64,000 nt of DNA from Ruegeria sp. PrR005 (GTDB lineage: Bacteria > Pseudomonadota > Alphaproteobacteria > Rhodobacterales > Rhodobacteraceae), in contig NZ_JAAGOX010000013.1 of NCBI RefSeq assembly GCF_010500245.1, positions 1-64,000 of the forward strand, read 5' to 3'. Below the pieces are notes generated by a model. That model made no database searches and was not told the origin of the DNA. It worked only from the letters and a program-made list of their open reading frames with translations. Shown here one piece after another: positions 1 to 64,000 of this stretch. The position numbers were made by a program, and so were the translations under genes. Position 1 is the stretch's first letter. Every line of letters begins with the position of its first letter.

Positions 1-80
1 TTCGGGCTTCGGTCGCTTGTTGGCCATGTGTTTCCTACGTTTTCCTAAACATAGCGGAGGACCACTTCAGTGGGGGAGCA
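1..80 (-). mobile_element. left-edge fragment of an IS3-like insertion sequence
   Basis: A minus-strand reading frame starts with ATG at 27-25 and runs off the window as MANKRPKPE. Those nine residues match, from memory, the start of OrfA transposase proteins of IS3-family elements in alphaproteobacteria. An AGGA ribosome-binding site lies just upstream. The segment at 61-80 would be the terminal inverted repeat, reading inward on the minus strand as TGCTCCCCCACTG and so on. Only the end of the element is present, so family and exact boundary are uncertain. Confidence 0.45.
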
Positions 81-570
81 GCAGGCATCGAAGTGTTCAG
101 CCCGTTTTCCAAGAAAATCATCTCATTTCAGACACCTAGAGGCTAAGCACCAAATCGGCGCAGTCATCAGGTCCGGAGAATATCGGCCCTGAGAGACCGC
201 TTCCGGGCCACCTGGCGCCGGGTTCGGTGCTCAGCCCCTCCTGCATAACCCTCGAAAACAACGGAAAAATCCCGCCGACGCAGGGCGTGGAGAAACAGTT
301 CTCAAAGGCAAGTGGCGGAGGAAGTGCCCTTCCAACTGGACCGTCTCCTGTGACCCCTGAGGGAGCTCCGGCAGGATTACGTGTCTTAAGATGTTCTGAC
401 GGAAATTGCGTGATCTGACATGGCCTTGGCCAGAAACTCGCTGCTGCGCCGACCGTCCGAAGCGCCCCGCCCGCAACGCGCAGATTCCCGCAACACACTG
501 ACTTGAATACGTTTTCTTTCTACGCATTCGTTGTCCTGCGACCAAAGTGGTCGTTCGAAAGGAAACGAAG
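81..570. other. non-coding stretch between IS end and first AlpA-like gene
   Basis: No open frame here has a convincing start, ribosome-binding site and protein-like composition. The frames that stay open on the minus strand are rich in Arg/Ala/Ser and look like shadows. The last 60 bases are AT-richer and probably hold the promoter of the gene starting at 571. Confidence 0.5.
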
Positions 571-771
571 ATGCGAGAAATTTGCCTCAGTCAAATCGAT
601 CTGGCTGCCCGATGGAGAATTAGCCCGAGGACACTTGAGCGGTGGCGTTGGACTGGCGAAGGACCGAGCTTCATGAAGCTCGGCGGGCGCGTGATCTACC
701 GCCTCGAAGATGTCCTTGCGTTCGAAAATCAAGAATTGCGCGACCTAGAGGAGATAAAGGCCGGGCGCTGA
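571..771 (+). CDS. AlpA/excisionase-like HTH protein, copy 1
   Basis: A 66-residue protein that is essentially one winged helix-turn-helix of the MerR/AlpA/excisionase type. The core reads QIDLAARWRISPRTLERWR, followed by a TGEGPSFMKLGGRVIYR wing and an EDVLAFE helix. The ATG at 571 is chosen over the in-frame GTG at 547 because AAAGGAAACGAAG lies directly upstream. Proteins of this family act as DNA-binding regulators or recombination directionality factors of prophages and islands. A close paralogue follows at 875 with the same leader, and another lies inside the prophage at 51333-51542. It may regulate the downstream defence operon or belong to the island's excision machinery; the sequence cannot say which. 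Confidence 0.8.
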   Translation: MREICLSQIDLAARWRISPRTLERWRWTGEGPSFMKLGGRVIYRLEDVLAFENQELRDLEEIKAGR

Positions 772-874
772 ATCCCGCGCGGGCATCGTCAGCAAAACCC
801 TGCGCGAAGCATCGTGTTGGACGCGCAGGGAGTTTGCATTTCGGCCTTTGAGGTTGCACGAAAGGAAACGAAAG

Positions 875-1075
875 ATGTTCGACACACGTCTGACCCAAAT
901 TGAGCTGGCAGCACGATGGAGGATCAGCCACAGGACCCTCGAATACTGGCGCTCCACAGGCGACGGGCCGCGCTTCATCAAGATCGGACGCCGCGTCATC
1001 TATCGGATGGAGGATGTCGTGGCATTCGAAGACCGAGAGCTCAGCGAGATCGCACCGGACGAGGCCGGGGGCTGA
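875..1075 (+). CDS. AlpA/excisionase-like HTH protein, copy 2
   Basis: A 66-residue paralogue of the gene at 571. It has QIELAARWRISHRTLEYWR, a TGDGPRFIKIGRRVIYR wing and the EDVVAFED tail. The leader CGAAAGGAAACGAAAGATG is nearly identical to that of copy 1, so coding region and ribosome-binding site were duplicated together. Divergence is concentrated after the HTH and at the C-terminus (SEIAPDEAGG against RDLEEIKAGR). Expected role: sequence-specific DNA binding as a regulator or excisionase. No integrase is adjacent; the nearest recombinase is at 57 kb. Confidence 0.8.
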   Translation: MFDTRLTQIELAARWRISHRTLEYWRSTGDGPRFIKIGRRVIYRMEDVVAFEDRELSEIAPDEAGG

Positions 1076-1221
1076 ACCATACCGATTGCCTGCCATCTCC
1101 TGTGCTGCGCGTCTCGGCGAGCCGCACGGGTAAGGCCGCCATCAATTCCTGATCCGCGACTGTGCGGTCCCTGATCGAGCTACACCCCACCCGCAACCCC
1201 CAGCAATATCAATCGCTTTAC

Positions 1222-1239
1222 GCGCAATTCCGATTGCGC
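1222..1239. promoter_or_regulatory. candidate operator palindrome upstream of WYL gene
   Basis: Inverted repeat GCGCAAT (1222-1228) / ATTGCGC (1233-1239) with a four-base centre, about 90 bases before the WYL start. WYL regulators of phage-defence loci (BrxR, CapW) are known to bind palindromes in front of their own operon, so this is a plausible autoregulatory site. That role is inferred. Confidence 0.4.
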
Positions 1240-1271
1240 GCGCTCACCCCGTCGGATAGCGTCTCCTAGAA

Positions 1272-1284
1272 CCCAATAATTGGG
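1272..1284. promoter_or_regulatory. second candidate operator, 13-base perfect dyad
   Basis: CCCAAT-A-ATTGGG is a perfect dyad with six-base arms, 44 bases upstream of the chosen WYL start codon. It sits where a repressor would block transcription of the defence operon. Its arms share an ATT core with the palindrome at 1222-1239, but the two are not the same site. Confidence 0.4.
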
Positions 1285-1327
1285 CGCGCATAGTAATCGT
1301 GCGCATCGACCAAGGCGGGAGCGCGTA

Positions 1328-2185
1328 GTGGAAAACGACAGGTCGGAACTTCGCTGGGGCGTCGAGCAGCGGCTCGAGTTCATCGAGTTTCGCCTGTTTT
1401 GGGAGGGGCATGTGAACCGAAGCGATGTCATGGAGCAGTTCGGGCTGTCGGTGAACCAGGCTTCATCCGACCTGAACCGCTACATCAGCTTCGCCCCGGA
1501 CAACATGACCTACGACAAGAGCGCACGCACCTACGTGCGCGGCCCGGGGTTCAAGTCTGTGTTCGGGAAGCTGGACGCTGGCCGATACCTGGCCCAGCTA
1601 CGCTCCCTCGAGGAAGGGCTCCTCGACCGCGATGACTGCTGGACCACTGACCTACCGGCCTTTGGCTCGACGCCAACTCCTGCACGCGGCGTTCATCCTG
1701 AAACCTTGCGCGCGGTTGTTGGCGCCATTCGCCGGACTGAGGCGATAGAGATCAACTACCAATCCTTGTCCAATCCCGAGCCGCGTTGGCGCTGGATTGC
1801 GCCCCACGCCATCGCTTTCGATGGGTTTCGTTGGCATGCGCGAGCCTTCTGTATGACGGACGATTGCTTCAAGGACTTCCTGCTGTCGCGGATGCTGGAA
1901 GTGCGCGGGACCGCTGAGGCTGTAACCACTGCCGCCGAAGATGCCGATTGGCATTCGGAGGTCACGCTGGAGGTGGGGCCCCACCCGGAACTGTCCGAGA
2001 CACAGGCCAAGGTGATCGCGCTCGACTACGGCATGCAGGACGGCAAAGCCGAGATCAAGGTTCGCCGCGCACTTCTCTATTACACCCTCAAGCGCCTTGG
2101 GCTGGACACGGATCCATCCGCCAGGAAACCGCAGGATCAGCAGATTGTTCTTCTGAACCGAGAGGTCGTCGATGCAAATTATTGA
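1328..2185 (+). CDS. WYL-domain transcriptional regulator (BrxR/CapW-like)
   Basis: A 285-residue protein with an N-terminal winged-HTH region (about 10-60, including RSDVMEQFGLSVNQASSDL), a central WYL-type ligand-binding region (about 140-215, EINYQSLSNPEPRWRWIAPH then FDGFRWHARAFC), and a C-terminal extension. The architecture matches the regulators that head many BREX, CBASS and R-M loci, which repress the operon and sense nucleic-acid or infection signals. The GTG at 1328 follows GGCGGGA and fits better than a TTG at 1280. The 3' end overlaps the helicase gene by 14 bases, so it is the first gene of the operon. Two palindromes upstream are candidate operators. Confidence 0.8.
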   Translation: MENDRSELRWGVEQRLEFIEFRLFWEGHVNRSDVMEQFGLSVNQASSDLNRYISFAPDNMTYDKSARTYVRGPGFKSVFGKLDAGRYLAQLRSLEEGLLDRDDCWTTDLPAFGSTPTPARGVHPETLRAVVGAIRRTEAIEINYQSLSNPEPRWRWIAPHAIAFDGFRWHARAFCMTDDCFKDFLLSRMLEVRGTAEAVTTAAEDADWHSEVTLEVGPHPELSETQAKVIALDYGMQDGKAEIKVRRALLYYTLKRLGLDTDPSARKPQDQQIVLLNREVVDANY

Positions 2186-5100
2186 TAACACATCGCGACT
2201 GCTTGGGGATGACCTGAAGGCCTCCATTGAACGCGGGTCACGTTTGCGGATCGCGGCATCGTGTTTTTCGATTTATGCATTCGAGGAGCTGAAAGCTGAA
2301 CTCTCGAAGATCGACAGTTTGCAGTTCATTTTTACGGCCCCGACCTTCGTTCCAACGGAAGTTACGGATCGGCTTCGGAAAGAGCGTCGAGAATTCTTCA
2401 TACCGAAGGCTCGGCGCGAAAGCGGCCTTTATGGTACGGAATTCGAGATCCAGCTTCGCAATAAGCTAACGCAGCGCGCTGTAGCCCGAGAATGCGCAGA
2501 TTGGATCCGCAAGAAGGCCAGGTTCCGCTCCAACACGAGCAAGGCGCCGATGCAGCAGTTCATGCACGTTGCAGGCTCTGACGGAGAGGTGGGCTATATG
2601 CCAATCAGCGGCTTCACCGCCGTGGATTTGGGCTACCAAAAAGGTGATGCGGTCTCAAACTTCGTCACACGTTTTGACGACCCTGCTCATGCGAAGATGT
2701 ACCTTCAGCTTTTCGACCAGATCTGGTCGGACCCGGACAAGGTGAAGGACGTTACCTCTGCCATTTGCGAGCATATTGAGTCCGTCTATCAGGAGAACTC
2801 TCCTGAGCGCATCTATTTTGCGATGCTATATAGCATTTTCCAAGACTTCCTTGATGAAGTCGACGAAGATGTTCTGCCGAACGATCTCACGGGTTATCAG
2901 GACAGCCTCGTGTGGAACAAGCTGTTCAACTATCAGAAAGATGCAGCGACCGGCATCATCAACAAGCTCGAGACGTACAACGGCTGTATCCTCGCGGACT
3001 CGGTCGGCCTTGGGAAGACGTTCACCGCCTTGGCGGTGGTCAAATACTACGAGTTGCGCAATCGCTCGGTCTTGGTCCTTTGCCCCAAAAAGCTCGCAGA
3101 TAATTGGCGCAACTATAACTCGAACCTGACCACAAACATTTTTGCCAAGGACAGGTTCAACTACGATGTGCTGTGCCATACCGATCTCTCACGGACTTCC
3201 GGCGAGTCCTTTGGCATCCCCCTCAATCGCGTGAACTGGGGAAATTACGATCTCGTCGTGATCGACGAGTCCCACAATTTCCGGAACAATGATGTCTACA
3301 AAGACCGGGAAACGCGGTACCAAAAGCTCATGAACAAGGTCATCCGCGCGGGCGTGAAGACTAAGGTCCTGATGCTTTCCGCGACGCCGGTGAATAACAA
3401 GTTCACCGATCTCCGCAACCAGTTGGCACTGGCATACGAGGGGCAGTCGGAGGCGCTCAGCAAAAGCCTGAAGAGTCAGGCCACCATTGAGGAGATCTTC
3501 CGACGGGCTCAGACTGCATTCAACGAATGGTCCGCTCTGCCTTCGGAGGAAAGGACCGCCGCATCGATATTGAAGTCACTGGACTTTGACTTTTTCGAGC
3601 TTCTCGATGCCGTCACGATTGCCCGTTCGCGGAAGCACATCGAAACTTTCTACGACACAAAAGACATCGGAAAGTTTCCCCAGAGACGCAAACCTCTTTC
3701 ACATCATCGGCCAATTACCGAGCGAACCGACGTGATGGGTTTCAACGATATCTTCTCGCAGCTTTCGGTGCTCAAGCTGGCAGTCTATGCGCCTATCAGC
3801 TACATCCTGCCGAGCCGACTGCGGAAGTATGAGGAAATCTATGACACGCAGACCGAGGGCGGTCGGGGCAAACTGAGGCAGGCCGATCGCGAGCGCAGCC
3901 TTCAGGCCCTCATGACGACCAACCTGCTGAAACGCTTGGAGAGCTCGGTTGCAGCGTTTCGTCTCACGCTTCGGTCCCTAGGTGCGAATGTTTCTCGCAC
4001 GCTCGATGCCATCGAAGAATTCGAAAAGACGGGGCGCAGCGGGAGCGTAAGTGACCACCTTGCGGAGATGAGTGACTTCGACCCGGAAGATGATGATCTT
4101 TCGGGCCTCGATGAATTCACGGTCGGAAAGAAGGTGCAGATCAGTCTCGCAGACATGGACCTGCCCTCCTGGAAGCACGACCTAGCTGCCGACCTTGTCC
4201 TGATCGAAGACCTGATCGCATCAATGGAAAAGGTCAAACCGGCGGACGACGCCAAGCTCCAGCATCTGCTTGCCCTTATCAGACAGAAGGTTGATGAGCC
4301 GCTGAATCCTGGGAACAGGAAAGTGCTGATCTTCACCGCGTTCGCTGACACCGCAAATTATCTTTACGACAACCTGGCGCCCTTCGCACACCAGCTCGGA
4401 CTGCATGTCGGCAAGGTCACCGGGTCGGACGCCCCCAAAACCACGCTCAAGAAGTCATACGACTTCCAGAGCGTCCTGACCTTGTTTTCTCCGCGCTCGA
4501 AAGAGAAAGCCATTGTCCTGCCAAACGATCCGGCTGAGCTGGACATTCTCATCGGCACCGACTGCATCTCGGAAGGTCAGAACCTGCAGGACTGCGACTT
4601 CCTGATCAACTACGATATCCACTGGAACCCGGTGCGCATCATTCAGCGTTTCGGTCGGATCGACCGGATCGGTTCCCCAAACAGCCAGATCCAGCTGGTC
4701 AACTACTGGCCCGACATCACGCTCGACGAATACATCAACCTCAAGGAGCGCGTCGAAAACCGGATGGTGATCACCGACATCACCGCCACTGGCGACGACA
4801 ACGTGCTCACGGCGAAGTCGAGTGACATCGCCTACCGCAAGGAACAGCTCAAGCGGCTCCAGGACGAGGTCATCGAGCTCGAGGACGTGAAGGCCGGAAT
4901 CTCGATCACCGATCTCGGGCTGAACGACTTCCGAATGGACCTGCTCAACTACGTCAAGGCGCATGGCGAGCTCGACAACGTGCCCTTCGGCATGCACGCC
5001 GTCGTCCCGGCGCAGCCAGAGCTGGGATTGCAGCCCGGTGTCATCTTCGCCCTGAAGAACATCCACGACAGCGTGAACGTCAACCAGCAAAACCGGCTGC

Positions 5101-5444
5101 ACCCCTTCTACCTGGTCTACATCGACGACGACGGCCAAATCGTCGCCGACCACACCGAGGTCAAGCGCCTGCTTGACCTGATCCGATCCAGCTGCAAGGG
5201 GCGGATCGAGCCCATGCGCGATGTCTGTCGCATCTTCAACGAACGCACCGAAGACGGGCGCAAGATGGGCCGCTATTCCGACCTGCTCTCCAGCGCGATC
5301 CGCTCGATGATCGAGGTGAAGGAAGAGAAGGACATCGACAGCCTGTTCAGCGGCGGTCGAACCACGGCGCTGACCCACACCATCAAGGGGCTGGACGACT
5401 TCGAGCTGATCGCCTTCCTGGTCATCGAAGGGGGCGGCTCATGA
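2172..5444 (+). CDS. SNF2-family helicase with PLD-like N-terminus
   Basis: A 1,090-residue protein. Residues about 1-200 resemble a phospholipase-D-like fold, but I see no HxK(x4)D catalytic motif; the corresponding stretch reads FMHVAGSDGEVGYMPISG. The helicase core follows: Walker A ADSVGLGKT near 278, DESH Walker B near 365, SATP near 405, and the C-terminal lobe with GTDCISEGQNLQ and QRFGRIDRIGSP near 800-835. This is an SNF2/DEAD-like dsDNA translocase as found in defence loci. It overlaps the WYL gene by 14 bases and the DUF4391 gene by 4, implying co-translation with the methyltransferase and Res genes. The last third is visibly GC-richer than the first two thirds, hinting at recombination. 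Confidence 0.85.
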   Translation: MQIIDNTSRLLGDDLKASIERGSRLRIAASCFSIYAFEELKAELSKIDSLQFIFTAPTFVPTEVTDRLRKERREFFIPKARRESGLYGTEFEIQLRNKLTQRAVARECADWIRKKARFRSNTSKAPMQQFMHVAGSDGEVGYMPISGFTAVDLGYQKGDAVSNFVTRFDDPAHAKMYLQLFDQIWSDPDKVKDVTSAICEHIESVYQENSPERIYFAMLYSIFQDFLDEVDEDVLPNDLTGYQDSLVWNKLFNYQKDAATGIINKLETYNGCILADSVGLGKTFTALAVVKYYELRNRSVLVLCPKKLADNWRNYNSNLTTNIFAKDRFNYDVLCHTDLSRTSGESFGIPLNRVNWGNYDLVVIDESHNFRNNDVYKDRETRYQKLMNKVIRAGVKTKVLMLSATPVNNKFTDLRNQLALAYEGQSEALSKSLKSQATIEEIFRRAQTAFNEWSALPSEERTAASILKSLDFDFFELLDAVTIARSRKHIETFYDTKDIGKFPQRRKPLSHHRPITERTDVMGFNDIFSQLSVLKLAVYAPISYILPSRLRKYEEIYDTQTEGGRGKLRQADRERSLQALMTTNLLKRLESSVAAFRLTLRSLGANVSRTLDAIEEFEKTGRSGSVSDHLAEMSDFDPEDDDLSGLDEFTVGKKVQISLADMDLPSWKHDLAADLVLIEDLIASMEKVKPADDAKLQHLLALIRQKVDEPLNPGNRKVLIFTAFADTANYLYDNLAPFAHQLGLHVGKVTGSDAPKTTLKKSYDFQSVLTLFSPRSKEKAIVLPNDPAELDILIGTDCISEGQNLQDCDFLINYDIHWNPVRIIQRFGRIDRIGSPNSQIQLVNYWPDITLDEYINLKERVENRMVITDITATGDDNVLTAKSSDIAYRKEQLKRLQDEVIELEDVKAGISITDLGLNDFRMDLLNYVKAHGELDNVPFGMHAVVPAQPELGLQPGVIFALKNIHDSVNVNQQNRLHPFYLVYIDDDGQIVADHTEVKRLLDLIRSSCKGRIEPMRDVCRIFNERTEDGRKMGRYSDLLSSAIRSMIEVKEEKDIDSLFSGGRTTALTHTIKGLDDFELIAFLVIEGGGS

Positions 5445-6202
5445 CCCTCTACGACTGGCCCCGCGCAAGCGCCTTCGGGCGCGTGATCCCCAAGAACAAG
5501 ATCTACGAACATGCCGGGGCGAACACGGGCCTAAAGGACCTCTTCGTGCGCGAGGTGGATCAGATCATCTGGTCACATAAGCTGGCGCCCGAGACGGTCA
5601 ATCTGGCGGCGACCAAGCAGGTGGCCGAGATACAGGTCTTCCGCATCACTGCGCGCACTGCGACGCTGGACACGAGCGTGCTGCGCGCCATCGACAAGGC
5701 CATTCCCTCTCCGCTGATCTTCGAGGTGGCACATGGCGGCCGCGTCAGGCTGACGGCCGCCTACAAGCGGCAGAGCGAGGCCGACAGCACCCGCTGGGTT
5801 GTGGGCGACTATTTTCAGGGAGACTGGCTGCCCGAGGACGCACCGCGCGCCCCGCTACCTGTGGCGCTGAACATGGGCGCGCTGTACGAGCGGTTGCTCG
5901 AGCCGCTGGTGGCGGGTCAGACGGCACGGTTGATCCCCAGGGCCGCATCAGGGTTTGGCGAGGCGCCTCAGGCATCCCTCACCCCTTCCGAGGCGGAGCG
6001 CCCCCTGTCGCTGGAAGAACGCATCGCGCAGGCTGAGGCGATTAAGACGCAGACGCGTGAGGTCGAGCGGATCACGGCGCGTCTGGGACGCGAAAAACAA
6101 TTCAACAAGCGCGTGGCGATCAATGCCGAGCTGCGCGCGGCGAAACAAGAACTTGAGCGGTTGACCGGGGCACACCCCGGAACCGCCGTGACGAATGATT
6201 GA
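5441..6202 (+). CDS. DUF4391-type protein
   Basis: A 253-residue protein with the N-terminal signature MTLYDWPRASAFGRVIPKN and a middle SPLIFEVAHGGRVRLTAAYK strand region typical of DUF4391. Such proteins sit beside type III-like methyltransferase and helicase genes. The C-terminal 60 residues (SLEERIAQAEAIKTQTREVE onward) should form a coiled coil, suggesting a bridging role in a complex. The start overlaps the helicase stop (ATGA). I know of no enzymatic motif in it. Its position between an SNF2 helicase and Mod/Res suggests an adaptor or assembly subunit, which is inference. Confidence 0.75.
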   Translation: MTLYDWPRASAFGRVIPKNKIYEHAGANTGLKDLFVREVDQIIWSHKLAPETVNLAATKQVAEIQVFRITARTATLDTSVLRAIDKAIPSPLIFEVAHGGRVRLTAAYKRQSEADSTRWVVGDYFQGDWLPEDAPRAPLPVALNMGALYERLLEPLVAGQTARLIPRAASGFGEAPQASLTPSEAERPLSLEERIAQAEAIKTQTREVERITARLGREKQFNKRVAINAELRAAKQELERLTGAHPGTAVTND

Positions 6203-6212
6203 GAGGAAGAGC

Positions 6213-8078
6213 ATGGACAAGCTGAAGATGCACAGCCCCGACCTGAGCCAGGACAACATCGCGAAAATCCGCGACCTGTTCCCGGGTTGCGTGACGGAAG
6301 CGCAGGACGAGGCGACGGGGGCGGTGCGTCTGGCGGTTGATTTTGACCAACTGCGTCAGGAGTTGAGCGACCACATCGTGGAGGGGCCGCAGGAGCGGTA
6401 CCGGCTGGACTGGCCGGGGAAACGCGAGGCCTTGGTGCTGGCCAACGCACCTATCGCCAAGACATTGCGTCCTTGTCGCGAGGAAAGTGTAGATTTCGAC
6501 TCATCCGACAACCTCTATATCGAAGGCGATAACCTTGAGGCACTCAAAGTCTTGCAGGAATCATTCTTGGGAGAGGTGAAATTAATTTACATTGATCCGC
6601 CCTATAACACTGGTCGAGACTTTATTTACGACGATGATTTCTCGCAAGATGCGAAGGATTACCTTGGGGCATCTGGGCAAACGGATGATGAGGGAAAGCG
6701 TCTGGTTGCCAACACGGAGGCGAACGGGCGTTTCCATTCCGATTGGCTCTCCATGCTTTACCCGAGACTTCACCTTGCCAAAAATCTTTTGGCGGATGAC
6801 GGTGTAGTCTTCATATCTATTGATGACAACGAAGTAGATAACCTTCGCAAGCTTGGTAATGCCGTATTTGGCGAAGCGAACTTTGTGGCCACGATTGTCT
6901 GGCAAAAAGTCTATGCGCCTAAGAATTCTGCGAAGTGGTTTTCTGAAGACCACGATTTCATTCTAGTTTTTGCCAAAAACAAAGAAAGCTGGTTTCCAAA
7001 CCAGCTCCCACGAACGGACGAAATGGAGGCACGCTACAAAAATCTCGACGATGACCCGCGAGGGCCATGGAAGGCAGCTGATATGACTGCTCGCAATGCT
7101 TACGATGCGGGAGTGTATCCCGTCGTGTCACCATCGGGCCGAAAAATTGATGGGCCGCCGACGGGGCGCTATTGGGCAATTAGTGAGGAAAACTTTAAAA
7201 AGCTAGACGCCGACAACAGAATCTGGTGGGGAAAGGATGGAAGTAACGTACCAGCAGTAAAGAAGTTTCTATCTGAAGTGTCATCCGGCAAGACGCCTCA
7301 AACTCTGTGGTTCTACGGCGACGTGGGGCACACCCAAGACGCCAAAAAAACTCTTCTGAAGTACGTGCAATTTGAGAACACCGAGAATGTGTTGAATTCG
7401 GTTAAGCCTGTTGAGCTTCTGCAGCGCATTGTTCAACTCGCTACCACGCCGAACAAAAGAGACATCGTTATGGACTTCTTTAGCGGAAGTGCACCCACTG
7501 CCCATGCTGTGCTAGCGCAAAACCGTGTCGACGGAGGGAACCGGCGTTTCATTGGCGTTCAAATCGCTGAACCTCTGCGCATTCCAGAAACCAAGATGAA
7601 GACCATTTTTGATATGGGGCGGATGCGCCTTGTTAATGTTGTGAACGAGCTGAAGGCCGAAGGTGAAGATGTAAAGGGCTTCCGGGTGCTCAAGGTCGAC
7701 ACCTCGAACATGAAGGACGTCTACTACCGCCCGGACGAGCTGAAACAGTCCGACCTGCTCGACATGGTGGACAACGTGAAGGAGGGCCGCACGGCCGAGG
7801 ATCTGCTGTTCCAGGTGCTGGTCGATTGGGGCGTGGACCTGACGTTGCCCATCCGCCGCGAAACGGTGCAGGGCAAGACCGTGTTCTTCGTCGACGACAA
7901 CGCCCTCATCGCCTGCTTCGACCGCGGCATCACCGAGGATCTGGTGAAAGAGCTGGCAGGCCATGAGCCGCTGCGCGTTGTCTTCCGCGACAACGGATTC
8001 GTCTCTGACGCGGTGAAGATCAACGTGACCCAGATCTTCCGCCAGCTTTCGCCCAGCACCGAAGTCAAAGCGATCTGA
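6213..8078 (+). CDS. type III-like DNA adenine methyltransferase (Mod)
   Basis: A 621-residue beta-class N6-adenine methyltransferase. Motif IV DPPYNTG is at about 128-134, and SAM-binding motif I follows later as [13 protein letters not shown] near 420, the order expected for beta-class Mod. The region between them would carry target recognition. ATG 6213 is preferred over ATG 6195 because GAGAGGAAG lies just before it; either start overlaps or abuts the DUF4391 gene. Role: modifies host sites, and with the Res protein downstream forms a type III-like restriction-modification core. The segment about 6460-7680 is markedly AT-richer than the gene ends, a sign that the catalytic/recognition core was exchanged. 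Confidence 0.9.
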
Positions 8079-8086
8079 GGCCGACC

Positions 8087-11000
8087 ATGAAACTCAAGTT
8101 CAAGGTTCAGCCCTATCAGACCAATGCCGTTAATGACGTGGTCGACTGCTTCACCGGCCAGCCCATGACCTCTGGCCTGACCTACCGCATCGACCCCGGC
8201 CGCACGGCGCAGACCAGCGCCTTCGAGGAAGGTTTTAAGAACGCCGACTTCGCGCTGACCGACGCGCAGATCTTGGAGAACATCCAGAAGGTTCAGCAAC
8301 GCCAGAACCTGCCCGTCACGCAGTCCCTGACGGAATTCACGACCCTGAATGCGCGGAGCGAACGTGGCCCCGTGGCCGCGACCTACAAACGCGACGCGCT
8401 GGCCGCGACCCGCGTTCACCTCGACATCGAGATGGAGACCGGCACGGGCAAGACCTACTGCTACATCAAGACCATCTTCGAGATGAACAAGCGCTACGGC
8501 TGGTCGAAGTTCATCATCATGGTGCCGTCGATCGCGATCCGCGAAGGGGTGTACAAGTCGCTGCAGATCACGGCGGACCATTTCACCGAAAGCTACGGGA
8601 AGAAGGCGCGGTTCTTCATCTACAACTCCAAGCGCCTGCACGAGTTGGAGAGCTTTTCGTCCGACGCCGGCATCAACGTGATGGTGATCAACATCCAGGC
8701 GTTCAACGCCAGCGGCAAGGACAACCGGCGCATCTACGAGGAGCTGGACGATTTCCAGACGCGCAAGCCCATCGACGTGATCGCCTCGAACCGGCCGATC
8801 CTGATCCTGGACGAGCCGCAGAAGATGGAAGGCAAGGCGACGATGGAGGCGCTGCCGAAGTTCAAGCCGCTGTTCATCATGCGCTATTCGGCGACCCACC
8901 GGACCCAGCACAATCGCGTTCACCGCCTGGACGCGCTGGACGCCTATAACCAGAAACTGGTGAAGAAGATCGCGGTCCGCGGCATCCAGACACGAGGTCT
9001 GGCCGGCACCAATGCCTACCTCTACCTAGAAGGCATCGACATCTCGAAAAAAGCCCCCGTGGCGCGGATCGAGTTGGAGGTGAAGCTGAAATCGGGCGAA
9101 ATCAAGCGTCAGCTGCGGCGGCTCGAGTTCCGCGACGACTTGTTCGTGGAGTCTGGCGAGCTGGACCAATACCGCGGATTCACGATCAGCCAAATCGATG
9201 CTGTGAACGACACCGTCGAATTCACCAACGGGGAAGTGTTGAGGGCTGGAGAGGCGAACGGTGACGTCTCAGAGCGCGACATTCGCCGCATCCAGATCCG
9301 TGAGACGATCAAAGCGCATCTGGACAAGGAAAAGCAGCTGTTCGCGCAGGGCATCAAGGTCCTGTCTCTGTTCTTCATCGACGAGGTGTTGAAGTACCGT
9401 GACTACGACCAGGCCGACGAGAAAGGCGAATATGCTCGGGTCTTCGAGGAAGAGTACGAGCTGCTGAAGGCCGAGTATCTGTCGGAGCTCGCAATCGACA
9501 ACGAGGCGTACCGGAAATATCTCGAGGGCATCGCTTCGGCCAAAACCCACAACGGGTACTTCTCGATCGACAAGAAGACGAACCGCCTCAAAGATCCTGC
9601 TGTTGGTGCCCGCTCTGTCGATTCCGACGATGTGGATGCATACGACCTGATCCTCAAGGACAAGGAACGCCTTCTTTCCTTCGCCGAACCCACTCGATTC
9701 ATCTTCTCGCACTCGGCGCTGCGTGAAGGCTGGGACAACCCGAACGTTTTTGTCATGTGCATGCTGAAGCACAGCGATAACACCATATCCCGGCGCCAGG
9801 AAGTGGGGCGTGGCCTACGGCTGAGCGTCGACCAACACGGCGACAGGATGGATCACCCAGCCGTGGTGCATGACATCAACGTGCTGACTGTGGTCGCAAG
9901 CGAGAGCTACAAGGACTTCGTGGCCGGGCTCCAGCAGGAGATCGCGGAGACCCTCTCGTCGCGCCCGAGGCAGGCAACCGAGGAGTATTTCACCGGAAAG
10001 ACGCTCTCCACCGAGCAGGGTAGCGTTGAAGTCACTGCAGCGATGGCGAAGCAAATCTACCGCTATCTGGTGAAGAATGATTACACCGACGATACGGACC
10101 AGATCTCTGCCGCCTATCACGAAGCAAAGGCCGAGGGAAAACTGGCCGACCTTCCCGACGACTTGAAGCCGCATGCGGAACAGGTGTTCCAGCTCATCGA
10201 TAGCGTCTTCAGCGACGCGCAATTGCCCAAAGTCGATGACGGCCGTAAACCCAAGACCAATCCTCTGAATGCGAATTTCGAGAAGAAAGAGTTCCAAGAG
10301 CTTTGGGCACGCATCAACCGGAAGGCGGTCTACCGGGTCGAGTTCGACTCAGTTGAGCTGATCCGCAAATGCGTCAGCGCGCTGGATAGCCAGTTGCGGG
10401 TTACTCCGTTGCAGTACACGGTTCAAATCGGCGTGCAGAACGACGGATTGACCGATGGCCAACTGCGTAGCGGCGACGGCTTCAAGGTCACGAACACGAC
10501 CACCAGTCATGGCGGTTCTGTCCACTCCCTGGTGAAGTACGACCTCGTGGGCAAAGTAGCCGAGAACGCTCAGCTGACCCGAGACACTGCAGCGTCCATT
10601 CTGGGCCAAATCACACCGGCGGTTTTCGAGCAATTCACCAAGAACCCCGAACATTTCATCGCCGAAGCGTCGCGTATCGTTGCTGAACAGAAGGCCGCGA
10701 TGGTGATCGAGCGCCTAGCCTATGATGAAGTCGACGAGCGGTACGACGTGGATATTTTCACTGCCAACCAGACCGGCCAGGATTTCTCGCGGGCAACGGC
10801 GAAGCTCAAGAACCATGTCTATGACTACGCGATCACGGACTCGGACGTGGAAAGAGCGTTCGTGCAGGAACTCGATACAAGCAGCGAAGTCGTAGTTTAC
10901 GCGAAGCTGCCGCGTGGCTTCCTGATCCCAACTCCTGTCGGGGATTACAACCCCGATTGGGCAATATCCTTCAAAGCTGGCAGCGTGCGGCACATTTACT

Positions 11001-11182
11001 TCGTAGCCGAGACTAAGGGCACGATGTCATCGATGAAACTGCGGGAAATTGAGAAGACCAAGATTGAGTGTGCGCGAAAGTTTTTTTCTGAAATCGGTCA
11101 GAAAGTCGCGCAGGATCGTGTCAAATACGACGTGGTTACGGATTTCGGCAAGCTGATGGACTTGGTCGGGCCGACGGCATGA
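8087..11182 (+). CDS. type III restriction enzyme Res subunit, helicase-nuclease
   Basis: A 1,031-residue protein. Walker [10 protein letters not shown] lies near 115-123, and the Walker B variant ILDEPQK follows. Motifs V/VI read [15 protein letters not shown] and [14 protein letters not shown], as in type III Res proteins. The C-terminus has the PD...ETK endonuclease motif: NPDWAISF near 957 and VAETKGT near 973. It should hydrolyse ATP, travel along DNA and cut after meeting unmodified sites together with Mod. It begins 8 bases after the mod stop and overlaps the GIY-YIG gene by 4. All key residues appear present, so it is probably active. Confidence 0.9.
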
Positions 11183-12156
11183 CAAAACCCCGCTCGATCA
11201 ACATTTTCCTGCTAGACGGCGACCCGAATGGTATTCGAGTAGCGCAAATCTCGATGTCGACGATCCAGGCGATTGCCTTCCGGCGAAATCAGCTGAAACG
11301 GGTCTGCAACGCATTCCCTGAGATCGAGAGGCCGGGTGTCTATGTGCTGATCGGCGGAGACGAGAACGAACCTGACCGCCAACTTGCCTACATCGGCGAG
11401 TCAGAGGGTGTTGGTGCACGCTTGTCCTATCACAATTCCAACGAGACTGGTCGGGATGCAAAAGTCTTCTGGACGGACACAGTCGTCCTGATCAGCAAGG
11501 ACGAGAACCTCACGAAAAGCCATGCGCGATACGTGGAGGCCTGCCTGATCAGAGGTGTCGGAAGCAATCCACGCTGGACAATCCCAAATATGAAGCGGCC
11601 ATCCGAGGATGCGGGAAAACTCCCCCTTCCAGACCGAGCTGCCATGGATGAGTTTGTCGATCAGACGAAAACCTTGGTCGGTGCACTCGGATGGGACCTA
11701 TTCCGCGAAATGCGGGGCCGCCCTGTCGAATCGACAAAGGAGGCTTTTCAACCCGTTAGCTCACAAGAGCTGAAGTTCTTCTTTCGGGGCGAGGGCTTCG
11801 CCGCCGAAATGCAGCTCGGTTCGTCTGGGGATTTTGTAGTCTTGGCTGGATCAAAGGCGCGGATCAAGACGACAACTACCATCCCACGGGGTACGACTGC
11901 GATGCGTCAGACCCTTCTGGAAACAGGCGTGCTACGGGAAGACGGAAATTTCTTGCTCTTCACCAGCGACTACAGCTTCACGTCTGCATCCGCTGCCGCA
12001 GCCACGGTGATCGGGGCCAGCGCGAACGGACGGATACTGTGGAAGCTTCCGGATGGGAGGACTTACTCGGATTGGGAAGCCAACCAAGACGGCACGAAAA
12101 CTGCGGACGGGGCATCCACCGAACTGCTCGGACGAACTCAGAGCGTAGTCGAATGA
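11179..12156 (+). CDS. GIY-YIG nuclease-like protein with DUF4357-like C-terminus
   Basis: A 325-residue protein. A GIY-YIG fold is recognisable from GVYVLIGG near 53, AYIGES near 71, a following Arg (GARLSYH) and a Glu-containing helix [11 protein letters not shown]. The C-terminal part (about 190-300, with [20 protein letters not shown] and [13 protein letters not shown]) resembles DUF4357, a module often appended to GIY-YIG proteins near methyltransferases. Expected activity: metal-dependent DNA cleavage or nicking. It overlaps the Res stop by 4 bases, so it is an integral part of the operon and gives the locus a second potential nuclease. Confidence 0.8.
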
Positions 12157-12202
12157 AAAGCCTCAGAATGTATTTGATCGCCGACGTCTAGGAGAAAGAT
12201 TT

Positions 12203-14407
12203 ATGTCAGAGGACCTGGGCACACGGCCATCCTGGTTTGTCGGTGCCGCCTATAACCGCACAGAAGACCAAACACCCAGATTTCTTGCCGACGGCATCTG
12301 GGAAAACGGATACGAGGACGGAAAATACGGTGATCTCGTGCGCTCGATGCGCCCTGGAGACAAGATAGCAATCAAGTCATCCTACACGCGCAAGCGCGAT
12401 CTACCGTTCGACAATCGCGGCGCAACCGTTTCTGTGATGGCTATTAAGGCGACAGGCACGATCACTGCGAACCCAGACGACGGCAAGCAGGTAAAGGTCG
12501 ATTGGGCTCCATCTGCGCCCCCGCGCGAGTGGTACTTCTACACCAATCGTTCGACGATCTGGCGTGTTGCTCCCGGTGAATGGATGGAGGACGGGCTTCT
12601 TTCGTTCGCTTTTGATGGTCGCCCCCAAGACATTGACCGCTTCCGGAACGAGCCATTTTGGCGCGAGCGGTTCGGCGACCTGAACGGCGAACAGCGGTTC
12701 CGCTGGACAACTTTCTACAGCGCGGTCGCCACCCGGTTGCTAGACTATCGAAATGACCGCCGGCCTCTTGTCGACGGGATTCAGTCGATTTCTGGAGACC
12801 TCCCCGGTCTCGGCATCTATCTAAATGATCGCTATCCGAGCGGTGAACGAGGGCCACTCCAGGATATCTGCCCTTTCACCACAATGGGCATGTTCAACCG
12901 GTCGATGACGGATGCCAATCGTCATCTAATCGCAGGTGCTCTGGGAAAACTGCTAGGTGTAGAGGAAGCCCCTCCCGATTCATTCGAGGGAATACCAGTT
13001 CTGAATAACCAGCGGTCTTGGTTCTTCAGCTACGCTGACAAGCGTGGCGCGGATGATATCGATCGGTTGTGGGAGTTATTTGCGGCTGCAGCGGCCCTAT
13101 TGGATTCGGACCAGCAAGAATTGCGCGCGGATTTCGTGCAGGCCTATGACGCTGCCGTGGAAGTCTGGGGAGCCTCGTGGAACCTCTCGACGGGTCTATA
13201 CTGGTCGCATCCCTGGGAGTTTCCGACGCTCGACAGCAACTCGCGCGCGTACATGACTGGTCGCTTACAGATGCGGATCCCTGTTATTGGGCCACAAAAG
13301 CCTTGCAGCGGTGCAACCTATCTGAAGCTCGTCGATGACCTAAAGGCTCGCTTTGGCGAGGATAGCTACCCCGTGCACAGCTTCCCTGAGCTTTCGCTGG
13401 CATCCTGGCACTACAAGGCGCCTGATGACCCGTCCGCAGAACCAGACCTAGCTAAACCGGTTGGCACGGAGGATGAAGGCGAGTCTGCAGTTGAGACCGT
13501 CCAAGTACCCGCACCGATGGAGCCTTATTCGGTCGACGATATCCTCCGGGACGGTTCCTTCCTAGACCGCAACGAAATCGAGCGCCTTCTGGAGCGGCTC
13601 CGCACCCGGAAGAATTTGATCCTGCAGGGGCCACCGGGGACAGGAAAGACTTGGATGGCCAAGCGTCTTGCTTTCGCGCTGATGGGAGAGCGCGACGAGG
13701 CGCGAGTTCGCGCCGTCCAGTTCCACCCCAACCTCTCCTACGAGGATTTCGTGCGTGGATGGCGTCCAAGCGGTGATGGCAAATTGACCCTTGCCGACGG
13801 CGTTTTCATGGAAGCGATCCGAGCGGCGCTTGGCAGGCCAGAAGCCCGCTTCGTCGTTATCATCGAGGAGATCAACCGCGGTAACCCCGCACAGATTTTC
13901 GGCGAACTGCTTACCCTGCTCGAGGCTGGAAAACGCACGCCGCGCGAGGCGCTTGAACTCTGCTATCCCGATGCTGACGGCAAACGCCGCCCGGTTCATG
14001 TGCCCGAGAATCTCTTTGTCATTGGTACGATGAACATCGCAGACCGTTCGCTGGCGCTGGTCGACCTCGCGTTCCGGAGGCGCTTCGCCTTCGTCGGTCT
14101 TGAGCCGAGGCTGGGTGAAGCCTGGCGGCGGTGGGTAACCGAAAAAGGCGGCGTCGACCCCGCCCTCGTCGACGACATCGAACGGCGTATCGTGGCGCTG
14201 AATGCGCAGATCGGTGAGGCATTTGGCCGCCAGTTCGAGATCGGGCATAGCTACGTGACGCCGACGGCAAGACTCGAACCTGCCGCTACGCGCGAGTGGT
14301 TCAGACAGGTTGCCGAAACGGAAATCGGACCACTTCTCGATGAATACTGGTTCGATGCCCCAAAATCAGCGCGCGATGCCGTCGAGAAGCTGCTGCAGGG
14401 ATGGTGA
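12203..14407 (+). CDS. mcrB: McrB-like AAA+ GTPase with EVE-like N-terminus
   Basis: A 734-residue motor subunit of an McrBC-type, modification-dependent restriction system. The N-terminus (WFVGAAYN, then PGDKIAIKSSYTRKRDLPFD) resembles EVE/ASCH-like modified-base readers rather than the classic E. coli McrB N-domain. The AAA+ core has Walker A GPPGTGKTW near 474, Walker B VVIIEEINRGN near 551 and MNIADRSLALVD near 609, a variant of the McrB signature MNTADRS. GGAG 7-10 bases upstream supports ATG 12203. It lies 46 bases after the GIY-YIG gene in the same direction and overlaps mcrC, so it may be co-transcribed with the type III-like genes. Confidence 0.88.
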   Translation: MSEDLGTRPSWFVGAAYNRTEDQTPRFLADGIWENGYEDGKYGDLVRSMRPGDKIAIKSSYTRKRDLPFDNRGATVSVMAIKATGTITANPDDGKQVKVDWAPSAPPREWYFYTNRSTIWRVAPGEWMEDGLLSFAFDGRPQDIDRFRNEPFWRERFGDLNGEQRFRWTTFYSAVATRLLDYRNDRRPLVDGIQSISGDLPGLGIYLNDRYPSGERGPLQDICPFTTMGMFNRSMTDANRHLIAGALGKLLGVEEAPPDSFEGIPVLNNQRSWFFSYADKRGADDIDRLWELFAAAAALLDSDQQELRADFVQAYDAAVEVWGASWNLSTGLYWSHPWEFPTLDSNSRAYMTGRLQMRIPVIGPQKPCSGATYLKLVDDLKARFGEDSYPVHSFPELSLASWHYKAPDDPSAEPDLAKPVGTEDEGESAVETVQVPAPMEPYSVDDILRDGSFLDRNEIERLLERLRTRKNLILQGPPGTGKTWMAKRLAFALMGERDEARVRAVQFHPNLSYEDFVRGWRPSGDGKLTLADGVFMEAIRAALGRPEARFVVIIEEINRGNPAQIFGELLTLLEAGKRTPREALELCYPDADGKRRPVHVPENLFVIGTMNIADRSLALVDLAFRRRFAFVGLEPRLGEAWRRWVTEKGGVDPALVDDIERRIVALNAQIGEAFGRQFEIGHSYVTPTARLEPAATREWFRQVAETEIGPLLDEYWFDAPKSARDAVEKLLQGW

Positions 14408-15507
14408 CCGCCGCGACAAATCTGTCGCACGAGGCTGCGGGCTTCATCGGGCGCATCCCCGTGCGCAACATCTGGCTGCTGATGCTCTACGCGTCGGATC
14501 TGCTGAAAACGTCAGAGCGCGCGCTGGTCGACGCGGAACGCAACCCGGATGAGATCGCCGACCTCGTCGCGCGACTGCTGGCACAGGCTGTGGAGGAGCG
14601 ACAGCGCCGGCAGCTGAGTCTCGGCTATCGGCCGCGCAGCGCGGACCTCTCGCGCGTGCGGGGCCGGATCGACGTCTTGCGCACCGAGCGTCGCCAGCTG
14701 CTCGCGCGCGGCGCGGTGGCCTGTCGTTTCGTCGAACTCAGCGTCGACACGCCGCGCAACCGCTTTGTTCGCGGTGCGTTGGAAGCGGTGGCGCGATTGG
14801 TGTCACACCCGGATCTGCGCCATCGCTGCCGTCGCCTCGCCGCGGACATGCAGGCTTTGGGGGTCTCGGGTGCGATGCCGTCGCGGAGCGAGCTCAGTGC
14901 CGACCGCATCGGGCGACACGACGCGGCGGATCGCGAGATGCTGGCGGCCGCTAAGCTGGCCGTAGACCTCGTCCTGCCCACGGAGTTGGCGGGCCCCAGA
15001 CCCCTGCCGATGCCGGATCGGGAGGAACAATGGGCACGACGGCTCTTCGAGCGGGCTGTGGGCGGCTTTTACCGCGCGGTGTTGCCGTCTAGCCGCTGGG
15101 ATGTGCGAACGGGCCGTCCACTTGATTGGCCGGTCGACTGGTGCAGCGACGGCGCCCGGGACATCCTGCCTGGCATGCGGACCGACGTCGTACTCGACGA
15201 TCTGGTGGCGGACCGACGCATCGTGATTGATACAAAGTTCACCGGGATCGTCACGGCCGGTTGGCGGCGCGAAACCACGCTGCGCAGCGGATACCTTTAT
15301 CAGATCTACGCCTATCTACGGTCGCAGACCGGGCGTGGTGACTCGCTGGCCGACGTTGCCGAGGGCCTGCTACTGCACCCCGCCATCGGCGAAACGGTCG
15401 ACGAGGCAATCCTTGTGCAGGGTCATTGCATCCGGTTCGCCACAGTGGATCTCGCTGCGGATAGCGCCGCGATCCGCGCGCAACTTTTGGGCCTTTCGAT
15501 CAAGTGA
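14401..15507 (+). CDS. mcrC: McrC-like nuclease subunit
   Basis: A 368-residue partner of McrB. The N-terminal part starts with IGRIPVRNIWLLMLYASDLL, a typical McrC opening, and a PD-(D/E)XK core lies near the C-terminus (RTDVVLDDL near 260, VIDTKFTG near 275, then YLYQIYAYL). The catalytic triplet reads DTK rather than the more common ETK, which is tolerated in the superfamily. Start ATG 14401 overlaps the mcrB stop (ATGGTGA); GTG 14404 is an alternative. Role: endonuclease recruited by the McrB ring to cut modified DNA. The gene is clearly GC-richer than mcrB. Confidence 0.85.
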   Translation: MVTAATNLSHEAAGFIGRIPVRNIWLLMLYASDLLKTSERALVDAERNPDEIADLVARLLAQAVEERQRRQLSLGYRPRSADLSRVRGRIDVLRTERRQLLARGAVACRFVELSVDTPRNRFVRGALEAVARLVSHPDLRHRCRRLAADMQALGVSGAMPSRSELSADRIGRHDAADREMLAAAKLAVDLVLPTELAGPRPLPMPDREEQWARRLFERAVGGFYRAVLPSSRWDVRTGRPLDWPVDWCSDGARDILPGMRTDVVLDDLVADRRIVIDTKFTGIVTAGWRRETTLRSGYLYQIYAYLRSQTGRGDSLADVAEGLLLHPAIGETVDEAILVQGHCIRFATVDLAADSAAIRAQLLGLSIK

Positions 15508-15638
15508 TAGGGTACAGCCGGTTTCGCTACGGTCTAATAAGCTCAGCGCCGGGTGCACTTATCGACTTCCCCCCAAGGGGAGGGAAACTCATCGGGGGGG
15601 ATGATCCCCTGCAATCATCACTTCCGCAGACGCCCAGC

Positions 15639-17564
15639 TCAGTAGTCAGTCTCGACATACACCCCCGAGCAATCGTAGGCGACTGCCGCCGCCGTAGCGC
15701 CATTGTTCGTGAAGTTGCGCGGGCTCAGGAGTTGCGTGGCGGCAGGGATGTCACTGTTGAGTATCACCTCGACCACCGCCCCGCTGACCTCCTCGACCAC
15801 CCGGACGCCGATCTCGCTGCTGTTCGGGGCGGCGAGGAGCGTGAGGGTCAGGACGTTCGTCGTGCTCGCGACCGGGAAATTCGCCCCGAGATCGGTAAGC
15901 GTCGGCGCGCCGGAGGCATCGTTCTGCACCAACTGCCAGTTCGTGTGGGTGCCGCGCTGGAAGCCGATGCCGATGCAATTCACTACGGCCGAGAGCGTCA
16001 GGGTCGTGGCCAGCGCTGCCGTCGACCCGTAGAGGCCGAAGAAGCCCATACCGGTCGCCTGCAGCGTCACCAGCGAGAGCCGGTTCACATAGGTGAAGCC
16101 GCCCAGCCCATCCGCATTGCCGCGCCAGCAGACCCATCCGGCCGAGCGTTCCTCGGCCGCCGCATCGGCGGTGGCCGCGCTGGTCACGCGCCAGCGGCGC
16201 ATCGAGGTCGAGAGGTTCGTGGTAGCGAGCGTCGGCGTGGACACGGTGCCGACAGCGGTGCGCGGCATGCCGTTGGTATTGACGGTCGTGCCGGTGGAGG
16301 GCGCCCAGGTCGCGATCCGGTTCACCCCGAAATGCGGCTGCAGCGGAAAGAACCGGCCCGAGGGGCGCTGGACGTCGAGCCAACCGGCTCCGGCGCGGTC
16401 GCGGGCATAGAGGGCGATCTTGCCGGTCGGCGGCGGTGCGGGTACGGCGCTCACCGCCGGCAGCAGCACAGGCTCGGGCATCTCGACCCGGCCATTGCTG
16501 CGGTCGATCCGGAGCGCCTCGTAGAAGGCCGAGCCGTCCGGGCTGACCTTGAAGCTGAAATCGTCGCAGCCGAGAAGGCCGATCAGAGCCCGGGCCGACC
16601 AGTTGGTCTTGAAGGCGAAGCTCGCATCGTTGGCAGGCGCGGCCTTGTTGACCGTCGCCTCGATCCCGGCGCCTGCGTTGTTCAGGAGTACCGCGGGCGT
16701 GTTGACCGAGAGCCGGTTGTAGCTGTCGGCCGTCGCTCCGCCGAGGCCCAGCAACTGCGCGGTCAGGTTCGCCTGGGGCATGCCGACCTGCGTCACGGCA
16801 TTGGCGAAGGTGACGGTCGGAGTGTTGACCACCGTCGTGCCGTTCGCGCCCAAGTTCGCGGGGCCGATGTTGACGACCGTGGTCGACCCCGACGCGCCGC
16901 CGGTGCCGAGGTTCACAGTCTTGGTGAGACCACTGGTCGTCGCCCCCGTGCCCATGCCGTAGGTCGCGGTACCCGACGCCGTGCCAATGGTGGCCGTCGC
17001 GCCCGAGACCGTGACGGTGCCAGAGGCTGTCAGCGTGCCCGAGAAGGTCTTGTTGCCGGTGAAGGTCTGCGTGCCCGCGAGGATCGCCAGTTCCGAGGAG
17101 GTGTTGGGCAGCGTGTAGCTGCGGGTCGTGCCGGTGCTGATACCGGCGAGCGAGAAGACCGCCTTCTTGGTGGGATCGGCGTCGTTCACGAGGCTGAAGA
17201 CGGCGTCAGAGATGTCGCTCGGCTCGCCCATGACCTCCCAGGCGGCACCTGTCCAGACGAGCAGCACGGCCTCGTCCTCGACCCATGTCCGCCAGCCGAT
17301 GCGCGGCGGCAGGCGTAGCCAGGCGCCGTCGGACCAGAGGGCGATATTCAGGTCCCACCCCGCCCAATCGCCGGTGGCGCCGGAAGCGACGATGTAACGG
17401 TCGCCATCGGCGGGAGAACTCGGCGGCGCCGTCAGGTCCCGGTCAATAACGGAAAGCTGGACGAGCCCGTCGAGGATCCGCAGCGCCTCGTTATGGGTGA
17501 CGTGCTTCTGGGCCTGCGCCGCCAGGATGTAGGGCAGTAGGAGATGGGTCGTCGTGTCGGACAT
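15639..17564 (-). CDS. DUF2793-containing phage spike/fibre protein
   Basis: A 641-residue structural protein. The N-terminal 110 residues carry the DUF2793 signature ([46 protein letters not shown]). This domain occurs in tail or head-spike proteins of GTA-like and Rhodobacterales phages. The middle (about 150-260) is a Gly/Thr/Ser-rich run of short TGN, SGT and TVNLGTG units that should form beta-helical repeats. The C-terminus ([11 protein letters not shown] onward) looks like a receptor-binding or knob domain. It is the last gene of the rightward-starting, minus-strand late operon, converging with mcrC across 131 bases. Confidence 0.8.
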
Positions 17565-17574
17565 GGGATGGCCT

Positions 17575-20500
17575 TCAGAAAGTCAGCGTGACGGGTTTCG
17601 GCGCGCCCCGCCCCACGAGGGCGGAGAGCTGGTAGATGCGAATGTCGAGCGTGTCGCCCGGGCCGAGCAGCGCGCCCCAGTCGACGGTCTGCTGGGCGGC
17701 GGTGTAGATGGCGCTGGTTGTGGTCGTGCTCAGCACCCGCTTCACGGTCGCGCCTATGAGGATCTCGACCTCATAGGCCTCCAGCTCCTCGGCCAGCGGA
17801 ACCTCGAGCCCGCCCCAGCTGTCGGCCGCGAGCGCGCGGGACCGGCGCGTCCAGCGGATCGTCAGATCGCCCGGCGCTCGCGGTCTGCGCCATGGCTGTT
17901 CGACATGCGCGACGGAGAATGGTCGCAGCCCCACGCCTGCGGGCGTGAAGGACTGCGCGACATACGTCTCGTCGCTGACCGGGCGGCTTGCCGGGCCGAT
18001 GCGCCAGTTCCACGGCAATCCGAGATTGGCCTCGGCGATAGGCAGTGATGTCAACGCTGCGTCGAGCACCACGACCCGCGCGCCGGCGGGCGCCGGGTTG
18101 CCCATGGCACCCTCGGTCCCGCGCTGGCCGCGAAGGAGTCGGGTCAGGCGATACCGGCTGGTGTCGATCAGTTCGGCCGCGCCCGCCTGCACGATCTCCC
18201 AGACACCGGGCGCGCTCTCGATGGCGATGGCATTGGCACCGCCGAAGAGGGTCAGGTCGGTGACGCTTTCCAGCGTGCCGGTCAGCAGATCGACGACCAG
18301 CACGTTGCCAAGGTCGAAGCGCGACGTCGGCCCGGCGTAGAAGTCCGAGACCAGCGTGCCGATCCGGGAGCGGCTGCCAAACGTGGTCAGCAGGTCGAAC
18401 CCGTCCGAAGAGGGGCTGCGGAACACCGCCATCTCGCCCGGCCAAGGCACGGCATGCGCCGCCGCGAATGGCCGATGCGCGGCCTGGTCCTCGGTGAGCT
18501 GCGGCAGGTCGAGGAGGACCGCCTCGGGCGCGCCGAACACCACGGCCTGCGACAGCGTCGAGGGTCGCGGCGCGCCGGGCGGGAGGTCGTAGGCCTCCCG
18601 GTCCTGGCGGACGGCCTCGATGCCGCGCGCGTCGGCGTCGGCAATCGAGATGAGCCGCAGCGGGATGGACCGGCCGTCATGGGCGAGCATAACCACATCG
18701 GCCGGGTCGAGTGCCAGCCGAGAGGGCGGCAGCCGGAAAGCCGCGCTTTCACGGCCGGTCCACGCTTCCATCAGCGCGCGGCGGCAACGGCGCTCGGCCT
18801 CCTCCGGCGGCACCGCCATGGGAAAGCTTTCGGAGGCGATGCGTGTGGTGTCGACGGTGATGCGCCGGGCCTCGACTTGCGCGGCGTCGTAATCCTCGTC
18901 CGCCCGCGCGACTTGCCATTTCAGGGCCTGCGGCAGCTCGGTCTCCTGGCCGCGCGTCAGCTCCAACACGTCGCCCTCGCGGGCGGCTACCAGATCGTCC
19001 GGTGCGACGCTCGCCGCCGCCGCCCGCCCACGCATGACGAAGCGGATCACGCCTTCGGTCTCCACGGCGTCGAAGCCGAAATGCCGCGCCAGCGTGGTGA
19101 TCGAGGCCCGCGGGCTTTCCAGCGCGCCGATGGCATAGCCCTCGACCGCGCCCCAGAGGCCGGTGACGTCGATGCGATCCTCGGACAATCCCGCGCGCAG
19201 GCAGAGTTGCCGCACAAGCGCGGCGAGCGACACCGCCCCGAGGCGGCCGGTCAGCCAATGGCCGAGCCGCCAGTTCGGTCCGTCGGTCCAGACATCGGTC
19301 AGTTCGGGGAAGAACGGGTACGGCCGCGCGTCCCAGGTCCAAGCCGCGCATTCCGGCACTTGGACCATCCGGCCGCCGTAGACCGAGGACAGCGGGTTGT
19401 TCGCTGCCTCACCCCAGAACAGGTAGGTCGCCTCGAGATAGCCGCGCTGGATGGTGTCGTCGCGCCAGCCCCGCGAGAAATACGGCGTGAAGCTCTCCGA
19501 CGATTTCGGGTCGAAGAAGACGTTGGGTTGGTTGGTGCCCCGGTCGATGGCCGGGCAGCCGAGTTCGGTGAAGCGGATGGGCTTCGATTCCGGCACCCAT
19601 GCTGTCGGCGTGCCGCTCTCCGCCCCGCCTGGGCGATTGTAATGCGGGTTCGACCACCAGCCGCGCAGATCCTTGTAGCGGAAGACCCATGGCTTGCCGG
19701 CTGCGCCATCCGTGATCGGGGTCCGGACTTGCGCAGAGCGGTCGGCGGCACTGTCATAGAACCAGTCGAATCCCTCACGGGCCGCGATGTTCGCCTGCAG
19801 ATAGGCCCGGTCGTAGATCGCGGGCCAGCCCTCGGCCGCGTCGGCATGCTCGAAGCCGTCGCGCCAGTCGGAGAGCGGCATGTAATTGTCGATACCGACG
19901 AAATCGATCTCCGGATCGGCCCAGAGCGGATCGAGGTGGAAGAACACATCGCCCGAGCCGTCGCCCGGGTGATGCCCGAAGTATTCCGACCAGTCGGCTG
20001 CATAGCCGATCTCCGTGCCCGCGCCGAGAATGGCACGGACATCGGCGGCGAGTGCCTTGAATGCGGTGACGGCCGGATAGCTGCTGGCACCCGAGCGGAT
20101 GGTGGTCAGCCCGCGCATCTCCGAGCCGATCAGGAAGGCATCGACCCCGCCCGCCGCCGCGCAGAGATGGGCGTAGTGCAGCATCATGCGGCGCAGGCCC
20201 CAGTCCCCGGACGGGCCGGTCCAGGAGACGGTGTCGCCCGAGATCGCGAAGTCAGAGGGGGCCGCGCTGCCGAAAAAGGCTGCGACCTGGTTCGACGCCG
20301 TGGCTGTCTTGTCCACGCTCCCGGCATAGCCTGCCGCGGGCGAACAGGTGATCCGGCCGCGCCAGGGGAATGTCGGCTGTCCCATCTCGGCGGCGTTGTC
20401 GGAATACGGGTTCGGCAGCGTGTTGCCGGGCGGGACGTCCATCAGTGTGAACGGATAGAAGGTCACACGCAGCCCACGCGCTTTCATCTCCCGGATCGCC

Positions 20501-21540
20501 TGTACCACGGCAAAATCAGCGGGCGTGCCGCCATAGACAGGGCGGTCTTCAGCGTCGCTGCTGACGAGGATGGCATTGGCGCGGCTGACGCCATTGACCG
20601 ACCAGCCGACCGGCGCCGTGGATTTCGCCGTGACCTCGACGCCCGGGCGCAGATTGCAGGAACCCGCGCGCAGGTCGTCGCCGAACCAGGCGACGACGAG
20701 GCTGACGCTCTCGACGGCCGGCGCCATGGCCTGCAGGCGGTCGAGCGCGACCACCATGTCGGCGGTGTCGGGTAGCGCGTTCAGGTTTTCGGCCTGCGTC
20801 GCGCCGCCGGAGGATTTGCGGATGGCCTGGGTGGCATAGGTGAACTCGCCCGAGGCCGGGATCAGGGTGACAGCGCGGGTCAGCCCCTCGGCTGTGTCGG
20901 GGTCGGCGAGCGGTCGGAAGACCTCGAAGGACAGCTGCGGCAGGCGGTTGCCGTAGCTCGACAGCGGCAGTTCCTCGAAAACGACATAGGCCGTGCTGCG
21001 ATAGGCCGGAGTGTTGGCCGCGCCCATCTTCGCCGCGATGAACGGATCGGCCGCCTGCGCCTCGTCGCCGGGATACCAGCGCCAGGTGACGCCCGCGAGG
21101 TCCATCGGCTTTCCGTCGGCCCAGATGCGCCCGATCCCGGTGATCGGCCCCTCGCAGAGCGCCACGGCAAAGCTTGCATAGTACAGATATTCGGTCGTCT
21201 TGACCTTGCCGCCCCCGCCGCCCTTGCCGCCACCCTGCGTGGTGGTCTTCGTCTCTTCGCGGAAATCGGTGGCCCAGATGATGTTGCCGCCGATCCGCAT
21301 CCGGCCGTAGAGGCGTGGGATCACGGCTCCCTCAGTCGAGGACGTGATGCGCAAGTTGTCGAGCCGCGCCCCTTCGATCCGTTGCGTCGGCGCGAGCGAG
21401 GACACGATCCAGCTGTCGACGACAGAGCCGATGGTGGAACCGATGAAGCCGCCGATGGTCGCGGCGCTGACGCCGAGGATCGCGCCACCGATCGAGCCGC
21501 CGATGGCGGCTCCGGCGGCACCGAGAATGAGGGTGGCCAT
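17575..21540 (-). CDS. GTA-type baseplate multidomain (tail tip/host specificity) protein
   Basis: A 1,321-residue protein matching the large tail-tip protein of gene transfer agents and related siphoviruses (GTA TIM-barrel plus phage-tail domain). The N-terminus is a Gly/Ala-rich hydrophobic stretch ([19 protein letters not shown]). The TIM-barrel, glycoside-hydrolase-like region is at about 400-760 ([26 protein letters not shown]). The remainder is a tail-hub/fibre-like fold. Role: hub of the tail tip that contacts the cell surface and helps penetrate the envelope. It follows the peptidase gene and precedes the DUF2793 spike gene, the usual GTA order. Confidence 0.9.
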
Positions 21541-21549
21541 GTCGGGGTC

Positions 21550-21984
21550 TCAGCGTTGCGGAAAAAGAAAGGCGAAGGCGATGCGCCGCCGCCATGCTGC
21601 CGTGAGCGGCTCCTCGATCACGCCGAGTCGCTCGTAGGCGTGGAGGAAGGTGTCGGGGTCAGTGACGATCCCGACATGCTTGGCGATGGCGCGCGGCATC
21701 ATCCGGAACAGGATCAACGCACCGGGCCCGGCCTCGGATGGATCAAGTTCCGGCATCATGCGCCGCGCGCCCTCGGCCAGCACCTCGCGCGGGCCGGTTT
21801 CGCCCCAGTCCCGGCTGTAAGGCGGGATCAAAAATGGCTCGGGGCCGACGACGTTGCGCCAGACACCCCGGGCGAGCCCGAGGCAATCGCATCCGACGCC
21901 CTGAAGGCTGGCCTGATCGTGATACGGCGTGCCGAGCCACGAACGCGCTGCCGCGATAACCTTGTCGGGATGGGCGGTGTTCAC
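21550..21984 (-). CDS. NlpC/P60-family tail peptidase
   Basis: A 144-residue protein with an N-terminal helix containing GTPYHDQAS, catalytic Cys in VGCDCLGLARGVW near 32, and catalytic His in AKHVGIVTD near 104. These are the marks of phage/GTA NlpC/P60 cell-wall hydrolases carried at the tail tip. It would cut peptide bonds in peptidoglycan during DNA entry. The start overlaps the DUF2163 stop (ATGA-type), indicating translational coupling in the tail operon. Confidence 0.9.
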   Translation of the reverse strand: MNTAHPDKVIAAARSWLGTPYHDQASLQGVGCDCLGLARGVWRNVVGPEPFLIPPYSRDWGETGPREVLAEGARRMMPELDPSEAGPGALILFRMMPRAIAKHVGIVTDPDTFLHAYERLGVIEEPLTAAWRRRIAFAFLFPQR

Positions 21985-22865
21985 AGCACGCCTCCGTCGT
22001 GACCACCGTCCTTGGTGGCATAGCGCAGAACGGCATCCTGACCGGGAATATGCGGAAAGCCCCGGAAACTGGCGGTGTTGGCAAACTTCGCCCCGCAGGT
22101 CTCGATCCGCTTGTCGCAGCCCGCGCGGATGGTGAAGGCGTCGCCCTCGGCGATGGCCCGCACCGGCGCTTCGAGCAAGGTCAGCACAGCGATGCCGTCC
22201 GTGACGTCATGGCCCAGCACTTCGGTGCGCCGGCCAGCGTTTGCGCCAGAGGTCCATTCAATTGTGCCGAAGATGAACCAGCCGACCTCGAAGGCGCCAA
22301 GGCCGGAGGCAGTGAAGGCGCGGTCGCGCAGCAGATCGATGACGGCGCCGGTTCCCTTGAAGGCCGGATTCGCCAGATCGACGCCGCAGCGCGCATCGCC
22401 GAGCGCGGCATCGCAGGTCGCCTGGAAAGTCCGCCCGACCGTCTGGCCCAGCACATGGGCCAGCGAGCGCACCTCCGCGACGAAGGCAAGCCGCCCGCGC
22501 CGGATCTGACCGATGGCTCCGCGCCGCATCAGCACGCGCTGTCCGGTGTCGGCCCAGTTCACGCGCCAGACCTCGACCGCCGCGTTGTCCCAGCGGCCAT
22601 CGAGGATGTCGGTCTCGGTGATGCGGTCGGAGGTCAGCACGCCATCCGCGTCCTGCGCATCGACCGACAGGTCCGAGCCCGAGCGAACCTCGGACGCCGT
22701 CAGCCCGCTCTCGGGTTCGAAGTCCGTGCCATCGAAGCTGAGCGTGCGGTCGTGATCGGTGAAGCCGAAGGTGACGCCGTCGGCCCGGGCGATCCGCCAG
22801 CACCAGCCGAGCGTCGTCGTGCCCTCGTCGAGATGGGCCTGAAGCTCGGGCAAGAGGGATTTCAT
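21981..22865 (-). CDS. DUF2163 / BR0599-type tail protein
   Basis: A 294-residue protein opening MKSLLPELQAHLDEGTTTLG, followed by WRIARADGVTFGFTDHDRTL, the DUF2163 N-terminal signature. The C-terminus contains the BR0599-like GCDKRIETCGAKFAN Cys-bearing motif. In GTAs this gene lies between the DUF2460 protein and the NlpC peptidase and encodes a tail-tip component. Here the lysis genes are inserted between it and DUF2460. ATG 22865 is chosen because the spanin gene upstream ends at 22862, giving an ATGA overlap. Confidence 0.88.
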   Translation of the reverse strand: MKSLLPELQAHLDEGTTTLGWCWRIARADGVTFGFTDHDRTLSFDGTDFEPESGLTASEVRSGSDLSVDAQDADGVLTSDRITETDILDGRWDNAAVEVWRVNWADTGQRVLMRRGAIGQIRRGRLAFVAEVRSLAHVLGQTVGRTFQATCDAALGDARCGVDLANPAFKGTGAVIDLLRDRAFTASGLGAFEVGWFIFGTIEWTSGANAGRRTEVLGHDVTDGIAVLTLLEAPVRAIAEGDAFTIRAGCDKRIETCGAKFANTASFRGFPHIPGQDAVLRYATKDGGHDGGVL

Positions 22866-23062
22866 CGGCAGGTTCCTGTCATTCGGTCGTCGAGATCGGC
22901 GATCCAGGTCGCCCATTCCGGGGGCACGCGGGAGACGGCAGAGGCTGGCGGCCGGGCCAGCCGCGCTTCGGCGTAGGAGGCGCAGCCCGCATCACCAGCG
23001 CCCATCGTTGCGGCGCAGCCGGTCAGCAGGATCGCCAGCACCGCGACCGTCACGGACCGCAT
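22862..23062 (-). CDS. Rz1-like outer-membrane lipoprotein (o-spanin candidate)
   Basis: A 66-residue protein with a short signal peptide ending in a lipobox: MRSVTVAVLAILLTGC. The mature part is small and ends with Pro/Trp-containing VPPEWATWIADL. An in-frame upstream ATG at 23104 is possible, but the lipobox fits the ATG at 23062. It begins inside the Rz-like gene in another frame (71-base overlap), the hallmark of overlapping spanin pairs. Role: outer-membrane half of the spanin complex that fuses the two membranes at lysis. Assignment rests on lipobox, size and position. Confidence 0.6.
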   Translation of the reverse strand: MRSVTVAVLAILLTGCAATMGAGDAGCASYAEARLARPPASAVSRVPPEWATWIADLDDRMTGTCR

Positions 23063-23222
23063 CCCGCCCACGCTCGAGACGCTTGCTCTTGTCTTCCATG
23101 GCATCGCGTTCCGCCTCCCGTTTGCCTTGGCGTTCGCCTTCCGCGCGGCCCCAGACCCGGCCGAGGACGACGCCTCCGATCGCGCCGAGACCTGCAACCA
23201 GCCAGATCAGGAACTCAGCCAT
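22992..23222 (-). CDS. Rz-like inner-membrane protein (i-spanin candidate)
   Basis: A 76-residue protein: one N-terminal transmembrane helix (MAEFLIWLVAGLGAIGGVVL), then a strongly charged, coiled-coil-like cytoplasm-free segment (GRAEGERQGKREAERDAMED) ending in RLRRNDGRW. This is the layout of a short i-spanin. The start overlaps the 33-residue membrane peptide upstream by 8 bases, and its 3' third overlaps the lipoprotein gene. It would span the periplasm with the lipoprotein and disrupt the outer membrane after holin and endolysin action. Confidence 0.6.
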   Translation of the reverse strand: MAEFLIWLVAGLGAIGGVVLGRVWGRAEGERQGKREAERDAMEDKSKRLERGRDAVRDGRGAGDPADRLRRNDGRW

Positions 23223-23316
23223 CGTCGTGATCCCCGCGCGCGGCAGCGACGCAGAGGGCGACGACGAAAACGCCGAGACCCCCGCCCAGGATGATCCCTG
23301 CGAGGAACTCAAGCAT
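23215..23316 (-). CDS. 33-residue single-TM peptide in lysis cassette
   Basis: A very short gene. ATG at 23316 overlaps the stop of the membrane protein upstream (ATGCTTGA), and its TGA at 23217-23215 overlaps the ATG of the Rz-like gene. The peptide has one membrane helix, MLEFLAGIILGGGLGVFVVA, and a charged tail ARGDHDDG. Its size, single helix and place between holin-like and spanin genes suggest a small holin, pinholin or antiholin. I infer the role from context only. Confidence 0.55.
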   Translation of the reverse strand: MLEFLAGIILGGGLGVFVVALCVAAARGDHDDG

Positions 23317-23539
23317 CGCCGCGGAACTCGCGCTCGATCCGGTCACGCAGACCGATCAGGCCCAGTCCGAGGAACATCAGCCCCGCAGGCGAGGCGTCGC
23401 CTGAACCTGCGAGCAACGCGACAAAGCGGGAGAGTTCCCCGAGCGGCCCGGTGGCGGGCAGCGCGAGCGAGGCAATACCTGTGAGCATGGCGAGGCACCC
23501 CGCCCACCAGGTGAGCGAGTTCGGACGGATGTAACGCAT
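23309..23539 (-). CDS. small membrane protein, holin-like
   Basis: A 76-residue protein with two probable membrane segments: WWAGCLAMLTGIASLAL near 11-27 and a second around SPAGLMFLGLGLIGLRD near 50-66. The tail RIEREFRGDA is charged. It lies 3 bases after the endolysin gene and overlaps the 33-residue peptide gene. Two-helix proteins of this length beside an endolysin are usually class II holins, but no family-specific motif is visible. Confidence 0.6.
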   Translation of the reverse strand: MRYIRPNSLTWWAGCLAMLTGIASLALPATGPLGELSRFVALLAGSGDASPAGLMFLGLGLIGLRDRIEREFRGDA

Positions 23540-23542
23540 GGG

Positions 23543-24202
23543 TCAGGCCCTCCGGATCAGGGTGGAGAAGAAAGCGGTCAGCCGGGCAAGCCAGCTGTTT
23601 GCCGGTTCAGGTGTGGCGGCGAGAGCGGATGATCCCGGTGCAGTCGATGGTCGAAGTAGCGCCAGCGCCTCGTTCTCGGTCAGACGCCGGATCGGTCGCG
23701 AGAAATCGACCCGGCCGTTGCGATCCACCGACCAGACCGGGATGGTGCCGGCGGGATAGCGGCCCGTGACGAAGAGAGCGCGCTCGGCCTCGCGGCGCGG
23801 CCGGATCGCGGCGGGTTTGAGCCAACCCATGAAGGCCGCTGCCGCTGAAGCCCGGTCCCCCGCGTTCAGGTGCCGTGTCAGCGCGGCCTTGGCGATGCCG
23901 CCGGTGTTGTAGTGGAAGGAAACCAGCGCATCGAATTCGTGCGGTTCCAGCGGCACCCTTACCGCGCGCAGCACTTCGGCTTCGTAGGCCGCGAGGTCGG
24001 ACCGGAAGACCCGGAAGGCTTCGCTGATCCCTGCGTCGAGATTGGCGGGCATGCCGCGCGGCATCGTGGCGGGATCGGGTGCCCCGGCTGCGGCGGTGTG
24101 GCCGATGCCGAAGGTCCAGACCTGTTTCACATCCGTGTAGGGTCCGGGCACGGTTCCTTCGTGCCGGACGAGGGCCAGAAGCCCCCGGTCGGTCATATGC
24201 AT
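23543..24202 (-). CDS. GH24 lysozyme-type endolysin
   Basis: About 219 residues. The N-terminal domain has the GH24 (T4/P21-like) active-site pattern: Glu in RHEGTVPGPYTD, Asp in TDVKQ and Thr in FGIGHT. A second domain contains FHYNTGGIAKAALTRHLNAG. A C-terminal tail includes VTGRYPAGTIPVWSVDRNGR and ends in a hydrophobic/basic segment. It should cleave the glycan strands of peptidoglycan at lysis. Start choice is open: GTG 24211 overlaps the previous stop (GTGA), while ATG 24202 and ATG 24196 follow. No signal peptide is evident, so release needs a holin. Confidence 0.88.
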   Translation of the reverse strand: MHMTDRGLLALVRHEGTVPGPYTDVKQVWTFGIGHTAAAGAPDPATMPRGMPANLDAGISEAFRVFRSDLAAYEAEVLRAVRVPLEPHEFDALVSFHYNTGGIAKAALTRHLNAGDRASAAAAFMGWLKPAAIRPRREAERALFVTGRYPAGTIPVWSVDRNGRVDFSRPIRRLTENEALALLRPSTAPGSSALAATPEPANSWLARLTAFFSTLIRRA

Positions 24203-24207
24203 GGAAG

Positions 24208-24345
24208 TCACCCCAGAAGCGAGAGGATCAGGATCAGCGCGGCGATGGCGATGCCGACGCCCAGCCGGTGGCGGAAGGCCTGGCCGGGATCGGCCGGGTC
24301 GCAGCGCAGCGAGCGCGCGAGGCGGAGAAGGTCATGCATCGCCAT
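24208..24345 (-). CDS. 45-residue membrane protein
   Basis: A short protein starting MAMHDLLRLARSLRC with one strong C-terminal membrane helix (LGVGIAIAALILILSLLG). It overlaps the 116-residue membrane protein upstream and the endolysin gene downstream. It may belong to the holin/antiholin set. No family is recognised. Confidence 0.55.
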   Translation of the reverse strand: MAMHDLLRLARSLRCDPADPGQAFRHRLGVGIAIAALILILSLLG

Positions 24346-24682
24346 CGCCTTTCCCGGCATGGCGCAGGCGGGCGAGCAGCACCTCGATGAAGGCCGGCCC
24401 GAAGACGCCAACCAGATAGGCGGCCGATCCCGCTGCGCCCCCGGCCGGGATCGCTTCAGGCGGCAGGCCGAGCCAGCGGGTGATGACCGCCATCGACAGG
24501 CTTCCCATCCCGGCCGCGATCAGACCGCCGAGCAGGATGTGGCGCAGCGCGTCGCGCAGCCGCATTTTCGTCGTCAGCGCGTTGGTCGCGCCCCCGAGCG
24601 CGCCCCAGGCGGCGAGGATCACCGCCGTGGAAGCGATCAGTTCCTTCAGCGCCGCCGCCAGAAATCCGGTTTCATCGTTCAT
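24332..24682 (-). CDS. phage holin-like membrane protein
   Basis: A 116-residue protein with three probable membrane segments (VILAAWGALGGATNAL, ILLGGLIAAGMGSLSMAVI, and AAGSAAYLVGVFGPAFIEVL) and a basic C-terminus RLRHAGKGDGDA. The start MNDETGFLAAALKELIAS overlaps the DUF2460 stop (ATGA). A three-helix protein directly upstream of an endolysin fits a class I holin. It would permeabilise the inner membrane to let the endolysin out. Confidence 0.65.
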   Translation of the reverse strand: MNDETGFLAAALKELIASTAVILAAWGALGGATNALTTKMRLRDALRHILLGGLIAAGMGSLSMAVITRWLGLPPEAIPAGGAAGSAAYLVGVFGPAFIEVLLARLRHAGKGDGDA

Positions 24683-25305
24683 CTTCGGATCTCCAGAAGC
24701 GGGATGGAGGTGATCGAGCCAAGCCGCTCGAGGTCGAGCGTCACGTCGAGCACGTCGGTGTCGAAGCGGACCGGGACATCGAACTCGAAGCCCGCGGTAA
24801 TCGTGACGCCGAGGCCCGGCGCGGTGGCAAAGGTGATGACGCCGGTCGTGGTATCGACGGACCAGCCGGAGGGCTGTTCCACCCCTCCGAGCGCGATGCG
24901 CACGGTGTCCGCGACCGGCTTGGTGATGGTCCGCACCCATGTCTGGCTGCCTGAGGCGTAGCGCTTCACGAACTGGAAGGCGGTTGTCGTGCCGTCGCCG
25001 GTGCCGATCGCCTGGTCGGTCGGCGCTGGCGTCCCCGACGGCAGGCAGGATTTGTGGTCTCCCCAATCCTTGAACCGGAAACCATGCAGGCGGCCGTTCC
25101 GCGCCTCAAAGAAGGCGACCACCGCCGCCAGATCGTCGGCCCGGCGAATGCCGTAGGCCACATCATAGCGGCGGCGCGAGTTCGCCCAGCTGGCGTTGCG
25201 CTCCTCGTCGCCCGATGCCAGCTCGACGATTTGCGTGCGCCGCTCGGGCCCGCCGCGCGCGCCTCGGCTGATGTTGTCCGGGAACCGGACCTCATGGAAC
25301 GCCAT
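24679..25305 (-). CDS. DUF2460 tail protein (GTA type)
   Basis: A 208-residue protein beginning MAFHEVRFPDNISRGARGGP with the characteristic RRRYDVAYGIRRADDLAAVV and FFEARNGRLHGFRFKDWGD blocks of DUF2460. The C-terminal half reads as beta-strands (GDGTTTAFQFVKRYASGSQT). In gene transfer agents it lies between the tape measure and the DUF2163 protein and forms the distal tail. It follows the tape measure by 3 bases. Confidence 0.92.
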   Translation of the reverse strand: MAFHEVRFPDNISRGARGGPERRTQIVELASGDEERNASWANSRRRYDVAYGIRRADDLAAVVAFFEARNGRLHGFRFKDWGDHKSCLPSGTPAPTDQAIGTGDGTTTAFQFVKRYASGSQTWVRTITKPVADTVRIALGGVEQPSGWSVDTTTGVITFATAPGLGVTITAGFEFDVPVRFDTDVLDVTLDLERLGSITSIPLLEIRR

Positions 25306-25308
25306 GGC

Positions 25309-27744
25309 TTACATGCCCCTCCGCCCGAGCGAGACCGCCCGGGCGATGTCGGCCGCGACCTGCGTCCGGGATTGCCGGAAACTCTCGGCGTCGCGGGCCA
25401 TGATGGTGACGTTGATCCCGCCGCCCGTGCCGTAGCTTTGGGCCTCGCGGCGCGAGAGCACGCGCTCGCCTCGTTGCAGGATCGCCGGAACCTCGTCGTG
25501 CCGAAGGCCGACAGCGCCGCCCGAATGCATCCGGGGCGCGGCGGCGAAGGCCATGGCCGGGACCATGCGCGAGGGCCCCGACGAGCCGACCGTGCCGCCC
25601 GCGTGCAGGATGTTGGCGAAGATCCCGCCCGCGCCGCCGAGCACGCCCGAGAGCGCGTTGGCGATTGGGCCAAGGATGAAGCGGCGCGCCGCGAGCTTCG
25701 CCAGATCGGCGATAAGAGAGGTCACCAGATCGCGGAAGTTCAGCTTGCCGGTTTTGACAAACTCCCCGACCGCGTCCTCGGCCGACTGGAAGGCGCTGAC
25801 GAGGCTCTGGCCGATATCGCCGCCGATCTCCCGCGCCCGGCTGGCATAGTCCGAGAGCGCCGCCGTCACGGCCTGCCATCCGGTCCGCGCACGCTCCGCC
25901 CCTTCGCCTGCGACGGTTCCGGCATCGCGGGCAGCACCTCCGACGCCGTTGGCCGCAGTTGCGGTGTTGTCGAGCCCGGCCGCGAGTGCATCGGCGGAGG
26001 TTGCGGCATCCGTCAGCGCGGTTTCGGCCTCGGTGCCGGACCCGGTCACGGCAGCTTTCAGCGCTTGCCAGGCGGCAAGCGGCCGGGTCGCGGCATCGGT
26101 CAGCATGCCAGCGGCCTCGCGATAGGCATCAGCACGCGCGCGCGCGTCCTCCGCCATGGCGCCGAGACCGAGATCGGGCGGTGCGATGTAGGTCCGGGAG
26201 AGCGCCGCCGAGAACGCATCGGCTGCTGCGGTACCCGCCGCCGTTGCTGCGCCCTCAAAGGGATTTTCGATCCGGCTCAGGTCGACCGGATCGAGCGTGC
26301 CGATCCGCACCCCGCCTTCGCCGGTCGCCCATTCGGGCAGCAGGGCCAGCGCGGCGTTCAGGGTCTCGATGAAGCTGTTGATGCGCGTGACGACGCCGTT
26401 CAGCATCGCCTCCACCCCGCCGATAAGCCCGTTCGCGGCCTGGTAGGCGAAATCGCCGATGGCACCCGGCAGGCTGCCCCAGATCGCCGCGGCGCCGTCA
26501 TAGGCCCCCTGGAAGATCGCGACGGTGCGGTCCCCGAAGCCCACAACGCCCGCGACGGTGCCGTCAAGCGCCGCGAGTGCGGTAGCCTTCAGCCCCTCCC
26601 ATCCAGCGGCCATTCGGGCCAGCGCGGCGTCGAGCGCGAGCCCGACCCGCGACCAGACCTCGGAAGCCAGATCGGAGAGCAGCCGGAAGGCTTCGCCAAC
26701 ACCACCCACGCGGGCGACGAATTGGGACAGCTGATAGATGAGTTCGCCCACGCCGACGATCAGTGCGCCGACGCCGGTGCGGATCAGCGCCCCGCGCAGC
26801 ACGACGAGCGCGGTGGCGAACCCACGGACCGAGAGCGCGGCAGCGGCCAAACCAGCGACCCAGCGGCCCGCGAGGAAGGTGGCGAAGGTCACGGCATAGG
26901 TGGTCAGGCGGCCGATGTTATCGAAGAGGCCGCGGATCGCGATGCCGAGCGGCCCGGTGCGGCTGGCGACAGCAGCCATGGCGTTCGCGACCGCTTCCAG
27001 CGCCGGGGCTGCGGCGACGGCCAGCTGGTTGGAGAGCCCGCGCCAGATCAGTCCGAGCCGGGAGATCGCATCGTTCGTCCGCTCGATCTGGTCGGCCTCC
27101 TGCTCGGAGACCACGACACCGAAAGCAAGCACGTCCTCCGTCGCCTGGCGCAGCGTCGCGGTGTCGATCCGGCTCATGGCGATGGAGCCTTCCTCGCCGA
27201 ACAGCTGGCCCGCGACGGCCGCGCGTTCGGCGGCGGGCACGAAGTTCTCGATGGCCGCGTTGATCGCACCCACGCGCTGGTCTAGCGGCAATGCGATCAG
27301 CTCGTTGGCCGAGAGCCCCAGCCGGTCCAGCGCATCGGCCGCGGGACCGGTCCCGGCGGCCGCCTGGCTGAGACGGCGCGTCAGATCCTTGGTGGCCTGC
27401 TCGATTCCGGACATCGACACGCCTGCCAGCTCGCCAGCCCGCTCGAGGGTCTGGATGGAAGCGACGGTGGTGCCCAGCGACTGCGCGAGCTTGGCCTGCG
27501 CATCGACGGTCTGGAGGCCCGAGTGGATCATCGCCACGCCCGCGGCGGTGGCAGCGGCGACGGCGGCAGCGGCGGCCACGCGAACCCGGCGCGAGAAGGC
27601 CGCGAGCCGGGTGTTGGCCGCTTCCATCTCCCGGCTCAGCCGTCCGAAGCCGCGCGATCCGGCTTCACCAACGCCTTCCAGTTCGGCGCGCACCTGCCGA
27701 CCACCGACCGCCGCAAGGCGGACGCTGACGCGTTTTTCAGCCAT
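25309..27744 (-). CDS. tail tape measure protein
   Basis: An 811-residue Ala/Gly-rich helical protein. The N-terminus MAEKRVSVRLAAVGGRQVRA is followed by a transmembrane-like AAAAAVAAATAAGVAM segment and the lambda-integrase-unrelated TMP pattern of long helices with hydrophobic patches near 300-330. The C-terminus has AAPRMHSGGAVGLRHDEVPA, a GG-type motif common at the end of short tape measures. Length sets tail length; 811 residues predicts a tail of roughly 120 nm at 0.15 nm per residue. It overlaps the frameshift extension of the chaperone gene by 8 bases. Confidence 0.88.
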   Translation of the reverse strand: MAEKRVSVRLAAVGGRQVRAELEGVGEAGSRGFGRLSREMEAANTRLAAFSRRVRVAAAAAVAAATAAGVAMIHSGLQTVDAQAKLAQSLGTTVASIQTLERAGELAGVSMSGIEQATKDLTRRLSQAAAGTGPAADALDRLGLSANELIALPLDQRVGAINAAIENFVPAAERAAVAGQLFGEEGSIAMSRIDTATLRQATEDVLAFGVVVSEQEADQIERTNDAISRLGLIWRGLSNQLAVAAAPALEAVANAMAAVASRTGPLGIAIRGLFDNIGRLTTYAVTFATFLAGRWVAGLAAAALSVRGFATALVVLRGALIRTGVGALIVGVGELIYQLSQFVARVGGVGEAFRLLSDLASEVWSRVGLALDAALARMAAGWEGLKATALAALDGTVAGVVGFGDRTVAIFQGAYDGAAAIWGSLPGAIGDFAYQAANGLIGGVEAMLNGVVTRINSFIETLNAALALLPEWATGEGGVRIGTLDPVDLSRIENPFEGAATAAGTAAADAFSAALSRTYIAPPDLGLGAMAEDARARADAYREAAGMLTDAATRPLAAWQALKAAVTGSGTEAETALTDAATSADALAAGLDNTATAANGVGGAARDAGTVAGEGAERARTGWQAVTAALSDYASRAREIGGDIGQSLVSAFQSAEDAVGEFVKTGKLNFRDLVTSLIADLAKLAARRFILGPIANALSGVLGGAGGIFANILHAGGTVGSSGPSRMVPAMAFAAAPRMHSGGAVGLRHDEVPAILQRGERVLSRREAQSYGTGGGINVTIMARDAESFRQSRTQVAADIARAVSLGRRGM

Positions 27745-28057
27745 TGGGGCGTTCCATCTGTTCGTTGAGTTTGGCCACCATCACCGCTTCGATGACGGGT
27801 AGCAGTTCGGCCGCTACGGCAGGCGGCACGCCGAGCGCGTCACCGAGCGCCAGCGCGGCCGACATGTCCCAGCCGATCACCGCGCCGGGCAGCACCCTAA
27901 GCTGGCCGCCGAGACGGCTGACGAGGTCCCAGACTTGCCAGCCTTCATGCGTCAGGGGCCGGTTCAGCCGCGCCGGGCAGTCCGGGCAGGCTTTCGCGCA
28001 GGCGTCGCAGTATCGGTCGCCCCCACCGAAGGACCAGTCGGCGAGAGCGCGGAGGCG
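27737..28057 (-). CDS. tail chaperone frameshift extension (T-like part)
   Basis: This stretch upstream of the tape measure has an open frame of about 106 codons but no start codon. It is the -1 frame relative to the preceding chaperone gene and becomes readable at the slippery heptamer at 28063-28057. The product contains a Cys-rich knot (YCDACAKACPDCPARLNRP) and then THEGWQVWDLVSRLGGQL and VIGWDMSAALALGDALG, which resemble small tail-assembly proteins found before tape measures. By analogy with lambda G/GT it would be made only as the C-terminal part of a fusion. Expression by frameshift is inferred; the open frame and slip site are seen. Confidence 0.6.
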   Translation of the reverse strand, partial: RLRALADWSFGGGDRYCDACAKACPDCPARLNRPLTHEGWQVWDLVSRLGGQLRVLPGAVIGWDMSAALALGDALGVPPAVAAELLPVIEAVMVAKLNEQMERPNG

Positions 28058-28401
28058 TTTTTTTCCTGCTCCAGCAGCAAGCCCTTCGAGACGTAGGTCA
28101 TCTGGAAGGCCTCGAAGATCGGCCAGACATCGAGCAGCGCGTCAATGGCGTCAGGGCTGGGATCGATCGGCTTGCCGTCCGCATCGCCGATGCCCTCCCA
28201 AGCGAGCACCGCCCGCCGCGCAAGCGCCTTGGCGAAGGCCACTGCGCGTTCCTCGTCGGAAGCCTCGTCCGGCACCGCCTCAACGGCGGGGTCGCCGCGG
28301 GTCGCCACCATGAGCGCGGTGGTCAGCGGGCGCAGCTGCACGCGGACGCCAGGGGCGAGGTCATGCCAGCGGGGCGCATTGGTCAGGTCGAGCGTCAGCA
28401 T
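27964..28401 (-). CDS. tail assembly chaperone (G-like)
   Basis: A 145-residue protein starting MLTLDLTNAPRWHDLAPGV, with an acidic helical body. It lies between tail tube and tape measure, where tail assembly chaperones sit. Near its 3' end codons GAA AAA AAC form the slippery heptamer A AAA AAC; without a shift, translation ends after the basic tail ARKPARTARRG. With a -1 shift it continues into the frame ending at 27737. ATG 28401 overlaps the tail-tube stop (TGATG). Confidence 0.75.
   Translation of the reverse strand: MLTLDLTNAPRWHDLAPGVRVQLRPLTTALMVATRGDPAVEAVPDEASDEERAVAFAKALARRAVLAWEGIGDADGKPIDPSPDAIDALLDVWPIFEAFQMTYVSKGLLLEQEKNASALSPTGPSVGATDTATPARKPARTARRG
28057..28063 (-). promoter_or_regulatory. 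A AAA AAC slippery heptamer, candidate -1 frameshift site
   Basis: On the minus strand the bases read A AAA AAC in phase with the chaperone gene, a classic X XXY YYZ -1 slippery sequence. Codon AAC is the 115th of the chaperone gene counted from ATG 28401. The -1 frame is open from here to 27737. I did not find an obvious stimulatory hairpin by eye, though the downstream sequence is GC-rich. Confidence 0.6.
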
Positions 28402-29339
28402 CAATACGTCTCCACATCGTTCACGAGGGTTGCGGTGCACATCCGGCCGACGGTGCTGTCGCGGGCGGCCTGCCAGTCGAAGGTGGCCTGCACGCCCTGC
28501 GGCCCAGAAATCTCGATACGCGGGCGCGGCAGGTAGACGGCATGCACGGTGAAGGTGAAGCTCTCGCCCGACGGCAGGACGTAGGCGAATTCCAACTCGC
28601 AGGGATCGCCATTGATCGCCTGCGTCACCAGCGTGCTGTCGGCGAACCGAACCTCGATGGATCCCGTCAACGCGGCGATGGACGGGTCCGCGCCATCGAT
28701 GCGGCCGTCCGAACGAATGGTTTCGATCCGGTCGAGGTTGTTGGCATAGGTGATGTCGGCCGAAACGACGTTGCCGAGGGAAGTGCCATTGCGGGTGATC
28801 GCCCCGTTGAAATGCCCGAAGCGTTTCAGCTCCAGCGCGGCGGGTGTCCCGGCACTTGTGGTTGTTCCCACCGTCTCGCCCTGCGCCACCAGCCGGGCGG
28901 TCGCGGTCAGCAGGCCAGACCGCTGCATCTGCCAGGTGATCTGGTCGAGCACACAGCCCGAATACATGGCGTAGCGCGGCACCTCGGGCATGCCGGTCTC
29001 GATGGAAAGGCTCGGCAGCGTCCAGGCACCCGACTGGAACTCATGCGTCCAGGGGCCGGTGCCGGTGGTAGTCGGCGCGCCGAAGGCCGCCTTAAACCAG
29101 AAGCCAAAGGCCTCCGCGTCGAGCGGCACGACGACATCGCCGTCCGCCGTCACCGCGTCCTTGATCGGCGCCAGCGGATCGCGGCCGTAGCCGAGAAGCT
29201 CGGAGTTCAAGAGCGGCTGCTCTGCGCCGAGCGTGGTGCTGGCGAAGGGCATCTTGGTGAAGCCGCCTGCGGGCGGCGTGCCATAGACGGTCTCGAACGC
29301 AAGCGCCATCTGCGCCCGCGCCCCTTGGGCTCGTGCCAT
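28401..29339 (-). CDS. phage tail tube (major tail) protein
   Basis: A 312-residue protein starting MARAQGARAQMALAFETVYG, a pattern shared by tail-tube proteins of Rhodobacterales siphoviruses (FETVYGTPPAGGFTKMPF). The rest is beta-rich, with VPLDAEAFGFWFKAAFGAPT and GSIEVRFADSTL. It assembles as rings around the tape measure. Position between the tail completion protein and the chaperone supports the call. Confidence 0.82.
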   Translation of the reverse strand: MARAQGARAQMALAFETVYGTPPAGGFTKMPFASTTLGAEQPLLNSELLGYGRDPLAPIKDAVTADGDVVVPLDAEAFGFWFKAAFGAPTTTGTGPWTHEFQSGAWTLPSLSIETGMPEVPRYAMYSGCVLDQITWQMQRSGLLTATARLVAQGETVGTTTSAGTPAALELKRFGHFNGAITRNGTSLGNVVSADITYANNLDRIETIRSDGRIDGADPSIAALTGSIEVRFADSTLVTQAINGDPCELEFAYVLPSGESFTFTVHAVYLPRPRIEISGPQGVQATFDWQAARDSTVGRMCTATLVNDVETY

Positions 29340-29363
29340 GGTGTTCTCCTCGGGTTGTCGGGG

Positions 29364-29783
29364 TCAGCCGAGCGGGTCGGCCGTGGTGTAGTGAAGGGCG
29401 ACCGAGATCACGGCCGCCTTCAGGCTGGCCGCGCCGTCGACCGGCAGATCGACTGGCTTCGGCGCTTCCGCCTCGAGCCAGTCGCAGAGGCCGCCAAGCG
29501 TGCGGTCGGCCGCGAGCGCCGTGCCGATGCTGGCGGTCAGCGTGTCGAAGGCGGCGTCGCGGGCGGCGCCCTGCACAACCGCCTCGATCTCCGCCCGGTG
29601 CTGGTAGTGGTAGGCCAGAGGCGACAACGTGACCTCGGGCTCCCCCGGCTCGCCATCGCGCAGGATCAGCAGGCCCTCGGCCGGGACACGCTCGGGCAGC
29701 ACCTCGCCGCGAAGGGCGGTGGCGGGCAGCGCCGATAGCCGCGCGTGCAGCGCGGAGAGGATGGTTTCGCGAGGCGTGGGCAT
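29364..29783 (-). CDS. tail completion / minor tail protein
   Basis: A 139-residue protein beginning MPTPRETILSALHARLSAL and containing LILRDGEPGEPEVTLSPLAY and YYQH-like YHYQHRAEIEAVVQ. Proteins of this size and pattern lie directly upstream of the tail tube gene and cap the tail or join it to the head; databases often mislabel them as acyl-CoA transferases. It is the last minus-strand gene before the opposite-strand insert at 29868-30350. Confidence 0.65.
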   Translation of the reverse strand: MPTPRETILSALHARLSALPATALRGEVLPERVPAEGLLILRDGEPGEPEVTLSPLAYHYQHRAEIEAVVQGAARDAAFDTLTASIGTALAADRTLGGLCDWLEAEAPKPVDLPVDGAASLKAAVISVALHYTTADPLG

Positions 29784-29805
29784 GCGGAAAACCCTTGGAG
29801 ATGCG

Positions 29806-29834
29806 TTGCGAGCTCTTCGCGCTCCGCCTATTCA
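29806..29834 (+). promoter_or_regulatory. candidate sigma-70 promoter of the moron gene
   Basis: TTGCGA (29806-29811) and TATTCA (29829-29834) are separated by exactly 17 bases, 33 bases before the TTG start of the plus-strand gene. A private promoter is what defines a moron in a prophage late operon. Confidence 0.4.
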
Positions 29835-29867
29835 GAAGTTTCAACCAGGAGTATTGGAGATCATCTT

Positions 29868-30350
29868 TTGTCAGAAAAACAAAACCATGCGGCAGAAGAC
29901 GCGCGAGAGATCTGGAACATTCTTCAGACAGCAAAATGCATGGCCCGCTATGACAAGATCAGCCACGAAATCCTAGCTGAAATCCTGGTCGCGATCGCAA
30001 CGGGCGGCGAGGTCATTGGTGGCAACAACCGCGGATCGGATGTTCGCTCTCCGCAATTTGGTCTCATTGAGGTAAAATCTCGGATCCTTGGCACAGATGG
30101 CCCTTATCCCCGCGTTTCGCTGAAGCAGCACAATCTCGACAAGGCGCAGTGGTTCGCGGCTATACGATGGGACCGCAATTATACTCTCTACGACGCTGTC
30201 ATGCTGCCCAAGCTTGTCGCTCAGGGACTCTACGAGAAGAAGAGGCAGTCATCCGGGTTGGCTCACATCAGCTGGGCTGATTGGTCGTCAGTTGCTGGTG
30301 CAAAGAACATTCGGGCTGCATGCGAATCTGTAATGCAGGGGTTGTGTTAG
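29868..30350 (+). CDS. opposite-strand moron of unknown function, nuclease-like motif
   Basis: A 160-residue protein encoded against the direction of the tail operon. The start is taken as TTG 29868 because GGAG lies 8 bases upstream; an ATG occurs only later at MARYDKISHE. The sequence has GGEVIGGNNRGSDVRSPQFG followed by LIEVKSRIL, which resembles the D...ExK core of PD-(D/E)XK nucleases, and a basic QHNLDKAQWFAAIRWDR block. Its stop overlaps the stop of the DUF6441 gene tail to tail. Base composition is visibly lower in GC than its neighbours, and it has its own promoter-like sequence, so it was probably acquired separately. I do not recognise a family; a nuclease or exclusion function is inference. 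Confidence 0.7.
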   Translation: MSEKQNHAAEDAREIWNILQTAKCMARYDKISHEILAEILVAIATGGEVIGGNNRGSDVRSPQFGLIEVKSRILGTDGPYPRVSLKQHNLDKAQWFAAIRWDRNYTLYDAVMLPKLVAQGLYEKKRQSSGLAHISWADWSSVAGAKNIRAACESVMQGLC

Positions 30351-30976
30351 AACCGCTGATCCACCCAGTTCACGACGATCAGCCCTGACACGCTGTCCAA
30401 CGCCCGGTCTGCATCCCGCGCGAGGTCCAGCCGCTTCGGCAGCTTCACCTGCGGCACCAGAAGGAAGATCGGCGCGGTGACCTTGCCGCGCCCGGTCTTT
30501 GAGCGCGACACCACCGCCTGACCTTTCGTGTTCAGGCGTCCTTCCGCTACCAGCAGGCTCGGGCCTGTCCGGCGATAGACGAAGCGCAGACGCAGGCCGC
30601 GTCGCCGTTCCCATTCGCCGGGCGTGATTCTGCCACCGCGCAGGGACTTGCCCGCGGCAGCTAGCGGGATGGCGAGCCAGAACCCGTTTTTCGAGCGGAT
30701 CAACGGGCCGGTGTCATGCGCGCCAACGATTACCGGTGCTTGCGACCATACCAACGCGGCGGCGTCGAGGCTTTCGCCCGACTTCGGAAACGTCTGGCTG
30801 CGGATCGTGTTGGCAAGGCGTGTGCCGAGCCCTGCGCCGGTGACCTGCAAGCGCCAAGCGGCCTTCAGCCCAGTCCCGGCCTCGCGCATCGCAGCGGTCA
30901 CCGCGTGCTCCCCCGCTGCCACCTCCGCCTGCATCATCGCGACGATGTCAGGATCGATGTCGAGCTTCAGTTTCAT
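30347..30976 (-). CDS. DUF6441-type head-tail protein
   Basis: A 209-residue protein starting MKLKLDIDPDIVAMMQAEVA, with TGLKAAWRLQVTGAGLGTRL and a conserved FYRRTGP-like FVYRRTGPSLL region. It matches the DUF6441 type seen between head-tail joining and tail completion genes. A structural role as a neck or tail-terminator component is inferred from position. It is separated from the next structural gene by the opposite-strand moron. Confidence 0.7.
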   Translation of the reverse strand: MKLKLDIDPDIVAMMQAEVAAGEHAVTAAMREAGTGLKAAWRLQVTGAGLGTRLANTIRSQTFPKSGESLDAAALVWSQAPVIVGAHDTGPLIRSKNGFWLAIPLAAAGKSLRGGRITPGEWERRRGLRLRFVYRRTGPSLLVAEGRLNTKGQAVVSRSKTGRGKVTAPIFLLVPQVKLPKRLDLARDADRALDSVSGLIVVNWVDQRF

Positions 30977-31284
30977 GTGGGCCTCAGATCCACGGTCCAG
31001 ACCAGCCGCTCGCGGTCGCGGACGGGCTCGCCCTGGATGAGGAAGGCTTCGCCCTCGATCTCGATACGATCACCGGGACGCGGGTTCGCAACCTCGGCCA
31101 CTCGCAGGTCGATCCTCGTGGTCTCGGACCAGAGCCGCGCATCGCCGAAGTCGGTGATGGCATCCGCGCGCCGGGCGACGACGCGCACCAGAACGGGCGC
31201 GCCGCCCTCGGGCATGTAGATAGCATCCCTGCCAATATTCGGATCGGCAAAAAGCGCGTCCACGGCAGCGGCGAAGGCAATCAT
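30973..31284 (-). CDS. head-tail joining protein
   Basis: A 103-residue protein: MIAFAAAVDALFADPNIGRD, then AIYMPEGGAPVLVRVVARRA, then a beta-rich end GDRIEIEGEAFLIQGEPVRD. Size, fold pattern and position after the DUF2190 gene fit the lambda gpFII/head-tail joining group. It overlaps both neighbours by about 4 bases or less. Confidence 0.7.
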   Translation of the reverse strand: MIAFAAAVDALFADPNIGRDAIYMPEGGAPVLVRVVARRADAITDFGDARLWSETTRIDLRVAEVANPRPGDRIEIEGEAFLIQGEPVRDRERLVWTVDLRPT

Positions 31285-31619
31285 CAGAAGCTGCCGTTGA
31301 GCCGCACCCGGCCGATGGTATCACCGGCCCCACCCGCGACTGCCTCAATGGCGACGCCGATCAGCGTGTTCGAGGTGGCCACGTTGGTGGTGCGCTTGTT
31401 GGTGTCGTCCCAATAGATTTTCGCGCCGGCCGTCCAGGCCTGCGAGCCGATCTTGGTGATGTCGAAGACGCCGGTGAGCGCGGCCTCGACGGTTTCGCCG
31501 AGGGCGGCAGTGCCTGCCGCTACGCCGAAGATGGAACCGACGAGCAGGCCATCGCCGGAGGCGACGGCGTAGGGGGCGATCAGGGTGATGGTGTCGCCGG
31601 GCTGGACGAAGTTTTTCAT
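31284..31619 (-). CDS. DUF2190-type capsid protein
   Basis: A 111-residue protein starting MKNFVQPGDTITLIAPYAVA with SGDGLLVGSIFGVAAG and TGVFDITKIGSQAWTAGAKI. This is the DUF2190 pattern, found next to major capsid genes and thought to be a decoration or stabilisation protein. The stop overlaps the start of the joining gene. GGGGTGATCC-type sequence precedes ATG 31619. Confidence 0.82.
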   Translation of the reverse strand: MKNFVQPGDTITLIAPYAVASGDGLLVGSIFGVAAGTAALGETVEAALTGVFDITKIGSQAWTAGAKIYWDDTNKRTTNVATSNTLIGVAIEAVAGGAGDTIGRVRLNGSF

Positions 31620-31695
31620 GGGGGTGATCCTCGTGGAAAGACGAAGGGCGGCCCATCAGGACCGCCCGCGTGTCAGGGTTCAGGATGGGTGCGCC

Positions 31696-33732
31696 TTACG
31701 CGCCCGGGTTCTTGTAGAGGCCGCGCCAGTCGATGGCCTTGGCGCCGAAGTCGAGGCGGCACTTGATTTCGACGCCGTCGACATCGAAGCCGTTGCGGGT
31801 CTCGATATAGGCGCCCTGCTGGCCCTCGAGATAGGCGTATTCGATGGTGTCGATCTGGTTCGGGCTCGCCGCCAGATACCAGGCGGTGGCGCTGGCGGCA
31901 TCGAGGCGCGGCTCGCTGATCGGCGAGAGCGTGCGGATCGATTGCGGCACCACGCTGGAGGTGGCGGCAGGCACGAGGTTCTGCGCGACCAGCTGCTCGG
32001 CCTTCAGCTCCAGCGCGGCGGGCACGATCAGGAAGGCGGGGCGGATGTTCAGCACCGTCTTCTTGTCGAGGCCCGTCTGCAGCGCCATCGCCGCACGGGC
32101 CGCGCCCACCGCATCGACGGCCAGCGCTGCGCCAGTGCCCGCGAGGTTCTTGTGGTTGGCGTGGAACAGCGCCGTGCCATCGGCCATCGCCGGGTTCGCG
32201 GTGATGATCCCCCAGACGACATCGCTTTCCAGCTGGGCGATGGAATTGCCGTACATCGCCGGGATACGCGTGAAGGCATCGAGATCGTCATTGATCAGCA
32301 CCTGCCGGGTGATCGCGACCACGCGCCCATAGGTCTTGACCTTGTAGCTCTCCTTGCTCTCGCCCAGCGTCCCGCGCTTGAACTCGCCGCTCTCGCCAAC
32401 TTCGAGCAGTTGCGGCGCTTCGCCGAGCTGGACCCGGTGCATCGCCTTGAAGTCGGTGGCCAGCACCTGGCGGCAGAAGAGCGCGAAGGTGCGGGGATAG
32501 GCGTCATAGGCCTGCCGCAGGGTCTTGTTGGTGACGGCCGACAGGATCTCGGGGAAGTCCGAGGTCGAGTGCAGCGCGCGCGTCGCCACCTCGTCGCGCG
32601 AGAGACCGCGCGTGTTCACCCCGGCATTGCCGAGGCTTTCGCGGGCCAGTTCCAAGAGCGTCATGCCGCGGTACTGGCGCGCGGCATCCTCCAGCGGGAA
32701 CAGCGTAGGGCTGTAGCGGTGCAAGAGCGCGTTCGCCACCGCGTCGCGGCGGGTGATGCGCTCGTCCCGGCCGCCGAGGGGGACGGAGACATGCGGGAAG
32801 GTTCGGGTCTCGTCGGACTTCGCGGCGACCTGGTCCAGGATCAGGCGGCGGGACTCGTCCACGCTGATCCCGCGTTTCACCAGATCCTCGGCGAAGCTGC
32901 GCTCAAGGTTCAGCCGCCCGGCCAGATCGTAAATCGTAGAGACGCGGTCGCGCTCGACCTCGCGGGCACGGGTCGCGATGGCCTCGATGTCGGGAGCCTC
33001 GGGCTTGGGGGCCTTGGGCTGGCTGCGCGTCTCTGCCGCGCGCGTTTGCGCCTCGGCCGCGCCGGTCTTGTCGTCGGGCATGGTGATCTCCTCGGTCGCT
33101 GCCGTATCGGTTGTGTCGTCGGCCGGGGCGGCCGGGGTCGTCTTGTCGGTCATCGGGGATGCTCCTTCGCTGGTTTCGGCGTCCCGGCGATGGAGGACGC
33201 AGTCGTGGTGTTCGCCCTTGGAACGGAAGCCCGCGGCGGGGTCGGCGCCGACCGGCACGGCCGAAATCTCGAACGGGGTCCAATCGACCGCCCGCCAAAG
33301 CTCGCGCCCGCCATCGGGTTTCGAGATGTCGAAGCGGTGGACCTGGTAGCCGATCGAGACCGCCCGGATGTGCCCGGCCTGGATGTCGCGCCAGATCGGC
33401 TCGACGTCGGCGCGCTCACTGATCCGGACCTGCGCGACGCCGCGCCCGTTCTCGATCCGCACTGAGCCGGGCACGACCGAGCCGATGACGGCGTCGAGCG
33501 TGTCGATCTCGTGCACCTTCAGGAACGGCGCGCCCGCGTTCAGCCGTTCGAGCCTCACATGGGCCGGGTCGAGGCTCAGTTCCTCGTCATAGGGCTCGCC
33601 GAAGAAGCTGGCGCGACGAACGCGGGCGCCCGCCGACCAGATCACCTCGACGGTGCGCGCGTCGTTGTCGACGCTGTTTGGCGCAAGCTCCGCCGACCGG
33701 CGCAGGGCCGGCAGTTCGATCATTGTGTCCAT
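31696..33732 (-). CDS. prohead protease fused to major capsid protein
   Basis: A 678-residue fusion. Residues about 1-165 form a U35/HK97-type prohead protease, with likely catalytic His74 in KVHEIDTLD and Ser126 in HIRAVSIGYQ. A linker rich in Thr/Ala/Asp and a charged helical delta-like segment (about 195-300) follow. From about 320 to the end is a gpT-like/HK97-fold major capsid protein (ITRRDAVANALLHRYSPTLF to LDFGAKAIDWRGLYKNPGA). The internal segment probably acts as scaffold and is removed by the protease. One open frame covers both, and no internal start has a strong ribosome-binding site. Confidence 0.88.
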   Translation of the reverse strand: MDTMIELPALRRSAELAPNSVDNDARTVEVIWSAGARVRRASFFGEPYDEELSLDPAHVRLERLNAGAPFLKVHEIDTLDAVIGSVVPGSVRIENGRGVAQVRISERADVEPIWRDIQAGHIRAVSIGYQVHRFDISKPDGGRELWRAVDWTPFEISAVPVGADPAAGFRSKGEHHDCVLHRRDAETSEGASPMTDKTTPAAPADDTTDTAATEEITMPDDKTGAAEAQTRAAETRSQPKAPKPEAPDIEAIATRAREVERDRVSTIYDLAGRLNLERSFAEDLVKRGISVDESRRLILDQVAAKSDETRTFPHVSVPLGGRDERITRRDAVANALLHRYSPTLFPLEDAARQYRGMTLLELARESLGNAGVNTRGLSRDEVATRALHSTSDFPEILSAVTNKTLRQAYDAYPRTFALFCRQVLATDFKAMHRVQLGEAPQLLEVGESGEFKRGTLGESKESYKVKTYGRVVAITRQVLINDDLDAFTRIPAMYGNSIAQLESDVVWGIITANPAMADGTALFHANHKNLAGTGAALAVDAVGAARAAMALQTGLDKKTVLNIRPAFLIVPAALELKAEQLVAQNLVPAATSSVVPQSIRTLSPISEPRLDAASATAWYLAASPNQIDTIEYAYLEGQQGAYIETRNGFDVDGVEIKCRLDFGAKAIDWRGLYKNPGA

Positions 33733-33736
33733 GGGG

Positions 33737-35257
33737 TCAGTCCTGTTGGTCGGCCTGCGCCGGTGTGGTTTCCGTGTCGGCGGGGGCTGTCGGGTCGCCC
33801 GCCTGCGCGCTGCCGGTTTTGGTGACGCGGCGCGGGTCGCTGTCGAGCACGAGGCCGAGATCGTCGAGTTTGGCGTTTGTCGCGGCGATCTCGGCCAGCA
33901 CGGCGTCGGGGTTGCGCCCCTGCCGGGCGATGGCCTGCGCGAGGGTCATGGTGCCGGAGCGGATCGCCAGCAGGTCCGCCATCGCATCCTTCTGCGGATC
34001 GACCGCCTCGAACTTCGGCGGTTGCCATTCGACCGGGACATCCGGCGACGGGATCTGGCCCGCCGCCCAAGCGGCTTCCGTGAACCAGCGCCACACTGGC
34101 GCGCAGAACATCGGAATGAAGAGCTGCCATTGGACGGCGTCGATCATCCGGCGGAACTCGACGAGGCCCGCCCGGATCGAGGAATAGTTCACCTGGGACA
34201 GGTCCCCGGTCAGCAGCTCGTAGGGCACCCGGAACCCGGCCGAGATCGTGTGGAGGCTCGCCCGCTTGTATTCGCCGTAGCCACCGGTGGCGGCGGGCTG
34301 GTTGAAGCGGATGTCCTTGCCACCACGCGCATAGGCGATCAGCCCCGGCTCGAACTGCTCGACCCGATTGCCGTCGGCATCGACCACCGAGGGCGCGATG
34401 CCCTGCTGCGCCTCGTCGTCGCCGAAGACGATGGCGGTGACGCAGGCCTCGGTCTTCTTGCGGACCAGTTCGGCCACTTCATAGTCATCGAGATCGCGCA
34501 AGCTGCGGATCACCGGCGCGCCCCAAGGGACGCCGCGCGCCTGCGTGCGCTGCTTCTCGTAGACATGGGCGATCTCGCTCGCCGGGACGGGGCGGCTCTG
34601 CAACCCGTTCTGCAAGGCGCCATAGGCGTCACCCGGATGTTCGGCATGGAGCCAGTAGGCTCGGCGTTTGCCGACCGGTTCGAACTCGATCCCCTGGACC
34701 AGCCGACCCGCGCCGAGGGTTCCGGATTTCGTGGCGTCGAGGAAGTCAGCCTCCAGCACCTGCAATTGCAGCGGCACCGGCAGACCGTCGCTCGCACGAC
34801 GGAGACGTCGGCGCACAAGGACCTCGCCCGCCTCGACCATCTCGCGGCAGATCAGCGTCTGCAGCCCGTAGAAGTCGAGCTGGCCGTCGGCGTCACAATC
34901 CGCTGTCCAACGCTCGAAGAGCGCGTCGACCTTGCGGTCCAGCTTGTCATCGCCACTCGCGGCGCGCGGCATGATCCCCGCGCCGATGATGTTGTTGACC
35001 AGCACCGCGACGGCTTTCGCCGCATGCGGGTTGTTGCGCACCAGATCACGCATCCGGTCGCGCAAGAGCGCCCCGGCCACGCCGATCTCGGTGTCGGCCG
35101 AGGATCCCGGCGCGCGCCAGCCGTCCGTCCGTCGCCCTTTCGCGGCCCCGTCATAGCCGCGCGTCAGGGTCTCGAAGGCCTGACGGGCCAGCACGCGCCT
35201 GGCGGCGGCCCGAGGGGCGACGGAGGCAATGGCCCTGTCGAACCAGTTGGCCGACAT
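33737..35257 (-). CDS. lambda-type portal protein
   Basis: A 506-residue protein starting MSANWFDRAIASVAPRAAAR with the lambda gpB-like core: NPHAAKAVAVLVNNIIGAGI, QTLICREMVEAGEVLVRRR, and LTGDLSQVNYSSIRAGLVEF. It forms the dodecameric ring through which DNA is packaged. ATG 35257 overlaps the gpW stop. The C-terminal tail is Pro/Ala/Asp/Gln-rich and unstructured (PTAPADTETTPAQADQQD). Confidence 0.92.
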   Translation of the reverse strand: MSANWFDRAIASVAPRAAARRVLARQAFETLTRGYDGAAKGRRTDGWRAPGSSADTEIGVAGALLRDRMRDLVRNNPHAAKAVAVLVNNIIGAGIMPRAASGDDKLDRKVDALFERWTADCDADGQLDFYGLQTLICREMVEAGEVLVRRRLRRASDGLPVPLQLQVLEADFLDATKSGTLGAGRLVQGIEFEPVGKRRAYWLHAEHPGDAYGALQNGLQSRPVPASEIAHVYEKQRTQARGVPWGAPVIRSLRDLDDYEVAELVRKKTEACVTAIVFGDDEAQQGIAPSVVDADGNRVEQFEPGLIAYARGGKDIRFNQPAATGGYGEYKRASLHTISAGFRVPYELLTGDLSQVNYSSIRAGLVEFRRMIDAVQWQLFIPMFCAPVWRWFTEAAWAAGQIPSPDVPVEWQPPKFEAVDPQKDAMADLLAIRSGTMTLAQAIARQGRNPDAVLAEIAATNAKLDDLGLVLDSDPRRVTKTGSAQAGDPTAPADTETTPAQADQQD

Positions 35258-35466
35258 CACCGGTCTCCGCGCGAGAAGCCCGCGAACCCAGCGATCGGCA
35301 GCGGTTGGCTGACGCCCGCGATGGCGCGCTCGATGGTCCGGATGCGGGCGAGCAGATCCTCGGCCGAACCGTAGTCGACGGACTTGCCGTCGTAGCTCAC
35401 CCGCGTCGTGCCGCTGGCATAAGCGCGGCGCAGCGCCGAGAGCTCGGTTTCCGTCCAGTCCGTCAT
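35257..35466 (-). CDS. gpW-like head-tail connector
   Basis: A 69-residue protein starting MTDWTETELSALRRAYASG and containing RVSYDGKSVDYGSAEDLLAR, the gpW signature. In lambda, gpW plugs the portal after packaging. It lies between large terminase and portal as in lambda, and its stop overlaps the portal start. Confidence 0.85.
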   Translation of the reverse strand: MTDWTETELSALRRAYASGTTRVSYDGKSVDYGSAEDLLARIRTIERAIAGVSQPLPIAGFAGFSRGDR

Positions 35467-35468
35467 GT

Positions 35469-37439
35469 TCAAAACCATCCCTCCCGCCGTCCAAGCCAGT
35501 CGGAGCGGCGCTTGCCCTGTGGAGCCTGTCCCGGCCGGTGAATTTGACCGGCGGGATCGGTGTCACCATGAGGCGCGGCCCCGAGCTGATCCTCGAGGTC
35601 GCGCCATTTCTCGTCGGGCCAACGGTCCGCGCCCGCGATCCAGGCGGCGGCGCGGGCGTAGACGCGGCAATCCAGCGCCTCGTTGCGTTCGCGGAGTTTC
35701 TGCCATTCGAGCTTGGCGAAGCCGCGTTTCGTGCGGACGGTCACCAGTTGCTCGGCAACGACCTGCTTCAGCCACTCGCTTTCGACCCATGTCGGCAGAT
35801 GGATCGTGCCGGGCGCAAAGCCCGCGCCCTCGGCGCGTTCTTCTTCAGTCGGCCGTTCCAGCCGCAGAAACCGGTAGGTCTCGGCCTTGAAGGTCGAAAC
35901 TGCCACGGTCCAGAGCCGCGCCCCGCGCCGCAGCCGTTTGCCGCCCTCGGTCGCGTCGACGAAGGTCGGGCCCGACACGGGACTGGAGCGGTTGAACCCC
36001 TCGACACCCTTTACCGGCGACACCTGCGCGAAGCCTTGCGCCCGCGACCAGGAATAAACGGCCGGGGCCTCGTAGCCCGTGTCGATGGCGAGCCGCGCGA
36101 TCCTGAGATGCGCGCCGCGTTCGTGAGGCCAGGACCGGTCAAGCAGCGCGGTCAGTTCCGACCACGCGTCATGCCGATCCGGCCCACCCTCGATCACGAC
36201 GTGATCGACGAGCCAGCTTTCGAGCCCGCGCCCCCAGGCCCAGACATCGACCTCGATCCGGTCCTTCTGCACGTCGGCCCCAGCGGTCAGGAACAGCCCG
36301 CCCGCAGGCACGATGCCCGGCTTCCAAGCTTCGCGGCGGTCGTAGAGCCGTTGCCAATCGGGGGCTTCCCCTGTCTCGACCCAAGTCTCACCGAGCGACG
36401 TATTGACGAAGGTCTTCATCGTCTCGTCCCCGCCGGAGCGGGCCGAGAGAAAGGCCCGCACCATCGCCTCCAGTCTGACCCAAGGCGAGTAGATCTCGTT
36501 CAAATGGAAGCCCGCCACGCCCGCGAATGTCTGCCCCGCCACCCAATGCCCTTTCGATACGGCCGCCCAGCGGGTCTCGTCCCGCCACGCCGCATCGCAT
36601 TCCGCGCAGTGGTAGCGCGCCGTTTCGGGCCGGTGGTCGCCGTCGGGCCCCTTGCTCCAGCGCACCTGTGTCCAGGTCAGCACCTGTTCTGCCCCGCAGT
36701 CCGGGCATGGCACCCAGAACCGGCGCTGATCGCTTTCCTCGAAGGCTGCCTCGATCCGGCTGGTGCCCTTGTTCGTCGGCGTCGAGACCAGCACGATCTT
36801 GCGGTTCCAGAAAGTCACCGTGCGTTTCCTGGCGAGGTTGACCGGATCACCCTCGGCGCCCGCGCTGAACGGGTAGCGGTCCACCTCGTCGCATAGCAGC
36901 AGGCGGATCGGGCGGCTGGCCAGACCCGAGGGCGCGTTCGCACCCACGATGGTCAGATGCCCGCCCGGAAACCGCTTGTGCAGGATCTTGTTGTTGCCGT
37001 CGCGCGAACGCGGATCGGCGATCTTGCCCTGCAGGCAGGGCGTGTCGCGGGCCATCGGCGAGAAGCGGTCCTTCGACCAGGTTTCCGCGTCGCGCTCGGT
37101 CGGCATCACCATCATGATCGGCGCGGGATCCTGATCGATGTGATAGCCGCAGGCGTTGTTCAGCACCTCGGTCTTGCCGACCTGGGCGGAGGACATGATG
37201 ACCACCGTCTCGGTCGAGGCGTCCGAGATCGCCTCCATGATCCCGCGCTGATATTCGGCCCGGCTCGTGCGCCATTGCCCGGGTTCGGCGCTGGCCTCAG
37301 AGCTCAGCCGTCGGTTCTGGTCCGCCCAATCGCTGATCGTCAGTTCCGGCGGCGGGCGCAGCACCTTCAGCGCTGTCTCCACCTTCCGCTTCAGGATCGG
37401 CGAGCCCGTCAATGTCAGCGCTGGCTTCGAGTTGGACAT
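35469..37439 (-). CDS. terL: terminase large subunit, GpA family
   Basis: A 656-residue packaging ATPase-nuclease. The ATPase domain has Walker A SSAQVGKTE near 90 and Walker B LLLCDEVDRYP near 185. A zinc-ribbon-like CPDCGAEQ ... HCAECDAAW lies in the middle, and the nuclease half contains TAGADVQKDRIEVDVW and a later acidic LAIDTGYEAP. This is the GpA lineage. ATG 37439 is used; ATG 37457 is possible. It overlaps the small terminase gene by about 143 bases, unusually long, yet both frames look genuinely coding there. Confidence 0.92.
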   Translation of the reverse strand: MSNSKPALTLTGSPILKRKVETALKVLRPPPELTISDWADQNRRLSSEASAEPGQWRTSRAEYQRGIMEAISDASTETVVIMSSAQVGKTEVLNNACGYHIDQDPAPIMMVMPTERDAETWSKDRFSPMARDTPCLQGKIADPRSRDGNNKILHKRFPGGHLTIVGANAPSGLASRPIRLLLCDEVDRYPFSAGAEGDPVNLARKRTVTFWNRKIVLVSTPTNKGTSRIEAAFEESDQRRFWVPCPDCGAEQVLTWTQVRWSKGPDGDHRPETARYHCAECDAAWRDETRWAAVSKGHWVAGQTFAGVAGFHLNEIYSPWVRLEAMVRAFLSARSGGDETMKTFVNTSLGETWVETGEAPDWQRLYDRREAWKPGIVPAGGLFLTAGADVQKDRIEVDVWAWGRGLESWLVDHVVIEGGPDRHDAWSELTALLDRSWPHERGAHLRIARLAIDTGYEAPAVYSWSRAQGFAQVSPVKGVEGFNRSSPVSGPTFVDATEGGKRLRRGARLWTVAVSTFKAETYRFLRLERPTEEERAEGAGFAPGTIHLPTWVESEWLKQVVAEQLVTVRTKRGFAKLEWQKLRERNEALDCRVYARAAAWIAGADRWPDEKWRDLEDQLGAAPHGDTDPAGQIHRPGQAPQGKRRSDWLGRREGWF

Positions 37440-37893
37440 CTGGCTGCGCGAGATCATCGAGCACCTCGCGGATGGTCATTCGGATCAGGTTCCGGGTGTC
37501 TCCGACGGTTGATTGTTCAAAAACCTGCGGCGCCAGCCGGTCCGGCAGCGCGAGCAAGCGAGTGCGCAGAAGCGCCAGAACGGCGATCCAGGCGGCTTCG
37601 ATCTCTTCGGCCGCAATCAGCGCGCCACGCTTTTCCTCGGCCTCCATCTCGGCGAGATCAGCCCGCGCCCGAATGAAGCGCGCCCGCTCGGCCGCGTAAT
37701 CTGGCGCACCGGCCTGCGCCTTCGATGCCTGTTCGCGCAGGTAGCGGACATAGCCGCGCACCGAGCCGATCAGGTCGTATTGGCCGCGCTCGGCCTTCGG
37801 GATCACGCCCTCGCGGCTCAGCTGCTGAACCCGGCGTTCAGAGAGATCGAGGAGCCGCGCGATCACGCCGATGGGTTGCGTGGCTGACGACAT
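37297..37893 (-). CDS. terS: terminase small subunit, Nu1-like
   Basis: A 198-residue protein with an N-terminal winged HTH (IARLLDLSERRVQQLSREGV) like lambda Nu1, a helical middle (AERARFIRARADLAEMEAEE) and an acidic C-terminus. It would bind the packaging site and recruit the large subunit. The last 47 or so codons overlap the terL gene in another frame. It is the first gene of the minus-strand packaging block and is divergent from the small plus-strand genes at 37988. Confidence 0.85.
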   Translation of the reverse strand: MSSATQPIGVIARLLDLSERRVQQLSREGVIPKAERGQYDLIGSVRGYVRYLREQASKAQAGAPDYAAERARFIRARADLAEMEAEEKRGALIAAEEIEAAWIAVLALLRTRLLALPDRLAPQVFEQSTVGDTRNLIRMTIREVLDDLAQPDVQLEASADIDGLADPEAEGGDSAEGAAPAAGTDDQRLGGPEPTAEL

Positions 37894-37987
37894 GAGATGA
37901 TCCGCGCGCTCCGATTAAAGCCATGTAATTGCTGCGATTATACTGGATGATGTGCCCCGGCAGAGCGAAGATGATCCTACGAAAACG

Positions 37988-38191
37988 ATGCACCCCACGG
38001 ATCCTGCCATGACCCTCGCCGAACGCTACAACCTCGAAGCCGCCCGCCTGCTTCCGCACATGGCCGCCGACCTTCAGGTCGATCCCGCAATCACCCGCGC
38101 GACCGAGATCGACGAGATCGTCTTCCGGCGCGGCGAGTTTCTGGGCGGCATGGCCTGCGCGATCCTCGCGATGATCGCGCAGAAGAACTGA
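37988..38191 (+). CDS. small protein of unknown function
   Basis: A 67-residue protein starting MHPTDPAMTLAERYNLEAAR with a helical Asp/Glu-rich middle (EIDEIVFRRGEFLGGMACAI). ATG 37988 is chosen; GTG 37952 and ATG 38009 are alternatives, and none has a strong ribosome-binding site. It opens a short plus-strand cluster that runs against the surrounding prophage genes. I do not recognise a family. Confidence 0.5.
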   Translation: MHPTDPAMTLAERYNLEAARLLPHMAADLQVDPAITRATEIDEIVFRRGEFLGGMACAILAMIAQKN

Positions 38192-38200
38192 GGGTGCAGG

Positions 38201-38452
38201 ATGATGACCGAACGCCACCAACTCCGCGCCGAAAAGGCCCGCCGGAACCAAGAAGCCGCACTGGCGGCCTTCATTGAAAAGAAGGCCGAGATCGACGCGA
38301 TGCTCGCCCGCCTGCAGGGGCTGAGCGATGACCACTTCGACGCCCACCCCGACGAGATCAATTGGGGCCACGTCGGCACCCTCGAACACTACGCGAGCCT
38401 GATGAAGCGCATCACCGACAGCGCGTTCGGCGAAGGCGAATTCGCAGACTGA
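38201..38452 (+). CDS. small helical protein of unknown function
   Basis: An 83-residue, strongly helical protein (EKARRNQEAALAAFIEKKAE, MLARLQGLSDDHFDAHPDEI). GGTGCAGG precedes ATG 38201. It follows the previous gene by 9 bases in the same direction. No motif points to a function. Confidence 0.6.
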   Translation: MMTERHQLRAEKARRNQEAALAAFIEKKAEIDAMLARLQGLSDDHFDAHPDEINWGHVGTLEHYASLMKRITDSAFGEGEFAD

Positions 38453-38546
38453 CCTTCGGCATCTCCGGACCTCTGCCGCGCGCGGGCGCGGCTTGGGGTC
38501 GTAGAAGGGATCGCGACGACCGCGACCCAGATCCGGAGACGAGCCC

Positions 38547-39080
38547 ATGACCCAGCTTTCTGATACCCAAGCCTTGATCCTGAGCGCCGCCGCCCAGCGG
38601 CCCGAGCACATCGCCCTGCCGCTGCCCGAGAGCCTGCGGGGCGGCGCCGCCGCCAAGGTGGTCGGTGCGATGCTTGCCAAGGGCTTCCTCGAAGAGGTCG
38701 AGGCGGACATGCGCAAGGGCGAGCTCGTCTGGCGCGAGACTGGCGACGGGCACGGCGTCACGCTGGTTGCCACCGACGCAGGCCTTGCCGCCATCGGCAT
38801 CGAACCGGACACCGCCGCTGCCCCCGAACCCGCGCCCAAGACGCGCACGCCGCGCGAGGGCACCAAGCAGGCCACGCTGATCGCCATGCTGCGCGCGCCG
38901 GGCGGCGCGACTATCGAGGAGATCATGGCCGCGACGGGCTGGCAGTCGCACACGGTGCGCGGCGCGATGGCAGGGGCGCTGAAGAAGAGGCTCGGACTCG
39001 AAGTTACCTCGGAGAAGGTCGAGGGGCGCGGACGCGTTTACAAACTCCCCGCCGCTTGTGGCCACCTACCCAAGAAATGA
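38547..39080 (+). CDS. DUF3489 protein
   Basis: A 177-residue protein. The N-terminus MTQLSDTQALILSAAAQRPE looks like a winged helix, and the C-terminal half has KQATLIAMLRAPGGATIEEI then MAATGWQSHTVRGAMAGALK, the signature of DUF3489, a short HTH-like module that occurs in phages and islands. A regulatory role is probable. GGAG precedes the ATG. It ends the plus-strand cluster 37988-39080 embedded in the prophage. Confidence 0.85.
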   Translation: MTQLSDTQALILSAAAQRPEHIALPLPESLRGGAAAKVVGAMLAKGFLEEVEADMRKGELVWRETGDGHGVTLVATDAGLAAIGIEPDTAAAPEPAPKTRTPREGTKQATLIAMLRAPGGATIEEIMAATGWQSHTVRGAMAGALKKRLGLEVTSEKVEGRGRVYKLPAACGHLPKK

Positions 39081-39133
39081 ATGACCGCCGTCCTTCGGGG
39101 GCGGCGGTCAGCAACTTGGGTTCTGCACTAAGC

Positions 39134-39484
39134 TTACAGTTGACTTTCCGACTGTTTCAACGAGCTCTGCACCCACAATTTGGACTGCGCCTCAGCCTCC
39201 TCCCGATCCATGATCTCAGGATCAAAAATCCAATAGATCGCTCCGTAGCCATCAAAATATCGCCCGGCACTTTCAAGGCTACCGTTGTATCCAATCGCCC
39301 GAAGGTCTGCCAAAATATCGGCTTCTCGATGCTCAAAGGCAGTTGAACCCAGGCTTCCATGTCCTACGCCGAACTCCTGCCCATCGTTCGCGTAACCTTC
39401 AAGCTCCAACTGGTTCTTAAGACCCTCGATGATCGCCTTGTCAAAATTCATTATCGATATGCCCTCGTGCGTTATCTGCGACAT
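39134..39484 (-). CDS. hypothetical protein, lower-GC gene
   Basis: A 116-residue protein starting MSQITHEGISIMNFDKAIIE with DGYGAIYWIFDPEIMDREEA near the end. AAGG lies 5 bases before ATG 39484; ATG 39451 is an alternative. The gene is clearly AT-richer than its neighbours, which suggests separate acquisition. No family recognised. Confidence 0.6.
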   Translation of the reverse strand: MSQITHEGISIMNFDKAIIEGLKNQLELEGYANDGQEFGVGHGSLGSTAFEHREADILADLRAIGYNGSLESAGRYFDGYGAIYWIFDPEIMDREEAEAQSKLWVQSSLKQSESQL

Positions 39485-39514
39485 GCTCGCCTTTCGAGCA
39501 TGAACACACGGACA

Positions 39515-39730
39515 TTAGACTGATCGGATCGCCTCGAACAACCGCCGGAGGACGTAGGACCGCGCTATGCTCACCACGGTGAACACCACGCCCATCTTCA
39601 GGTTCTGCGCCAGCGTCGTGTACATCCCGAAGATCGGGAAGATCAGGATCTGTGTGACGACCGCAACGCCGTAGCCGACGAACACGTTGGCGACGGACTC
39701 GACCAGCGACATCAGGCGGGACTGTTTCAT
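39515..39730 (-). CDS. small membrane protein (DUF7220-like)
   Basis: A 71-residue protein: MKQSRLMSLVESVANVFVGY followed by GVAVVTQILIFPIFGMYTTL and a second helix MGVVFTVVSIARSYVLRRLF. Two membrane helices and a basic end match a small phage protein family found beside DNA methyltransferase genes. ATG 39730 overlaps the stop of the alternative frame of the cytosine methyltransferase gene (ATGA), which is relevant to that gene's odd 3' end. Confidence 0.7.
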   Translation of the reverse strand: MKQSRLMSLVESVANVFVGYGVAVVTQILIFPIFGMYTTLAQNLKMGVVFTVVSIARSYVLRRLFEAIRSV

Positions 39731-40356
39731 GCAGCTGCCTCATCCATGGGCCAACAATTCAGCCGCCAGAGTTCGCAGCGCATGCGCCGCAACCAAGGGG
39801 ACCACGCCGTTGCCACAGAGGCGAAGCCGGTCCACCCGGTGGGCCAGCCCATCAGCGCCTCGACGAACAGCGGGTTCAAGGTCCGGCGCGGCTCGGAGGT
39901 ATCGCGCCCAGCCATCGGCGTCACCAGGACCTGGCGGCCAAGCAGGCCGTTCACCGGCGTGTTCGCCAGCGTCGTCGCCCCGTCCTTGTGATCCCGCGCC
40001 GTCGGCGTCATCCACATCCCGGCCGCGTGGGTCAGGTCCGCAGTCCGCCGGTTGCCCGCGCTCGGCTTGCATCCGTCGTTCGCCATCGGCGTCGGCCAGT
40101 CCCGCGCCATCCGGTCCAGACCCTTCTCGTCGCGCCGGTCGCCGCCCCGGCTCCGAAAGCTGTCGGTCTGCGGCGTCGGCCACATCGCGGCCGTCGTCGC
40201 AAGATTCATCCCGTGCTGACCCGCCACTTGTGACGGCGAGGGCTTCGTCTGCCTGTTCTCGTTCGCGCTGGCCCGGGGCGTCGGCCAGAGCCGCAGCAGT
40301 TCCGTCCGGTTCCCGCCACTCGAGCGGGTTCCAGAGCAGGCGCGCGGGGTCGGCCA
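39727..40356 (-). other. alternative-frame coding candidate inside the m5C methyltransferase gene
   Basis: The +1 frame relative to the methyltransferase gene stays open and reads WPTPRACSG, WPTPRASAN, WPTPQTDS, WPTPMANDG and WMTPTARDH in succession, ending with RTLNPLFVEALMGWPTGWTG. WPTP repeats and an LNPxFVExLMGxPxGWT terminus are recognisable from many phage proteins associated with cytosine methyltransferases. Its stop overlaps the next gene's ATG (ATGA), as in a real operon. An internal ATG exists at 40209. Whether it is translated, by frameshift or re-initiation, cannot be told from sequence alone. Confidence 0.4.
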
Positions 40357-40921
40357 GCTCGTCACCCTCGCGGATGGCGAGGATGAAGAGCCGTTCGCGC
40401 TTGTGGGGCGCGCCGACTTCCGCCGCCGTGAAGAGGCCTGCCGCAAGGCGGTAGCCCATGCCGACCAGTCCGCTGGCGACTTCGGGGAAGCCGAGGCGGA
40501 GATGATGGGCGACATTCTCGAGAAAGACGAAGGGCGGTTTGATTTCGCCGATGATGCGGGCGACATGCGGCCAGAGGTGGCGCGGGTCGTCCGCGCCCCG
40601 GCGCTTGCCCGCAACGGAAAACGGCTGGCACGGATAGCCCGCAGTGACGATGTCCACAGCGCCGCGCCACGGGAGGCCATCGAAGCTGGCAACGTCGTCC
40701 CAGACAGGCGCGTGATCCAAGGACGTGTCTTCCATCCGCGCCACGAGAGTGGCTGCAGCGAAGGTTTCCCGTTCGACATGGCCCACAGTTCGATATCCGG
40801 GGATGGCGATGGTGAGCCCGAGGTCGATGCCACCGGCGCCGGAGCAGAGCGAGAGGCCGCAGAGGCATGCGTCGCCTGTTCCGTCAGGCAGGCCTGCGGA
40901 AGGTAAAGCCAGGTCATCCAT
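39740..40921 (-). CDS. phage DNA cytosine-C5 methyltransferase
   Basis: A 393-residue m5C methyltransferase. Motif I LSLCSGAGGIDLG is near 24-36, catalytic Cys98 is in GYPCQPFSV, the ENV motif is at 135-137, and GAPHKRERLFILA follows. The final block RLRLCGNGVVPLVAAHALRT is the conserved end motif. Between about 205 and 340 lies a low-complexity region of repeated LADA/VADA units rich in Asp, Arg, Gly and Glu. The same DNA is open in the +1 frame and carries a different recognisable pattern (see 39727-40356). It starts 3 bases after the preceding methyltransferase stop. Probable role: protecting phage DNA or altering host restriction. Confidence 0.85.
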   Translation of the reverse strand: MDDLALPSAGLPDGTGDACLCGLSLCSGAGGIDLGLTIAIPGYRTVGHVERETFAAATLVARMEDTSLDHAPVWDDVASFDGLPWRGAVDIVTAGYPCQPFSVAGKRRGADDPRHLWPHVARIIGEIKPPFVFLENVAHHLRLGFPEVASGLVGMGYRLAAGLFTAAEVGAPHKRERLFILAIREGDELADPARLLWNPLEWREPDGTAAALADAPGQREREQADEALAVTSGGSARDESCDDGRDVADAADRQLSEPGRRPARREGSGPDGAGLADADGERRMQAERGQPADCGPDPRGRDVDDADGAGSQGRGDDAGEHAGERPAWPPGPGDADGWARYLRAAPDLEPAVRRGADGLAHRVDRLRLCGNGVVPLVAAHALRTLAAELLAHG

Positions 40922-40924
40922 CCC

Positions 40925-42151
40925 TCAGCGGTCTTCGGTCTTGAGGTCGTCGTAGGGCGTTCCATCCCCGTCGAGGACGGCCTGTTGCCCGGTGAATTTC
41001 TGCCAGCGCTGGACGGCTACATCGACGTAAGCCGGGTTAAGTTCGATGCCGAGGCAGACACGGCCCGTGGTCTCGGCTGCGATCAGCGTGGTGCCCGAAC
41101 CCATGAAGGGCTCGTAGATCGCCTGACCCGGGCTCGAATTGTTGAGGATCGGCCGGCGCATGCATTCCACGGGCTTCTGGGTGCCGTGGACGGTCTTTTC
41201 GTCCTGATCCTTGCCCGAGATGTGCCAGAGCGTCGTCTGTTTGCGGTCGCCCGCCCAATGGCCCTTGCCGGACTTGCGCACCGCGTACCAGGCAGGCTCG
41301 TGCTGCCAGTGATAATCGCCCCGGCTCAGAACCAGCCGTTCCTTGGCCCAGATGATCTGGGACCGGATCGTGAAGCCCGCGACCTCGAGGCTTTCGGCCA
41401 CGGTCGCCGCGTGCAGCGCGCCGTGCCAAACATAGGCGACATCGCCCGGGAACAGCGCCCAGGCCTCGCGCCAGTCGGCCCGATCATCGTTCAGCACCTT
41501 GCCGGTGCGTTTGGTTTTGGCCGCCCCGACCTGGTTGCGCCAGCCCGGGTCGTATTCCACGCCGTAAGGCGGATCGGTGACCATCAGCAGCGGCTTCACC
41601 GGGCCGAGCAGCCGCTCGACATCGGTGGCGACCGTGCTGTCACCACAGAGAAGCCGGTGGTGCCCCAGAAGCCAGAGATCGCCGGGGCGGCTGACGGGAT
41701 CTTCCGGGGTTTCCGGGATCTCGTCTTCGCCCTCCTGCGGACCGGTGCCCGCATCGAGGCTCGACATCAGCGCGTTCACCTCGTCCTCGGTGAAGCCCGT
41801 CAGGCCGAGGTCGAAATCCGCCTCCAGCAGGTCCGCCAGTTCGAGGTTCAAGAGGTCCTTGTCCCATTCGGCATTCTCGCCGGAACGGTTGTCCATGATC
41901 CGGAAGGCGCGGGCCTGGGACGCGGTCAGCCCCTTGGCGACATGCACCGGCGCGGTCTTGAAGCCGAGCTTGCGCGCCGCCTCCAGCCGGGTGTGTCCGG
42001 CCAGCACGACCATCGCCTCGTCCACGACGATGGGCTGACGCCAGCCAAACTCCTGGATCGAGGCCGCGACCGTGGCGATGGCCTGCTCGTTGCGCCGGGG
42101 ATTGCGCGCATAGGGAATGATCTGCTCGAGCGGCAGGTCGACGACGTCCAT
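40925..42151 (-). CDS. ParB-domain DNA methyltransferase (N4/N6)
   Basis: A 408-residue fusion. Residues 1-110 form a ParB/Srx-like domain (LEQIIPYARNPRRNEQAIAT, then AGHTRLEAARKLGFKTAPVH). The rest is a beta-class amino-methyltransferase with DPPYGVEYD, and later FMGSGTTLIAAETTGR as the SAM-binding motif. ATG 42151 follows AAGGACATT. This architecture is common in prophages and plasmids of alphaproteobacteria; no cognate nuclease is adjacent, so it is probably an orphan modifying phage DNA. The cytosine methyltransferase gene begins 3 bases after its stop. Confidence 0.9.
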   Translation of the reverse strand: MDVVDLPLEQIIPYARNPRRNEQAIATVAASIQEFGWRQPIVVDEAMVVLAGHTRLEAARKLGFKTAPVHVAKGLTASQARAFRIMDNRSGENAEWDKDLLNLELADLLEADFDLGLTGFTEDEVNALMSSLDAGTGPQEGEDEIPETPEDPVSRPGDLWLLGHHRLLCGDSTVATDVERLLGPVKPLLMVTDPPYGVEYDPGWRNQVGAAKTKRTGKVLNDDRADWREAWALFPGDVAYVWHGALHAATVAESLEVAGFTIRSQIIWAKERLVLSRGDYHWQHEPAWYAVRKSGKGHWAGDRKQTTLWHISGKDQDEKTVHGTQKPVECMRRPILNNSSPGQAIYEPFMGSGTTLIAAETTGRVCLGIELNPAYVDVAVQRWQKFTGQQAVLDGDGTPYDDLKTEDR

Positions 42152-42522
42152 GGGAATGTCCTTGGGGTGCCGGGCGGCGAAATGAGGGGCGTGAACCGAA
42201 ATGCCCCCGCAGGGCCGTTTCGGTTCAGGCATGGGGTGTCGGGCCGTCAGGCCCTTCGCGTGTTGCCGCGTGGGCCCAAGCGAAACGAAACGGGTGTTTT
42301 TAGGGGTGTCACTGGGAAACCCTCGCGCTTCGCCCGCCCGCATAGGTTGGACGCCGGGAAGGACCCGCCTATTTCAGGGAAATGCGCTCCGCTGCGGCCC
42401 CGCTGTCGCGGGTCCGCGCGAATGGAAACGGGGAGAGCCGTCTTCCGACGCACTCTCCCCATCATATCCTTCAGATAGCATGGATCTGTTGCAGCTGTCG
42501 AAAATCAAAGTGTTGCAACACT
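42152..42522. other. 371-base spacer with two inverted repeats
   Basis: No convincing gene. It holds GAACCGAAA (42193-42201) / TTTCGGTTC (42218-42226), a 9-base-arm inverted repeat with a 16-base loop. A perfect 12-base dyad GTGTTGCAACAC sits at 42510-42521, at the very end of the DUF6362 gene. The motif ATCCTTCAG at 42466-42474 recurs in the larger spacer at 43585-43974. It probably carries the promoter of the methyltransferase genes. Confidence 0.5.
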
Positions 42523-42909
42523 TCATGCAGCCGCAGCATTGAGCCGCGCGGCGATCTTGGTGAGCGCGAGCTTGTGCTGGCGCCATGCGGTGCTGCGGTC
42601 GACGCCCAGATCATAGGTGATTTGCTTCCACGGCCGTCGGGCGGCACGCCACCAGATCAGGCGGCGTTCACTCTCGCCGAGCCAGAGCACCCAATCAAAG
42701 GTCTGCTCGAGCCGCGAGATCGCGGCGGCCGAGGGCCAGACCCGCATCGGTTCGGGTTCCATGGCGAGGATCTCGCGCTCGGTGCGGATGACCTGCGGCC
42801 AGGCGTTGAAATAGCCCTGCACCTTCACGGGCGGCAGCTTGCGGAGGGTGCGGAACGCCTCCTCGAAATGATCGGCGACGTCCTCGGCGGTCCAGATGTG
42901 CTCAGCCAT
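42523..42909 (-). CDS. DUF6362-type, sigma/HTH-like protein
   Basis: A 128-residue protein starting MAEHIWTAEDVADHFEEAFR, with DWVLWLGESERRLIWWRAAR and a C-terminal HTH-like KQITYDLGVDRSTAWRQHKL. This fits DUF6362 and resembles late-gene regulators of the sigma-region-4 type. It may turn on the downstream late genes. Start ATG 42909 overlaps the preceding stop. Confidence 0.75.
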   Translation of the reverse strand: MAEHIWTAEDVADHFEEAFRTLRKLPPVKVQGYFNAWPQVIRTEREILAMEPEPMRVWPSAAAISRLEQTFDWVLWLGESERRLIWWRAARRPWKQITYDLGVDRSTAWRQHKLALTKIAARLNAAAA

Positions 42910-43099
42910 GGCGCAGATCCTCGGCCGGACGCGGACCATAGAGCCGCGTACCCAGCTGCTCGACGAGTTCACGCTCGGGCCAGGTCAGGCGCTGATCGTC
43001 AACGCTGACAGCCAGCACGCCCTGTTCGCGCCAGCCGTCGCGCTTTACCTCATCAGGCGACCGGCGCTGGCCGCCATAGCCCTTGGGATGGAACCTCAT
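42902..43099 (-). CDS. small basic protein of unknown function
   Basis: A 65-residue protein starting MRFHPKGYGGQRRSPDEVKR with a WREQGVLAVSVDDQRLTWPE core. It overlaps both neighbours by 4-8 bases, which argues that it is a real gene. No family recognised. Confidence 0.6.
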   Translation of the reverse strand: MRFHPKGYGGQRRSPDEVKRDGWREQGVLAVSVDDQRLTWPERELVEQLGTRLYGPRPAEDLRHG

Positions 43100-43584
43100 G
43101 CTGCACCTCCACGGGCGTCGAGGGCCCAGAGCAGGATGGCGATGGCATCGGCCTCGTTGTCGTCCTCGGGGCTGAAGCCCTTCGCGCGGGCCGCTTCGAT
43201 CATGGCCTGCTTGGGCGCGTTGCCCTTGCCGGTGGCGTGGCGCTTGATCGTGCCCACCGGCACCCCCTCGTAGGGGACGCCCCGCAGCTCGCCCCAGCTG
43301 GTGAGCGAGGCCATCAGCCCGCCATAGACATGGGCCGCGTCGGTTCCGGCGTGGCGGCGGACCTCCTCGAACCAGATAGCCGCGATGGGCCCAGACAGCC
43401 GGTCCAGTTCGGTAAGCCAGTTGGTGAGGCGCAGATAGCGCATGCCACCGCCATCATAGCGCCCGGGCCGGAAGCTGGCGGTGCCGCTGGTGATGAGCCC
43501 CTCGTGGCTGCGCAAGGCCCAGCCGGTGTTGGTGCCGAGATCAAGCGCAAGGATGCAGCGCGGGTGTTCGTGGGATTGGGTCAT
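43096..43584 (-). CDS. RuvC-like Holliday junction resolvase
   Basis: A 162-residue RNase-H-fold protein. Acidic active-site residues are visible in ILALDLGTNTGWAL (Asp), AAIWFEEVRRH (Glu) and SPEDDNEADAIAILLWALD (Asp pair). Such phage resolvases trim branched DNA before packaging. It is the first gene after the repeat-rich spacer at 43585-43974 and overlaps the next gene by 4 bases. Confidence 0.88.
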   Translation of the reverse strand: MTQSHEHPRCILALDLGTNTGWALRSHEGLITSGTASFRPGRYDGGGMRYLRLTNWLTELDRLSGPIAAIWFEEVRRHAGTDAAHVYGGLMASLTSWGELRGVPYEGVPVGTIKRHATGKGNAPKQAMIEAARAKGFSPEDDNEADAIAILLWALDARGGAA

Positions 43585-43782
43585 GAGAGACCTCCTCTTC
43601 GTGTTTGTGAGCGAGGCGAGCGGGCTGGCCGGTGAAGGCTGCGGTCTCGCCAGGCCCCGAAGGGTGGTCTGGTCAGTTCATGGGCTGGGCGGGTGTGCCG
43701 CCCGGCAAATCCTTCAGAACCTTCAGAGGGGCGTCGTGAAAGATTTCCGCCCCTAAGTGGTTGTCCTGTATGTGTAATATAT

Positions 43783-43809
43783 AATCTTTCAATTATTCAA
43801 TATTTCAAT
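43783..43809 (-). repeat. TTGAA repeat cluster, 8-base period
   Basis: On the minus strand the units ATTGAAAT, ATTGAATA and ATTGAAAG follow each other without gaps. The array is AT-rich and inverted relative to the second cluster at 43869-43894. Confidence 0.5.
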
Positions 43810-43868
43810 AGGTACCTGTCTCTCTCTTTTAGAACGCGCGTGCACGCGTATAAGGGAAAGGGGTCCTC

Positions 43869-43894
43869 TTGAAAGATTGAAGGATTTGAAGGAT
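43869..43894 (+). repeat. TTGAAGGAT iteron-like tandem array
   Basis: TTGAAAGAT (43869-43877), TTGAAGGAT (43877-43885) and TTGAAGGAT (43886-43894), with another copy at 43960-43968. Tandem nine-base repeats beside a replication gene resemble initiator-binding iterons. The function is inferred. Confidence 0.5.
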
Positions 43895-43974
43895 TCGGTT
43901 TTTCCCTTTCGTTTCTGCTGCTTGTCGGCATTTCGGCTTCAAGGGCCACTTCAGGCGGATTGAAGGATCTCCGG

Positions 43975-46248
43975 TCACCCGCCCCATCGCGCCATCCGGT
44001 AGACCATGGCCTGCTTGGTCGAGGAGCCGCGCATGCCCGTCGTGATGTCGCCGCTCTCGATCAGGGTGAGCAGAATTTCGTCGCGGTCGCGCGATTTCAG
44101 CCATTGGGAGGCGCGGGTGATCTCGGATTTGGTGATACCCTTGGGCCCGGCCGCGCGGACGATCTCCTTGAGCCGCTTCAGATGCGCCTCGGTCTCGGTA
44201 TCCGCCACATGGCGCTCGACCGCCTCCATGGTGCGCCGCGCGTAATGGCGCACGAAGCCGATGGCCCAGTCCGCTGCGGTGATGTCGATCTCGGGGCGCA
44301 CCGGGTCGCGCCCGACAGCCACGATCAGCGCCAGTTTCAGCGCGTTCTCTCCGATCCGGGCGAGAATGGCAGTGAAGGCCGTCCCGGCCGCTGCTCGCAG
44401 CTCCTCGGTCAGGGCGTCGCTGAGATCGGCGAACCGGACCCTTGCTGCATCCGACATCGGCACGCTCATCGGGTTCACGGCGGTGTTCTGATCGGCGGTC
44501 TTGCCGGTCAGATTGCCCTTCACGGCCCCGCCGCCTTTGGCGACCAGCTGGAGCGCATGGATCAGCGCGGGCGGGGCCTGCCGGATGCCTACGGCGAGGT
44601 TTTCGTCGGGATAGTCCTCATCACTCGGCAGGATCAGGAAACGGGCCAGCGAGCCATCGACCACGTTTGCCCCCTGCAGCGCGCCCCAGAAATGCAACGG
44701 CGTCGTGGTGCCATAGACGCAAAGGCAGGGCTGGTTGATGTCGCGCCGCTCATTCGTGCCGTCGCGGTTTGCGTATTCTGCCCCGAGGAAGATCCCGCCT
44801 GCGGCCGTGAAGAGCTCGGTCATGTTGTCAAGGATCTCGGTGATGTGGCGCGGGCTGCGCTTGCGGTCGGCAGCGGCCGACAGGAACATCCCAAATTCGT
44901 CGATCTGGAACAGGATCGCGGGCTGCCGATGAAGCGCCGTCAGTAGCCCCGCGCCGGAGGCGATCTTGTTGCCGCCGAGATGGTGGGCGAGCCCCGCCTC
45001 GAAGAAGACCTCGTTGATGATTTCGCGGGCGTGGTTCTTGCCCGATCCGCTGTCCGCGATCCCCACGACATAGAGGTTCGAGCGCAGGTTGCTGGTCGTG
45101 CGATACCGCCGCCCCATCAGCGCGCCGATGGCGCAGAGGCTGGCCCCGAGCGACAGAAGCGGCTGCGGGCGGCGCGCGGTGGCCAGCATATAGCCGGTCA
45201 GCTCGCCGACGAGACCGTCGGGGATGGTCAGGCTGAAGATCGGGTTTTCCGGATCGGCGACGGTCGGCGCGCTCCCCTCCAGCCGGGCCAGCAGATCGGC
45301 GGCCGGATGCGGGCCGTCCGGATCGAGGCTGCCATCAAGGCGCAAGGCGGCGTCGGGCTGCCAACCACGCTCCATGGCGAGGTGGTAGATCGTGCCCGCG
45401 CCGATCCGGTCGGGCCTGAAGCTCGCCCAGGCGCGGGCCGTGGTCGCGGGCACATCCTTGGCCGCCTGGGCCGACCAGGTGGCAAAGACCTCGCCGCCCG
45501 CATCGCCAAGCGCGCCTTTTAGCGCCATGCCAATGCGCATCCAGCTGTCGTAATCGAGCTCGTCATTCGGCAGCCAGTCAAGCGCCGACCGGATAGCCGG
45601 CAAGGTGCCGATCTGCCCGTGGTTTCGCAGGTATGTGGCCGGTGATGCCGAACCCAGTCCACGCTGACGCAGGGCCTCGGGCAGTATCGCATAGGCCTCG
45701 TCGAGAAAGGCCGCCGCCGCTTCCGCCGTGATTTCCGGAAGGTCGCTGATATCGAGATCGGCCAACCCCTCGTCGGGCCAGACATAGGGCGCACCGGTGT
45801 CGGGATGGTCGGCATAGGCCAGAAACTGCTGCCCGAGGCAGAGCACCTCGAGCGGATGGCGTTTGATGCCCCGAAACGGTGCGGCTGTGCGATAGACCAG
45901 CATGCGCTTCGGGGCGCGGCCAATGCGCAATGCGGGCGTGTCGCCGAGGCGCGCCCGAGCCAGCGCCTCGATCTGCAACGCCAGTTCGGCGTCCGCCGCG
46001 ATGTCGATATCGACCGCCGCCACCGCACCTCCGACGATGCCGATACCGCAATCCGGCCAGGCAGCCCAGGTCGCGACCTCGACCTCCGTGGTCGGGCGTT
46101 CGGCATGGCGATTCCATTCCGGGTAATCGGCCCAGCCGCCGCGCTGGAACCGGCCGGGTTTCTTGGTGCCCGGGCCGATCGGCAGGATGGCATAGCCATT
46201 GGTGACGAGCCGCGCGCCGAAGCGCGCCATCCAGGACGTGTCGGCCAT
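43975..46248 (-). CDS. primase-polymerase / DUF3987 helicase
   Basis: A 757-residue replication protein. An archaeal-eukaryotic-type primase-polymerase domain occupies about 1-170 (GYAILPIGPGTKKP, then AAVDIDIAAD with the DxD metal motif). A PriCT-like linker follows (LDYDSWMRIGMALKG). The C-terminal ATPase of DUF3987 type has Walker A DSGSGKNHAREI and Walker B ILFQIDEFGMFL. It would prime and unwind DNA for phage replication. ATG 46248 abuts the preceding stop. The next 390 bases downstream hold iteron-like repeats. Confidence 0.88.
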   Translation of the reverse strand: MADTSWMARFGARLVTNGYAILPIGPGTKKPGRFQRGGWADYPEWNRHAERPTTEVEVATWAAWPDCGIGIVGGAVAAVDIDIAADAELALQIEALARARLGDTPALRIGRAPKRMLVYRTAAPFRGIKRHPLEVLCLGQQFLAYADHPDTGAPYVWPDEGLADLDISDLPEITAEAAAAFLDEAYAILPEALRQRGLGSASPATYLRNHGQIGTLPAIRSALDWLPNDELDYDSWMRIGMALKGALGDAGGEVFATWSAQAAKDVPATTARAWASFRPDRIGAGTIYHLAMERGWQPDAALRLDGSLDPDGPHPAADLLARLEGSAPTVADPENPIFSLTIPDGLVGELTGYMLATARRPQPLLSLGASLCAIGALMGRRYRTTSNLRSNLYVVGIADSGSGKNHAREIINEVFFEAGLAHHLGGNKIASGAGLLTALHRQPAILFQIDEFGMFLSAAADRKRSPRHITEILDNMTELFTAAGGIFLGAEYANRDGTNERRDINQPCLCVYGTTTPLHFWGALQGANVVDGSLARFLILPSDEDYPDENLAVGIRQAPPALIHALQLVAKGGGAVKGNLTGKTADQNTAVNPMSVPMSDAARVRFADLSDALTEELRAAAGTAFTAILARIGENALKLALIVAVGRDPVRPEIDITAADWAIGFVRHYARRTMEAVERHVADTETEAHLKRLKEIVRAAGPKGITKSEITRASQWLKSRDRDEILLTLIESGDITTGMRGSSTKQAMVYRMARWGG

Positions 46249-46634
46249 CAGAACGGCACCTCCGGCGCCATCGCGTCGAGCCGGTTGCGATCCTTCGCCG
46301 CCAGCGCGCGCAGGTGGTCGCAATAGCCGGTGACGACCGCATCGAGGAACCGGGCCCATTCCTCCTCGGACAGGGTCGCGAGGTCGGACTTGCCGATGGC
46401 TTCCAGATATTCGCCGCCCATCTGGCCGCCCTTGGCCATGGCCTCGGTCTCATTCGGGGTCGGATCGATCATGCCCTTCCTCCCATGGCAGATGTCCTGA
46501 CAGGCGCGGCTGCAGAGCCGCTTGCGGCTGGCGTCACGCCGCGGGTCGGTGCGGCGGAACCCCGGTTCGAACCAGCCAAAGCCGCGAGGTTCCCGGTGGC
46601 AGACGGCGCAGAGGCCGGGGTCGGATGGGCGCAT
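46248..46634 (-). CDS. DUF6511-type zinc-finger protein
   Basis: A 128-residue protein with an N-terminal Cys cluster (DPGLCAVCHREPRGFGWF, then LCSRACQDICHGRKG) that should bind zinc, and an acidic helical C-terminus (LSEEEWARFLDAVVTGYCDH). It matches DUF6511, common in phages of this group between helicase and primase genes. Its first 55 codons overlap the end of the helicase gene in another frame. Function unknown. Confidence 0.75.
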   Translation of the reverse strand: MRPSDPGLCAVCHREPRGFGWFEPGFRRTDPRRDASRKRLCSRACQDICHGRKGMIDPTPNETEAMAKGGQMGGEYLEAIGKSDLATLSEEEWARFLDAVVTGYCDHLRALAAKDRNRLDAMAPEVPF

Positions 46635-48205
46635 GGGGCGAACCTGTAGCCGGAGATCTCAAGATAGCGGCCCGAGGGGCGGACCGAAATTTCGCTGGGG
46701 CGCGCAAGGCGGCTCGTCTGCGCGAGAGCCTCGGCCACGCTCAGCGGCACGGGGCAGCCGGGCGCACGCTTGCGCCACCACTCGGCCGCCTTCTGGCGGG
46801 CATAGCCCTGATGCTCGAGGCAGACCCATTCGCTGTAGGTGGCGAGGCCGCAGCTATAGGTCACCTTGAGCGACGGACGGCCGCCCGCCTTGTCGTGGCG
46901 GCTGAAGGAAACGCCCGTGACCGGGAGCCATTGCTGCTTTGGCGAAAGCACCGGCAGCGTGGCGGCCGTGGGGGCGATCTTCACCTCGCGCGCCGGGAAG
47001 ACATAGCCGCAATCCGGGCATTCCGTAGCCGAGAGCGCGACGATGCTGTCGCAATCCGGGCAGACCTTGGTTGGCGCCTCGCCACCGCCGCCATCACCGG
47101 GGCGCTTTGGCCGCACAAGGTCGATCGGACCGTGGCGGCGGACATTGCCGGCGAAGTCCAGCACCAGGCAGTTTTCCTTGCCCGGCGCGAGACGGGTGCC
47201 GCGCCCGACCATCTGCACATAGAGCCCGGCCGATTGCGTCGGGCGCAGCAGCGCGATCAGGTCGACTCCGGGCGCGTTGAAGCCGGTGGTCAGCACGCCC
47301 ATCGAGGCGAGCGCCCGGATTTCGCCGCGCTTGAAGGCGGCAAGGATCGCATCGCGCTCGTCCTTCGGCGTGTCACCGAAGATCGTGCGGCAACTGATGC
47401 CCTGGCGGCCGAATTCCTCGGCCACATGACGCGCGTGCTCGACGCCCGAGCAGAAGGCCAGCCAGGACTTCCGGTCGCGGCCATGCGCGATGATCTCGGC
47501 GACGGCCGCGCGGGTGATGGCGTCCTGATCGACCGCCGCCGCCAGATCGCGCGCGATGAAGTCGCCCGCGCGGGTGCCCACCTTCGAAACATCGAGCCGG
47601 GTTGCGGGCTGTTTCGAGACCAGAGGGCTCAGATACCCCGCATCGATCAGCTCGCGGACCGGGGCCTCATAGGCGATGTCGGTGAAGAGCGCGTTCTGCC
47701 CCTCGTGCAGCATCCCGCAGTCGAGCCGGAACGGCGTGGCAGTCAGCCCGATCACCTTGAGCGCCGGGTTGATCGCCTTCAGCGCATCGAGGAAGCGCCG
47801 ATACATGGTGCTCGACTTGCCGGGGATCAGATGCGCCTCGTCGATCAACACCAGATCGGTGTGGCCGATCTCGGCCGCGCGGCGGTGGATCGACTGGATG
47901 CCCGCGAAAAGGATCCGCGCCTGCGCCTCGCGCTTGCCGAGGCCCGCCGAATAGATGCCCGCCGGGGCGTCTGGCCAGATGCCGATCATCTCGGCGTGGT
48001 TCTGCGCGATCAGCTCGCGGACATGGGTCACGATCAGGATGCGCTGATCGGGCCAGGCCTTCAGCACGCCTTCGATGAAGGAGGCCATGACGAGCGACTT
48101 GCCGCCCGCGGTCGGAATGACCACCAGCGGATTGCCGGTGTGGGTGTGGAAGTAGCCGTAGATCGCGGTAATCGCGGCCTGTTGATAGGGGCGCAGGGTC
48201 AGCAT
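46469..48205 (-). CDS. DEAD/DEAH-box helicase
   Basis: A 578-residue superfamily-2 helicase. It begins MLTLRPYQQAAITAIYGYFH, with Walker A IPTAGGKSLVM, Walker B LVLIDEAHLIPG, SAT-like GLTATPFRLD, and motif VI GLYVQMVGRGTRLAPGK. A zinc ribbon follows (VCPDCDSIVALSATECPDCG). It probably unwinds DNA during phage replication or recombination. The C-terminal 55 residues are Ala/Pro/Ser-rich and overlap the DUF6511 gene by 166 bases, so that tail may be functionally unimportant. Confidence 0.9.
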   Translation of the reverse strand: MLTLRPYQQAAITAIYGYFHTHTGNPLVVIPTAGGKSLVMASFIEGVLKAWPDQRILIVTHVRELIAQNHAEMIGIWPDAPAGIYSAGLGKREAQARILFAGIQSIHRRAAEIGHTDLVLIDEAHLIPGKSSTMYRRFLDALKAINPALKVIGLTATPFRLDCGMLHEGQNALFTDIAYEAPVRELIDAGYLSPLVSKQPATRLDVSKVGTRAGDFIARDLAAAVDQDAITRAAVAEIIAHGRDRKSWLAFCSGVEHARHVAEEFGRQGISCRTIFGDTPKDERDAILAAFKRGEIRALASMGVLTTGFNAPGVDLIALLRPTQSAGLYVQMVGRGTRLAPGKENCLVLDFAGNVRRHGPIDLVRPKRPGDGGGGEAPTKVCPDCDSIVALSATECPDCGYVFPAREVKIAPTAATLPVLSPKQQWLPVTGVSFSRHDKAGGRPSLKVTYSCGLATYSEWVCLEHQGYARQKAAEWWRKRAPGCPVPLSVAEALAQTSRLARPSEISVRPSGRYLEISGYRFAPCAHPTPASAPSATGNLAALAGSNRGSAAPTRGVTPAASGSAAAPVRTSAMGGRA

Positions 48206-49146
48206 GGCGCGGCCTCCGGGGAACGGGCGTCGTTGGTCCAGGTCGTGCCATCGGCCATGCGGTAGGTGACGAGATCGTCGCCCGCATCGATGACCTCGCC
48301 GGGGATGAGATCGGGGATGAAGAGATGGCGGCCGCAGGCGGCGCGTTGCTCTGCCGGGGCCAGCATCCGGTCGTGGCGGGCACAATGCCAACCACCGTCG
48401 ACCGGCGTCGCATGCAGGCAGGACCGGCAGGTCACCGCGCCCCCACCGCCGTCATGGCAGGCCGCATGGTGATCGCAGAACCGGCATTCGAACCAGGCCG
48501 GGTCCTCGCTGATCCGCGCGGGCGGATGCTGGGCGAAGATGATGCGCCCCGCCTTTTCCGAGAGGCGCTCGGCCATGGCGCGGTCCGCCTCGATGCGCTC
48601 GACATGCAGCGCGTCGGTGTCCTTGCAGACCGCTACGTAAAGGGCGCGCGTGATGCCGGTCAGGTGCATGTAGATCTGCATCTGCGCGGCGTGCTGGGGC
48701 TTGGCCAGAACGACGCCCTTGGCGGTCAACTCATTGAAGCTCTTGACTGAGTGGGTCTTGAACTCCAGCACATGCCAGGTCTTCGGCGCCTCCAGAAGCC
48801 CGAGGGCTACGCCGTCGAGCGAGCCGCCGAAATGGCCGCCATGGGCCTCGACCCGGAACTGGCGGCCGGTCTCGGGATCGACTTCGAGCACGGTCGCTCC
48901 GGTGGCGCGCAGGTTGCGCACGAGCCGGTCCTCCTCCAGCTGGCCCGTCTCAAAAAGGCGCAGCAGGCGGCCGGAATGGCGCGCGGGCGTGATCCAGCGG
49001 AAATCATACCATAGCGCCCGGGCACAGGATTTGCCGATGATCGACGCCCCGAGGTGATCGCGGAATCCATCACCCTGCCGGGCCTCATAGTCCGCATAGA
49101 TTGCCGTCAGCGTCGGCGTGGGGGCTTCGGGAAGTTCTGCCATCAC
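48199..49146 (-). CDS. PD-(D/E)XK exonuclease with Cas4/AddB-like Fe-S cysteines
   Basis: A 315-residue nuclease. Active-site elements are GGSLDGVAL (Asp), HVLEFKTHS (ExK) and AAQMQIYMHL (Gln). A single Cys in IIGKSCARALWY near the N-terminus and CRFCDHHAAC after the nuclease core give the 1+3 cysteine arrangement that holds a 4Fe-4S cluster in Cas4 and AddB. A second Cys-rich end (VTCRSCLHATPVDGGWHCAR) follows. In phages such enzymes generate single strands for the annealing ATPase. ATG 49146 or 49143; it overlaps the next gene's stop. Confidence 0.8.
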   Translation of the reverse strand: MMAELPEAPTPTLTAIYADYEARQGDGFRDHLGASIIGKSCARALWYDFRWITPARHSGRLLRLFETGQLEEDRLVRNLRATGATVLEVDPETGRQFRVEAHGGHFGGSLDGVALGLLEAPKTWHVLEFKTHSVKSFNELTAKGVVLAKPQHAAQMQIYMHLTGITRALYVAVCKDTDALHVERIEADRAMAERLSEKAGRIIFAQHPPARISEDPAWFECRFCDHHAACHDGGGGAVTCRSCLHATPVDGGWHCARHDRMLAPAEQRAACGRHLFIPDLIPGEVIDAGDDLVTYRMADGTTWTNDARSPEAAPC

Positions 49147-49505
49147 AGACCCTCCCGTTCGCTGCGGGCCTGCGCCTCGGCAAGAATGCCGTCCCAGGTC
49201 TCGGGATCATGGCGTTCGCGCAGGATGCCGATCAGCGCGTCCTTGAGCTTTTCGCGGCGACGACGGCCCGTACCTTGGGCCAAGAGTTCCGCGCGCTCGC
49301 GGCACAGGTGGCGCAGTGCCGTGCGGGCCCGGTGGAACCAGTCCGGATCGATCGGCTTCTGGCCGCGCTGGCGGGCCAGATCGGCCGTCGCGATCTGCGT
49401 GCGGATCTTGGCGATGGCATCGTCGAGCTCGATCAATCGGCGCTGATCATCAGGCAAGCCGGGGCTGTTCACGGCCACGGGGGCCGCGTTGGTCATGTCA
49501 GTCAT
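49143..49505 (-). CDS. hypothetical helical protein
   Basis: A 120-residue helical, charged protein (RLIELDDAIAKIRTQIATAD, HRARTALRHLCRERAELLAQ). It lies between the DUF669 protein and the exonuclease and overlaps the exonuclease start by 4 bases. No family recognised. Confidence 0.7.
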   Translation of the reverse strand: MTDMTNAAPVAVNSPGLPDDQRRLIELDDAIAKIRTQIATADLARQRGQKPIDPDWFHRARTALRHLCRERAELLAQGTGRRRREKLKDALIGILRERHDPETWDGILAEAQARSEREGL

Positions 49506-49569
49506 GGGAGTATCCTCGGATGGGGTTGTGCGCTGCCCCGTCAGTCAGGGCGCGGGGCAGCGCGAAGGC

Positions 49570-50070
49570 TCAGCCCTTCTTGTTCCAGGGCGCGGAGGCC
49601 ATTTTCGGCGGCACCGAAGAGCCGGCCGGATCGGGCGCGGGCCTCAAAGGACGGGCGGCGGGGGCCGAACCCTGCTCGGGCGGCAGGTAGGCAATCGCGT
49701 TGCTCTCGCCGTAGCCGTTCTTCGGCGGCCGGATCTTCACCTGGATCGTCATCGGAATCAGGTGCAGCTCTTCGCTGTCGCTGACATGCATCCGGCCCGT
49801 GGCGTGGCAGATCGCCGAGAGCGTGCGCTGCGCGATCTCCACCGTGGTCGGGTTCGGGTTCACCAGGTTCAGCTGGTCGAAGATCTTCCGGCCCTTGTGT
49901 TCGCCCTCGAGGATGTCGAGCATCAACCAGAGGAACTGGCCCATGCCGTTCTTCGTGACGCGCATCTCGCTCTCGACGATCTGGGCGCGGTATTTGCCTG
50001 CGGGCAGCAGCTCGTAGGCGGTGGTGGGCTCGACGCTGGTGGCGTCGAAGGACGTGTCGAAACGTGCCAT
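49570..50070 (-). CDS. DUF669 protein (SSB-like)
   Basis: A 166-residue protein starting MARFDTSFDATSVEPTTAYE with the DUF669 core LLPAGKYRAQIVESEMRVTK and KGRKIFDQLNLVNPNPTTVE. DUF669 proteins accompany phage recombination ATPases and are thought to bind single-stranded DNA. The C-terminus is Pro/Ala-rich. It follows the ATPase gene by 19 bases. Confidence 0.85.
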   Translation of the reverse strand: MARFDTSFDATSVEPTTAYELLPAGKYRAQIVESEMRVTKNGMGQFLWLMLDILEGEHKGRKIFDQLNLVNPNPTTVEIAQRTLSAICHATGRMHVSDSEELHLIPMTIQVKIRPPKNGYGESNAIAYLPPEQGSAPAARPLRPAPDPAGSSVPPKMASAPWNKKG

Positions 50071-50089
50071 GGTCTTGTCCTTGTTCAGT

Positions 50090-50836
50090 TCATTGGGATT
50101 GGGGCATGGCCGCGAGGAACTCCGACCACATCAGCGCCAGGGTGTCCGGCAGGCCGTAACGGTTCTTGGCAAGGAAGGCGGGGCGCTCTTCGGTGTGCAT
50201 GACGCGCGCACCGGACCCGAGCGCCCGGGTCACCTTCTTGTTGAAGCCGACATCGGATTTCGCGACCGAGATCTGATAGTTGGCGAAGAGCACCACATCC
50301 GAATGCTCCTGCAGCAGCGCCGAAGCGCGGGTCTGCAGCTTGATCACATAGCGGTCGTAGGGCTCGTGCTCGGGGCTGTCGAAACGCTTGATGTCGGTAT
50401 GGGCGATCTGGATGACCACCATGCCTTTGCGGTCGCGCAGCGCGTTGAGCCGGTCGAGATATTCGCGCCATATGGTCAGCGCCTCGGCATAGCCCTTGCC
50501 AAACCCCGGCGCCTCGATCGAGGCCCAGCCGTTGCGCTTGCAGGCCTCGGCCCAGATCAGCGGTTCCAGCCAGTCAACGCTGTCGACGACCACCGTGCCG
50601 AAATCGTGGTCCTCGTTCAGCAGCGCATCAAGCGCCTCGGCCACCTCCGCATAGCTGGTCGCGAGCGGGAAATGCGGCACCTGCAGCTTGCCCAGACCAT
50701 CCTCGGTCATGAGGAAGACGGGCCGGTCAGCGTCGGCCGCGAAGGTCGATTTGCCCACCCCGGCCACGCCGTGGATCAGGATGCGCGGCGGGGTCAGCAC
50801 CGAGGTCGTGCGCAGGGACGCGAGCGAAATGGCCAT
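50090..50836 (-). CDS. Sak4-like recombination ATPase
   Basis: A 248-residue RecA-core ATPase. Walker A HGVAGVGKSTFAAD lies near 25 and Walker B GTVVVDSVDWLEP near 80, followed by VVIQIAHTDIKRF. This is the AAA_24/Sak4 type, a single-strand annealing or recombination mediator in many phages. It lies between the DUF669/exonuclease genes and the upstream protein, consistent with a recombination module. ATG 50836 overlaps the preceding stop. Confidence 0.85.
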   Translation of the reverse strand: MAISLASLRTTSVLTPPRILIHGVAGVGKSTFAADADRPVFLMTEDGLGKLQVPHFPLATSYAEVAEALDALLNEDHDFGTVVVDSVDWLEPLIWAEACKRNGWASIEAPGFGKGYAEALTIWREYLDRLNALRDRKGMVVIQIAHTDIKRFDSPEHEPYDRYVIKLQTRASALLQEHSDVVLFANYQISVAKSDVGFNKKVTRALGSGARVMHTEERPAFLAKNRYGLPDTLALMWSEFLAAMPQSQ

Positions 50837-51321
50837 CAGCGCACCTCCTCGTTCAGCACGAGGCGGAACTTGGGCTTGCCGGTGCGGACCGTGCGCGCGG
50901 GCTCGAAGCCCTTGCGCCAGCTTTCCGGCAGCGCGCTGTATTTGCGCTCGGAGACCGAGAGCTTGGTCTCGATGAATTCCGCCGGGTCCTCACCCGCCGA
51001 GGCGATGTTCTCGGCGATCTGCGTCAGCAACGCCTGATCCCAGTCGATGCGCTTGGGCAGTTCGGCGATCACGGTGACGCCGTCATCCTCGAACCGGATC
51101 GTGCCGGTGTCCTTACCCGCCTCCTGGCGGGTGTCCTGGGCGCGGTCCGCGTATTTCAGGGAGATGGCACCGTCGAGCCAGTCCGCGACCGACTTCGCCT
51201 GCGTCAGCTGCTCCTCCGCTGCGCCTTTCAGCAGCGCGAGCTGATCGGCGGGCAGCGCCGCGATCCGGCCCACCGACATGCGGTGGATATCGGCAAGGGT
51301 GATGTGGTTGGAGATCGTCAT
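50836..51321 (-). CDS. hypothetical early protein
   Basis: A 161-residue protein starting MTISNHITLADIHRMSVGRI, helical in the first half (LALLKGAAEEQLTQAKSVAD) and ending in WRKGFEPARTVRTGKPKFRL. It lies second in the early operon and overlaps the Sak4-like gene by one base. No known family; a recombination or regulatory role is suggested only by location. Confidence 0.7.
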   Translation of the reverse strand: MTISNHITLADIHRMSVGRIAALPADQLALLKGAAEEQLTQAKSVADWLDGAISLKYADRAQDTRQEAGKDTGTIRFEDDGVTVIAELPKRIDWDQALLTQIAENIASAGEDPAEFIETKLSVSERKYSALPESWRKGFEPARTVRTGKPKFRLVLNEEVR

Positions 51322-51332
51322 GTTCCGCCCCC

Positions 51333-51542
51333 TCACGCCGACATCGGACGATGGGGTTCGTGATCCACGCCGCGGATCTGCTCGGCCTCGAAGGCCTCGA
51401 CATCCTCGAGCCGGTAGATCACCCGGCCGCCGAGCTTGATGAATTTCGGGCCTTCGCCAGTCCACCGCCAGCGCTCCAGCGTGCGGTGCGAAATGTTCCA
51501 GCGAGCCGCCAGCTCGATCTGGGAAAGGTGCCTGGTCGCCAT
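51333..51542 (-). CDS. AlpA/excisionase-like HTH protein of the prophage
   Basis: A 69-residue paralogue of the proteins at 571 and 875, with QIELAARWNISHRTLERWR, the TGEGPKFIKLGGRVIYR wing and EDVEAFEAEQI. ATG 51542 follows AAGGAGG-type sequence. As first gene of the minus-strand early operon it likely regulates transcription or excision. Similarity to the copies next to the defence operon is high enough that cross-binding is possible. Confidence 0.82.
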   Translation of the reverse strand: MATRHLSQIELAARWNISHRTLERWRWTGEGPKFIKLGGRVIYRLEDVEAFEAEQIRGVDHEPHRPMSA

Positions 51543-51646
51543 GTGAACCTCCTTGGGATTTCTGCGAACACTTGCGGGTTCAACATGGCGGAGGGCGTGG
51601 GAGGGCTGAGGGAGGCGAAAAGGGGGCGTTTGGGGAGGAATTGAGT

Positions 51647-51677
51647 TTGTCAGAAAAATCCTCCATTCTTCTGACAA
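51647..51677. promoter_or_regulatory. 9-base inverted repeat, candidate antitoxin operator
   Basis: TTGTCAGAA (51647-51655) and TTCTGACAA (51669-51677) form perfect arms with a 13-base spacer, 25 bases before the DUF6088 gene start. AbiEi-type antitoxins repress their promoters by binding inverted repeats, so this is a fitting operator. Confidence 0.55.
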
Positions 51678-51702
51678 GAAAAGGCCTGAAGCGACCGCTC
51701 AG

Positions 51703-52314
51703 ATGACTGGTATTTCTGATAGAATCATGAAGCGCCTTCTTTCGAAGGGACGCGGGAAATGGGTTTGCACCCCCAAGGACTTTCTTGACCTCGGTAGCCG
51801 TGCGGCCATCGATCAGGCGTTGTCGCGATTGACAAAGAACGGTGACCTCCGTCGCCTCGGCCGAGGGCTTTATGATCTGCCCCGCACCAGCGGCGTCCTT
51901 AAGCGGCCTGCACCAGTCGATATTGAAAAGGCGGTCGCCGCCATCGCGAGGCGTGACGGTGTCCGCATCATGCCCGATGGCATTGTCGCAGCGAACCAGC
52001 TGGGCCTGACCAACGCGGTTCCAGCGAAGACAAGCTATGTGACGGACGGGCCGACGCGAGACGTGAAAATTGGCAGTCGCACCATCCATCTGCGGCATGC
52101 GAGTCCGAGTGTGATGGCTTGGACAGGCAAGACCTCTGCACCCGTCGCGCAGGCACTGCTCTGTCTCGGATCGAAAGCAGCGTCGGACACTCGGGTTGTG
52201 ACCACGCTGAAGCACAAGCTGCCAGATGCAGTGAAAAGGGATCTCCTTCACAACAGCAGTGGCCTCCCGAGCTGGGCAGTGCCTATCGTGCAAAGCATTA
52301 TGGAGGCGCAATAG
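51703..52314 (+). CDS. DUF6088/AbiEi-like antitoxin, no toxin adjacent
   Basis: A 203-residue protein with a winged-HTH N-terminus (ISDRIMKRLLSKGRGKWVCT, AIDQALSRLTKNGDLRRLGRGLYD kept here only as a description of its helices) and a C-terminal domain (TIHLRHASPSVMAWTGKTSA). This matches DUF6088, the AbiEi-like antitoxin of type IV toxin-antitoxin systems. The usual nucleotidyltransferase toxin AbiEii is not found downstream, where the next genes run the other way. ATG 51703 is used; ATG 51727 is possible. It may be an orphan repressor or a cheat antitoxin. Confidence 0.78.
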   Translation: MTGISDRIMKRLLSKGRGKWVCTPKDFLDLGSRAAIDQALSRLTKNGDLRRLGRGLYDLPRTSGVLKRPAPVDIEKAVAAIARRDGVRIMPDGIVAANQLGLTNAVPAKTSYVTDGPTRDVKIGSRTIHLRHASPSVMAWTGKTSAPVAQALLCLGSKAASDTRVVTTLKHKLPDAVKRDLLHNSSGLPSWAVPIVQSIMEAQ

Positions 52315-52354
52315 ACGAAGGATGCCGTTTTCGGGCAGATCGGGAACAGCGCAA

Positions 52355-53341
52355 TCAATCGGCGTTAGGACTATCGGCCTCCAGAAGTTCCCTGATGCGC
52401 AACCGACAGGATCCGCCTGCCACCTCGATCAAGTCCTGCCAGTCCTTGTGGCCTTTGAAAATGTCCCTGATCCTGCTTTTCAAGCCGAACTCGAGCTCTG
52501 CGAGCATAACCTGAGAGCTGACGTTTTTCTCACCGTATTCCCAGGCATTGAAGAGGTACTCGATGATCTGACGTTGTTTGTCGCCGCCAAACTTGAATTC
52601 TCGTTCTCCCACCCAGAGATGACGGAACCCCGCGGCGTGGCGCACGGGATCGCCTGCATGGGTCGCCGCGCCGGCCTTTAGCTGGGCGGCTAGATAGGTT
52701 GGCTCGATGACCAGCGCCGCACCGCCAGTTTCCAGATCCCCCAACGCGATGAACTGATGCCGGGACAGGTCAGCCTCAGCGAGACCACGGGTCGCCGAGG
52801 TGGTCACCACCACCCTGAAATCTGCGGGCGGACGCCCCCCGAGGTAGTTGACGACCTGCTGCCAGGTCTCGCGATCCGTCAGCCGTCTCGCATACCAGAT
52901 TGGGACACGGGCACCACGCCCGGGCAGTCTGACGTCGCCCAACTCCCATAGATGGCCCGGAATGCGTTCTGCCGGGCGGGCAGAGCGCGGCAGGTCAAGG
53001 CGAGATGTCAGCCGACCGAGGAACGCGTTGGCATCGAAGCGGAAAACCTGAAGGCGTTCGCTGTCGACGGTTACCCATCCCGCTGCCGGGCTGAAATACC
53101 CGTAGGCGCGCTGCTCTGGCGACCATTCCAGATTTACTGGCTCATCCCCATGGTCAACCAGAGAGGTGGCAACCGGGACCGGAGCGTCGGGCACCAAGAG
53201 ACCAGCGCCGATCAAAGGAGTGGCGCTGGCCGCGTGATAGTCATGAAGAACGGCCCCGGCGATGCGCGCGCCTTTCGTCTCGACGATGCTGACGAAAAGC
53301 CGAGCAGACCGCTCGTCAATCGTCGATGAGGATCGGGTCAT
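52355..53341 (-). CDS. unknown protein of the ImmA-associated gene set, part 2
   Basis: A 328-residue protein, mostly beta in the first two thirds (RIAGAVLHDYHAASATPLIG, GYFSPAAGWVTVDSERLQVF) with DFRVVVTTSATRGLAEADLS in the middle. The C-terminal 90 residues (FGGDKQRQIIEYLFNAWEYG, LAELEFGLKSRIRDIFKGHK) look like a winged helix. ATG 53341 is used rather than TTG 53350. It overlaps the preceding gene by 26 bases, so the two are expressed together. I do not recognise the family. Confidence 0.7.
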   Translation of the reverse strand: MTRSSSTIDERSARLFVSIVETKGARIAGAVLHDYHAASATPLIGAGLLVPDAPVPVATSLVDHGDEPVNLEWSPEQRAYGYFSPAAGWVTVDSERLQVFRFDANAFLGRLTSRLDLPRSARPAERIPGHLWELGDVRLPGRGARVPIWYARRLTDRETWQQVVNYLGGRPPADFRVVVTTSATRGLAEADLSRHQFIALGDLETGGAALVIEPTYLAAQLKAGAATHAGDPVRHAAGFRHLWVGEREFKFGGDKQRQIIEYLFNAWEYGEKNVSSQVMLAELEFGLKSRIRDIFKGHKDWQDLIEVAGGSCRLRIRELLEADSPNAD

Positions 53342-54500
53342 CGACCACAACTCCCCACCGGCGCAGATACTTTTCGCCGATCAGCTGCTCTTCTTCCGTC
53401 TGATCCTTCAGATTGCAGCCATGCGGCATGGTGATGGTCAGGGGCAGCGTGCGACCACGCCGAGCCCCGGGCTTGGGCTGGAACTTGATCACGAGCTTCG
53501 CCTGCGTCGCCACCCAGCCGCCGGTGAGGGGGTTGTCGGGGCCAAGCCGAGCCTCCGCCATCGTCCAGATGTCGCGTTCAGCTTTGCTCATCGCCTCCAG
53601 CGTCACGCGCTCGCCGACGGCATCGATCGGCATGAGCCTGAGCTGCCGGACTTCCACCCGCTCGATCCCGTCCTCGATGTCAGTCGGGAACGTATGGGGC
53701 GCAAGCAGCACCGTGAGATCATAGCGCCGCATGGGCACCTTCTCGTCCCGGAATTCCACGCCGAGCAAGTCACGGGCCAGATACTGCGCCATCTCGGCGC
53801 GGCTCTCCCGATCATTGGCAACGACTTCGATGACGCCTGAGGCGGGCTCATAGGTCATCGCGGCCTCGAAGACGGGCCGATAGGCGCGGCGCACCAGTTC
53901 GCCCTCGTCGAAAGCGAACTGATCGTCCGGCAGGCCCTCGCGGTAAACCGTGATCTGAACCAGATCGCAGTCCTCACCTTCGAAGGTCGGACGGACGCGT
54001 TCGAAAATGTCCACATGCACATTCCGCGACGCGAACCTCTGGCGCAGGGCCGCCTTGAACGCGTTGAGCGCAATCTCGTCGCGACGGAGGTTCAGGTTCG
54101 CTTCGCAGATGAAGCCGTCCCAGCTCCGCCCGCGGCGGCGCTCATCAGTGAAACGGACCTCTTCCGCATGGCGAAACCGGTTCAGATCGTTGATGAACAG
54201 CCACATGGCGCGGGCATGGCCATTTTCGAGCTCGTCAAGGACCTCCCGGTCGTCGACAACACTGTAGAGCGCCGTCTGCCCCGCGACATCGGCCATGGCG
54301 CCAACGCGCTCACCATCGTTGATGACGCGGCCGCGCGCTTCGTCATCCATCTGATCGACCGCCTGAAGCAGCGGCCGGACGACTTCCGGCTCAGGCGCAT
54401 CCCAGTTGACGGGCGTCGGAAACTCGATCCCGGCCGCAGTGAAATAGTCGCGCAGCGACGCGAGCGGGGTATTGCGGATGAAGTTGGTCACCGACGCCAT
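53316..54500 (-). CDS. unknown protein of the ImmA-associated gene set, part 1
   Basis: A 394-residue protein starting MASVTNFIRNTPLASLRDYF. The middle contains RRGRSWDGFICEANLNLRRD and LVQITVYREGLPDDQFAFDE. The last third has DLLGVEFRDEKVPMRRYDLT and TMPHGCNLKDQTEEEQLIGE. It follows the DUF2188 gene by 13 bases. I cannot assign a domain; gene order suggests it works with the 328-residue protein and the divergent XRE/ImmA pair. Confidence 0.7.
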   Translation of the reverse strand: MASVTNFIRNTPLASLRDYFTAAGIEFPTPVNWDAPEPEVVRPLLQAVDQMDDEARGRVINDGERVGAMADVAGQTALYSVVDDREVLDELENGHARAMWLFINDLNRFRHAEEVRFTDERRRGRSWDGFICEANLNLRRDEIALNAFKAALRQRFASRNVHVDIFERVRPTFEGEDCDLVQITVYREGLPDDQFAFDEGELVRRAYRPVFEAAMTYEPASGVIEVVANDRESRAEMAQYLARDLLGVEFRDEKVPMRRYDLTVLLAPHTFPTDIEDGIERVEVRQLRLMPIDAVGERVTLEAMSKAERDIWTMAEARLGPDNPLTGGWVATQAKLVIKFQPKPGARRGRTLPLTITMPHGCNLKDQTEEEQLIGEKYLRRWGVVVDDPILIDD

Positions 54501-54513
54501 GTCTTACATCTCC

Positions 54514-54753
54514 TCAGCCCTTGATCTTGCGGGGGTCGTTGCCGTGCGAATCCGACTGCGCGATCCGTCCGTCACGATTGTGGATCTTCAGTTCGGTATC
54601 CGCATTGCGGCTGATTTCGCGCGCACGCTGGACGGCGTCCTGCTTGGTGTCGAAGTGCCCGCTCGAGCGCGCTGCACCACCGCGGCGGACATCCCAGCCG
54701 CCTTCTGCATTCGGCACGACATGATGCGTGCCCGGGTTTTTTCCAACAGCCAT
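54514..54753 (-). CDS. DUF2188 small protein
   Basis: A 79-residue protein starting MAVGKNPGTHHVVPNAEGGW, then DVRRGGAARSSGHFDTKQDA, the DUF2188 pattern (a short beta hairpin and helix found in small basic proteins), with HNRDGRIAQSDSHGNDP near the end. It is the first gene of the minus-strand set controlled by the divergent operator region. Role unknown. Confidence 0.85.
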   Translation of the reverse strand: MAVGKNPGTHHVVPNAEGGWDVRRGGAARSSGHFDTKQDAVQRAREISRNADTELKIHNRDGRIAQSDSHGNDPRKIKG

Positions 54754-54788
54754 TCTGGCCTCCTGGTCTTGTTTTAACGGGAATCTAA

Positions 54789-54804
54789 GTTCGTAATAGC
54801 GAAC
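54789..54804. promoter_or_regulatory. operator 1 of the XRE regulator (inferred)
   Basis: GTTCGTAATAGCGAAC, five-base perfect outer arms GTTCG/CGAAC. It lies 36 bases before the DUF2188 start and matches the second site at 54852-54867, with centres 63 bases apart, six helical turns. Confidence 0.65.
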
Positions 54805-54851
54805 CTGCGCAGAAGATAGGGATTGCGCGTATGGCGTGTCAAGGACTAGAA

Positions 54852-54867
54852 GTTCGTAAAAACGAAC
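54852..54867. promoter_or_regulatory. operator 2 of the XRE regulator (inferred)
   Basis: GTTCGTAAAAACGAAC, a perfect six-base-arm inverted repeat, 22 bases before the XRE start codon. Same outer arms as operator 1. Dimeric XRE proteins bind such 16-base dyads, so both divergent promoters are probably controlled by the gene at 54890. Confidence 0.65.
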
Positions 54868-54889
54868 CGCCAACGAAAAGGGTATTGCC

Positions 54890-55210
54890 GTGCCAACACC
54901 ACTAGGGGAGCGCGTTCGCGAGCAGCGGCGAAAGCGCGGATTGACCCTGGAGGGACTCGCTGAGCGGGTCGGCTCCAGCAAGAGCTACATGTGGGAAATA
55001 GAGAACAAGGAAGTCGTTCGCCCCTCGGCCGAGAAGCTGGCCATGATCGCCACCGCGCTCGATACCACAGTCGAGTACTTATTGGCCGGTGACGGTGAAA
55101 AAGAAGAGGAAAACGCCGAGGACATAGCTTTCTTCCGGAAATACAAGAAGATGGCGGCGCCGGAGAAAGAACGCCTGCGACGTATCCTGGATGCTTTGGA
55201 CGACGATTGA
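54890..55210 (+). CDS. XRE-family HTH repressor
   Basis: A 106-residue protein with an N-terminal HTH_3 domain (LGERVREQRRKRGLTLEGLA, ERVGSSKSYMWEIENKEV) and a C-terminal acidic helical tail (GEKEEENAEDIAFFRKYKKM). GTG 54890 follows AAGGG. It overlaps the ImmA-like gene (TGATG), like the ImmR/ImmA pairs of mobile elements in which the protease cleaves the repressor. The two dyads upstream are its likely operators. Confidence 0.88.
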   Translation: MPTPLGERVREQRRKRGLTLEGLAERVGSSKSYMWEIENKEVVRPSAEKLAMIATALDTTVEYLLAGDGEKEEENAEDIAFFRKYKKMAAPEKERLRRILDALDDD

Positions 55211-56142
55211 TGACCAACGGAAAGCAGAAATCGCCCCAGCAGGAGGCAAATCGGCTCTCGATCATGCTCCGGCATGTTCTGGGCGAAGACCGCTTTCCGG
55301 TCGACGTCGAGGCCCTGGCGCGAGAGGTCTCCCGCAACAACGCGGACCCTATCGGCAAGATCGTGGGTGGCGAGCTTCCGGGATTCGAGGGAATGCTCCG
55401 GCCGCACAGGAAGCGCCCGGAATGGCACATCGTCTATAACGACGACCCCCGGTATCGCGGCCGCGTTCGCTTCACCATCGCGCATGAGTTCGGTCACTAC
55501 CAGCTTCATCGCCCCGTTCTGTCCGATCGGGATTACAAGGGCGGAACCCTTCAGCGCGATTGCGATTTTCAATGCAAACCGCTGCTGCCGAATGCCTGGC
55601 AGGAGGCAGAACGACAACGCGAGGAAGAGGCGGACACTTTCGCCTCCTACCTGCTGATGCCGCTCGATGACTACCGTGAGCAGGTGAACGGCGAAGAGAT
55701 GACCGTTGACCTGCTGAACCACATCACCGATCGCTACGGCGTGTCGCTGCTGGCCGCCTGCCGGAAGTGGATCGATTTCACGGACCGGCGGGCCGTCATG
55801 ATCGTCGCGCGTGACGGTTTCGCAAGGTGGGGGCGTGCCAGCAAGTCTGCTCTCAAGAGCGGGATCTTCGTGCGATCGGGCATGCAGATCCCGGACGATG
55901 CACTGGCTGCCCTCGGCGCCGACGAGAGGGGATTTGTCTCGGACCGGCCGGTCGAGCGACCGGCTGGCGTCTGGAACTTCAGCCGCGGGTCCGAGCCAGT
56001 GCGGGAACTGGCGATGGTGTCCGAGTTCCTGGACTTGTCCCTGACCATCTTGCAGTTCGACGACGCCGTGTATGGTCGGGACTTCGAAGAGGAACCGATC
56101 CTCGACAGCTACGACGAGTTCATGGACGGGTGGACGAGTTGA
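55210..56142 (+). CDS. ImmA/IrrE-family metallopeptidase
   Basis: A 310-residue protein with the zinc-protease motif TIAHEFGHYQLHRP near 89-102 and a downstream acidic EEEADTFASYLLMPLDDYRE, the family's third ligand region. The last third (about 190-310) is an extra domain of unknown type. Such proteins cleave XRE repressors after DNA damage or other signals and release silenced genes. It would be the antirepressor for the XRE protein at 54890. ATG 55210 overlaps the XRE stop. Confidence 0.88.
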   Translation: MTNGKQKSPQQEANRLSIMLRHVLGEDRFPVDVEALAREVSRNNADPIGKIVGGELPGFEGMLRPHRKRPEWHIVYNDDPRYRGRVRFTIAHEFGHYQLHRPVLSDRDYKGGTLQRDCDFQCKPLLPNAWQEAERQREEEADTFASYLLMPLDDYREQVNGEEMTVDLLNHITDRYGVSLLAACRKWIDFTDRRAVMIVARDGFARWGRASKSALKSGIFVRSGMQIPDDALAALGADERGFVSDRPVERPAGVWNFSRGSEPVRELAMVSEFLDLSLTILQFDDAVYGRDFEEEPILDSYDEFMDGWTS

Positions 56143-56308
56143 TTCGGCGCATCCGCCCGACAGAAAGGTCGGCGCAGGGACATATCAGCTACGCAGATTT
56201 TCGCCACGCAGCGCAGATATCCTCATCGACCGTAATAAGCTGATTTACTTGATATTTTTCTGATTTCGCGACACATTTCGCCTATCACAACAGTCGCGAA
56301 AACCCGCC

Positions 56309-56557
56309 ATGTCCATTCCCCCCGAAGACCCGGTTTCCGGGCCCAATCCTCTTTGCCCTGAACGCATGGCCCCTGATGCCCGGCTTGCCGAGTTGGGTCG
56401 CATCCTCGCCGCGGGCGTCGTTCGCCTGACTGCCGGGAAGTCCAGTTCTTTATCGCCCGCCGACGGAGACAGTTCCGTGGACTACCCGCTCCGAAAGAGC
56501 GGTGGTCGTCGCAGGAAACGTATCCGCATCGGAGGAATTGATGAAGCATCACAGTAA
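56309..56557 (+). CDS. small conserved-looking protein before recombinase module
   Basis: An 82-residue protein starting MSIPPEDPVSGPNPLCPERM, then ARLAELGRILAAGVVRL. I recall this pattern from short genes that precede DUF2924 and large serine recombinase genes in Rhodobacterales. A possible promoter TTGATA (56249-56254) / CACATT (56272-56277) with a 17-base spacer lies upstream. It overlaps the DUF2924 gene. Function unknown. Confidence 0.6.
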   Translation: MSIPPEDPVSGPNPLCPERMAPDARLAELGRILAAGVVRLTAGKSSSLSPADGDSSVDYPLRKSGGRRRKRIRIGGIDEASQ

Positions 56558-57038
56558 GATATCGCCGCCCAAGCCCGGGCAGGACGCGCGCCTGGACCAA
56601 AGCGTCCTGTCGCGCATCGCCGCCCTCAAGACCATGTCGGTGAAAGAGCTGAAGACCGAATGGGAACGGCTCCTTGGCAGCGCCGCACCGAACAACAGCC
56701 GCGCCTTTCTCGAGGCCCGTATCGCCTATCGCCTCCAGGAACTGACCTATGGCGGGCCCGACCACGAGACCCGTCGCATGCTGGACCTGCTTGCCGACGA
56801 GGTCGAGGGCGTCTCCCGCCGCAAGAACCAGATCGCGGATCCCCGCAATCCGGTGGCAGGCACGCGGCTGATCCGGGAATGGAACGGGGTCGAGCACACC
56901 ATCACCGTGCTGAAGGACGGTTTTGAGTGGCAGGGCCGCAAATACAAATCGCTCTCCGGCATCGCGCGGGAAATCACCGGCGTGCGCTGGAACGGCTATC
57001 GCTTCTTCGGGCTGCAGGTCCGACCGCGGGAGGTTTGA
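56541..57038 (+). CDS. DUF2924 protein
   Basis: A 165-residue protein with LKTMSVKELKTEWERLLGSA, FLEARIAYRLQELTYGGPDH and GTRLIREWNGVEHTITVLKD, the DUF2924 signature. This gene almost always precedes a large serine recombinase in alphaproteobacteria and may be an accessory factor. GGAGG at 56531-56535 supports ATG 56541. It ends 2 bases before the recombinase start. Confidence 0.9.
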   Translation: MKHHSKISPPKPGQDARLDQSVLSRIAALKTMSVKELKTEWERLLGSAAPNNSRAFLEARIAYRLQELTYGGPDHETRRMLDLLADEVEGVSRRKNQIADPRNPVAGTRLIREWNGVEHTITVLKDGFEWQGRKYKSLSGIAREITGVRWNGYRFFGLQVRPREV

Positions 57039-57040
57039 TT

Positions 57041-58372
57041 ATGGACATGAACATACGCCCCGGCCGCCGCCTGCGCTGCGCCATCTACACCCGAAAGTCG
57101 AGCGAGGAAGGGCTCGACATGGAATTCAACAGCCTCGACGCCCAGCGGGAGGCCTGCGAAGCCTATATCGCCAGCCAGAAATCCGAGGGCTGGGTCGCCA
57201 CCCGCGACCGCTACGACGACGGCGGCTTCTCGGGCGGCAATCTGGACCGGCCCGGCTTGAAGCAGCTGCTCGCCGACATCGACGACGGGCTGATCGACGT
57301 GGTGGTGGTCTACAAGATCGACCGGCTCAGCCGCGCCCTGATGGATTTCTCAAAGCTGGTCGAGGTGTTCGACCGCAACGGCGTGACCTTCGTCTCGGTC
57401 ACGCAGTCGTTCAACACGACCACGTCGATGGGGCGGCTGACGCTGAACATCCTTCTCAGCTTCGCCCAGTTCGAACGCGAGGTCATCGGCGAACGCATCC
57501 GCGACAAGGTTGCCGCCTCGCGCAAGCGCGGGATCTGGATGGGCGGCTATGTGCCGCTCGGCTACAATGTGCAGGACCGCAAGCTGGTGATCAACGAGGC
57601 TGAGGCCGCCTCGGTGCGCCGGATCTTCGAGCGGTTCGTCGAACTCGGCTCGGCCACGATGTTGGCGAAGGAACTACGGCGGGAGGGGTTTCGCAGCAAG
57701 CAGGGCACACTGATCGACAAGGGCTACCTTTATCGGGTGCTTCGCAATCGCGTCTATCGCGGCGAGGCCGTCCACAAGGGCAAGGCCTATCCGGGCGAGC
57801 ACGACGCCATCGTCACCGACAAAATCTGGGATCAGGTCGACGCGATCCTTCAGGGCAATCGCCACGCGCGGTCCAGCAATAGCCGCATGCAGACGCCCGC
57901 GCCGCTGAAGGGCCTGATCTTCACCGATACCGGCGCGGCGATGACCCCGACCGCGACCAAGAAACGCGGCAAGCTCTATCGCTATTACGTGTCGATGGAC
58001 GTGATCAAGAACCGCACCACGGCGGATGACAGCGGCGGCGATCAAGCACCGGTCCGCCTGCCTGCGGGCATGGTCGAGGACGCCATCGTCACCGAGGTCC
58101 GGCGCATTCTGCAGACGCCCGAGGTGGTCACGCAGGTGCTGGCGGCGCTGAAGCGCGATCAGGTGTCCGAGGCCGAAGCCATCGCGGCGCTGCATGATTT
58201 CAACACGCTCTGGGCGCAGCTGTTTCCGCTCGAGCAGGCGCGGATCATCCAGCTTCTGGTCCGGCGCGTCACCGTCACCGCCGCCGGGCTCGAGGTCGAC
58301 ATCCGACGCGAAGGCGTCGCGGGCGTCATCCGCGAAATGATCGCTCCGCGCGACATGGAGGCCGCCGAATGA
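57041..58372 (+). CDS. large serine recombinase
   Basis: A 443-residue serine recombinase. The resolvase domain has the Y-x-R-x-S catalytic start (AIYTRKSSEEG, Ser20 likely catalytic), VVVVYKIDRLSRAL and SFAQFEREVIGERIRDKVAA. A recombinase domain follows (GGYVPLGYNVQDRKLVINEA), then a zinc-ribbon-like region near 300. It would integrate and excise the prophage or an island by attP x attB exchange. No flanking attachment sites were identified by eye. ATG 57041 sits 2 bases after the DUF2924 stop. Confidence 0.93.
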   Translation: MDMNIRPGRRLRCAIYTRKSSEEGLDMEFNSLDAQREACEAYIASQKSEGWVATRDRYDDGGFSGGNLDRPGLKQLLADIDDGLIDVVVVYKIDRLSRALMDFSKLVEVFDRNGVTFVSVTQSFNTTTSMGRLTLNILLSFAQFEREVIGERIRDKVAASRKRGIWMGGYVPLGYNVQDRKLVINEAEAASVRRIFERFVELGSATMLAKELRREGFRSKQGTLIDKGYLYRVLRNRVYRGEAVHKGKAYPGEHDAIVTDKIWDQVDAILQGNRHARSSNSRMQTPAPLKGLIFTDTGAAMTPTATKKRGKLYRYYVSMDVIKNRTTADDSGGDQAPVRLPAGMVEDAIVTEVRRILQTPEVVTQVLAALKRDQVSEAEAIAALHDFNTLWAQLFPLEQARIIQLLVRRVTVTAAGLEVDIRREGVAGVIREMIAPRDMEAAE

Positions 58373-58752
58373 CACGAAGCAACGACACGATCCGCGTGCT
58401 GATCCCCCTGAAGCTGCGCAAGAAGAACGGGCGGCCCAAAATCATGCGGCCCGCCGATTACAGCCCCAGCGAGGATCAGACGCAGGACCCGCACATCCTG
58501 CGCGCCATCGGCCGGGCATGGGGCTGGCGGCGTCGCATGGAGGCAGGTGAGTTCGCCACGATCCAGGAACTGGCCGAAGCCGTCGGCCTGGCCGAGCGCC
58601 ATGTCAGTCGCCAGCTGCGCCTCGCCTATCTGGCGCCAGAGGTGCTGAAGCGCCTGACCTGTGGTCGCGAGGCGTCGGCGGTCAGCCTCTACGACCTGTG
58701 TTTTCTAGCCGGGGAGACATGGCAGGCGCAGGCTGAGCGAAGCTTTCGCTAA
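58369..58752 (+). CDS. small HTH protein after recombinase
   Basis: A 127-residue protein with a basic N-terminus (VLIPLKLRKKNGRPKIMRP) and a C-terminal HTH FATIQELAEAVGLAERHVSR like KorB/ParB-type motifs. It overlaps the recombinase stop by 4 bases. It may act as the directionality factor or regulator of the recombinase; that is inferred from position only. Confidence 0.75.
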   Translation: MTRSNDTIRVLIPLKLRKKNGRPKIMRPADYSPSEDQTQDPHILRAIGRAWGWRRRMEAGEFATIQELAEAVGLAERHVSRQLRLAYLAPEVLKRLTCGREASAVSLYDLCFLAGETWQAQAERSFR

Positions 58753-58944
58753 TTAAGCGGACTGCTTTGCCTTGAACGGACGAGCGGCCAACAATGCCTG
58801 ACGTTTCTTGACGGAAGAAATCGCCTCACCGGTAGCGCCGCGGGACCCCGACACGACGAGTTTGATGTTCTTCTCGATGTCGCGATTGATCGTACCGATC
58901 CGCGTCGTCGTGAAAGAGCTGAATGATTTCGGTGCTTTACTCAT
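58753..58944 (-). CDS. small basic protein in GAF operon
   Basis: A 63-residue protein starting MSKAPKSFSSFTTTRIGTIN with SGSRGATGEAISSVKKRQAL. ATG 58944 overlaps the stop of the GAF gene by 8 bases. It converges with the HTH gene. No family recognised. Its coupling to the membrane GAF protein suggests a two-gene unit. Confidence 0.6.
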   Translation of the reverse strand: MSKAPKSFSSFTTTRIGTINRDIEKNIKLVVSGSRGATGEAISSVKKRQALLAARPFKAKQSA

Positions 58945-59893
58945 CGCTAGAGGTTCCTTCGGCATGCGTCGCCTCTCTTAACCTGAATACTGCCACAAGC
59001 TGTCCCACTTGTGCAGCAAAATCTTGCAGCGCCGCAACGGCAAGTCGGCGCTCTTCCTTCACATTCTCGTCGCCATGGTTCTCATCGGAGTTGGCGAAAC
59101 GCATCGCCACATTGCTCGTCACGATCAACACACCGACCGGCTCGTCTGCATTGACTCCAATTGGCACTGCCGCAAGCGAAACATATCGTTCATCATCACG
59201 TCCGTCGAAGTTGGCCGGAGACGCGCTGATCCACGGCTTGATATCGGGTGCCGATGCGTCTCCGCAAATCAATTCCCGTTGCAATTCGAATGCTTTACCG
59301 ACATGCCCCTCGCCGACTTTCCATGATCTATGTTCACCAAGTGCATCCGAGGGACGAGACCGGAAGCAAGCGATGCATTCCAGGCATCCAGTTTCAGCCG
59401 ACAGTTCGTAGATCGAAATATTGCAATACTCGTCAGCGATCCGAAACAATGAAAATTTATAGTCTGCGAGTATTTCTACAACAGCAGTGAAGAACACCTT
59501 TTTCGCCTCGGCGCCGAGATCCGTTGCGGTCAGCGCTTGATCCAACAGCTCAGACAGTAGCTTGGTAATCGACTGCCAAGAAAGAAGGATTTCTTCTCGC
59601 CTCTCCAGGTAACGAATATGGTCCGCTTGCTCGCCTACCAGTACCTCACTAGCGTTTAAATCCAGTATCAGCGACGCACTGTCCTTCTCGAAAAAGAAGA
59701 GAACCACCCCAGTAAGGACTACCATCGCGACGCCGCACCAGAACACGGTCGTCCCCCACCCAGAGGCGATCCAAACTTGCCCAACAGCAATCGCGGCCAC
59801 GCCAACGGCGCTGAATATCAGCCTTGCCCATTTGAGCACGTGTGCTTGGGCTCGGATGTCTCCCAGCAGATAGTCTATTGCCCGTTTTCCCAA
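58937..59893 (-). CDS. two-TM membrane protein with GAF-like domain
   Basis: A 318-residue protein. Two membrane helices occur at about 23-43 (WARLIFSAVGVAAIAVGQVW) and 48-68 (TTVFWCGVAMVVLTGVVLFF). A GAF-like sensor domain at about 120-290 contains YKFSLFRIADEYCNISIYEL, GEGHVGKAFELQRELICGDA and SLAAVPIGVNADEPVGVLIV. The start is TTG 59893, supported by GGAGG five bases upstream. It could sense a small molecule and signal from the membrane. Lower GC than its neighbours. A defence role is possible but not shown. Confidence 0.75.
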   Translation of the reverse strand: MGKRAIDYLLGDIRAQAHVLKWARLIFSAVGVAAIAVGQVWIASGWGTTVFWCGVAMVVLTGVVLFFFEKDSASLILDLNASEVLVGEQADHIRYLERREEILLSWQSITKLLSELLDQALTATDLGAEAKKVFFTAVVEILADYKFSLFRIADEYCNISIYELSAETGCLECIACFRSRPSDALGEHRSWKVGEGHVGKAFELQRELICGDASAPDIKPWISASPANFDGRDDERYVSLAAVPIGVNADEPVGVLIVTSNVAMRFANSDENHGDENVKEERRLAVAALQDFAAQVGQLVAVFRLREATHAEGTSSDE

Positions 59894-60254
59894 GTATCCC
59901 TCCGCGCTCTGGAACAGTAGTCGCTGCTGACAGATGGAAGGCAGAGCGCAACATTCTGAATTTATGGGAAGGTTTTACAGGAAATTCAATACACGCTCCT
60001 TCGTGCAAGTACGACATCGTACGTACCACCACGCCGCCCGTGTCGCCTCGTCATCGGCTTTGAAACATGCCGGAACCAGCAAAACACGGGCGCAACGCGA
60101 CCCCGTCAGTTCGTTGAAATCTATGGAGGTTTCGAACCCGTCTCGCCAAGAGCGCAGGGCGGGTGGGAAGAGACGGTGGGCGTTCGGAGACCGATCTCGC
60201 GCAGTTGGCCAGTCTCCGAAGGGCGGATGGTCCCCGCAAACCCCTTTGGCACAT

Positions 60255-60279
60255 AAAGAAAAAGGCCCCGCGAGGGACC
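60255..60279 (-). terminator. intrinsic terminator
   Basis: On the minus strand GGTCCC-TCGC-GGGGCC forms a six-base stem (one G-T pair) followed by TTTTTCTTT. It lies directly after the tRNA 3' fragment and about 100 bases after the ParE stop, and would end transcripts of either. Confidence 0.7.
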
Positions 60280-60304
60280 TGTTTTCGGGTTTGCAATGTG
60301 CAAG

Positions 60305-60328
60305 TGGCGGAGGGGATGGGATTCGAAC
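60305..60328 (-). repeat. 3' fragment of a tRNA-Ser gene, candidate attachment-site remnant
   Basis: The minus strand reads a T-loop (GTTCGAATC), then CCATCCCCTCCGCCA. That is the 3' half of the T-arm, the 3' acceptor strand, the discriminator and an encoded CCA. The sequence 5' of the T-loop (CGAGA) no longer pairs with it, so the tRNA is broken here. This is what remains when an element integrates into a tRNA gene. The direction predicts the element lies at higher coordinates. Confidence 0.55.
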
Positions 60329-60376
60329 TCTCGGGACGGCCCTGGAATGTTCAACAGATAGACCTGGAAGTGGCGG

Positions 60377-60688
60377 CTACGCTGTGTCGTCCTCCTTGAA
60401 TCGATCCATCTGATGCATCCGCTCGTGCAGGATGGTGACGATTCCAATGTCACCGTTGGCGAGCCGCCGCCAGTACACGAAATGCTGCTGGTAGCGGAAG
60501 AAGTACCCCTCCACCCCGAACTCGGCTGCCACAGGCCTGGATCGGACGCCGCGTGTTTCGATCTGCTCGAACGCAGCGAACAGGCCGGTGATGTAGGTGT
60601 CGGCCTGCGCTTCTCCCCAGCGGTCGCGGGTGTACCTGTAGATTTCGTCGAGGCGCACCGAGGCCGCCTCCTGAACCCGGATTGCCAT
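60377..60688 (-). CDS. parE: ParE/RelE-family toxin
   Basis: A 103-residue protein starting MAIRVQEAASVRLDEIYRYT with RDRWGEAQADTYITGLFAAF and FRYQQHFVYWRRLANGDIGI, and a final IVTILHERMHQMDRF. This is the ParE toxin fold; relatives inhibit DNA gyrase. ATG 60688 begins 4 bases after the antitoxin stop. Likely a stabilisation or phage-response module of the right-hand element. Confidence 0.88.
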   Translation of the reverse strand: MAIRVQEAASVRLDEIYRYTRDRWGEAQADTYITGLFAAFEQIETRGVRSRPVAAEFGVEGYFFRYQQHFVYWRRLANGDIGIVTILHERMHQMDRFKEDDTA

Positions 60689-60692
60689 CGGT

Positions 60693-60950
60693 TCAGGCCT
60701 GCCGATTCCGGGCAATCACCTCGGCGGCGGTCAGCGGCCTGTAGCTTTCCTCGGGCGCGGCGAAGGCTCGGTTGAGTTCGGCCTTCAGGCGATTGAATGC
60801 CTCGCGCTCTGAGCGCTCCTTGTCGCGGCGGATCAGGTCGCGGATGTATTCGCTGACGTTCTCATAGGAGCCGTCCGCGCCGACATTGGTCGCGACGAAC
60901 TCGCTGAGGGCACCGCTGACGCGGACAGTCATTGTGGTGGTGCGAGGCAT
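60693..60950 (-). CDS. parD: ParD-like antitoxin
   Basis: An 85-residue protein: MTVRVSGALSEFVATNVGAD then SYENVSEYIRDLIRRDKERS, the ribbon-helix-helix pattern of ParD, with a C-terminal toxin-binding tail (FAAPEESYRPLTAAEVIARN). It neutralises ParE and represses its own promoter. It lies upstream of the toxin gene in the usual order. Confidence 0.88.
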   Translation of the reverse strand: MPRTTTMTVRVSGALSEFVATNVGADGSYENVSEYIRDLIRRDKERSEREAFNRLKAELNRAFAAPEESYRPLTAAEVIARNRQA

Positions 60951-61311
60951 GGCGCGCTCCCTGTTTGGCTATGTATTCAAGATAACCAAAATCGAACACA
61001 AAACAAGGGCCCGCACACCGTGCAACGCCTCCGCCTATTGACGCTCCCGGTCCTCGACATCCTCCACGACCAGCCGGTCCGCCAGCGCGAGCAGCGCGAT
61101 CAGCACGGCATTGGAATGCTGCAAGAGCGAAACCAGGAAGGACAGAAACGGATTCGAAATCGAGGGACGGTTTACGGATTCCTAAGAGCTCTGCAAAAAG
61201 CCCTAACCCCTTGCATTCCCTTTGTTTCGGAGCATTGCTGTGCTGCTGCGAATTGGGTGAGAAGGACTTCCCGCCTTTCGCGGCCAAGCCGCTTTGAGAG
61301 GAACTCTTGCT
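60951..61311. other. 361-base spacer, parDE promoter and a possible gene remnant
   Basis: Holds the parDE promoter described separately. On the minus strand a short open frame without a start codon (about 61035-61170) reads SNAVLIALLALADRLVVEDV before its stop. This looks like the tail of a decayed phage gene. The remainder near 61200-61300 is the leader of the downstream gene. Confidence 0.4.
60979..61006 (-). promoter_or_regulatory. candidate parDE promoter
   Basis: Minus-strand TTGTTT (61006-61001) and TATCTT (60984-60979), 16 bases apart, 28 bases upstream of the ParD ATG, with GGGAG as ribosome-binding site. AT-rich context supports it. Confidence 0.45.
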
Positions 61312-62772
61312 ATGCGCACCAGCCTGACCCATCCGCTTCAGATCGCCACGCTTTGCCCCGATGCAGGGATGGGGCGGATCGGAATTACCTTCTGCCCCGG
61401 CAAGGTGCAGGCGGGTGCGATGACCGGCAATTGGAACCGCGATCTTGGGCTCGATCTCGATGCGGTTCGTGATTGGGGCGCGGTCGTGGTCGTGACCCTG
61501 ATCGAGGATCATGAACTCGAGACCCTTCAGGTCCAGGGAATGGGCGATGCCGTGCGCAAACGGCACATGGACTGGATGCACTTGCCAATCCCGGATGTCT
61601 CGGTGCCGGGCCCTAGTTTCGAAAGAGCCTGGACCGACTGTGGTCCCGACCTGCTTGGTCGCCTGCGCTGCGGCTTCGACGTTCTCGTGCACTGCAAAGG
61701 CGGGCTTGGCCGGGCCGGCACCATTGTGGCGCGGCTGATGGTTGAACTGGGACATGCGCCGCAGGCGGCCATTGACGCGGTGCGTGCGGCTCGGCCCGGA
61801 GCGATCGAAACAGTTGAGCAGGAGAGATACGTCCGCACGCTCACCCCTTTGCCCGAGGCAACACCCGCCACGACCGAGGCAGCGATCCGTGACCGGGCAG
61901 TGGGTGCCCTGCTCGGTCTTGCGGTTGGAGATGCCATCGGTACCACCCTCGAGTTTCGTAGCCGGGACAGCTATGCCCCGCTGACGGATATGGTGGGTGG
62001 AGGGCCCTTCGGATTGAAACCGGGGGAATGGACTGATGACACGGCCATGGCACTGGCGCTCGCAGACAGCCTCGTCGAGGCGCCGGTCCTCGATGAACGA
62101 GACCTGATGCAGCGCTTCGTCGACTGGCACGAGAAGGGCACTTATTCCTGCACCGGCCACTGCTTTGACATCGGCATGACCACGCGGCAGGCGCTGGCGC
62201 GCTGGAAGCGCAGCGGCGACCCGATGGCGGGATCCACGGACCCCATGAGTGCGGGCAATGGCAGCCTGATGCGCCTCGCCCCGGCCGCGATCCGGCATTG
62301 GCGCGACCGGGCGCGCCTGCGCGATGTCGCGGCCCGGCAGAGCCGGACCACCCACGCAGCGCCTGAAGCGGTGGATGCCTGCGTGACATGGGCGGAGCTG
62401 CTCGCCGACGCGATCGAGGGCCAGCCCCGCAGCGCCGTTCTGCGCAACCGCCCCGGCGAATATGCCGGTGCCATCGACGGGATCATGGCAGGCAGCTGGC
62501 GCAGCAAGCCGCGCCATGCGATCCGGGCCACAGGCTATGTCGCCCATTCGCTCGAGGCCTCCCTCTGGAGCATTGGGGCCTCGGGCGACTTCGCATCGGC
62601 GGTGCTGCGGGCGGCCAATCTTGGCGAGGATGCCGACACCACCGCCGCCATCGCGGGGCAACTGGCCGGCGCGCTTTACGGTGCGGAAGCCATTCCGGTG
62701 CAATGGTGGCAGCGTTTGGCCTGGGCGGATCGCATCGAAGTGCTGGTCGGCCAGCTCTTCGATGCCAGTTGA
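61312..62772 (+). CDS. protein-tyrosine-phosphatase-like / ADP-ribosylglycohydrolase fusion
   Basis: A 486-residue two-domain protein. Residues 1-170 form a dual-specificity-phosphatase-like domain with the active-site loop HCKGGLGRAG near 127-136 (the CX5R motif is intact). From about 195 the ADP-ribosylglycohydrolase (DraG/ARH) fold begins (IRDRAVGALLGLAVGDAIGT). It has the metal-binding WTDDTAMALA near 240 and the late EDADTTAAIAGQLAGAL block. It may remove ADP-ribose from proteins or nucleic acids, or hydrolyse related compounds. ATG 61312 follows AGAGGAAC. Not in an obvious operon. Confidence 0.88.
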   Translation: MRTSLTHPLQIATLCPDAGMGRIGITFCPGKVQAGAMTGNWNRDLGLDLDAVRDWGAVVVVTLIEDHELETLQVQGMGDAVRKRHMDWMHLPIPDVSVPGPSFERAWTDCGPDLLGRLRCGFDVLVHCKGGLGRAGTIVARLMVELGHAPQAAIDAVRAARPGAIETVEQERYVRTLTPLPEATPATTEAAIRDRAVGALLGLAVGDAIGTTLEFRSRDSYAPLTDMVGGGPFGLKPGEWTDDTAMALALADSLVEAPVLDERDLMQRFVDWHEKGTYSCTGHCFDIGMTTRQALARWKRSGDPMAGSTDPMSAGNGSLMRLAPAAIRHWRDRARLRDVAARQSRTTHAAPEAVDACVTWAELLADAIEGQPRSAVLRNRPGEYAGAIDGIMAGSWRSKPRHAIRATGYVAHSLEASLWSIGASGDFASAVLRAANLGEDADTTAAIAGQLAGALYGAEAIPVQWWQRLAWADRIEVLVGQLFDAS

Positions 62773-62787
62773 GCGAACAACGATAGG

Positions 62788-63528
62788 TCAGCGCGGGCGC
62801 TTGACGTAGCTGTTGATCTCGGAACGCCTTTCGGCCGCCATCTTTCTGATCCGGCGGCGCAGTTCCTCAAAGAGGGCTGCTTGTTCCGAATCCTCGACGC
62901 AAGACAGCTCGAAAGAAGAGATCAGTTCGTCTTGCTCAGCCTCCCATTCATCAACTTTGTTATGCGCTTCCTCCACTGCGGCGTCCAATTCGGCCTTCTC
63001 CTTCTCGGTCATCGGGCCATTTAGACTGACGGCCCCAGTCTCAAAATCGACCTCGATATCGTCTGGGTGCGGGACCAGATCAGGAAGATTTGTGATCCCA
63101 AGGCGTTCTCGCCGTGCAAGTTCTTTCTCACCGCCAACCTTGTACTCGATAAACACCTGTTGAATTTGCTCAAACAACTCACGGTCCCGTTTTTCAATAA
63201 TAGCCATGTACCTGAAAAACAGTTCAGCGTGTCGGGCGCTGCCTTTAGCTGCCTTCAAGATAAGGGTTTTGACTACCGCTTCCGACATCGTCATCGTTAC
63301 CACCGCGCCCCCATCCCGGACCGTGATCGTTTGTGCAGACAACTTTCGAAAGGCATCAAACGTCCGTTCTTCCGCCCCGGTATAACGGCGGCTGAAGGCC
63401 CCCACCGGCCTGCCTTTTGGGTTGCCGGACTGACCCTTGCGGAACCGCTTGTCCCGCGAAGGCTTGCCATAGCCGACCTCGTAATGCGGCGACGGCAGGA
63501 ACGGGGGCTTGTCATCATCCTTGCTCAT
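62788..63528 (-). CDS. DUF5681 protein
   Basis: A 246-residue protein starting MSKDDDKPPFLPSPHYEVGY, with RDKRFRKGQSGNPKGRPVGA, the DUF5681 signature of a basic, Gly-rich nucleic-acid-binding-like motif. The rest is helical and acidic. ATG 63528 overlaps the stop of the methyltransferase (ATGA), so they form one operon. Lower GC than the surrounding DNA. DUF5681 genes frequently accompany DNA methyltransferases on prophages and plasmids; a DNA-recognition role is plausible. Confidence 0.82.
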   Translation of the reverse strand: MSKDDDKPPFLPSPHYEVGYGKPSRDKRFRKGQSGNPKGRPVGAFSRRYTGAEERTFDAFRKLSAQTITVRDGGAVVTMTMSEAVVKTLILKAAKGSARHAELFFRYMAIIEKRDRELFEQIQQVFIEYKVGGEKELARRERLGITNLPDLVPHPDDIEVDFETGAVSLNGPMTEKEKAELDAAVEEAHNKVDEWEAEQDELISSFELSCVEDSEQAALFEELRRRIRKMAAERRSEINSYVKRPR

Positions 63529-64000
63529 TCTGCGGCCTCCACTGCCTGAGCCTCGCTGTCCCGCCCAGGGAACAGACGAACGGCCCTGTCCTTGGCATAG
63601 GTCTCCCACCGCGCGAGGATCCGATCACAATAGACGGGATCAATCTCGCAGAGCCGGGCCCGTCGGCCGGTCTTTTCCGCCGCGATCAACGTCGAGCCCG
63701 AGCCACCAAACAGATCGAGCACGATCTCGCCCCGGCCCGAGACATCCCGGATCGCATCCGCGATCATCTGCACCGGCTTCACCGTCGGATGCAGGGCAAG
63801 CTCGTCCATTCGCCCAGCCTTGCGCGTGTTCACCCCGCGATATTCCCAGACATTGGTGCGGCAGCGCCCATGCTGTCCCAGCTCGAAGCTGTTCACATGC
63901 GGCGCCGTGCCGTGCTTGAACGCCAGGATCATCTCGTGGCGCGAGCGGTAGAACGTGCCCATGCCGCCATTGTCCTTGACCCAGACGATCAGGTTCTTCA
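63525..64000 (-). CDS. DNA methyltransferase, C-terminal part, cut by window edge
   Basis: At least 158 residues, continuing beyond the right edge upstream of KNLIVWVKDNGGMGTFYRSR. It contains the TKPVQM-like HPTVKPVQMIADAIRD block and the SAM-binding motif LDLFGGSGSTLIAAEKTGRR, as in ParB-type or N6-adenine methyltransferases. The catalytic DPPY motif would be outside the window. Overlaps DUF5681 by 4 bases. Probably similar in kind to the prophage enzyme at 40925. Confidence 0.88.
   Translation of the reverse strand, partial: KNLIVWVKDNGGMGTFYRSRHEMILAFKHGTAPHVNSFELGQHGRCRTNVWEYRGVNTRKAGRMDELALHPTVKPVQMIADAIRDVSGRGEIVLDLFGGSGSTLIAAEKTGRRARLCEIDPVYCDRILARWETYAKDRAVRLFPGRDSEAQAVEAAE

Follow-up and report, generated by a model that had tools for sequence, protein, structure and literature searches.

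Gene layout and prophage setting

A cluster of restriction, helicase and nuclease genes near the start of a contig of Ruegeria sp. PrR005, within the 64-kb stretch of DNA analyzed here (the window), raises the question of which of these genes belong together in a single defence system. The original prediction described nine contiguous genes on one strand, starting at 1328 and mostly overlapping by 4-14 bases. ORF and profile annotation of the window confirmed the shared + strand and identified eight genes, spanning 1280-15507 (Table 1); the WYL gene begins at 1280, which would make the predicted 1328 a GTG start inside it. Overlaps of 14, 4, 8, 4 and 7 bases were found at five of the seven junctions, the remaining two being gaps of 8 bases (Mod-Res) and 46 bases (GIY-McrB). 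To judge from this spacing, the eight genes may form one transcription unit.

Table 1. Features of the defence cluster and of the adjoining prophage in the window.
Feature	Coordinates	Strand	Evidence
WYL-domain regulator (BrxR-like), first cassette gene	1280..2185	+	Pfam WYL 8.7e-11
SNF2 helicase with PLD-like N-terminal part (probably degenerate), core	2172..5444	+	PADLOC C3a139 'HKD+Snf2' 1.2e-128, full-length; SNF2 + Helicase_C
DUF4391 protein, core	5441..6202	+	PF14335 4.1e-54
Mod, type III DNA methyltransferase, core	6195..8078	+	PADLOC MTase_III 1.9e-220; Pfam N6_N4_Mtase
Res, type III restriction subunit (helicase + endonuclease domain), core	8087..11182	+	PADLOC REase_III E=0, 1113 bits; Pfam RE_endonuc 2.3e-33, ResIII; EcoP15I Res 4zcf 8.9e-74
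GIY-YIG nuclease with DUF4357, last cassette gene, facultative	11179..12156	+	PADLOC PDC-S14 1.2e-94, full-length
McrB GTPase, separate type IV system	12203..14407	+	NCBIfam McrB 4.6e-68 (below its cut-off); McrB structures 6hz4
McrC, separate type IV system	14401..15507	+	NCBIfam McrC 2.9e-117 (over cut-off)
Last prophage tail gene (DUF2793), right border of slot	15639..17564	-	Pfam DUF2793; phrog_13925 + tail-fibre phrogs
Prophage tail protein, kept beside slot in relatives	17575..21540	-	phrog_4271 tail protein E=0
Rest of tailed-phage prophage as typed: tail assembly, tape measure, capsid, portal, terminase, methyltransferases, primase, helicase, exonuclease	21981..49146	-	PHROGs

The region from 15.6 to 49 kb is a tailed-phage prophage according to PHROGs matches, the scan having covered a selection of 20 prophage-side proteins. 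The defence genes are convergent with its last tail gene (DUF2793), an adjacency missing from the original prediction. A gene transfer agent as neighbour was considered and rejected, since PHROGs revealed phage head, packaging and replication genes. The contig begins 1.3 kb before the WYL gene and does not reach the left phage border. In related prophages the cassette is placed between the prophage integrase and the tail genes, and the window presumably had the same left border; a search of the 64-kb window for homologues of the relatives' tyrosine integrase returned none.

A conserved four-gene core

Among 80 genome loci carrying DUF4391, the helicase was present in 78 of 79 testable cases, Mod in 75 of 75 and Res in 65 of 66, and the order helicase-DUF4391-Mod-Res was kept at nearly every DUF4391 gene examined. 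A phylum sample gave a similar picture beside DUF4391 (helicase 14/14, Mod 17/18, Res 12/13). Starting from the helicase family, 16 of 17 matches above 300 bits adjoined DUF4391, two candidates being scored per genome. DUF4391 itself was carried by 19 of 299 sampled Pseudomonadota genomes (~6%). The exceptions consisted of one locus without the helicase (L052), one without Res (L042) and one without both Mod and Res (L106). The prediction that helicase and DUF4391 are partners of Mod/Res was thus borne out at DUF4391 loci: the two are not rare beside Mod/Res, and their regular presence makes a larger Mod/Res machine a fair reading.

Moreover, pairwise distances of helicase and Res were strongly correlated over 85 loci (r=0.96; best of 499 shuffles 0.27), a value that is no proof of contact because linked genes share history anyway. 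Mod tracked the other core genes less closely (r=0.70-0.74). The Res family was also found where DUF4391 is missing, in 6 of the 21 loci that could be decided; for each of the six, the sequence covered reached at least 8.7 kb upstream. Helicase and DUF4391 are therefore tied to Mod/Res more closely than Mod/Res is to them.

Features of the core proteins

The SNF2 assignment of the helicase held, the SNF2 motifs being conserved among its homologues, whereas its PLD-like label rests on the PADLOC C3a139 match and on a reading of the layout, Pfam detecting no PLD domain at E<=0.01. At the expected place of the HxK motif, H132 together with K134 occurred in none of 104 homologues (K134 in one), and an active PLD nuclease was consequently rejected as a trait of the family. 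HxK was present elsewhere within residues 1-260 in 19 of the 104, including 16 with H173 and K175, the window's helicase among them. We take this H173/K175 motif as due to chance because K175 is not conserved (position 175 is Q in 39 homologues and K in 16); PLD nuclease activity may nonetheless exist in the window's own helicase. The predicted structure of this protein was poor (pLDDT 46.2). Its PADLOC matches included BrxH and DrmD, with DrmA only as a lower match among those listed; the match to DrmD was partial, and a score of 156.9 bits put it far below the curated cut-off of 610.

The AF2 model of the DUF4391 protein reached a pLDDT of 80.7. Assignment to a known fold was rejected, as Foldseek gave no PDB match at E<=0.001 (best 0.09) and a sequence profile run against PDB gave one match, at 0.17. 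Given this lack of resemblance to a solved fold and the poor helicase model, any role attributed to DUF4391 is a guess. Mod was assigned to the type III methyltransferase family, and a DPPY methyltransferase motif was read in its sequence. Res was recognized as an SF2 helicase with a C-terminal endonuclease domain, and this endonuclease region is conserved among relatives.

Facultative genes and neighbours of the core

The WYL gene accompanied 26 of the 80 DUF4391 genome loci and the GIY-YIG gene 7 of them (7 of the 63 whose sequence extends 1 kb or more past Res); GIY-YIG was found at 0 of 20 loci in the phylum sample and 0 of 7 on plasmids, and at 4 of 10 loci from viruses. In the relative L169 a close WYL homologue heads a BREX system, and in viral contigs such homologues head other systems; the same GIY-YIG gene ends a BREX operon and also lies within type I operons. 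Both genes are facultative and common to unrelated systems, and GIY-YIG as a built-in part, as had been proposed, is not borne out. The Pfam GIY-YIG match taken alone was weak (0.003, below the curated cut-off), and residues 215-296 of the protein partially matched the DUF3780 model. A search for repeats near the WYL gene yielded nothing of use.

McrB next to McrC, the arrangement that marks type IV restriction, was found at 12203-15507. The pair is absent from the corresponding site in the three nearest relatives (L021, L024 and L169), and the two nearest kin of the window's McrBC lie without DUF4391. In a count that detects only relatives of the window's McrBC, 3 of the 80 DUF4391 genome loci (L022, L054 and L085) had an McrB-like gene in the surrounding sequence retrieved. 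Two of these genes were upstream and the third was on the opposite strand, so that none matched the order of the window. McrBC, originally taken as a component of the system, was on these grounds rejected as a member, and is regarded as an independent neighbour.

A slot for different systems in related prophages

In L021 and L024, WYL-helicase-DUF4391-Mod-Res-GIY precedes the same tail genes, and in L169 these are preceded by WYL-BREX-GIY, with PglZ present. Different systems were found at one site between conserved phage genes in L021, L024, L169, L188, L189, L193 and L195; besides the core, related prophages have BREX or another modification-based system there, accompanied by the same GIY-YIG gene and, where seen, WYL (the stretches of L188, L193 and L195 begin inside the defence system). 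Comparison of L021 with L169 at the DNA level showed 81% identity through WYL up to 6717, no match until 15990, and 92% thereafter, the match resuming one base into the GIY-YIG gene (start 15989). The left break at 6717 was also obtained against L189, and right breaks at 15990-15993 against L188, L189, L193 and L194. Systems would be exchanged by homologous recombination in the flanking genes.

These tail genes were near only 2 of the 80 DUF4391 genome loci, so the slot explains few copies of the core. Apart from L169 and L145, nine of the thirteen stretches collected with DUF2793 relatives were annotated (L158-L161, L163-L165, L167 and L168; L162 and L166 were too short and left out), and the slot contained neither WYL nor GIY-YIG nor the core in any of these nine. 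A further 18 prophages, more distantly related, were searched past their tail genes with the WYL, GIY-YIG, core and McrBC profiles, and no match was obtained. Two of the annotated stretches held other genes nearby, namely a distant McrBC pair facing DUF2793 in L159 and a type IIG-like gene beyond DUF2793 in L160.

Proposed explanation and alternatives

Starting from the observed gene content, conservation, prophage setting and exchange breakpoints between relatives, we regard the locus as probably a prophage-borne defence cassette, whose core is an enlarged type III restriction-modification (R-M) system of four co-inherited genes. We infer its biochemical steps, the part of helicase and DUF4391 included, as follows. 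Mod would mark a sequence motif in the DNA of host and prophage and direct Res to unmarked sites on incoming DNA, which Res would cut. Helicase and DUF4391 would act on the same DNA as a joint accessory ATP-driven module, probably not a nuclease, that makes Mod/Res restriction effective, perhaps by clearing bound proteins, by loading or stopping Res, or by removing the need for a second site. The WYL protein would control expression, the GIY-YIG protein would serve as a shared add-on nuclease, and McrBC would be aimed at modified DNA.

An ordinary type III R-M pair could instead have come to lie, through island building, beside an independent helicase+DUF4391 defence system, each working alone. 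Genes intervening between DUF4391 and Mod (13 of 115 pooled loci) and between Mod and Res (34 of 104), as well as the six Res loci lacking DUF4391 over at least 8.7 kb upstream, agree with such independence. Yet with few exceptions Mod and Res came after helicase and DUF4391 in an unchanged order, which is not expected of random neighbours, and one helicase relative was found standing alone (L119); this juxtaposition appears quite improbable. It is unlikely, too, that Mod, helicase and DUF4391 halt phage DNA replication without cutting, in the manner of BREX, with Res as one effector among several, since Res was kept in 65 of 66 testable loci with its endonuclease region conserved, and no PglZ, BrxC or DrmB appeared among the PADLOC matches listed for the window genes (the best 25 for helicase and for Mod). 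What speaks for such a block are the DrmD and BrxH matches of the helicase, the variable cargo genes, and the pairing of SNF2 helicase and N6 methyltransferase that is the plan of BREX-related systems (PMC12839542) and of DISARM.

The grouping of all eight genes, GIY-YIG and McrBC included, into one machine, as in the original prediction, is very hard to credit. Tight spacing on a single strand in the window, the McrB-like genes at 3 of 80 DUF4391 loci and the McrBC pair facing DUF2793 in another prophage would fit it, but those three genes never have the window's order, the slot lacks McrBC in the three nearest relatives, and GIY-YIG is limited to 7/80 and 0/20 loci and also terminates a BREX operon.

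Building on the enlarged type III core, we tentatively consider it possible that an alphaproteobacterial prophage family carries a plug-in slot for whole modification-based immune systems (helicase-DUF4391 type III, BREX and others), with WYL as regulator and left recombination arm and GIY-YIG/DUF4357 as shared effector and right arm. One plug-in would be a type III machine of four subunits, as yet unnamed, whose Res is gated by a dead-PLD helicase and DUF4391. A common type III variant with two more co-inherited genes, one of unmatched fold, would change views of enzyme control. The prophage slot offers a natural experiment, with closely related phage ends, regulator and nuclease around a different immune system, and makes it testable whether the shared regulator and nuclease function alongside any system that occupies the slot.

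Comparison with known systems

In the open-licence papers searched, neither the core nor the slot was found described, and other papers may describe both; within that literature DUF4391 occurred as a table entry only, PF14335 was not found, and PDC-S14 was mentioned. Type III R-M is a two-gene textbook system of Mod and Res that is not known to require a further subunit, and its cutting of DNA depends on ATP and on a pair of sites in inverse orientation. The window resembles EcoP15I and EcoPI in having Mod directly followed by Res, with a Res matching that of EcoP15I, and differs in the co-inherited SNF2 helicase and DUF4391 ahead of the pair, neither of which is known as a part of EcoP15I.

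DISARM also follows the plan of an SNF2 helicase with an N6 methyltransferase, and is defined by DrmA, DrmB and DrmC beside DrmD or a methyltransferase. The window shares with it the helicase beside a methyltransferase and a partial DrmD match, but has no gene with DrmA, DrmB or DrmC as best match and does not belong to this group. Membership of BREX takes PglZ and BrxC, both absent among the PADLOC matches listed for the window genes.

BREX-related Type-2 systems comprise an HKD-Snf2 helicase, DUF3780 and an N6 methyltransferase (PMC12839542). The likeness to them lies in a PLD-like SNF2 helicase accompanying a DNA methyltransferase; in the window, however, the best helicase match is C3a139 and not PLD_Helicase, HxK is not conserved, and a type III Res stands in place of a DUF3780 gene, so that the combination of DUF3780 with an HKD-Snf2 helicase is not found.

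In the anti-phage hotspots of P2/P4 prophages, variable defence genes of ~1-5 kb occupy a fixed place between conserved phage genes (PMC9122126). The slot is alike in its fixed place for variable defence genes, and here systems of ~9 and 13 kb (L021 and L169, respectively) are swapped between WYL and GIY-YIG. Finally, WYL regulators of the BrxR family lie upstream of BREX, type I and type IV systems, and clusters of type III with type IV systems have already been reported (PMC9122601); to this picture the present comparison adds different systems behind closely related prophage WYL genes, with the breakpoints mapped.

Gene run and core proteins

The contiguous run of same-strand genes in the original prediction is present, with eight members instead of the nine proposed (see table). 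Neighbouring genes overlap at five of the seven junctions (by 14, 4, 8, 4 and 7 bases), the remaining two being gaps of 8 bases (Mod-Res) and 46 bases (GIY-YIG-McrB). GC content was 0.54-0.65 from the WYL to the McrB gene, 0.67 in McrC and 0.68-0.69 in the two adjoining tail genes. Position 1 of the window coincides with the start of contig C13 in the assembly.

Coordinates of the defence genes and of further features in the window and in fetched loci (L-numbers)
Feature	Sequence	Position	Strand	Remark
WYL regulator	window	1280-2185	+	first of eight same-strand genes
SNF2 helicase	window	2172-5444	+	core gene
DUF4391 protein	window	5441-6202	+	core gene
Mod	window	6195-8078	+	core gene
Res	window	8087-11182	+	core gene
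GIY-YIG/DUF4357	window	11179-12156	+	gene after Res
McrB	window	12203-14407	+	gene after GIY-YIG
McrC	window	14401-15507	+	last of eight same-strand genes
Two prophage-own methyltransferase genes	window	39727-42343	-	one with ParB-like part (phrog_498, phrog_1008)
Match to stretch upstream of WYL in L169	window	631-705		83%
Match to same L169 stretch, opposite direction	window	51387-51523		79%
Second related tail gene	window's own genome	G000:C55:111568-115491		47% identity
Slot system of L189/L199	L199	6360-13763		UvrD-like helicase, type III-like methyltransferase, ResIII/TnsA-like protein
WYL cluster	L206	9555-17412		adjoins serine recombinase
Distant McrBC pair	L159	10017-13999		351 and 34 bits to profiles
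Prophage DUF2793 gene	L159	15674-17596		faced by McrBC pair, ~1.7 kb away

Mod matched type III methyltransferase models over its full length, and Res matched EcoP15I Res across the helicase part and ends, at the C-terminus, in an endonuclease domain that contains conserved residues. The helicase carries SNF2 and Helicase_C domains with conserved motifs of the Walker A and DExH types. The layout of the N-terminal part is PLD-like according to the PADLOC label and to our reading of the sequence, with no PLD domain detected there by Pfam. Catalytic HxK was found at the expected position in 0 of 104 homologues; H173-x-K175 lies further along in 16 of the 104, including the window's, and the K there is not conserved. 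Given the missing HxK and the variable K175, we think that the PLD-like domain does not cut. The structure model of DUF4391 (pLDDT 80.7) has two long C-terminal helices, and neither a PDB structure (Foldseek) nor a PADLOC model matched this protein at E ≤ 0.001; the helicase model was of too low quality for use.

Conservation of the four-gene core

Searching 84,980 genomes for DUF4391, by means of an alignment and two short peptide patterns, yielded 428 relatives, the best 80 of which were taken as genome loci. In these and further loci, homologues of the window genes were marked first by single sequences and later with profiles derived from the loci. Among these best 80, the helicase lay directly upstream of DUF4391 in 78 of 79 testable loci, with Mod downstream in 75/75 and Res in 65/66. 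Profile marking alone gave 74/79 for the helicase; four of the five misses (L031, L086, L087, L088) were artefacts, since an over-long DUF4391 reading frame overlaps the helicase and single-sequence marking shows it to be present, and only in L052 was it truly missing. As close relatives are over-represented among these 80, DUF4391 was also sought in 299 evenly drawn Pseudomonadota genomes, 19 of which contained it. In 20 stretches fetched from this phylum sample, the helicase was found in 14/14 testable loci, Mod in 17/18 and Res in 12/13; both Mod and Res were missing in L106, and one partial match (L118) went unrecognised. The helicase model matched in 188 of the 299 genomes (E ≤ 0.001), most of these being low-scoring matches to helicases in general; with two candidates per genome scored, 17 matches exceeded 300 bits and 16 of them adjoined DUF4391, the sole exception being a same-family helicase (L119 in genome G071, 348 bits) with no DUF4391, Mod or Res found nearby.

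DUF4391 was also found in 43 plasmid records, and Escherichia plasmid records with it numbered 14. All seven hand-picked plasmids held the four genes in order, some broken up by insertion sequences or other genes, as did all ten viral-contig loci, with the L006 helicase truncated at the contig end; the helicases of plasmid L014 and viral locus L011 were missed by profile marking through the same over-long-frame artefact. The locus sets overlap (identical helicases in L003/L051, L046/L112, L086/L087 and L096/L110; L006/L007 look alike), and pooled counts therefore include some loci twice. The core lies in pieces in L012 through insertion sequences, and in L068 and L076 through frame breaks or sequencing errors. 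E. coli IncFIB plasmid CP057716 (L015) carries the core, a site-specific integrase gene and further genes whose annotations read porphyrin biosynthesis protein and AAA ATPase, a set reminiscent of phage-plasmids.

Association with Res and proposed mechanism

The association was asymmetric: helicase and DUF4391 accompany Mod and Res, but Res of the same PADLOC family occurs at times without them. Res matched in 68 of the 299 Pseudomonadota genomes at E ≤ 0.001, many matches being weak. Among the strong matches whose surroundings were fetched, a set without some contig-edge and weaker ones, DUF4391 lay upstream in 15 loci, including the window, versus six (L120, L123, L124, L125, L126, L127) in which it was not found in at least 8.7 kb upstream of Res; nine further loci, truncated or interrupted by the end of their contig, were counted in neither group. 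Among the six, Mod in L124 adjoins another kind of helicase (73 bits to the helicase profile), and the Mod match of L120 is weak (46 bits). The Res tree (FastTree, with long-branch warnings) intermixed both kinds, seven changes being forced by starred branches, a rough count, as several rows labelled plain are loci with incomplete surroundings. Across 85 complete loci, pairwise distances of helicase, DUF4391 and Res correlated closely (r 0.91-0.96), and those of Mod less so (r 0.70-0.74), as would be expected if the target-recognition part of Mod were exchanged.

In the type III family, Mod methylates and directs Res to unmethylated sites, and the present Mod and Res would most likely act likewise. 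Helicase and DUF4391 would contribute an ATP-driven function, probably not a nuclease, that acts on the same DNA. That these two partners gate or clear for Res is a tentative reading, less likely than not, and a BREX-like block with Res among its effectors is somewhat less likely still.

Accessory genes

In the pooled loci, extra genes were found at 13 of 115 DUF4391-Mod junctions and 34 of 104 Mod-Res junctions, and a same-strand gene followed Res in 59/91. The largest cargo groups, named by the match of one representative each, were Schlafen/AlbA-ATPase (24, between Mod and Res), GIY-YIG (12), GajA/OLD-like (7), Mrr (7), RhuM (5), PLD-like (4) and SIR2 (4), and two more representatives were GmrSD-like. 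GIY-YIG was present in 7 of the 80 genome loci (7/63 counting those with at least 1 kb after Res) and in 4 of 10 viral loci, two of the four being distant, and in none of the 20 phylum-sample loci or seven plasmids. A WYL gene occurred in 26/80 genome loci, or 25/71 testable when required to end within 1 kb of the helicase.

The core was not seen beside any of the 20 fetched of 24 other strong phylum-sample matches to PDC-S14, the PADLOC model of the GIY-YIG protein, some lying near contig ends. PDC-S14 proteins are encoded by the last gene of a BREX operon in L141 and, in L146, by a gene that overlaps the end of a preceding type I restriction subunit gene by 4 bases; in L150, GIY-YIG is flanked on one side by a type I methyltransferase gene and the gene next to that, and on the other by a gene for a type I restriction subunit. 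In the GIY-YIG tree, operon-linked copies, save the distant L008 and L011, fell in one starred clade of 13 that includes three copies not adjoining Res (L141, L145, L146).

Prophage setting and the exchange slot

Beyond 15.6 kb, the window consists of a tailed-phage prophage in minus-strand orientation, with genes for tail fibre/DUF2793, tail protein, tail assembly, tape measure, capsid-protease, portal and terminase, and further for methyltransferases, primase, helicase and exonuclease; its last tail gene faces the defence genes. Only two of the 80 genome loci, L021 and L024, have these tail genes within the stretch fetched; there WYL-helicase-DUF4391-Mod-Res-GIY stops 45 bases short of a DUF2793 gene and the same tail gene as in the window, with no McrBC at the slot. 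In genome G297, one contig of which holds both L141 and L169, these tail genes are faced by a BREX operon (GIY-BrxL-PglZ-PglX-(1046-codon open frame)-BrxB-BrxA-WYL), the open frame sitting at BrxC's expected place.

At the DNA level, L021 and L169 matched in WYL (81%) up to L021 position 6717, not at all from there to 15990, one base into GIY-YIG (start 15989), and at 92% from 15990 into the tail genes. Against viral contig L189 the match stopped again at 6717 and resumed at 15993. The right-hand match started at L021 position 15990 against L188 (BrxL), 15993 against L193 (PLD_Helicase) and 15992 against L194 (type I genes); L188 and L193 start inside the system, with only its last gene visible, and L194 ends at GIY-YIG, with no tail gene on it. 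L195 (HNH gene, GIY-YIG, DUF2793, tail) matched at 74-78% from 15987, and L145 has GIY-YIG 0.8 kb from a DUF2793 gene and no typed system. The ResIII/TnsA-like protein of L189/L199 matched no PADLOC model at E ≤ 1e-15.

Upstream of WYL lies a tyrosine integrase in L021, L024, L189 and others. Of 22 viral loci with a WYL gene, some of them on similar contigs, 17 have a tyrosine or serine recombinase whose end is no more than 1.5 kb upstream of that gene. The window, whose contig starts 1.3 kb before WYL, shows no homologue of the relatives' tyrosine integrase, so that the left border of its cassette was not located. The two window stretches matching upstream of WYL in L169 are possibly a shared control region; a repeat search within each stretch gave no explanation of the double match. 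In L206, the genes after WYL encode a ResIII protein, then a protein whose PADLOC candidate matches are all weak, and a type III methyltransferase, a possible further type III variant; like reading frames occur in L208 and L212 (genes typed in L206).

A general rule of slot occupancy is countered by nine other family stretches with DUF2793 relatives, which had no WYL, GIY-YIG or core at the slot, and by 18 more distant prophages with none of these behind their tail genes. L159, with its distant McrBC pair opposite DUF2793, belongs to the nine. The 14 kb behind the second related tail gene of the window's own genome (L181) contained no WYL, GIY-YIG, McrBC or core.

McrBC

McrC matched in 19 of 149 family genomes (E ≤ 0.001), the only close matches beyond the window being in G304 and G334, neither with DUF4391 near it. 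McrBC adjoins two large genes in G304. In G334 its neighbours are a divergent set of helicase, methyltransferase and ResIII-like genes, which lie on the opposite strand and score 92, 252 and 31 bits against the profiles. The window's McrBC occupies the place where slot relatives have GIY-YIG beside DUF2793, and its junction sequences are unlike theirs, consistent with a later insertion. Classical McrBC recognises methylcytosine and Mod of the type III kind usually yields methyladenine, so a clash of Mod methylation with McrBC need not arise.

Comparison with known systems

PMC9122601 describes WYL regulators that accompany BREX, type I and type IV systems, and also clusters of type III with type IV; prophage hotspots of ~1-5 kb are described in PMC9122126, and BREX-related systems with HKD-Snf2 helicases in PMC12839542. 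PADLOC models exist already for the helicase (C3a139) and the GIY-YIG protein (PDC-S14). In open-licence literature, no description was found of the four-gene core or of a slot in which complete systems are swapped between a WYL and a GIY-YIG gene. We read the cassette as a type III restriction variant in a prophage hotspot.
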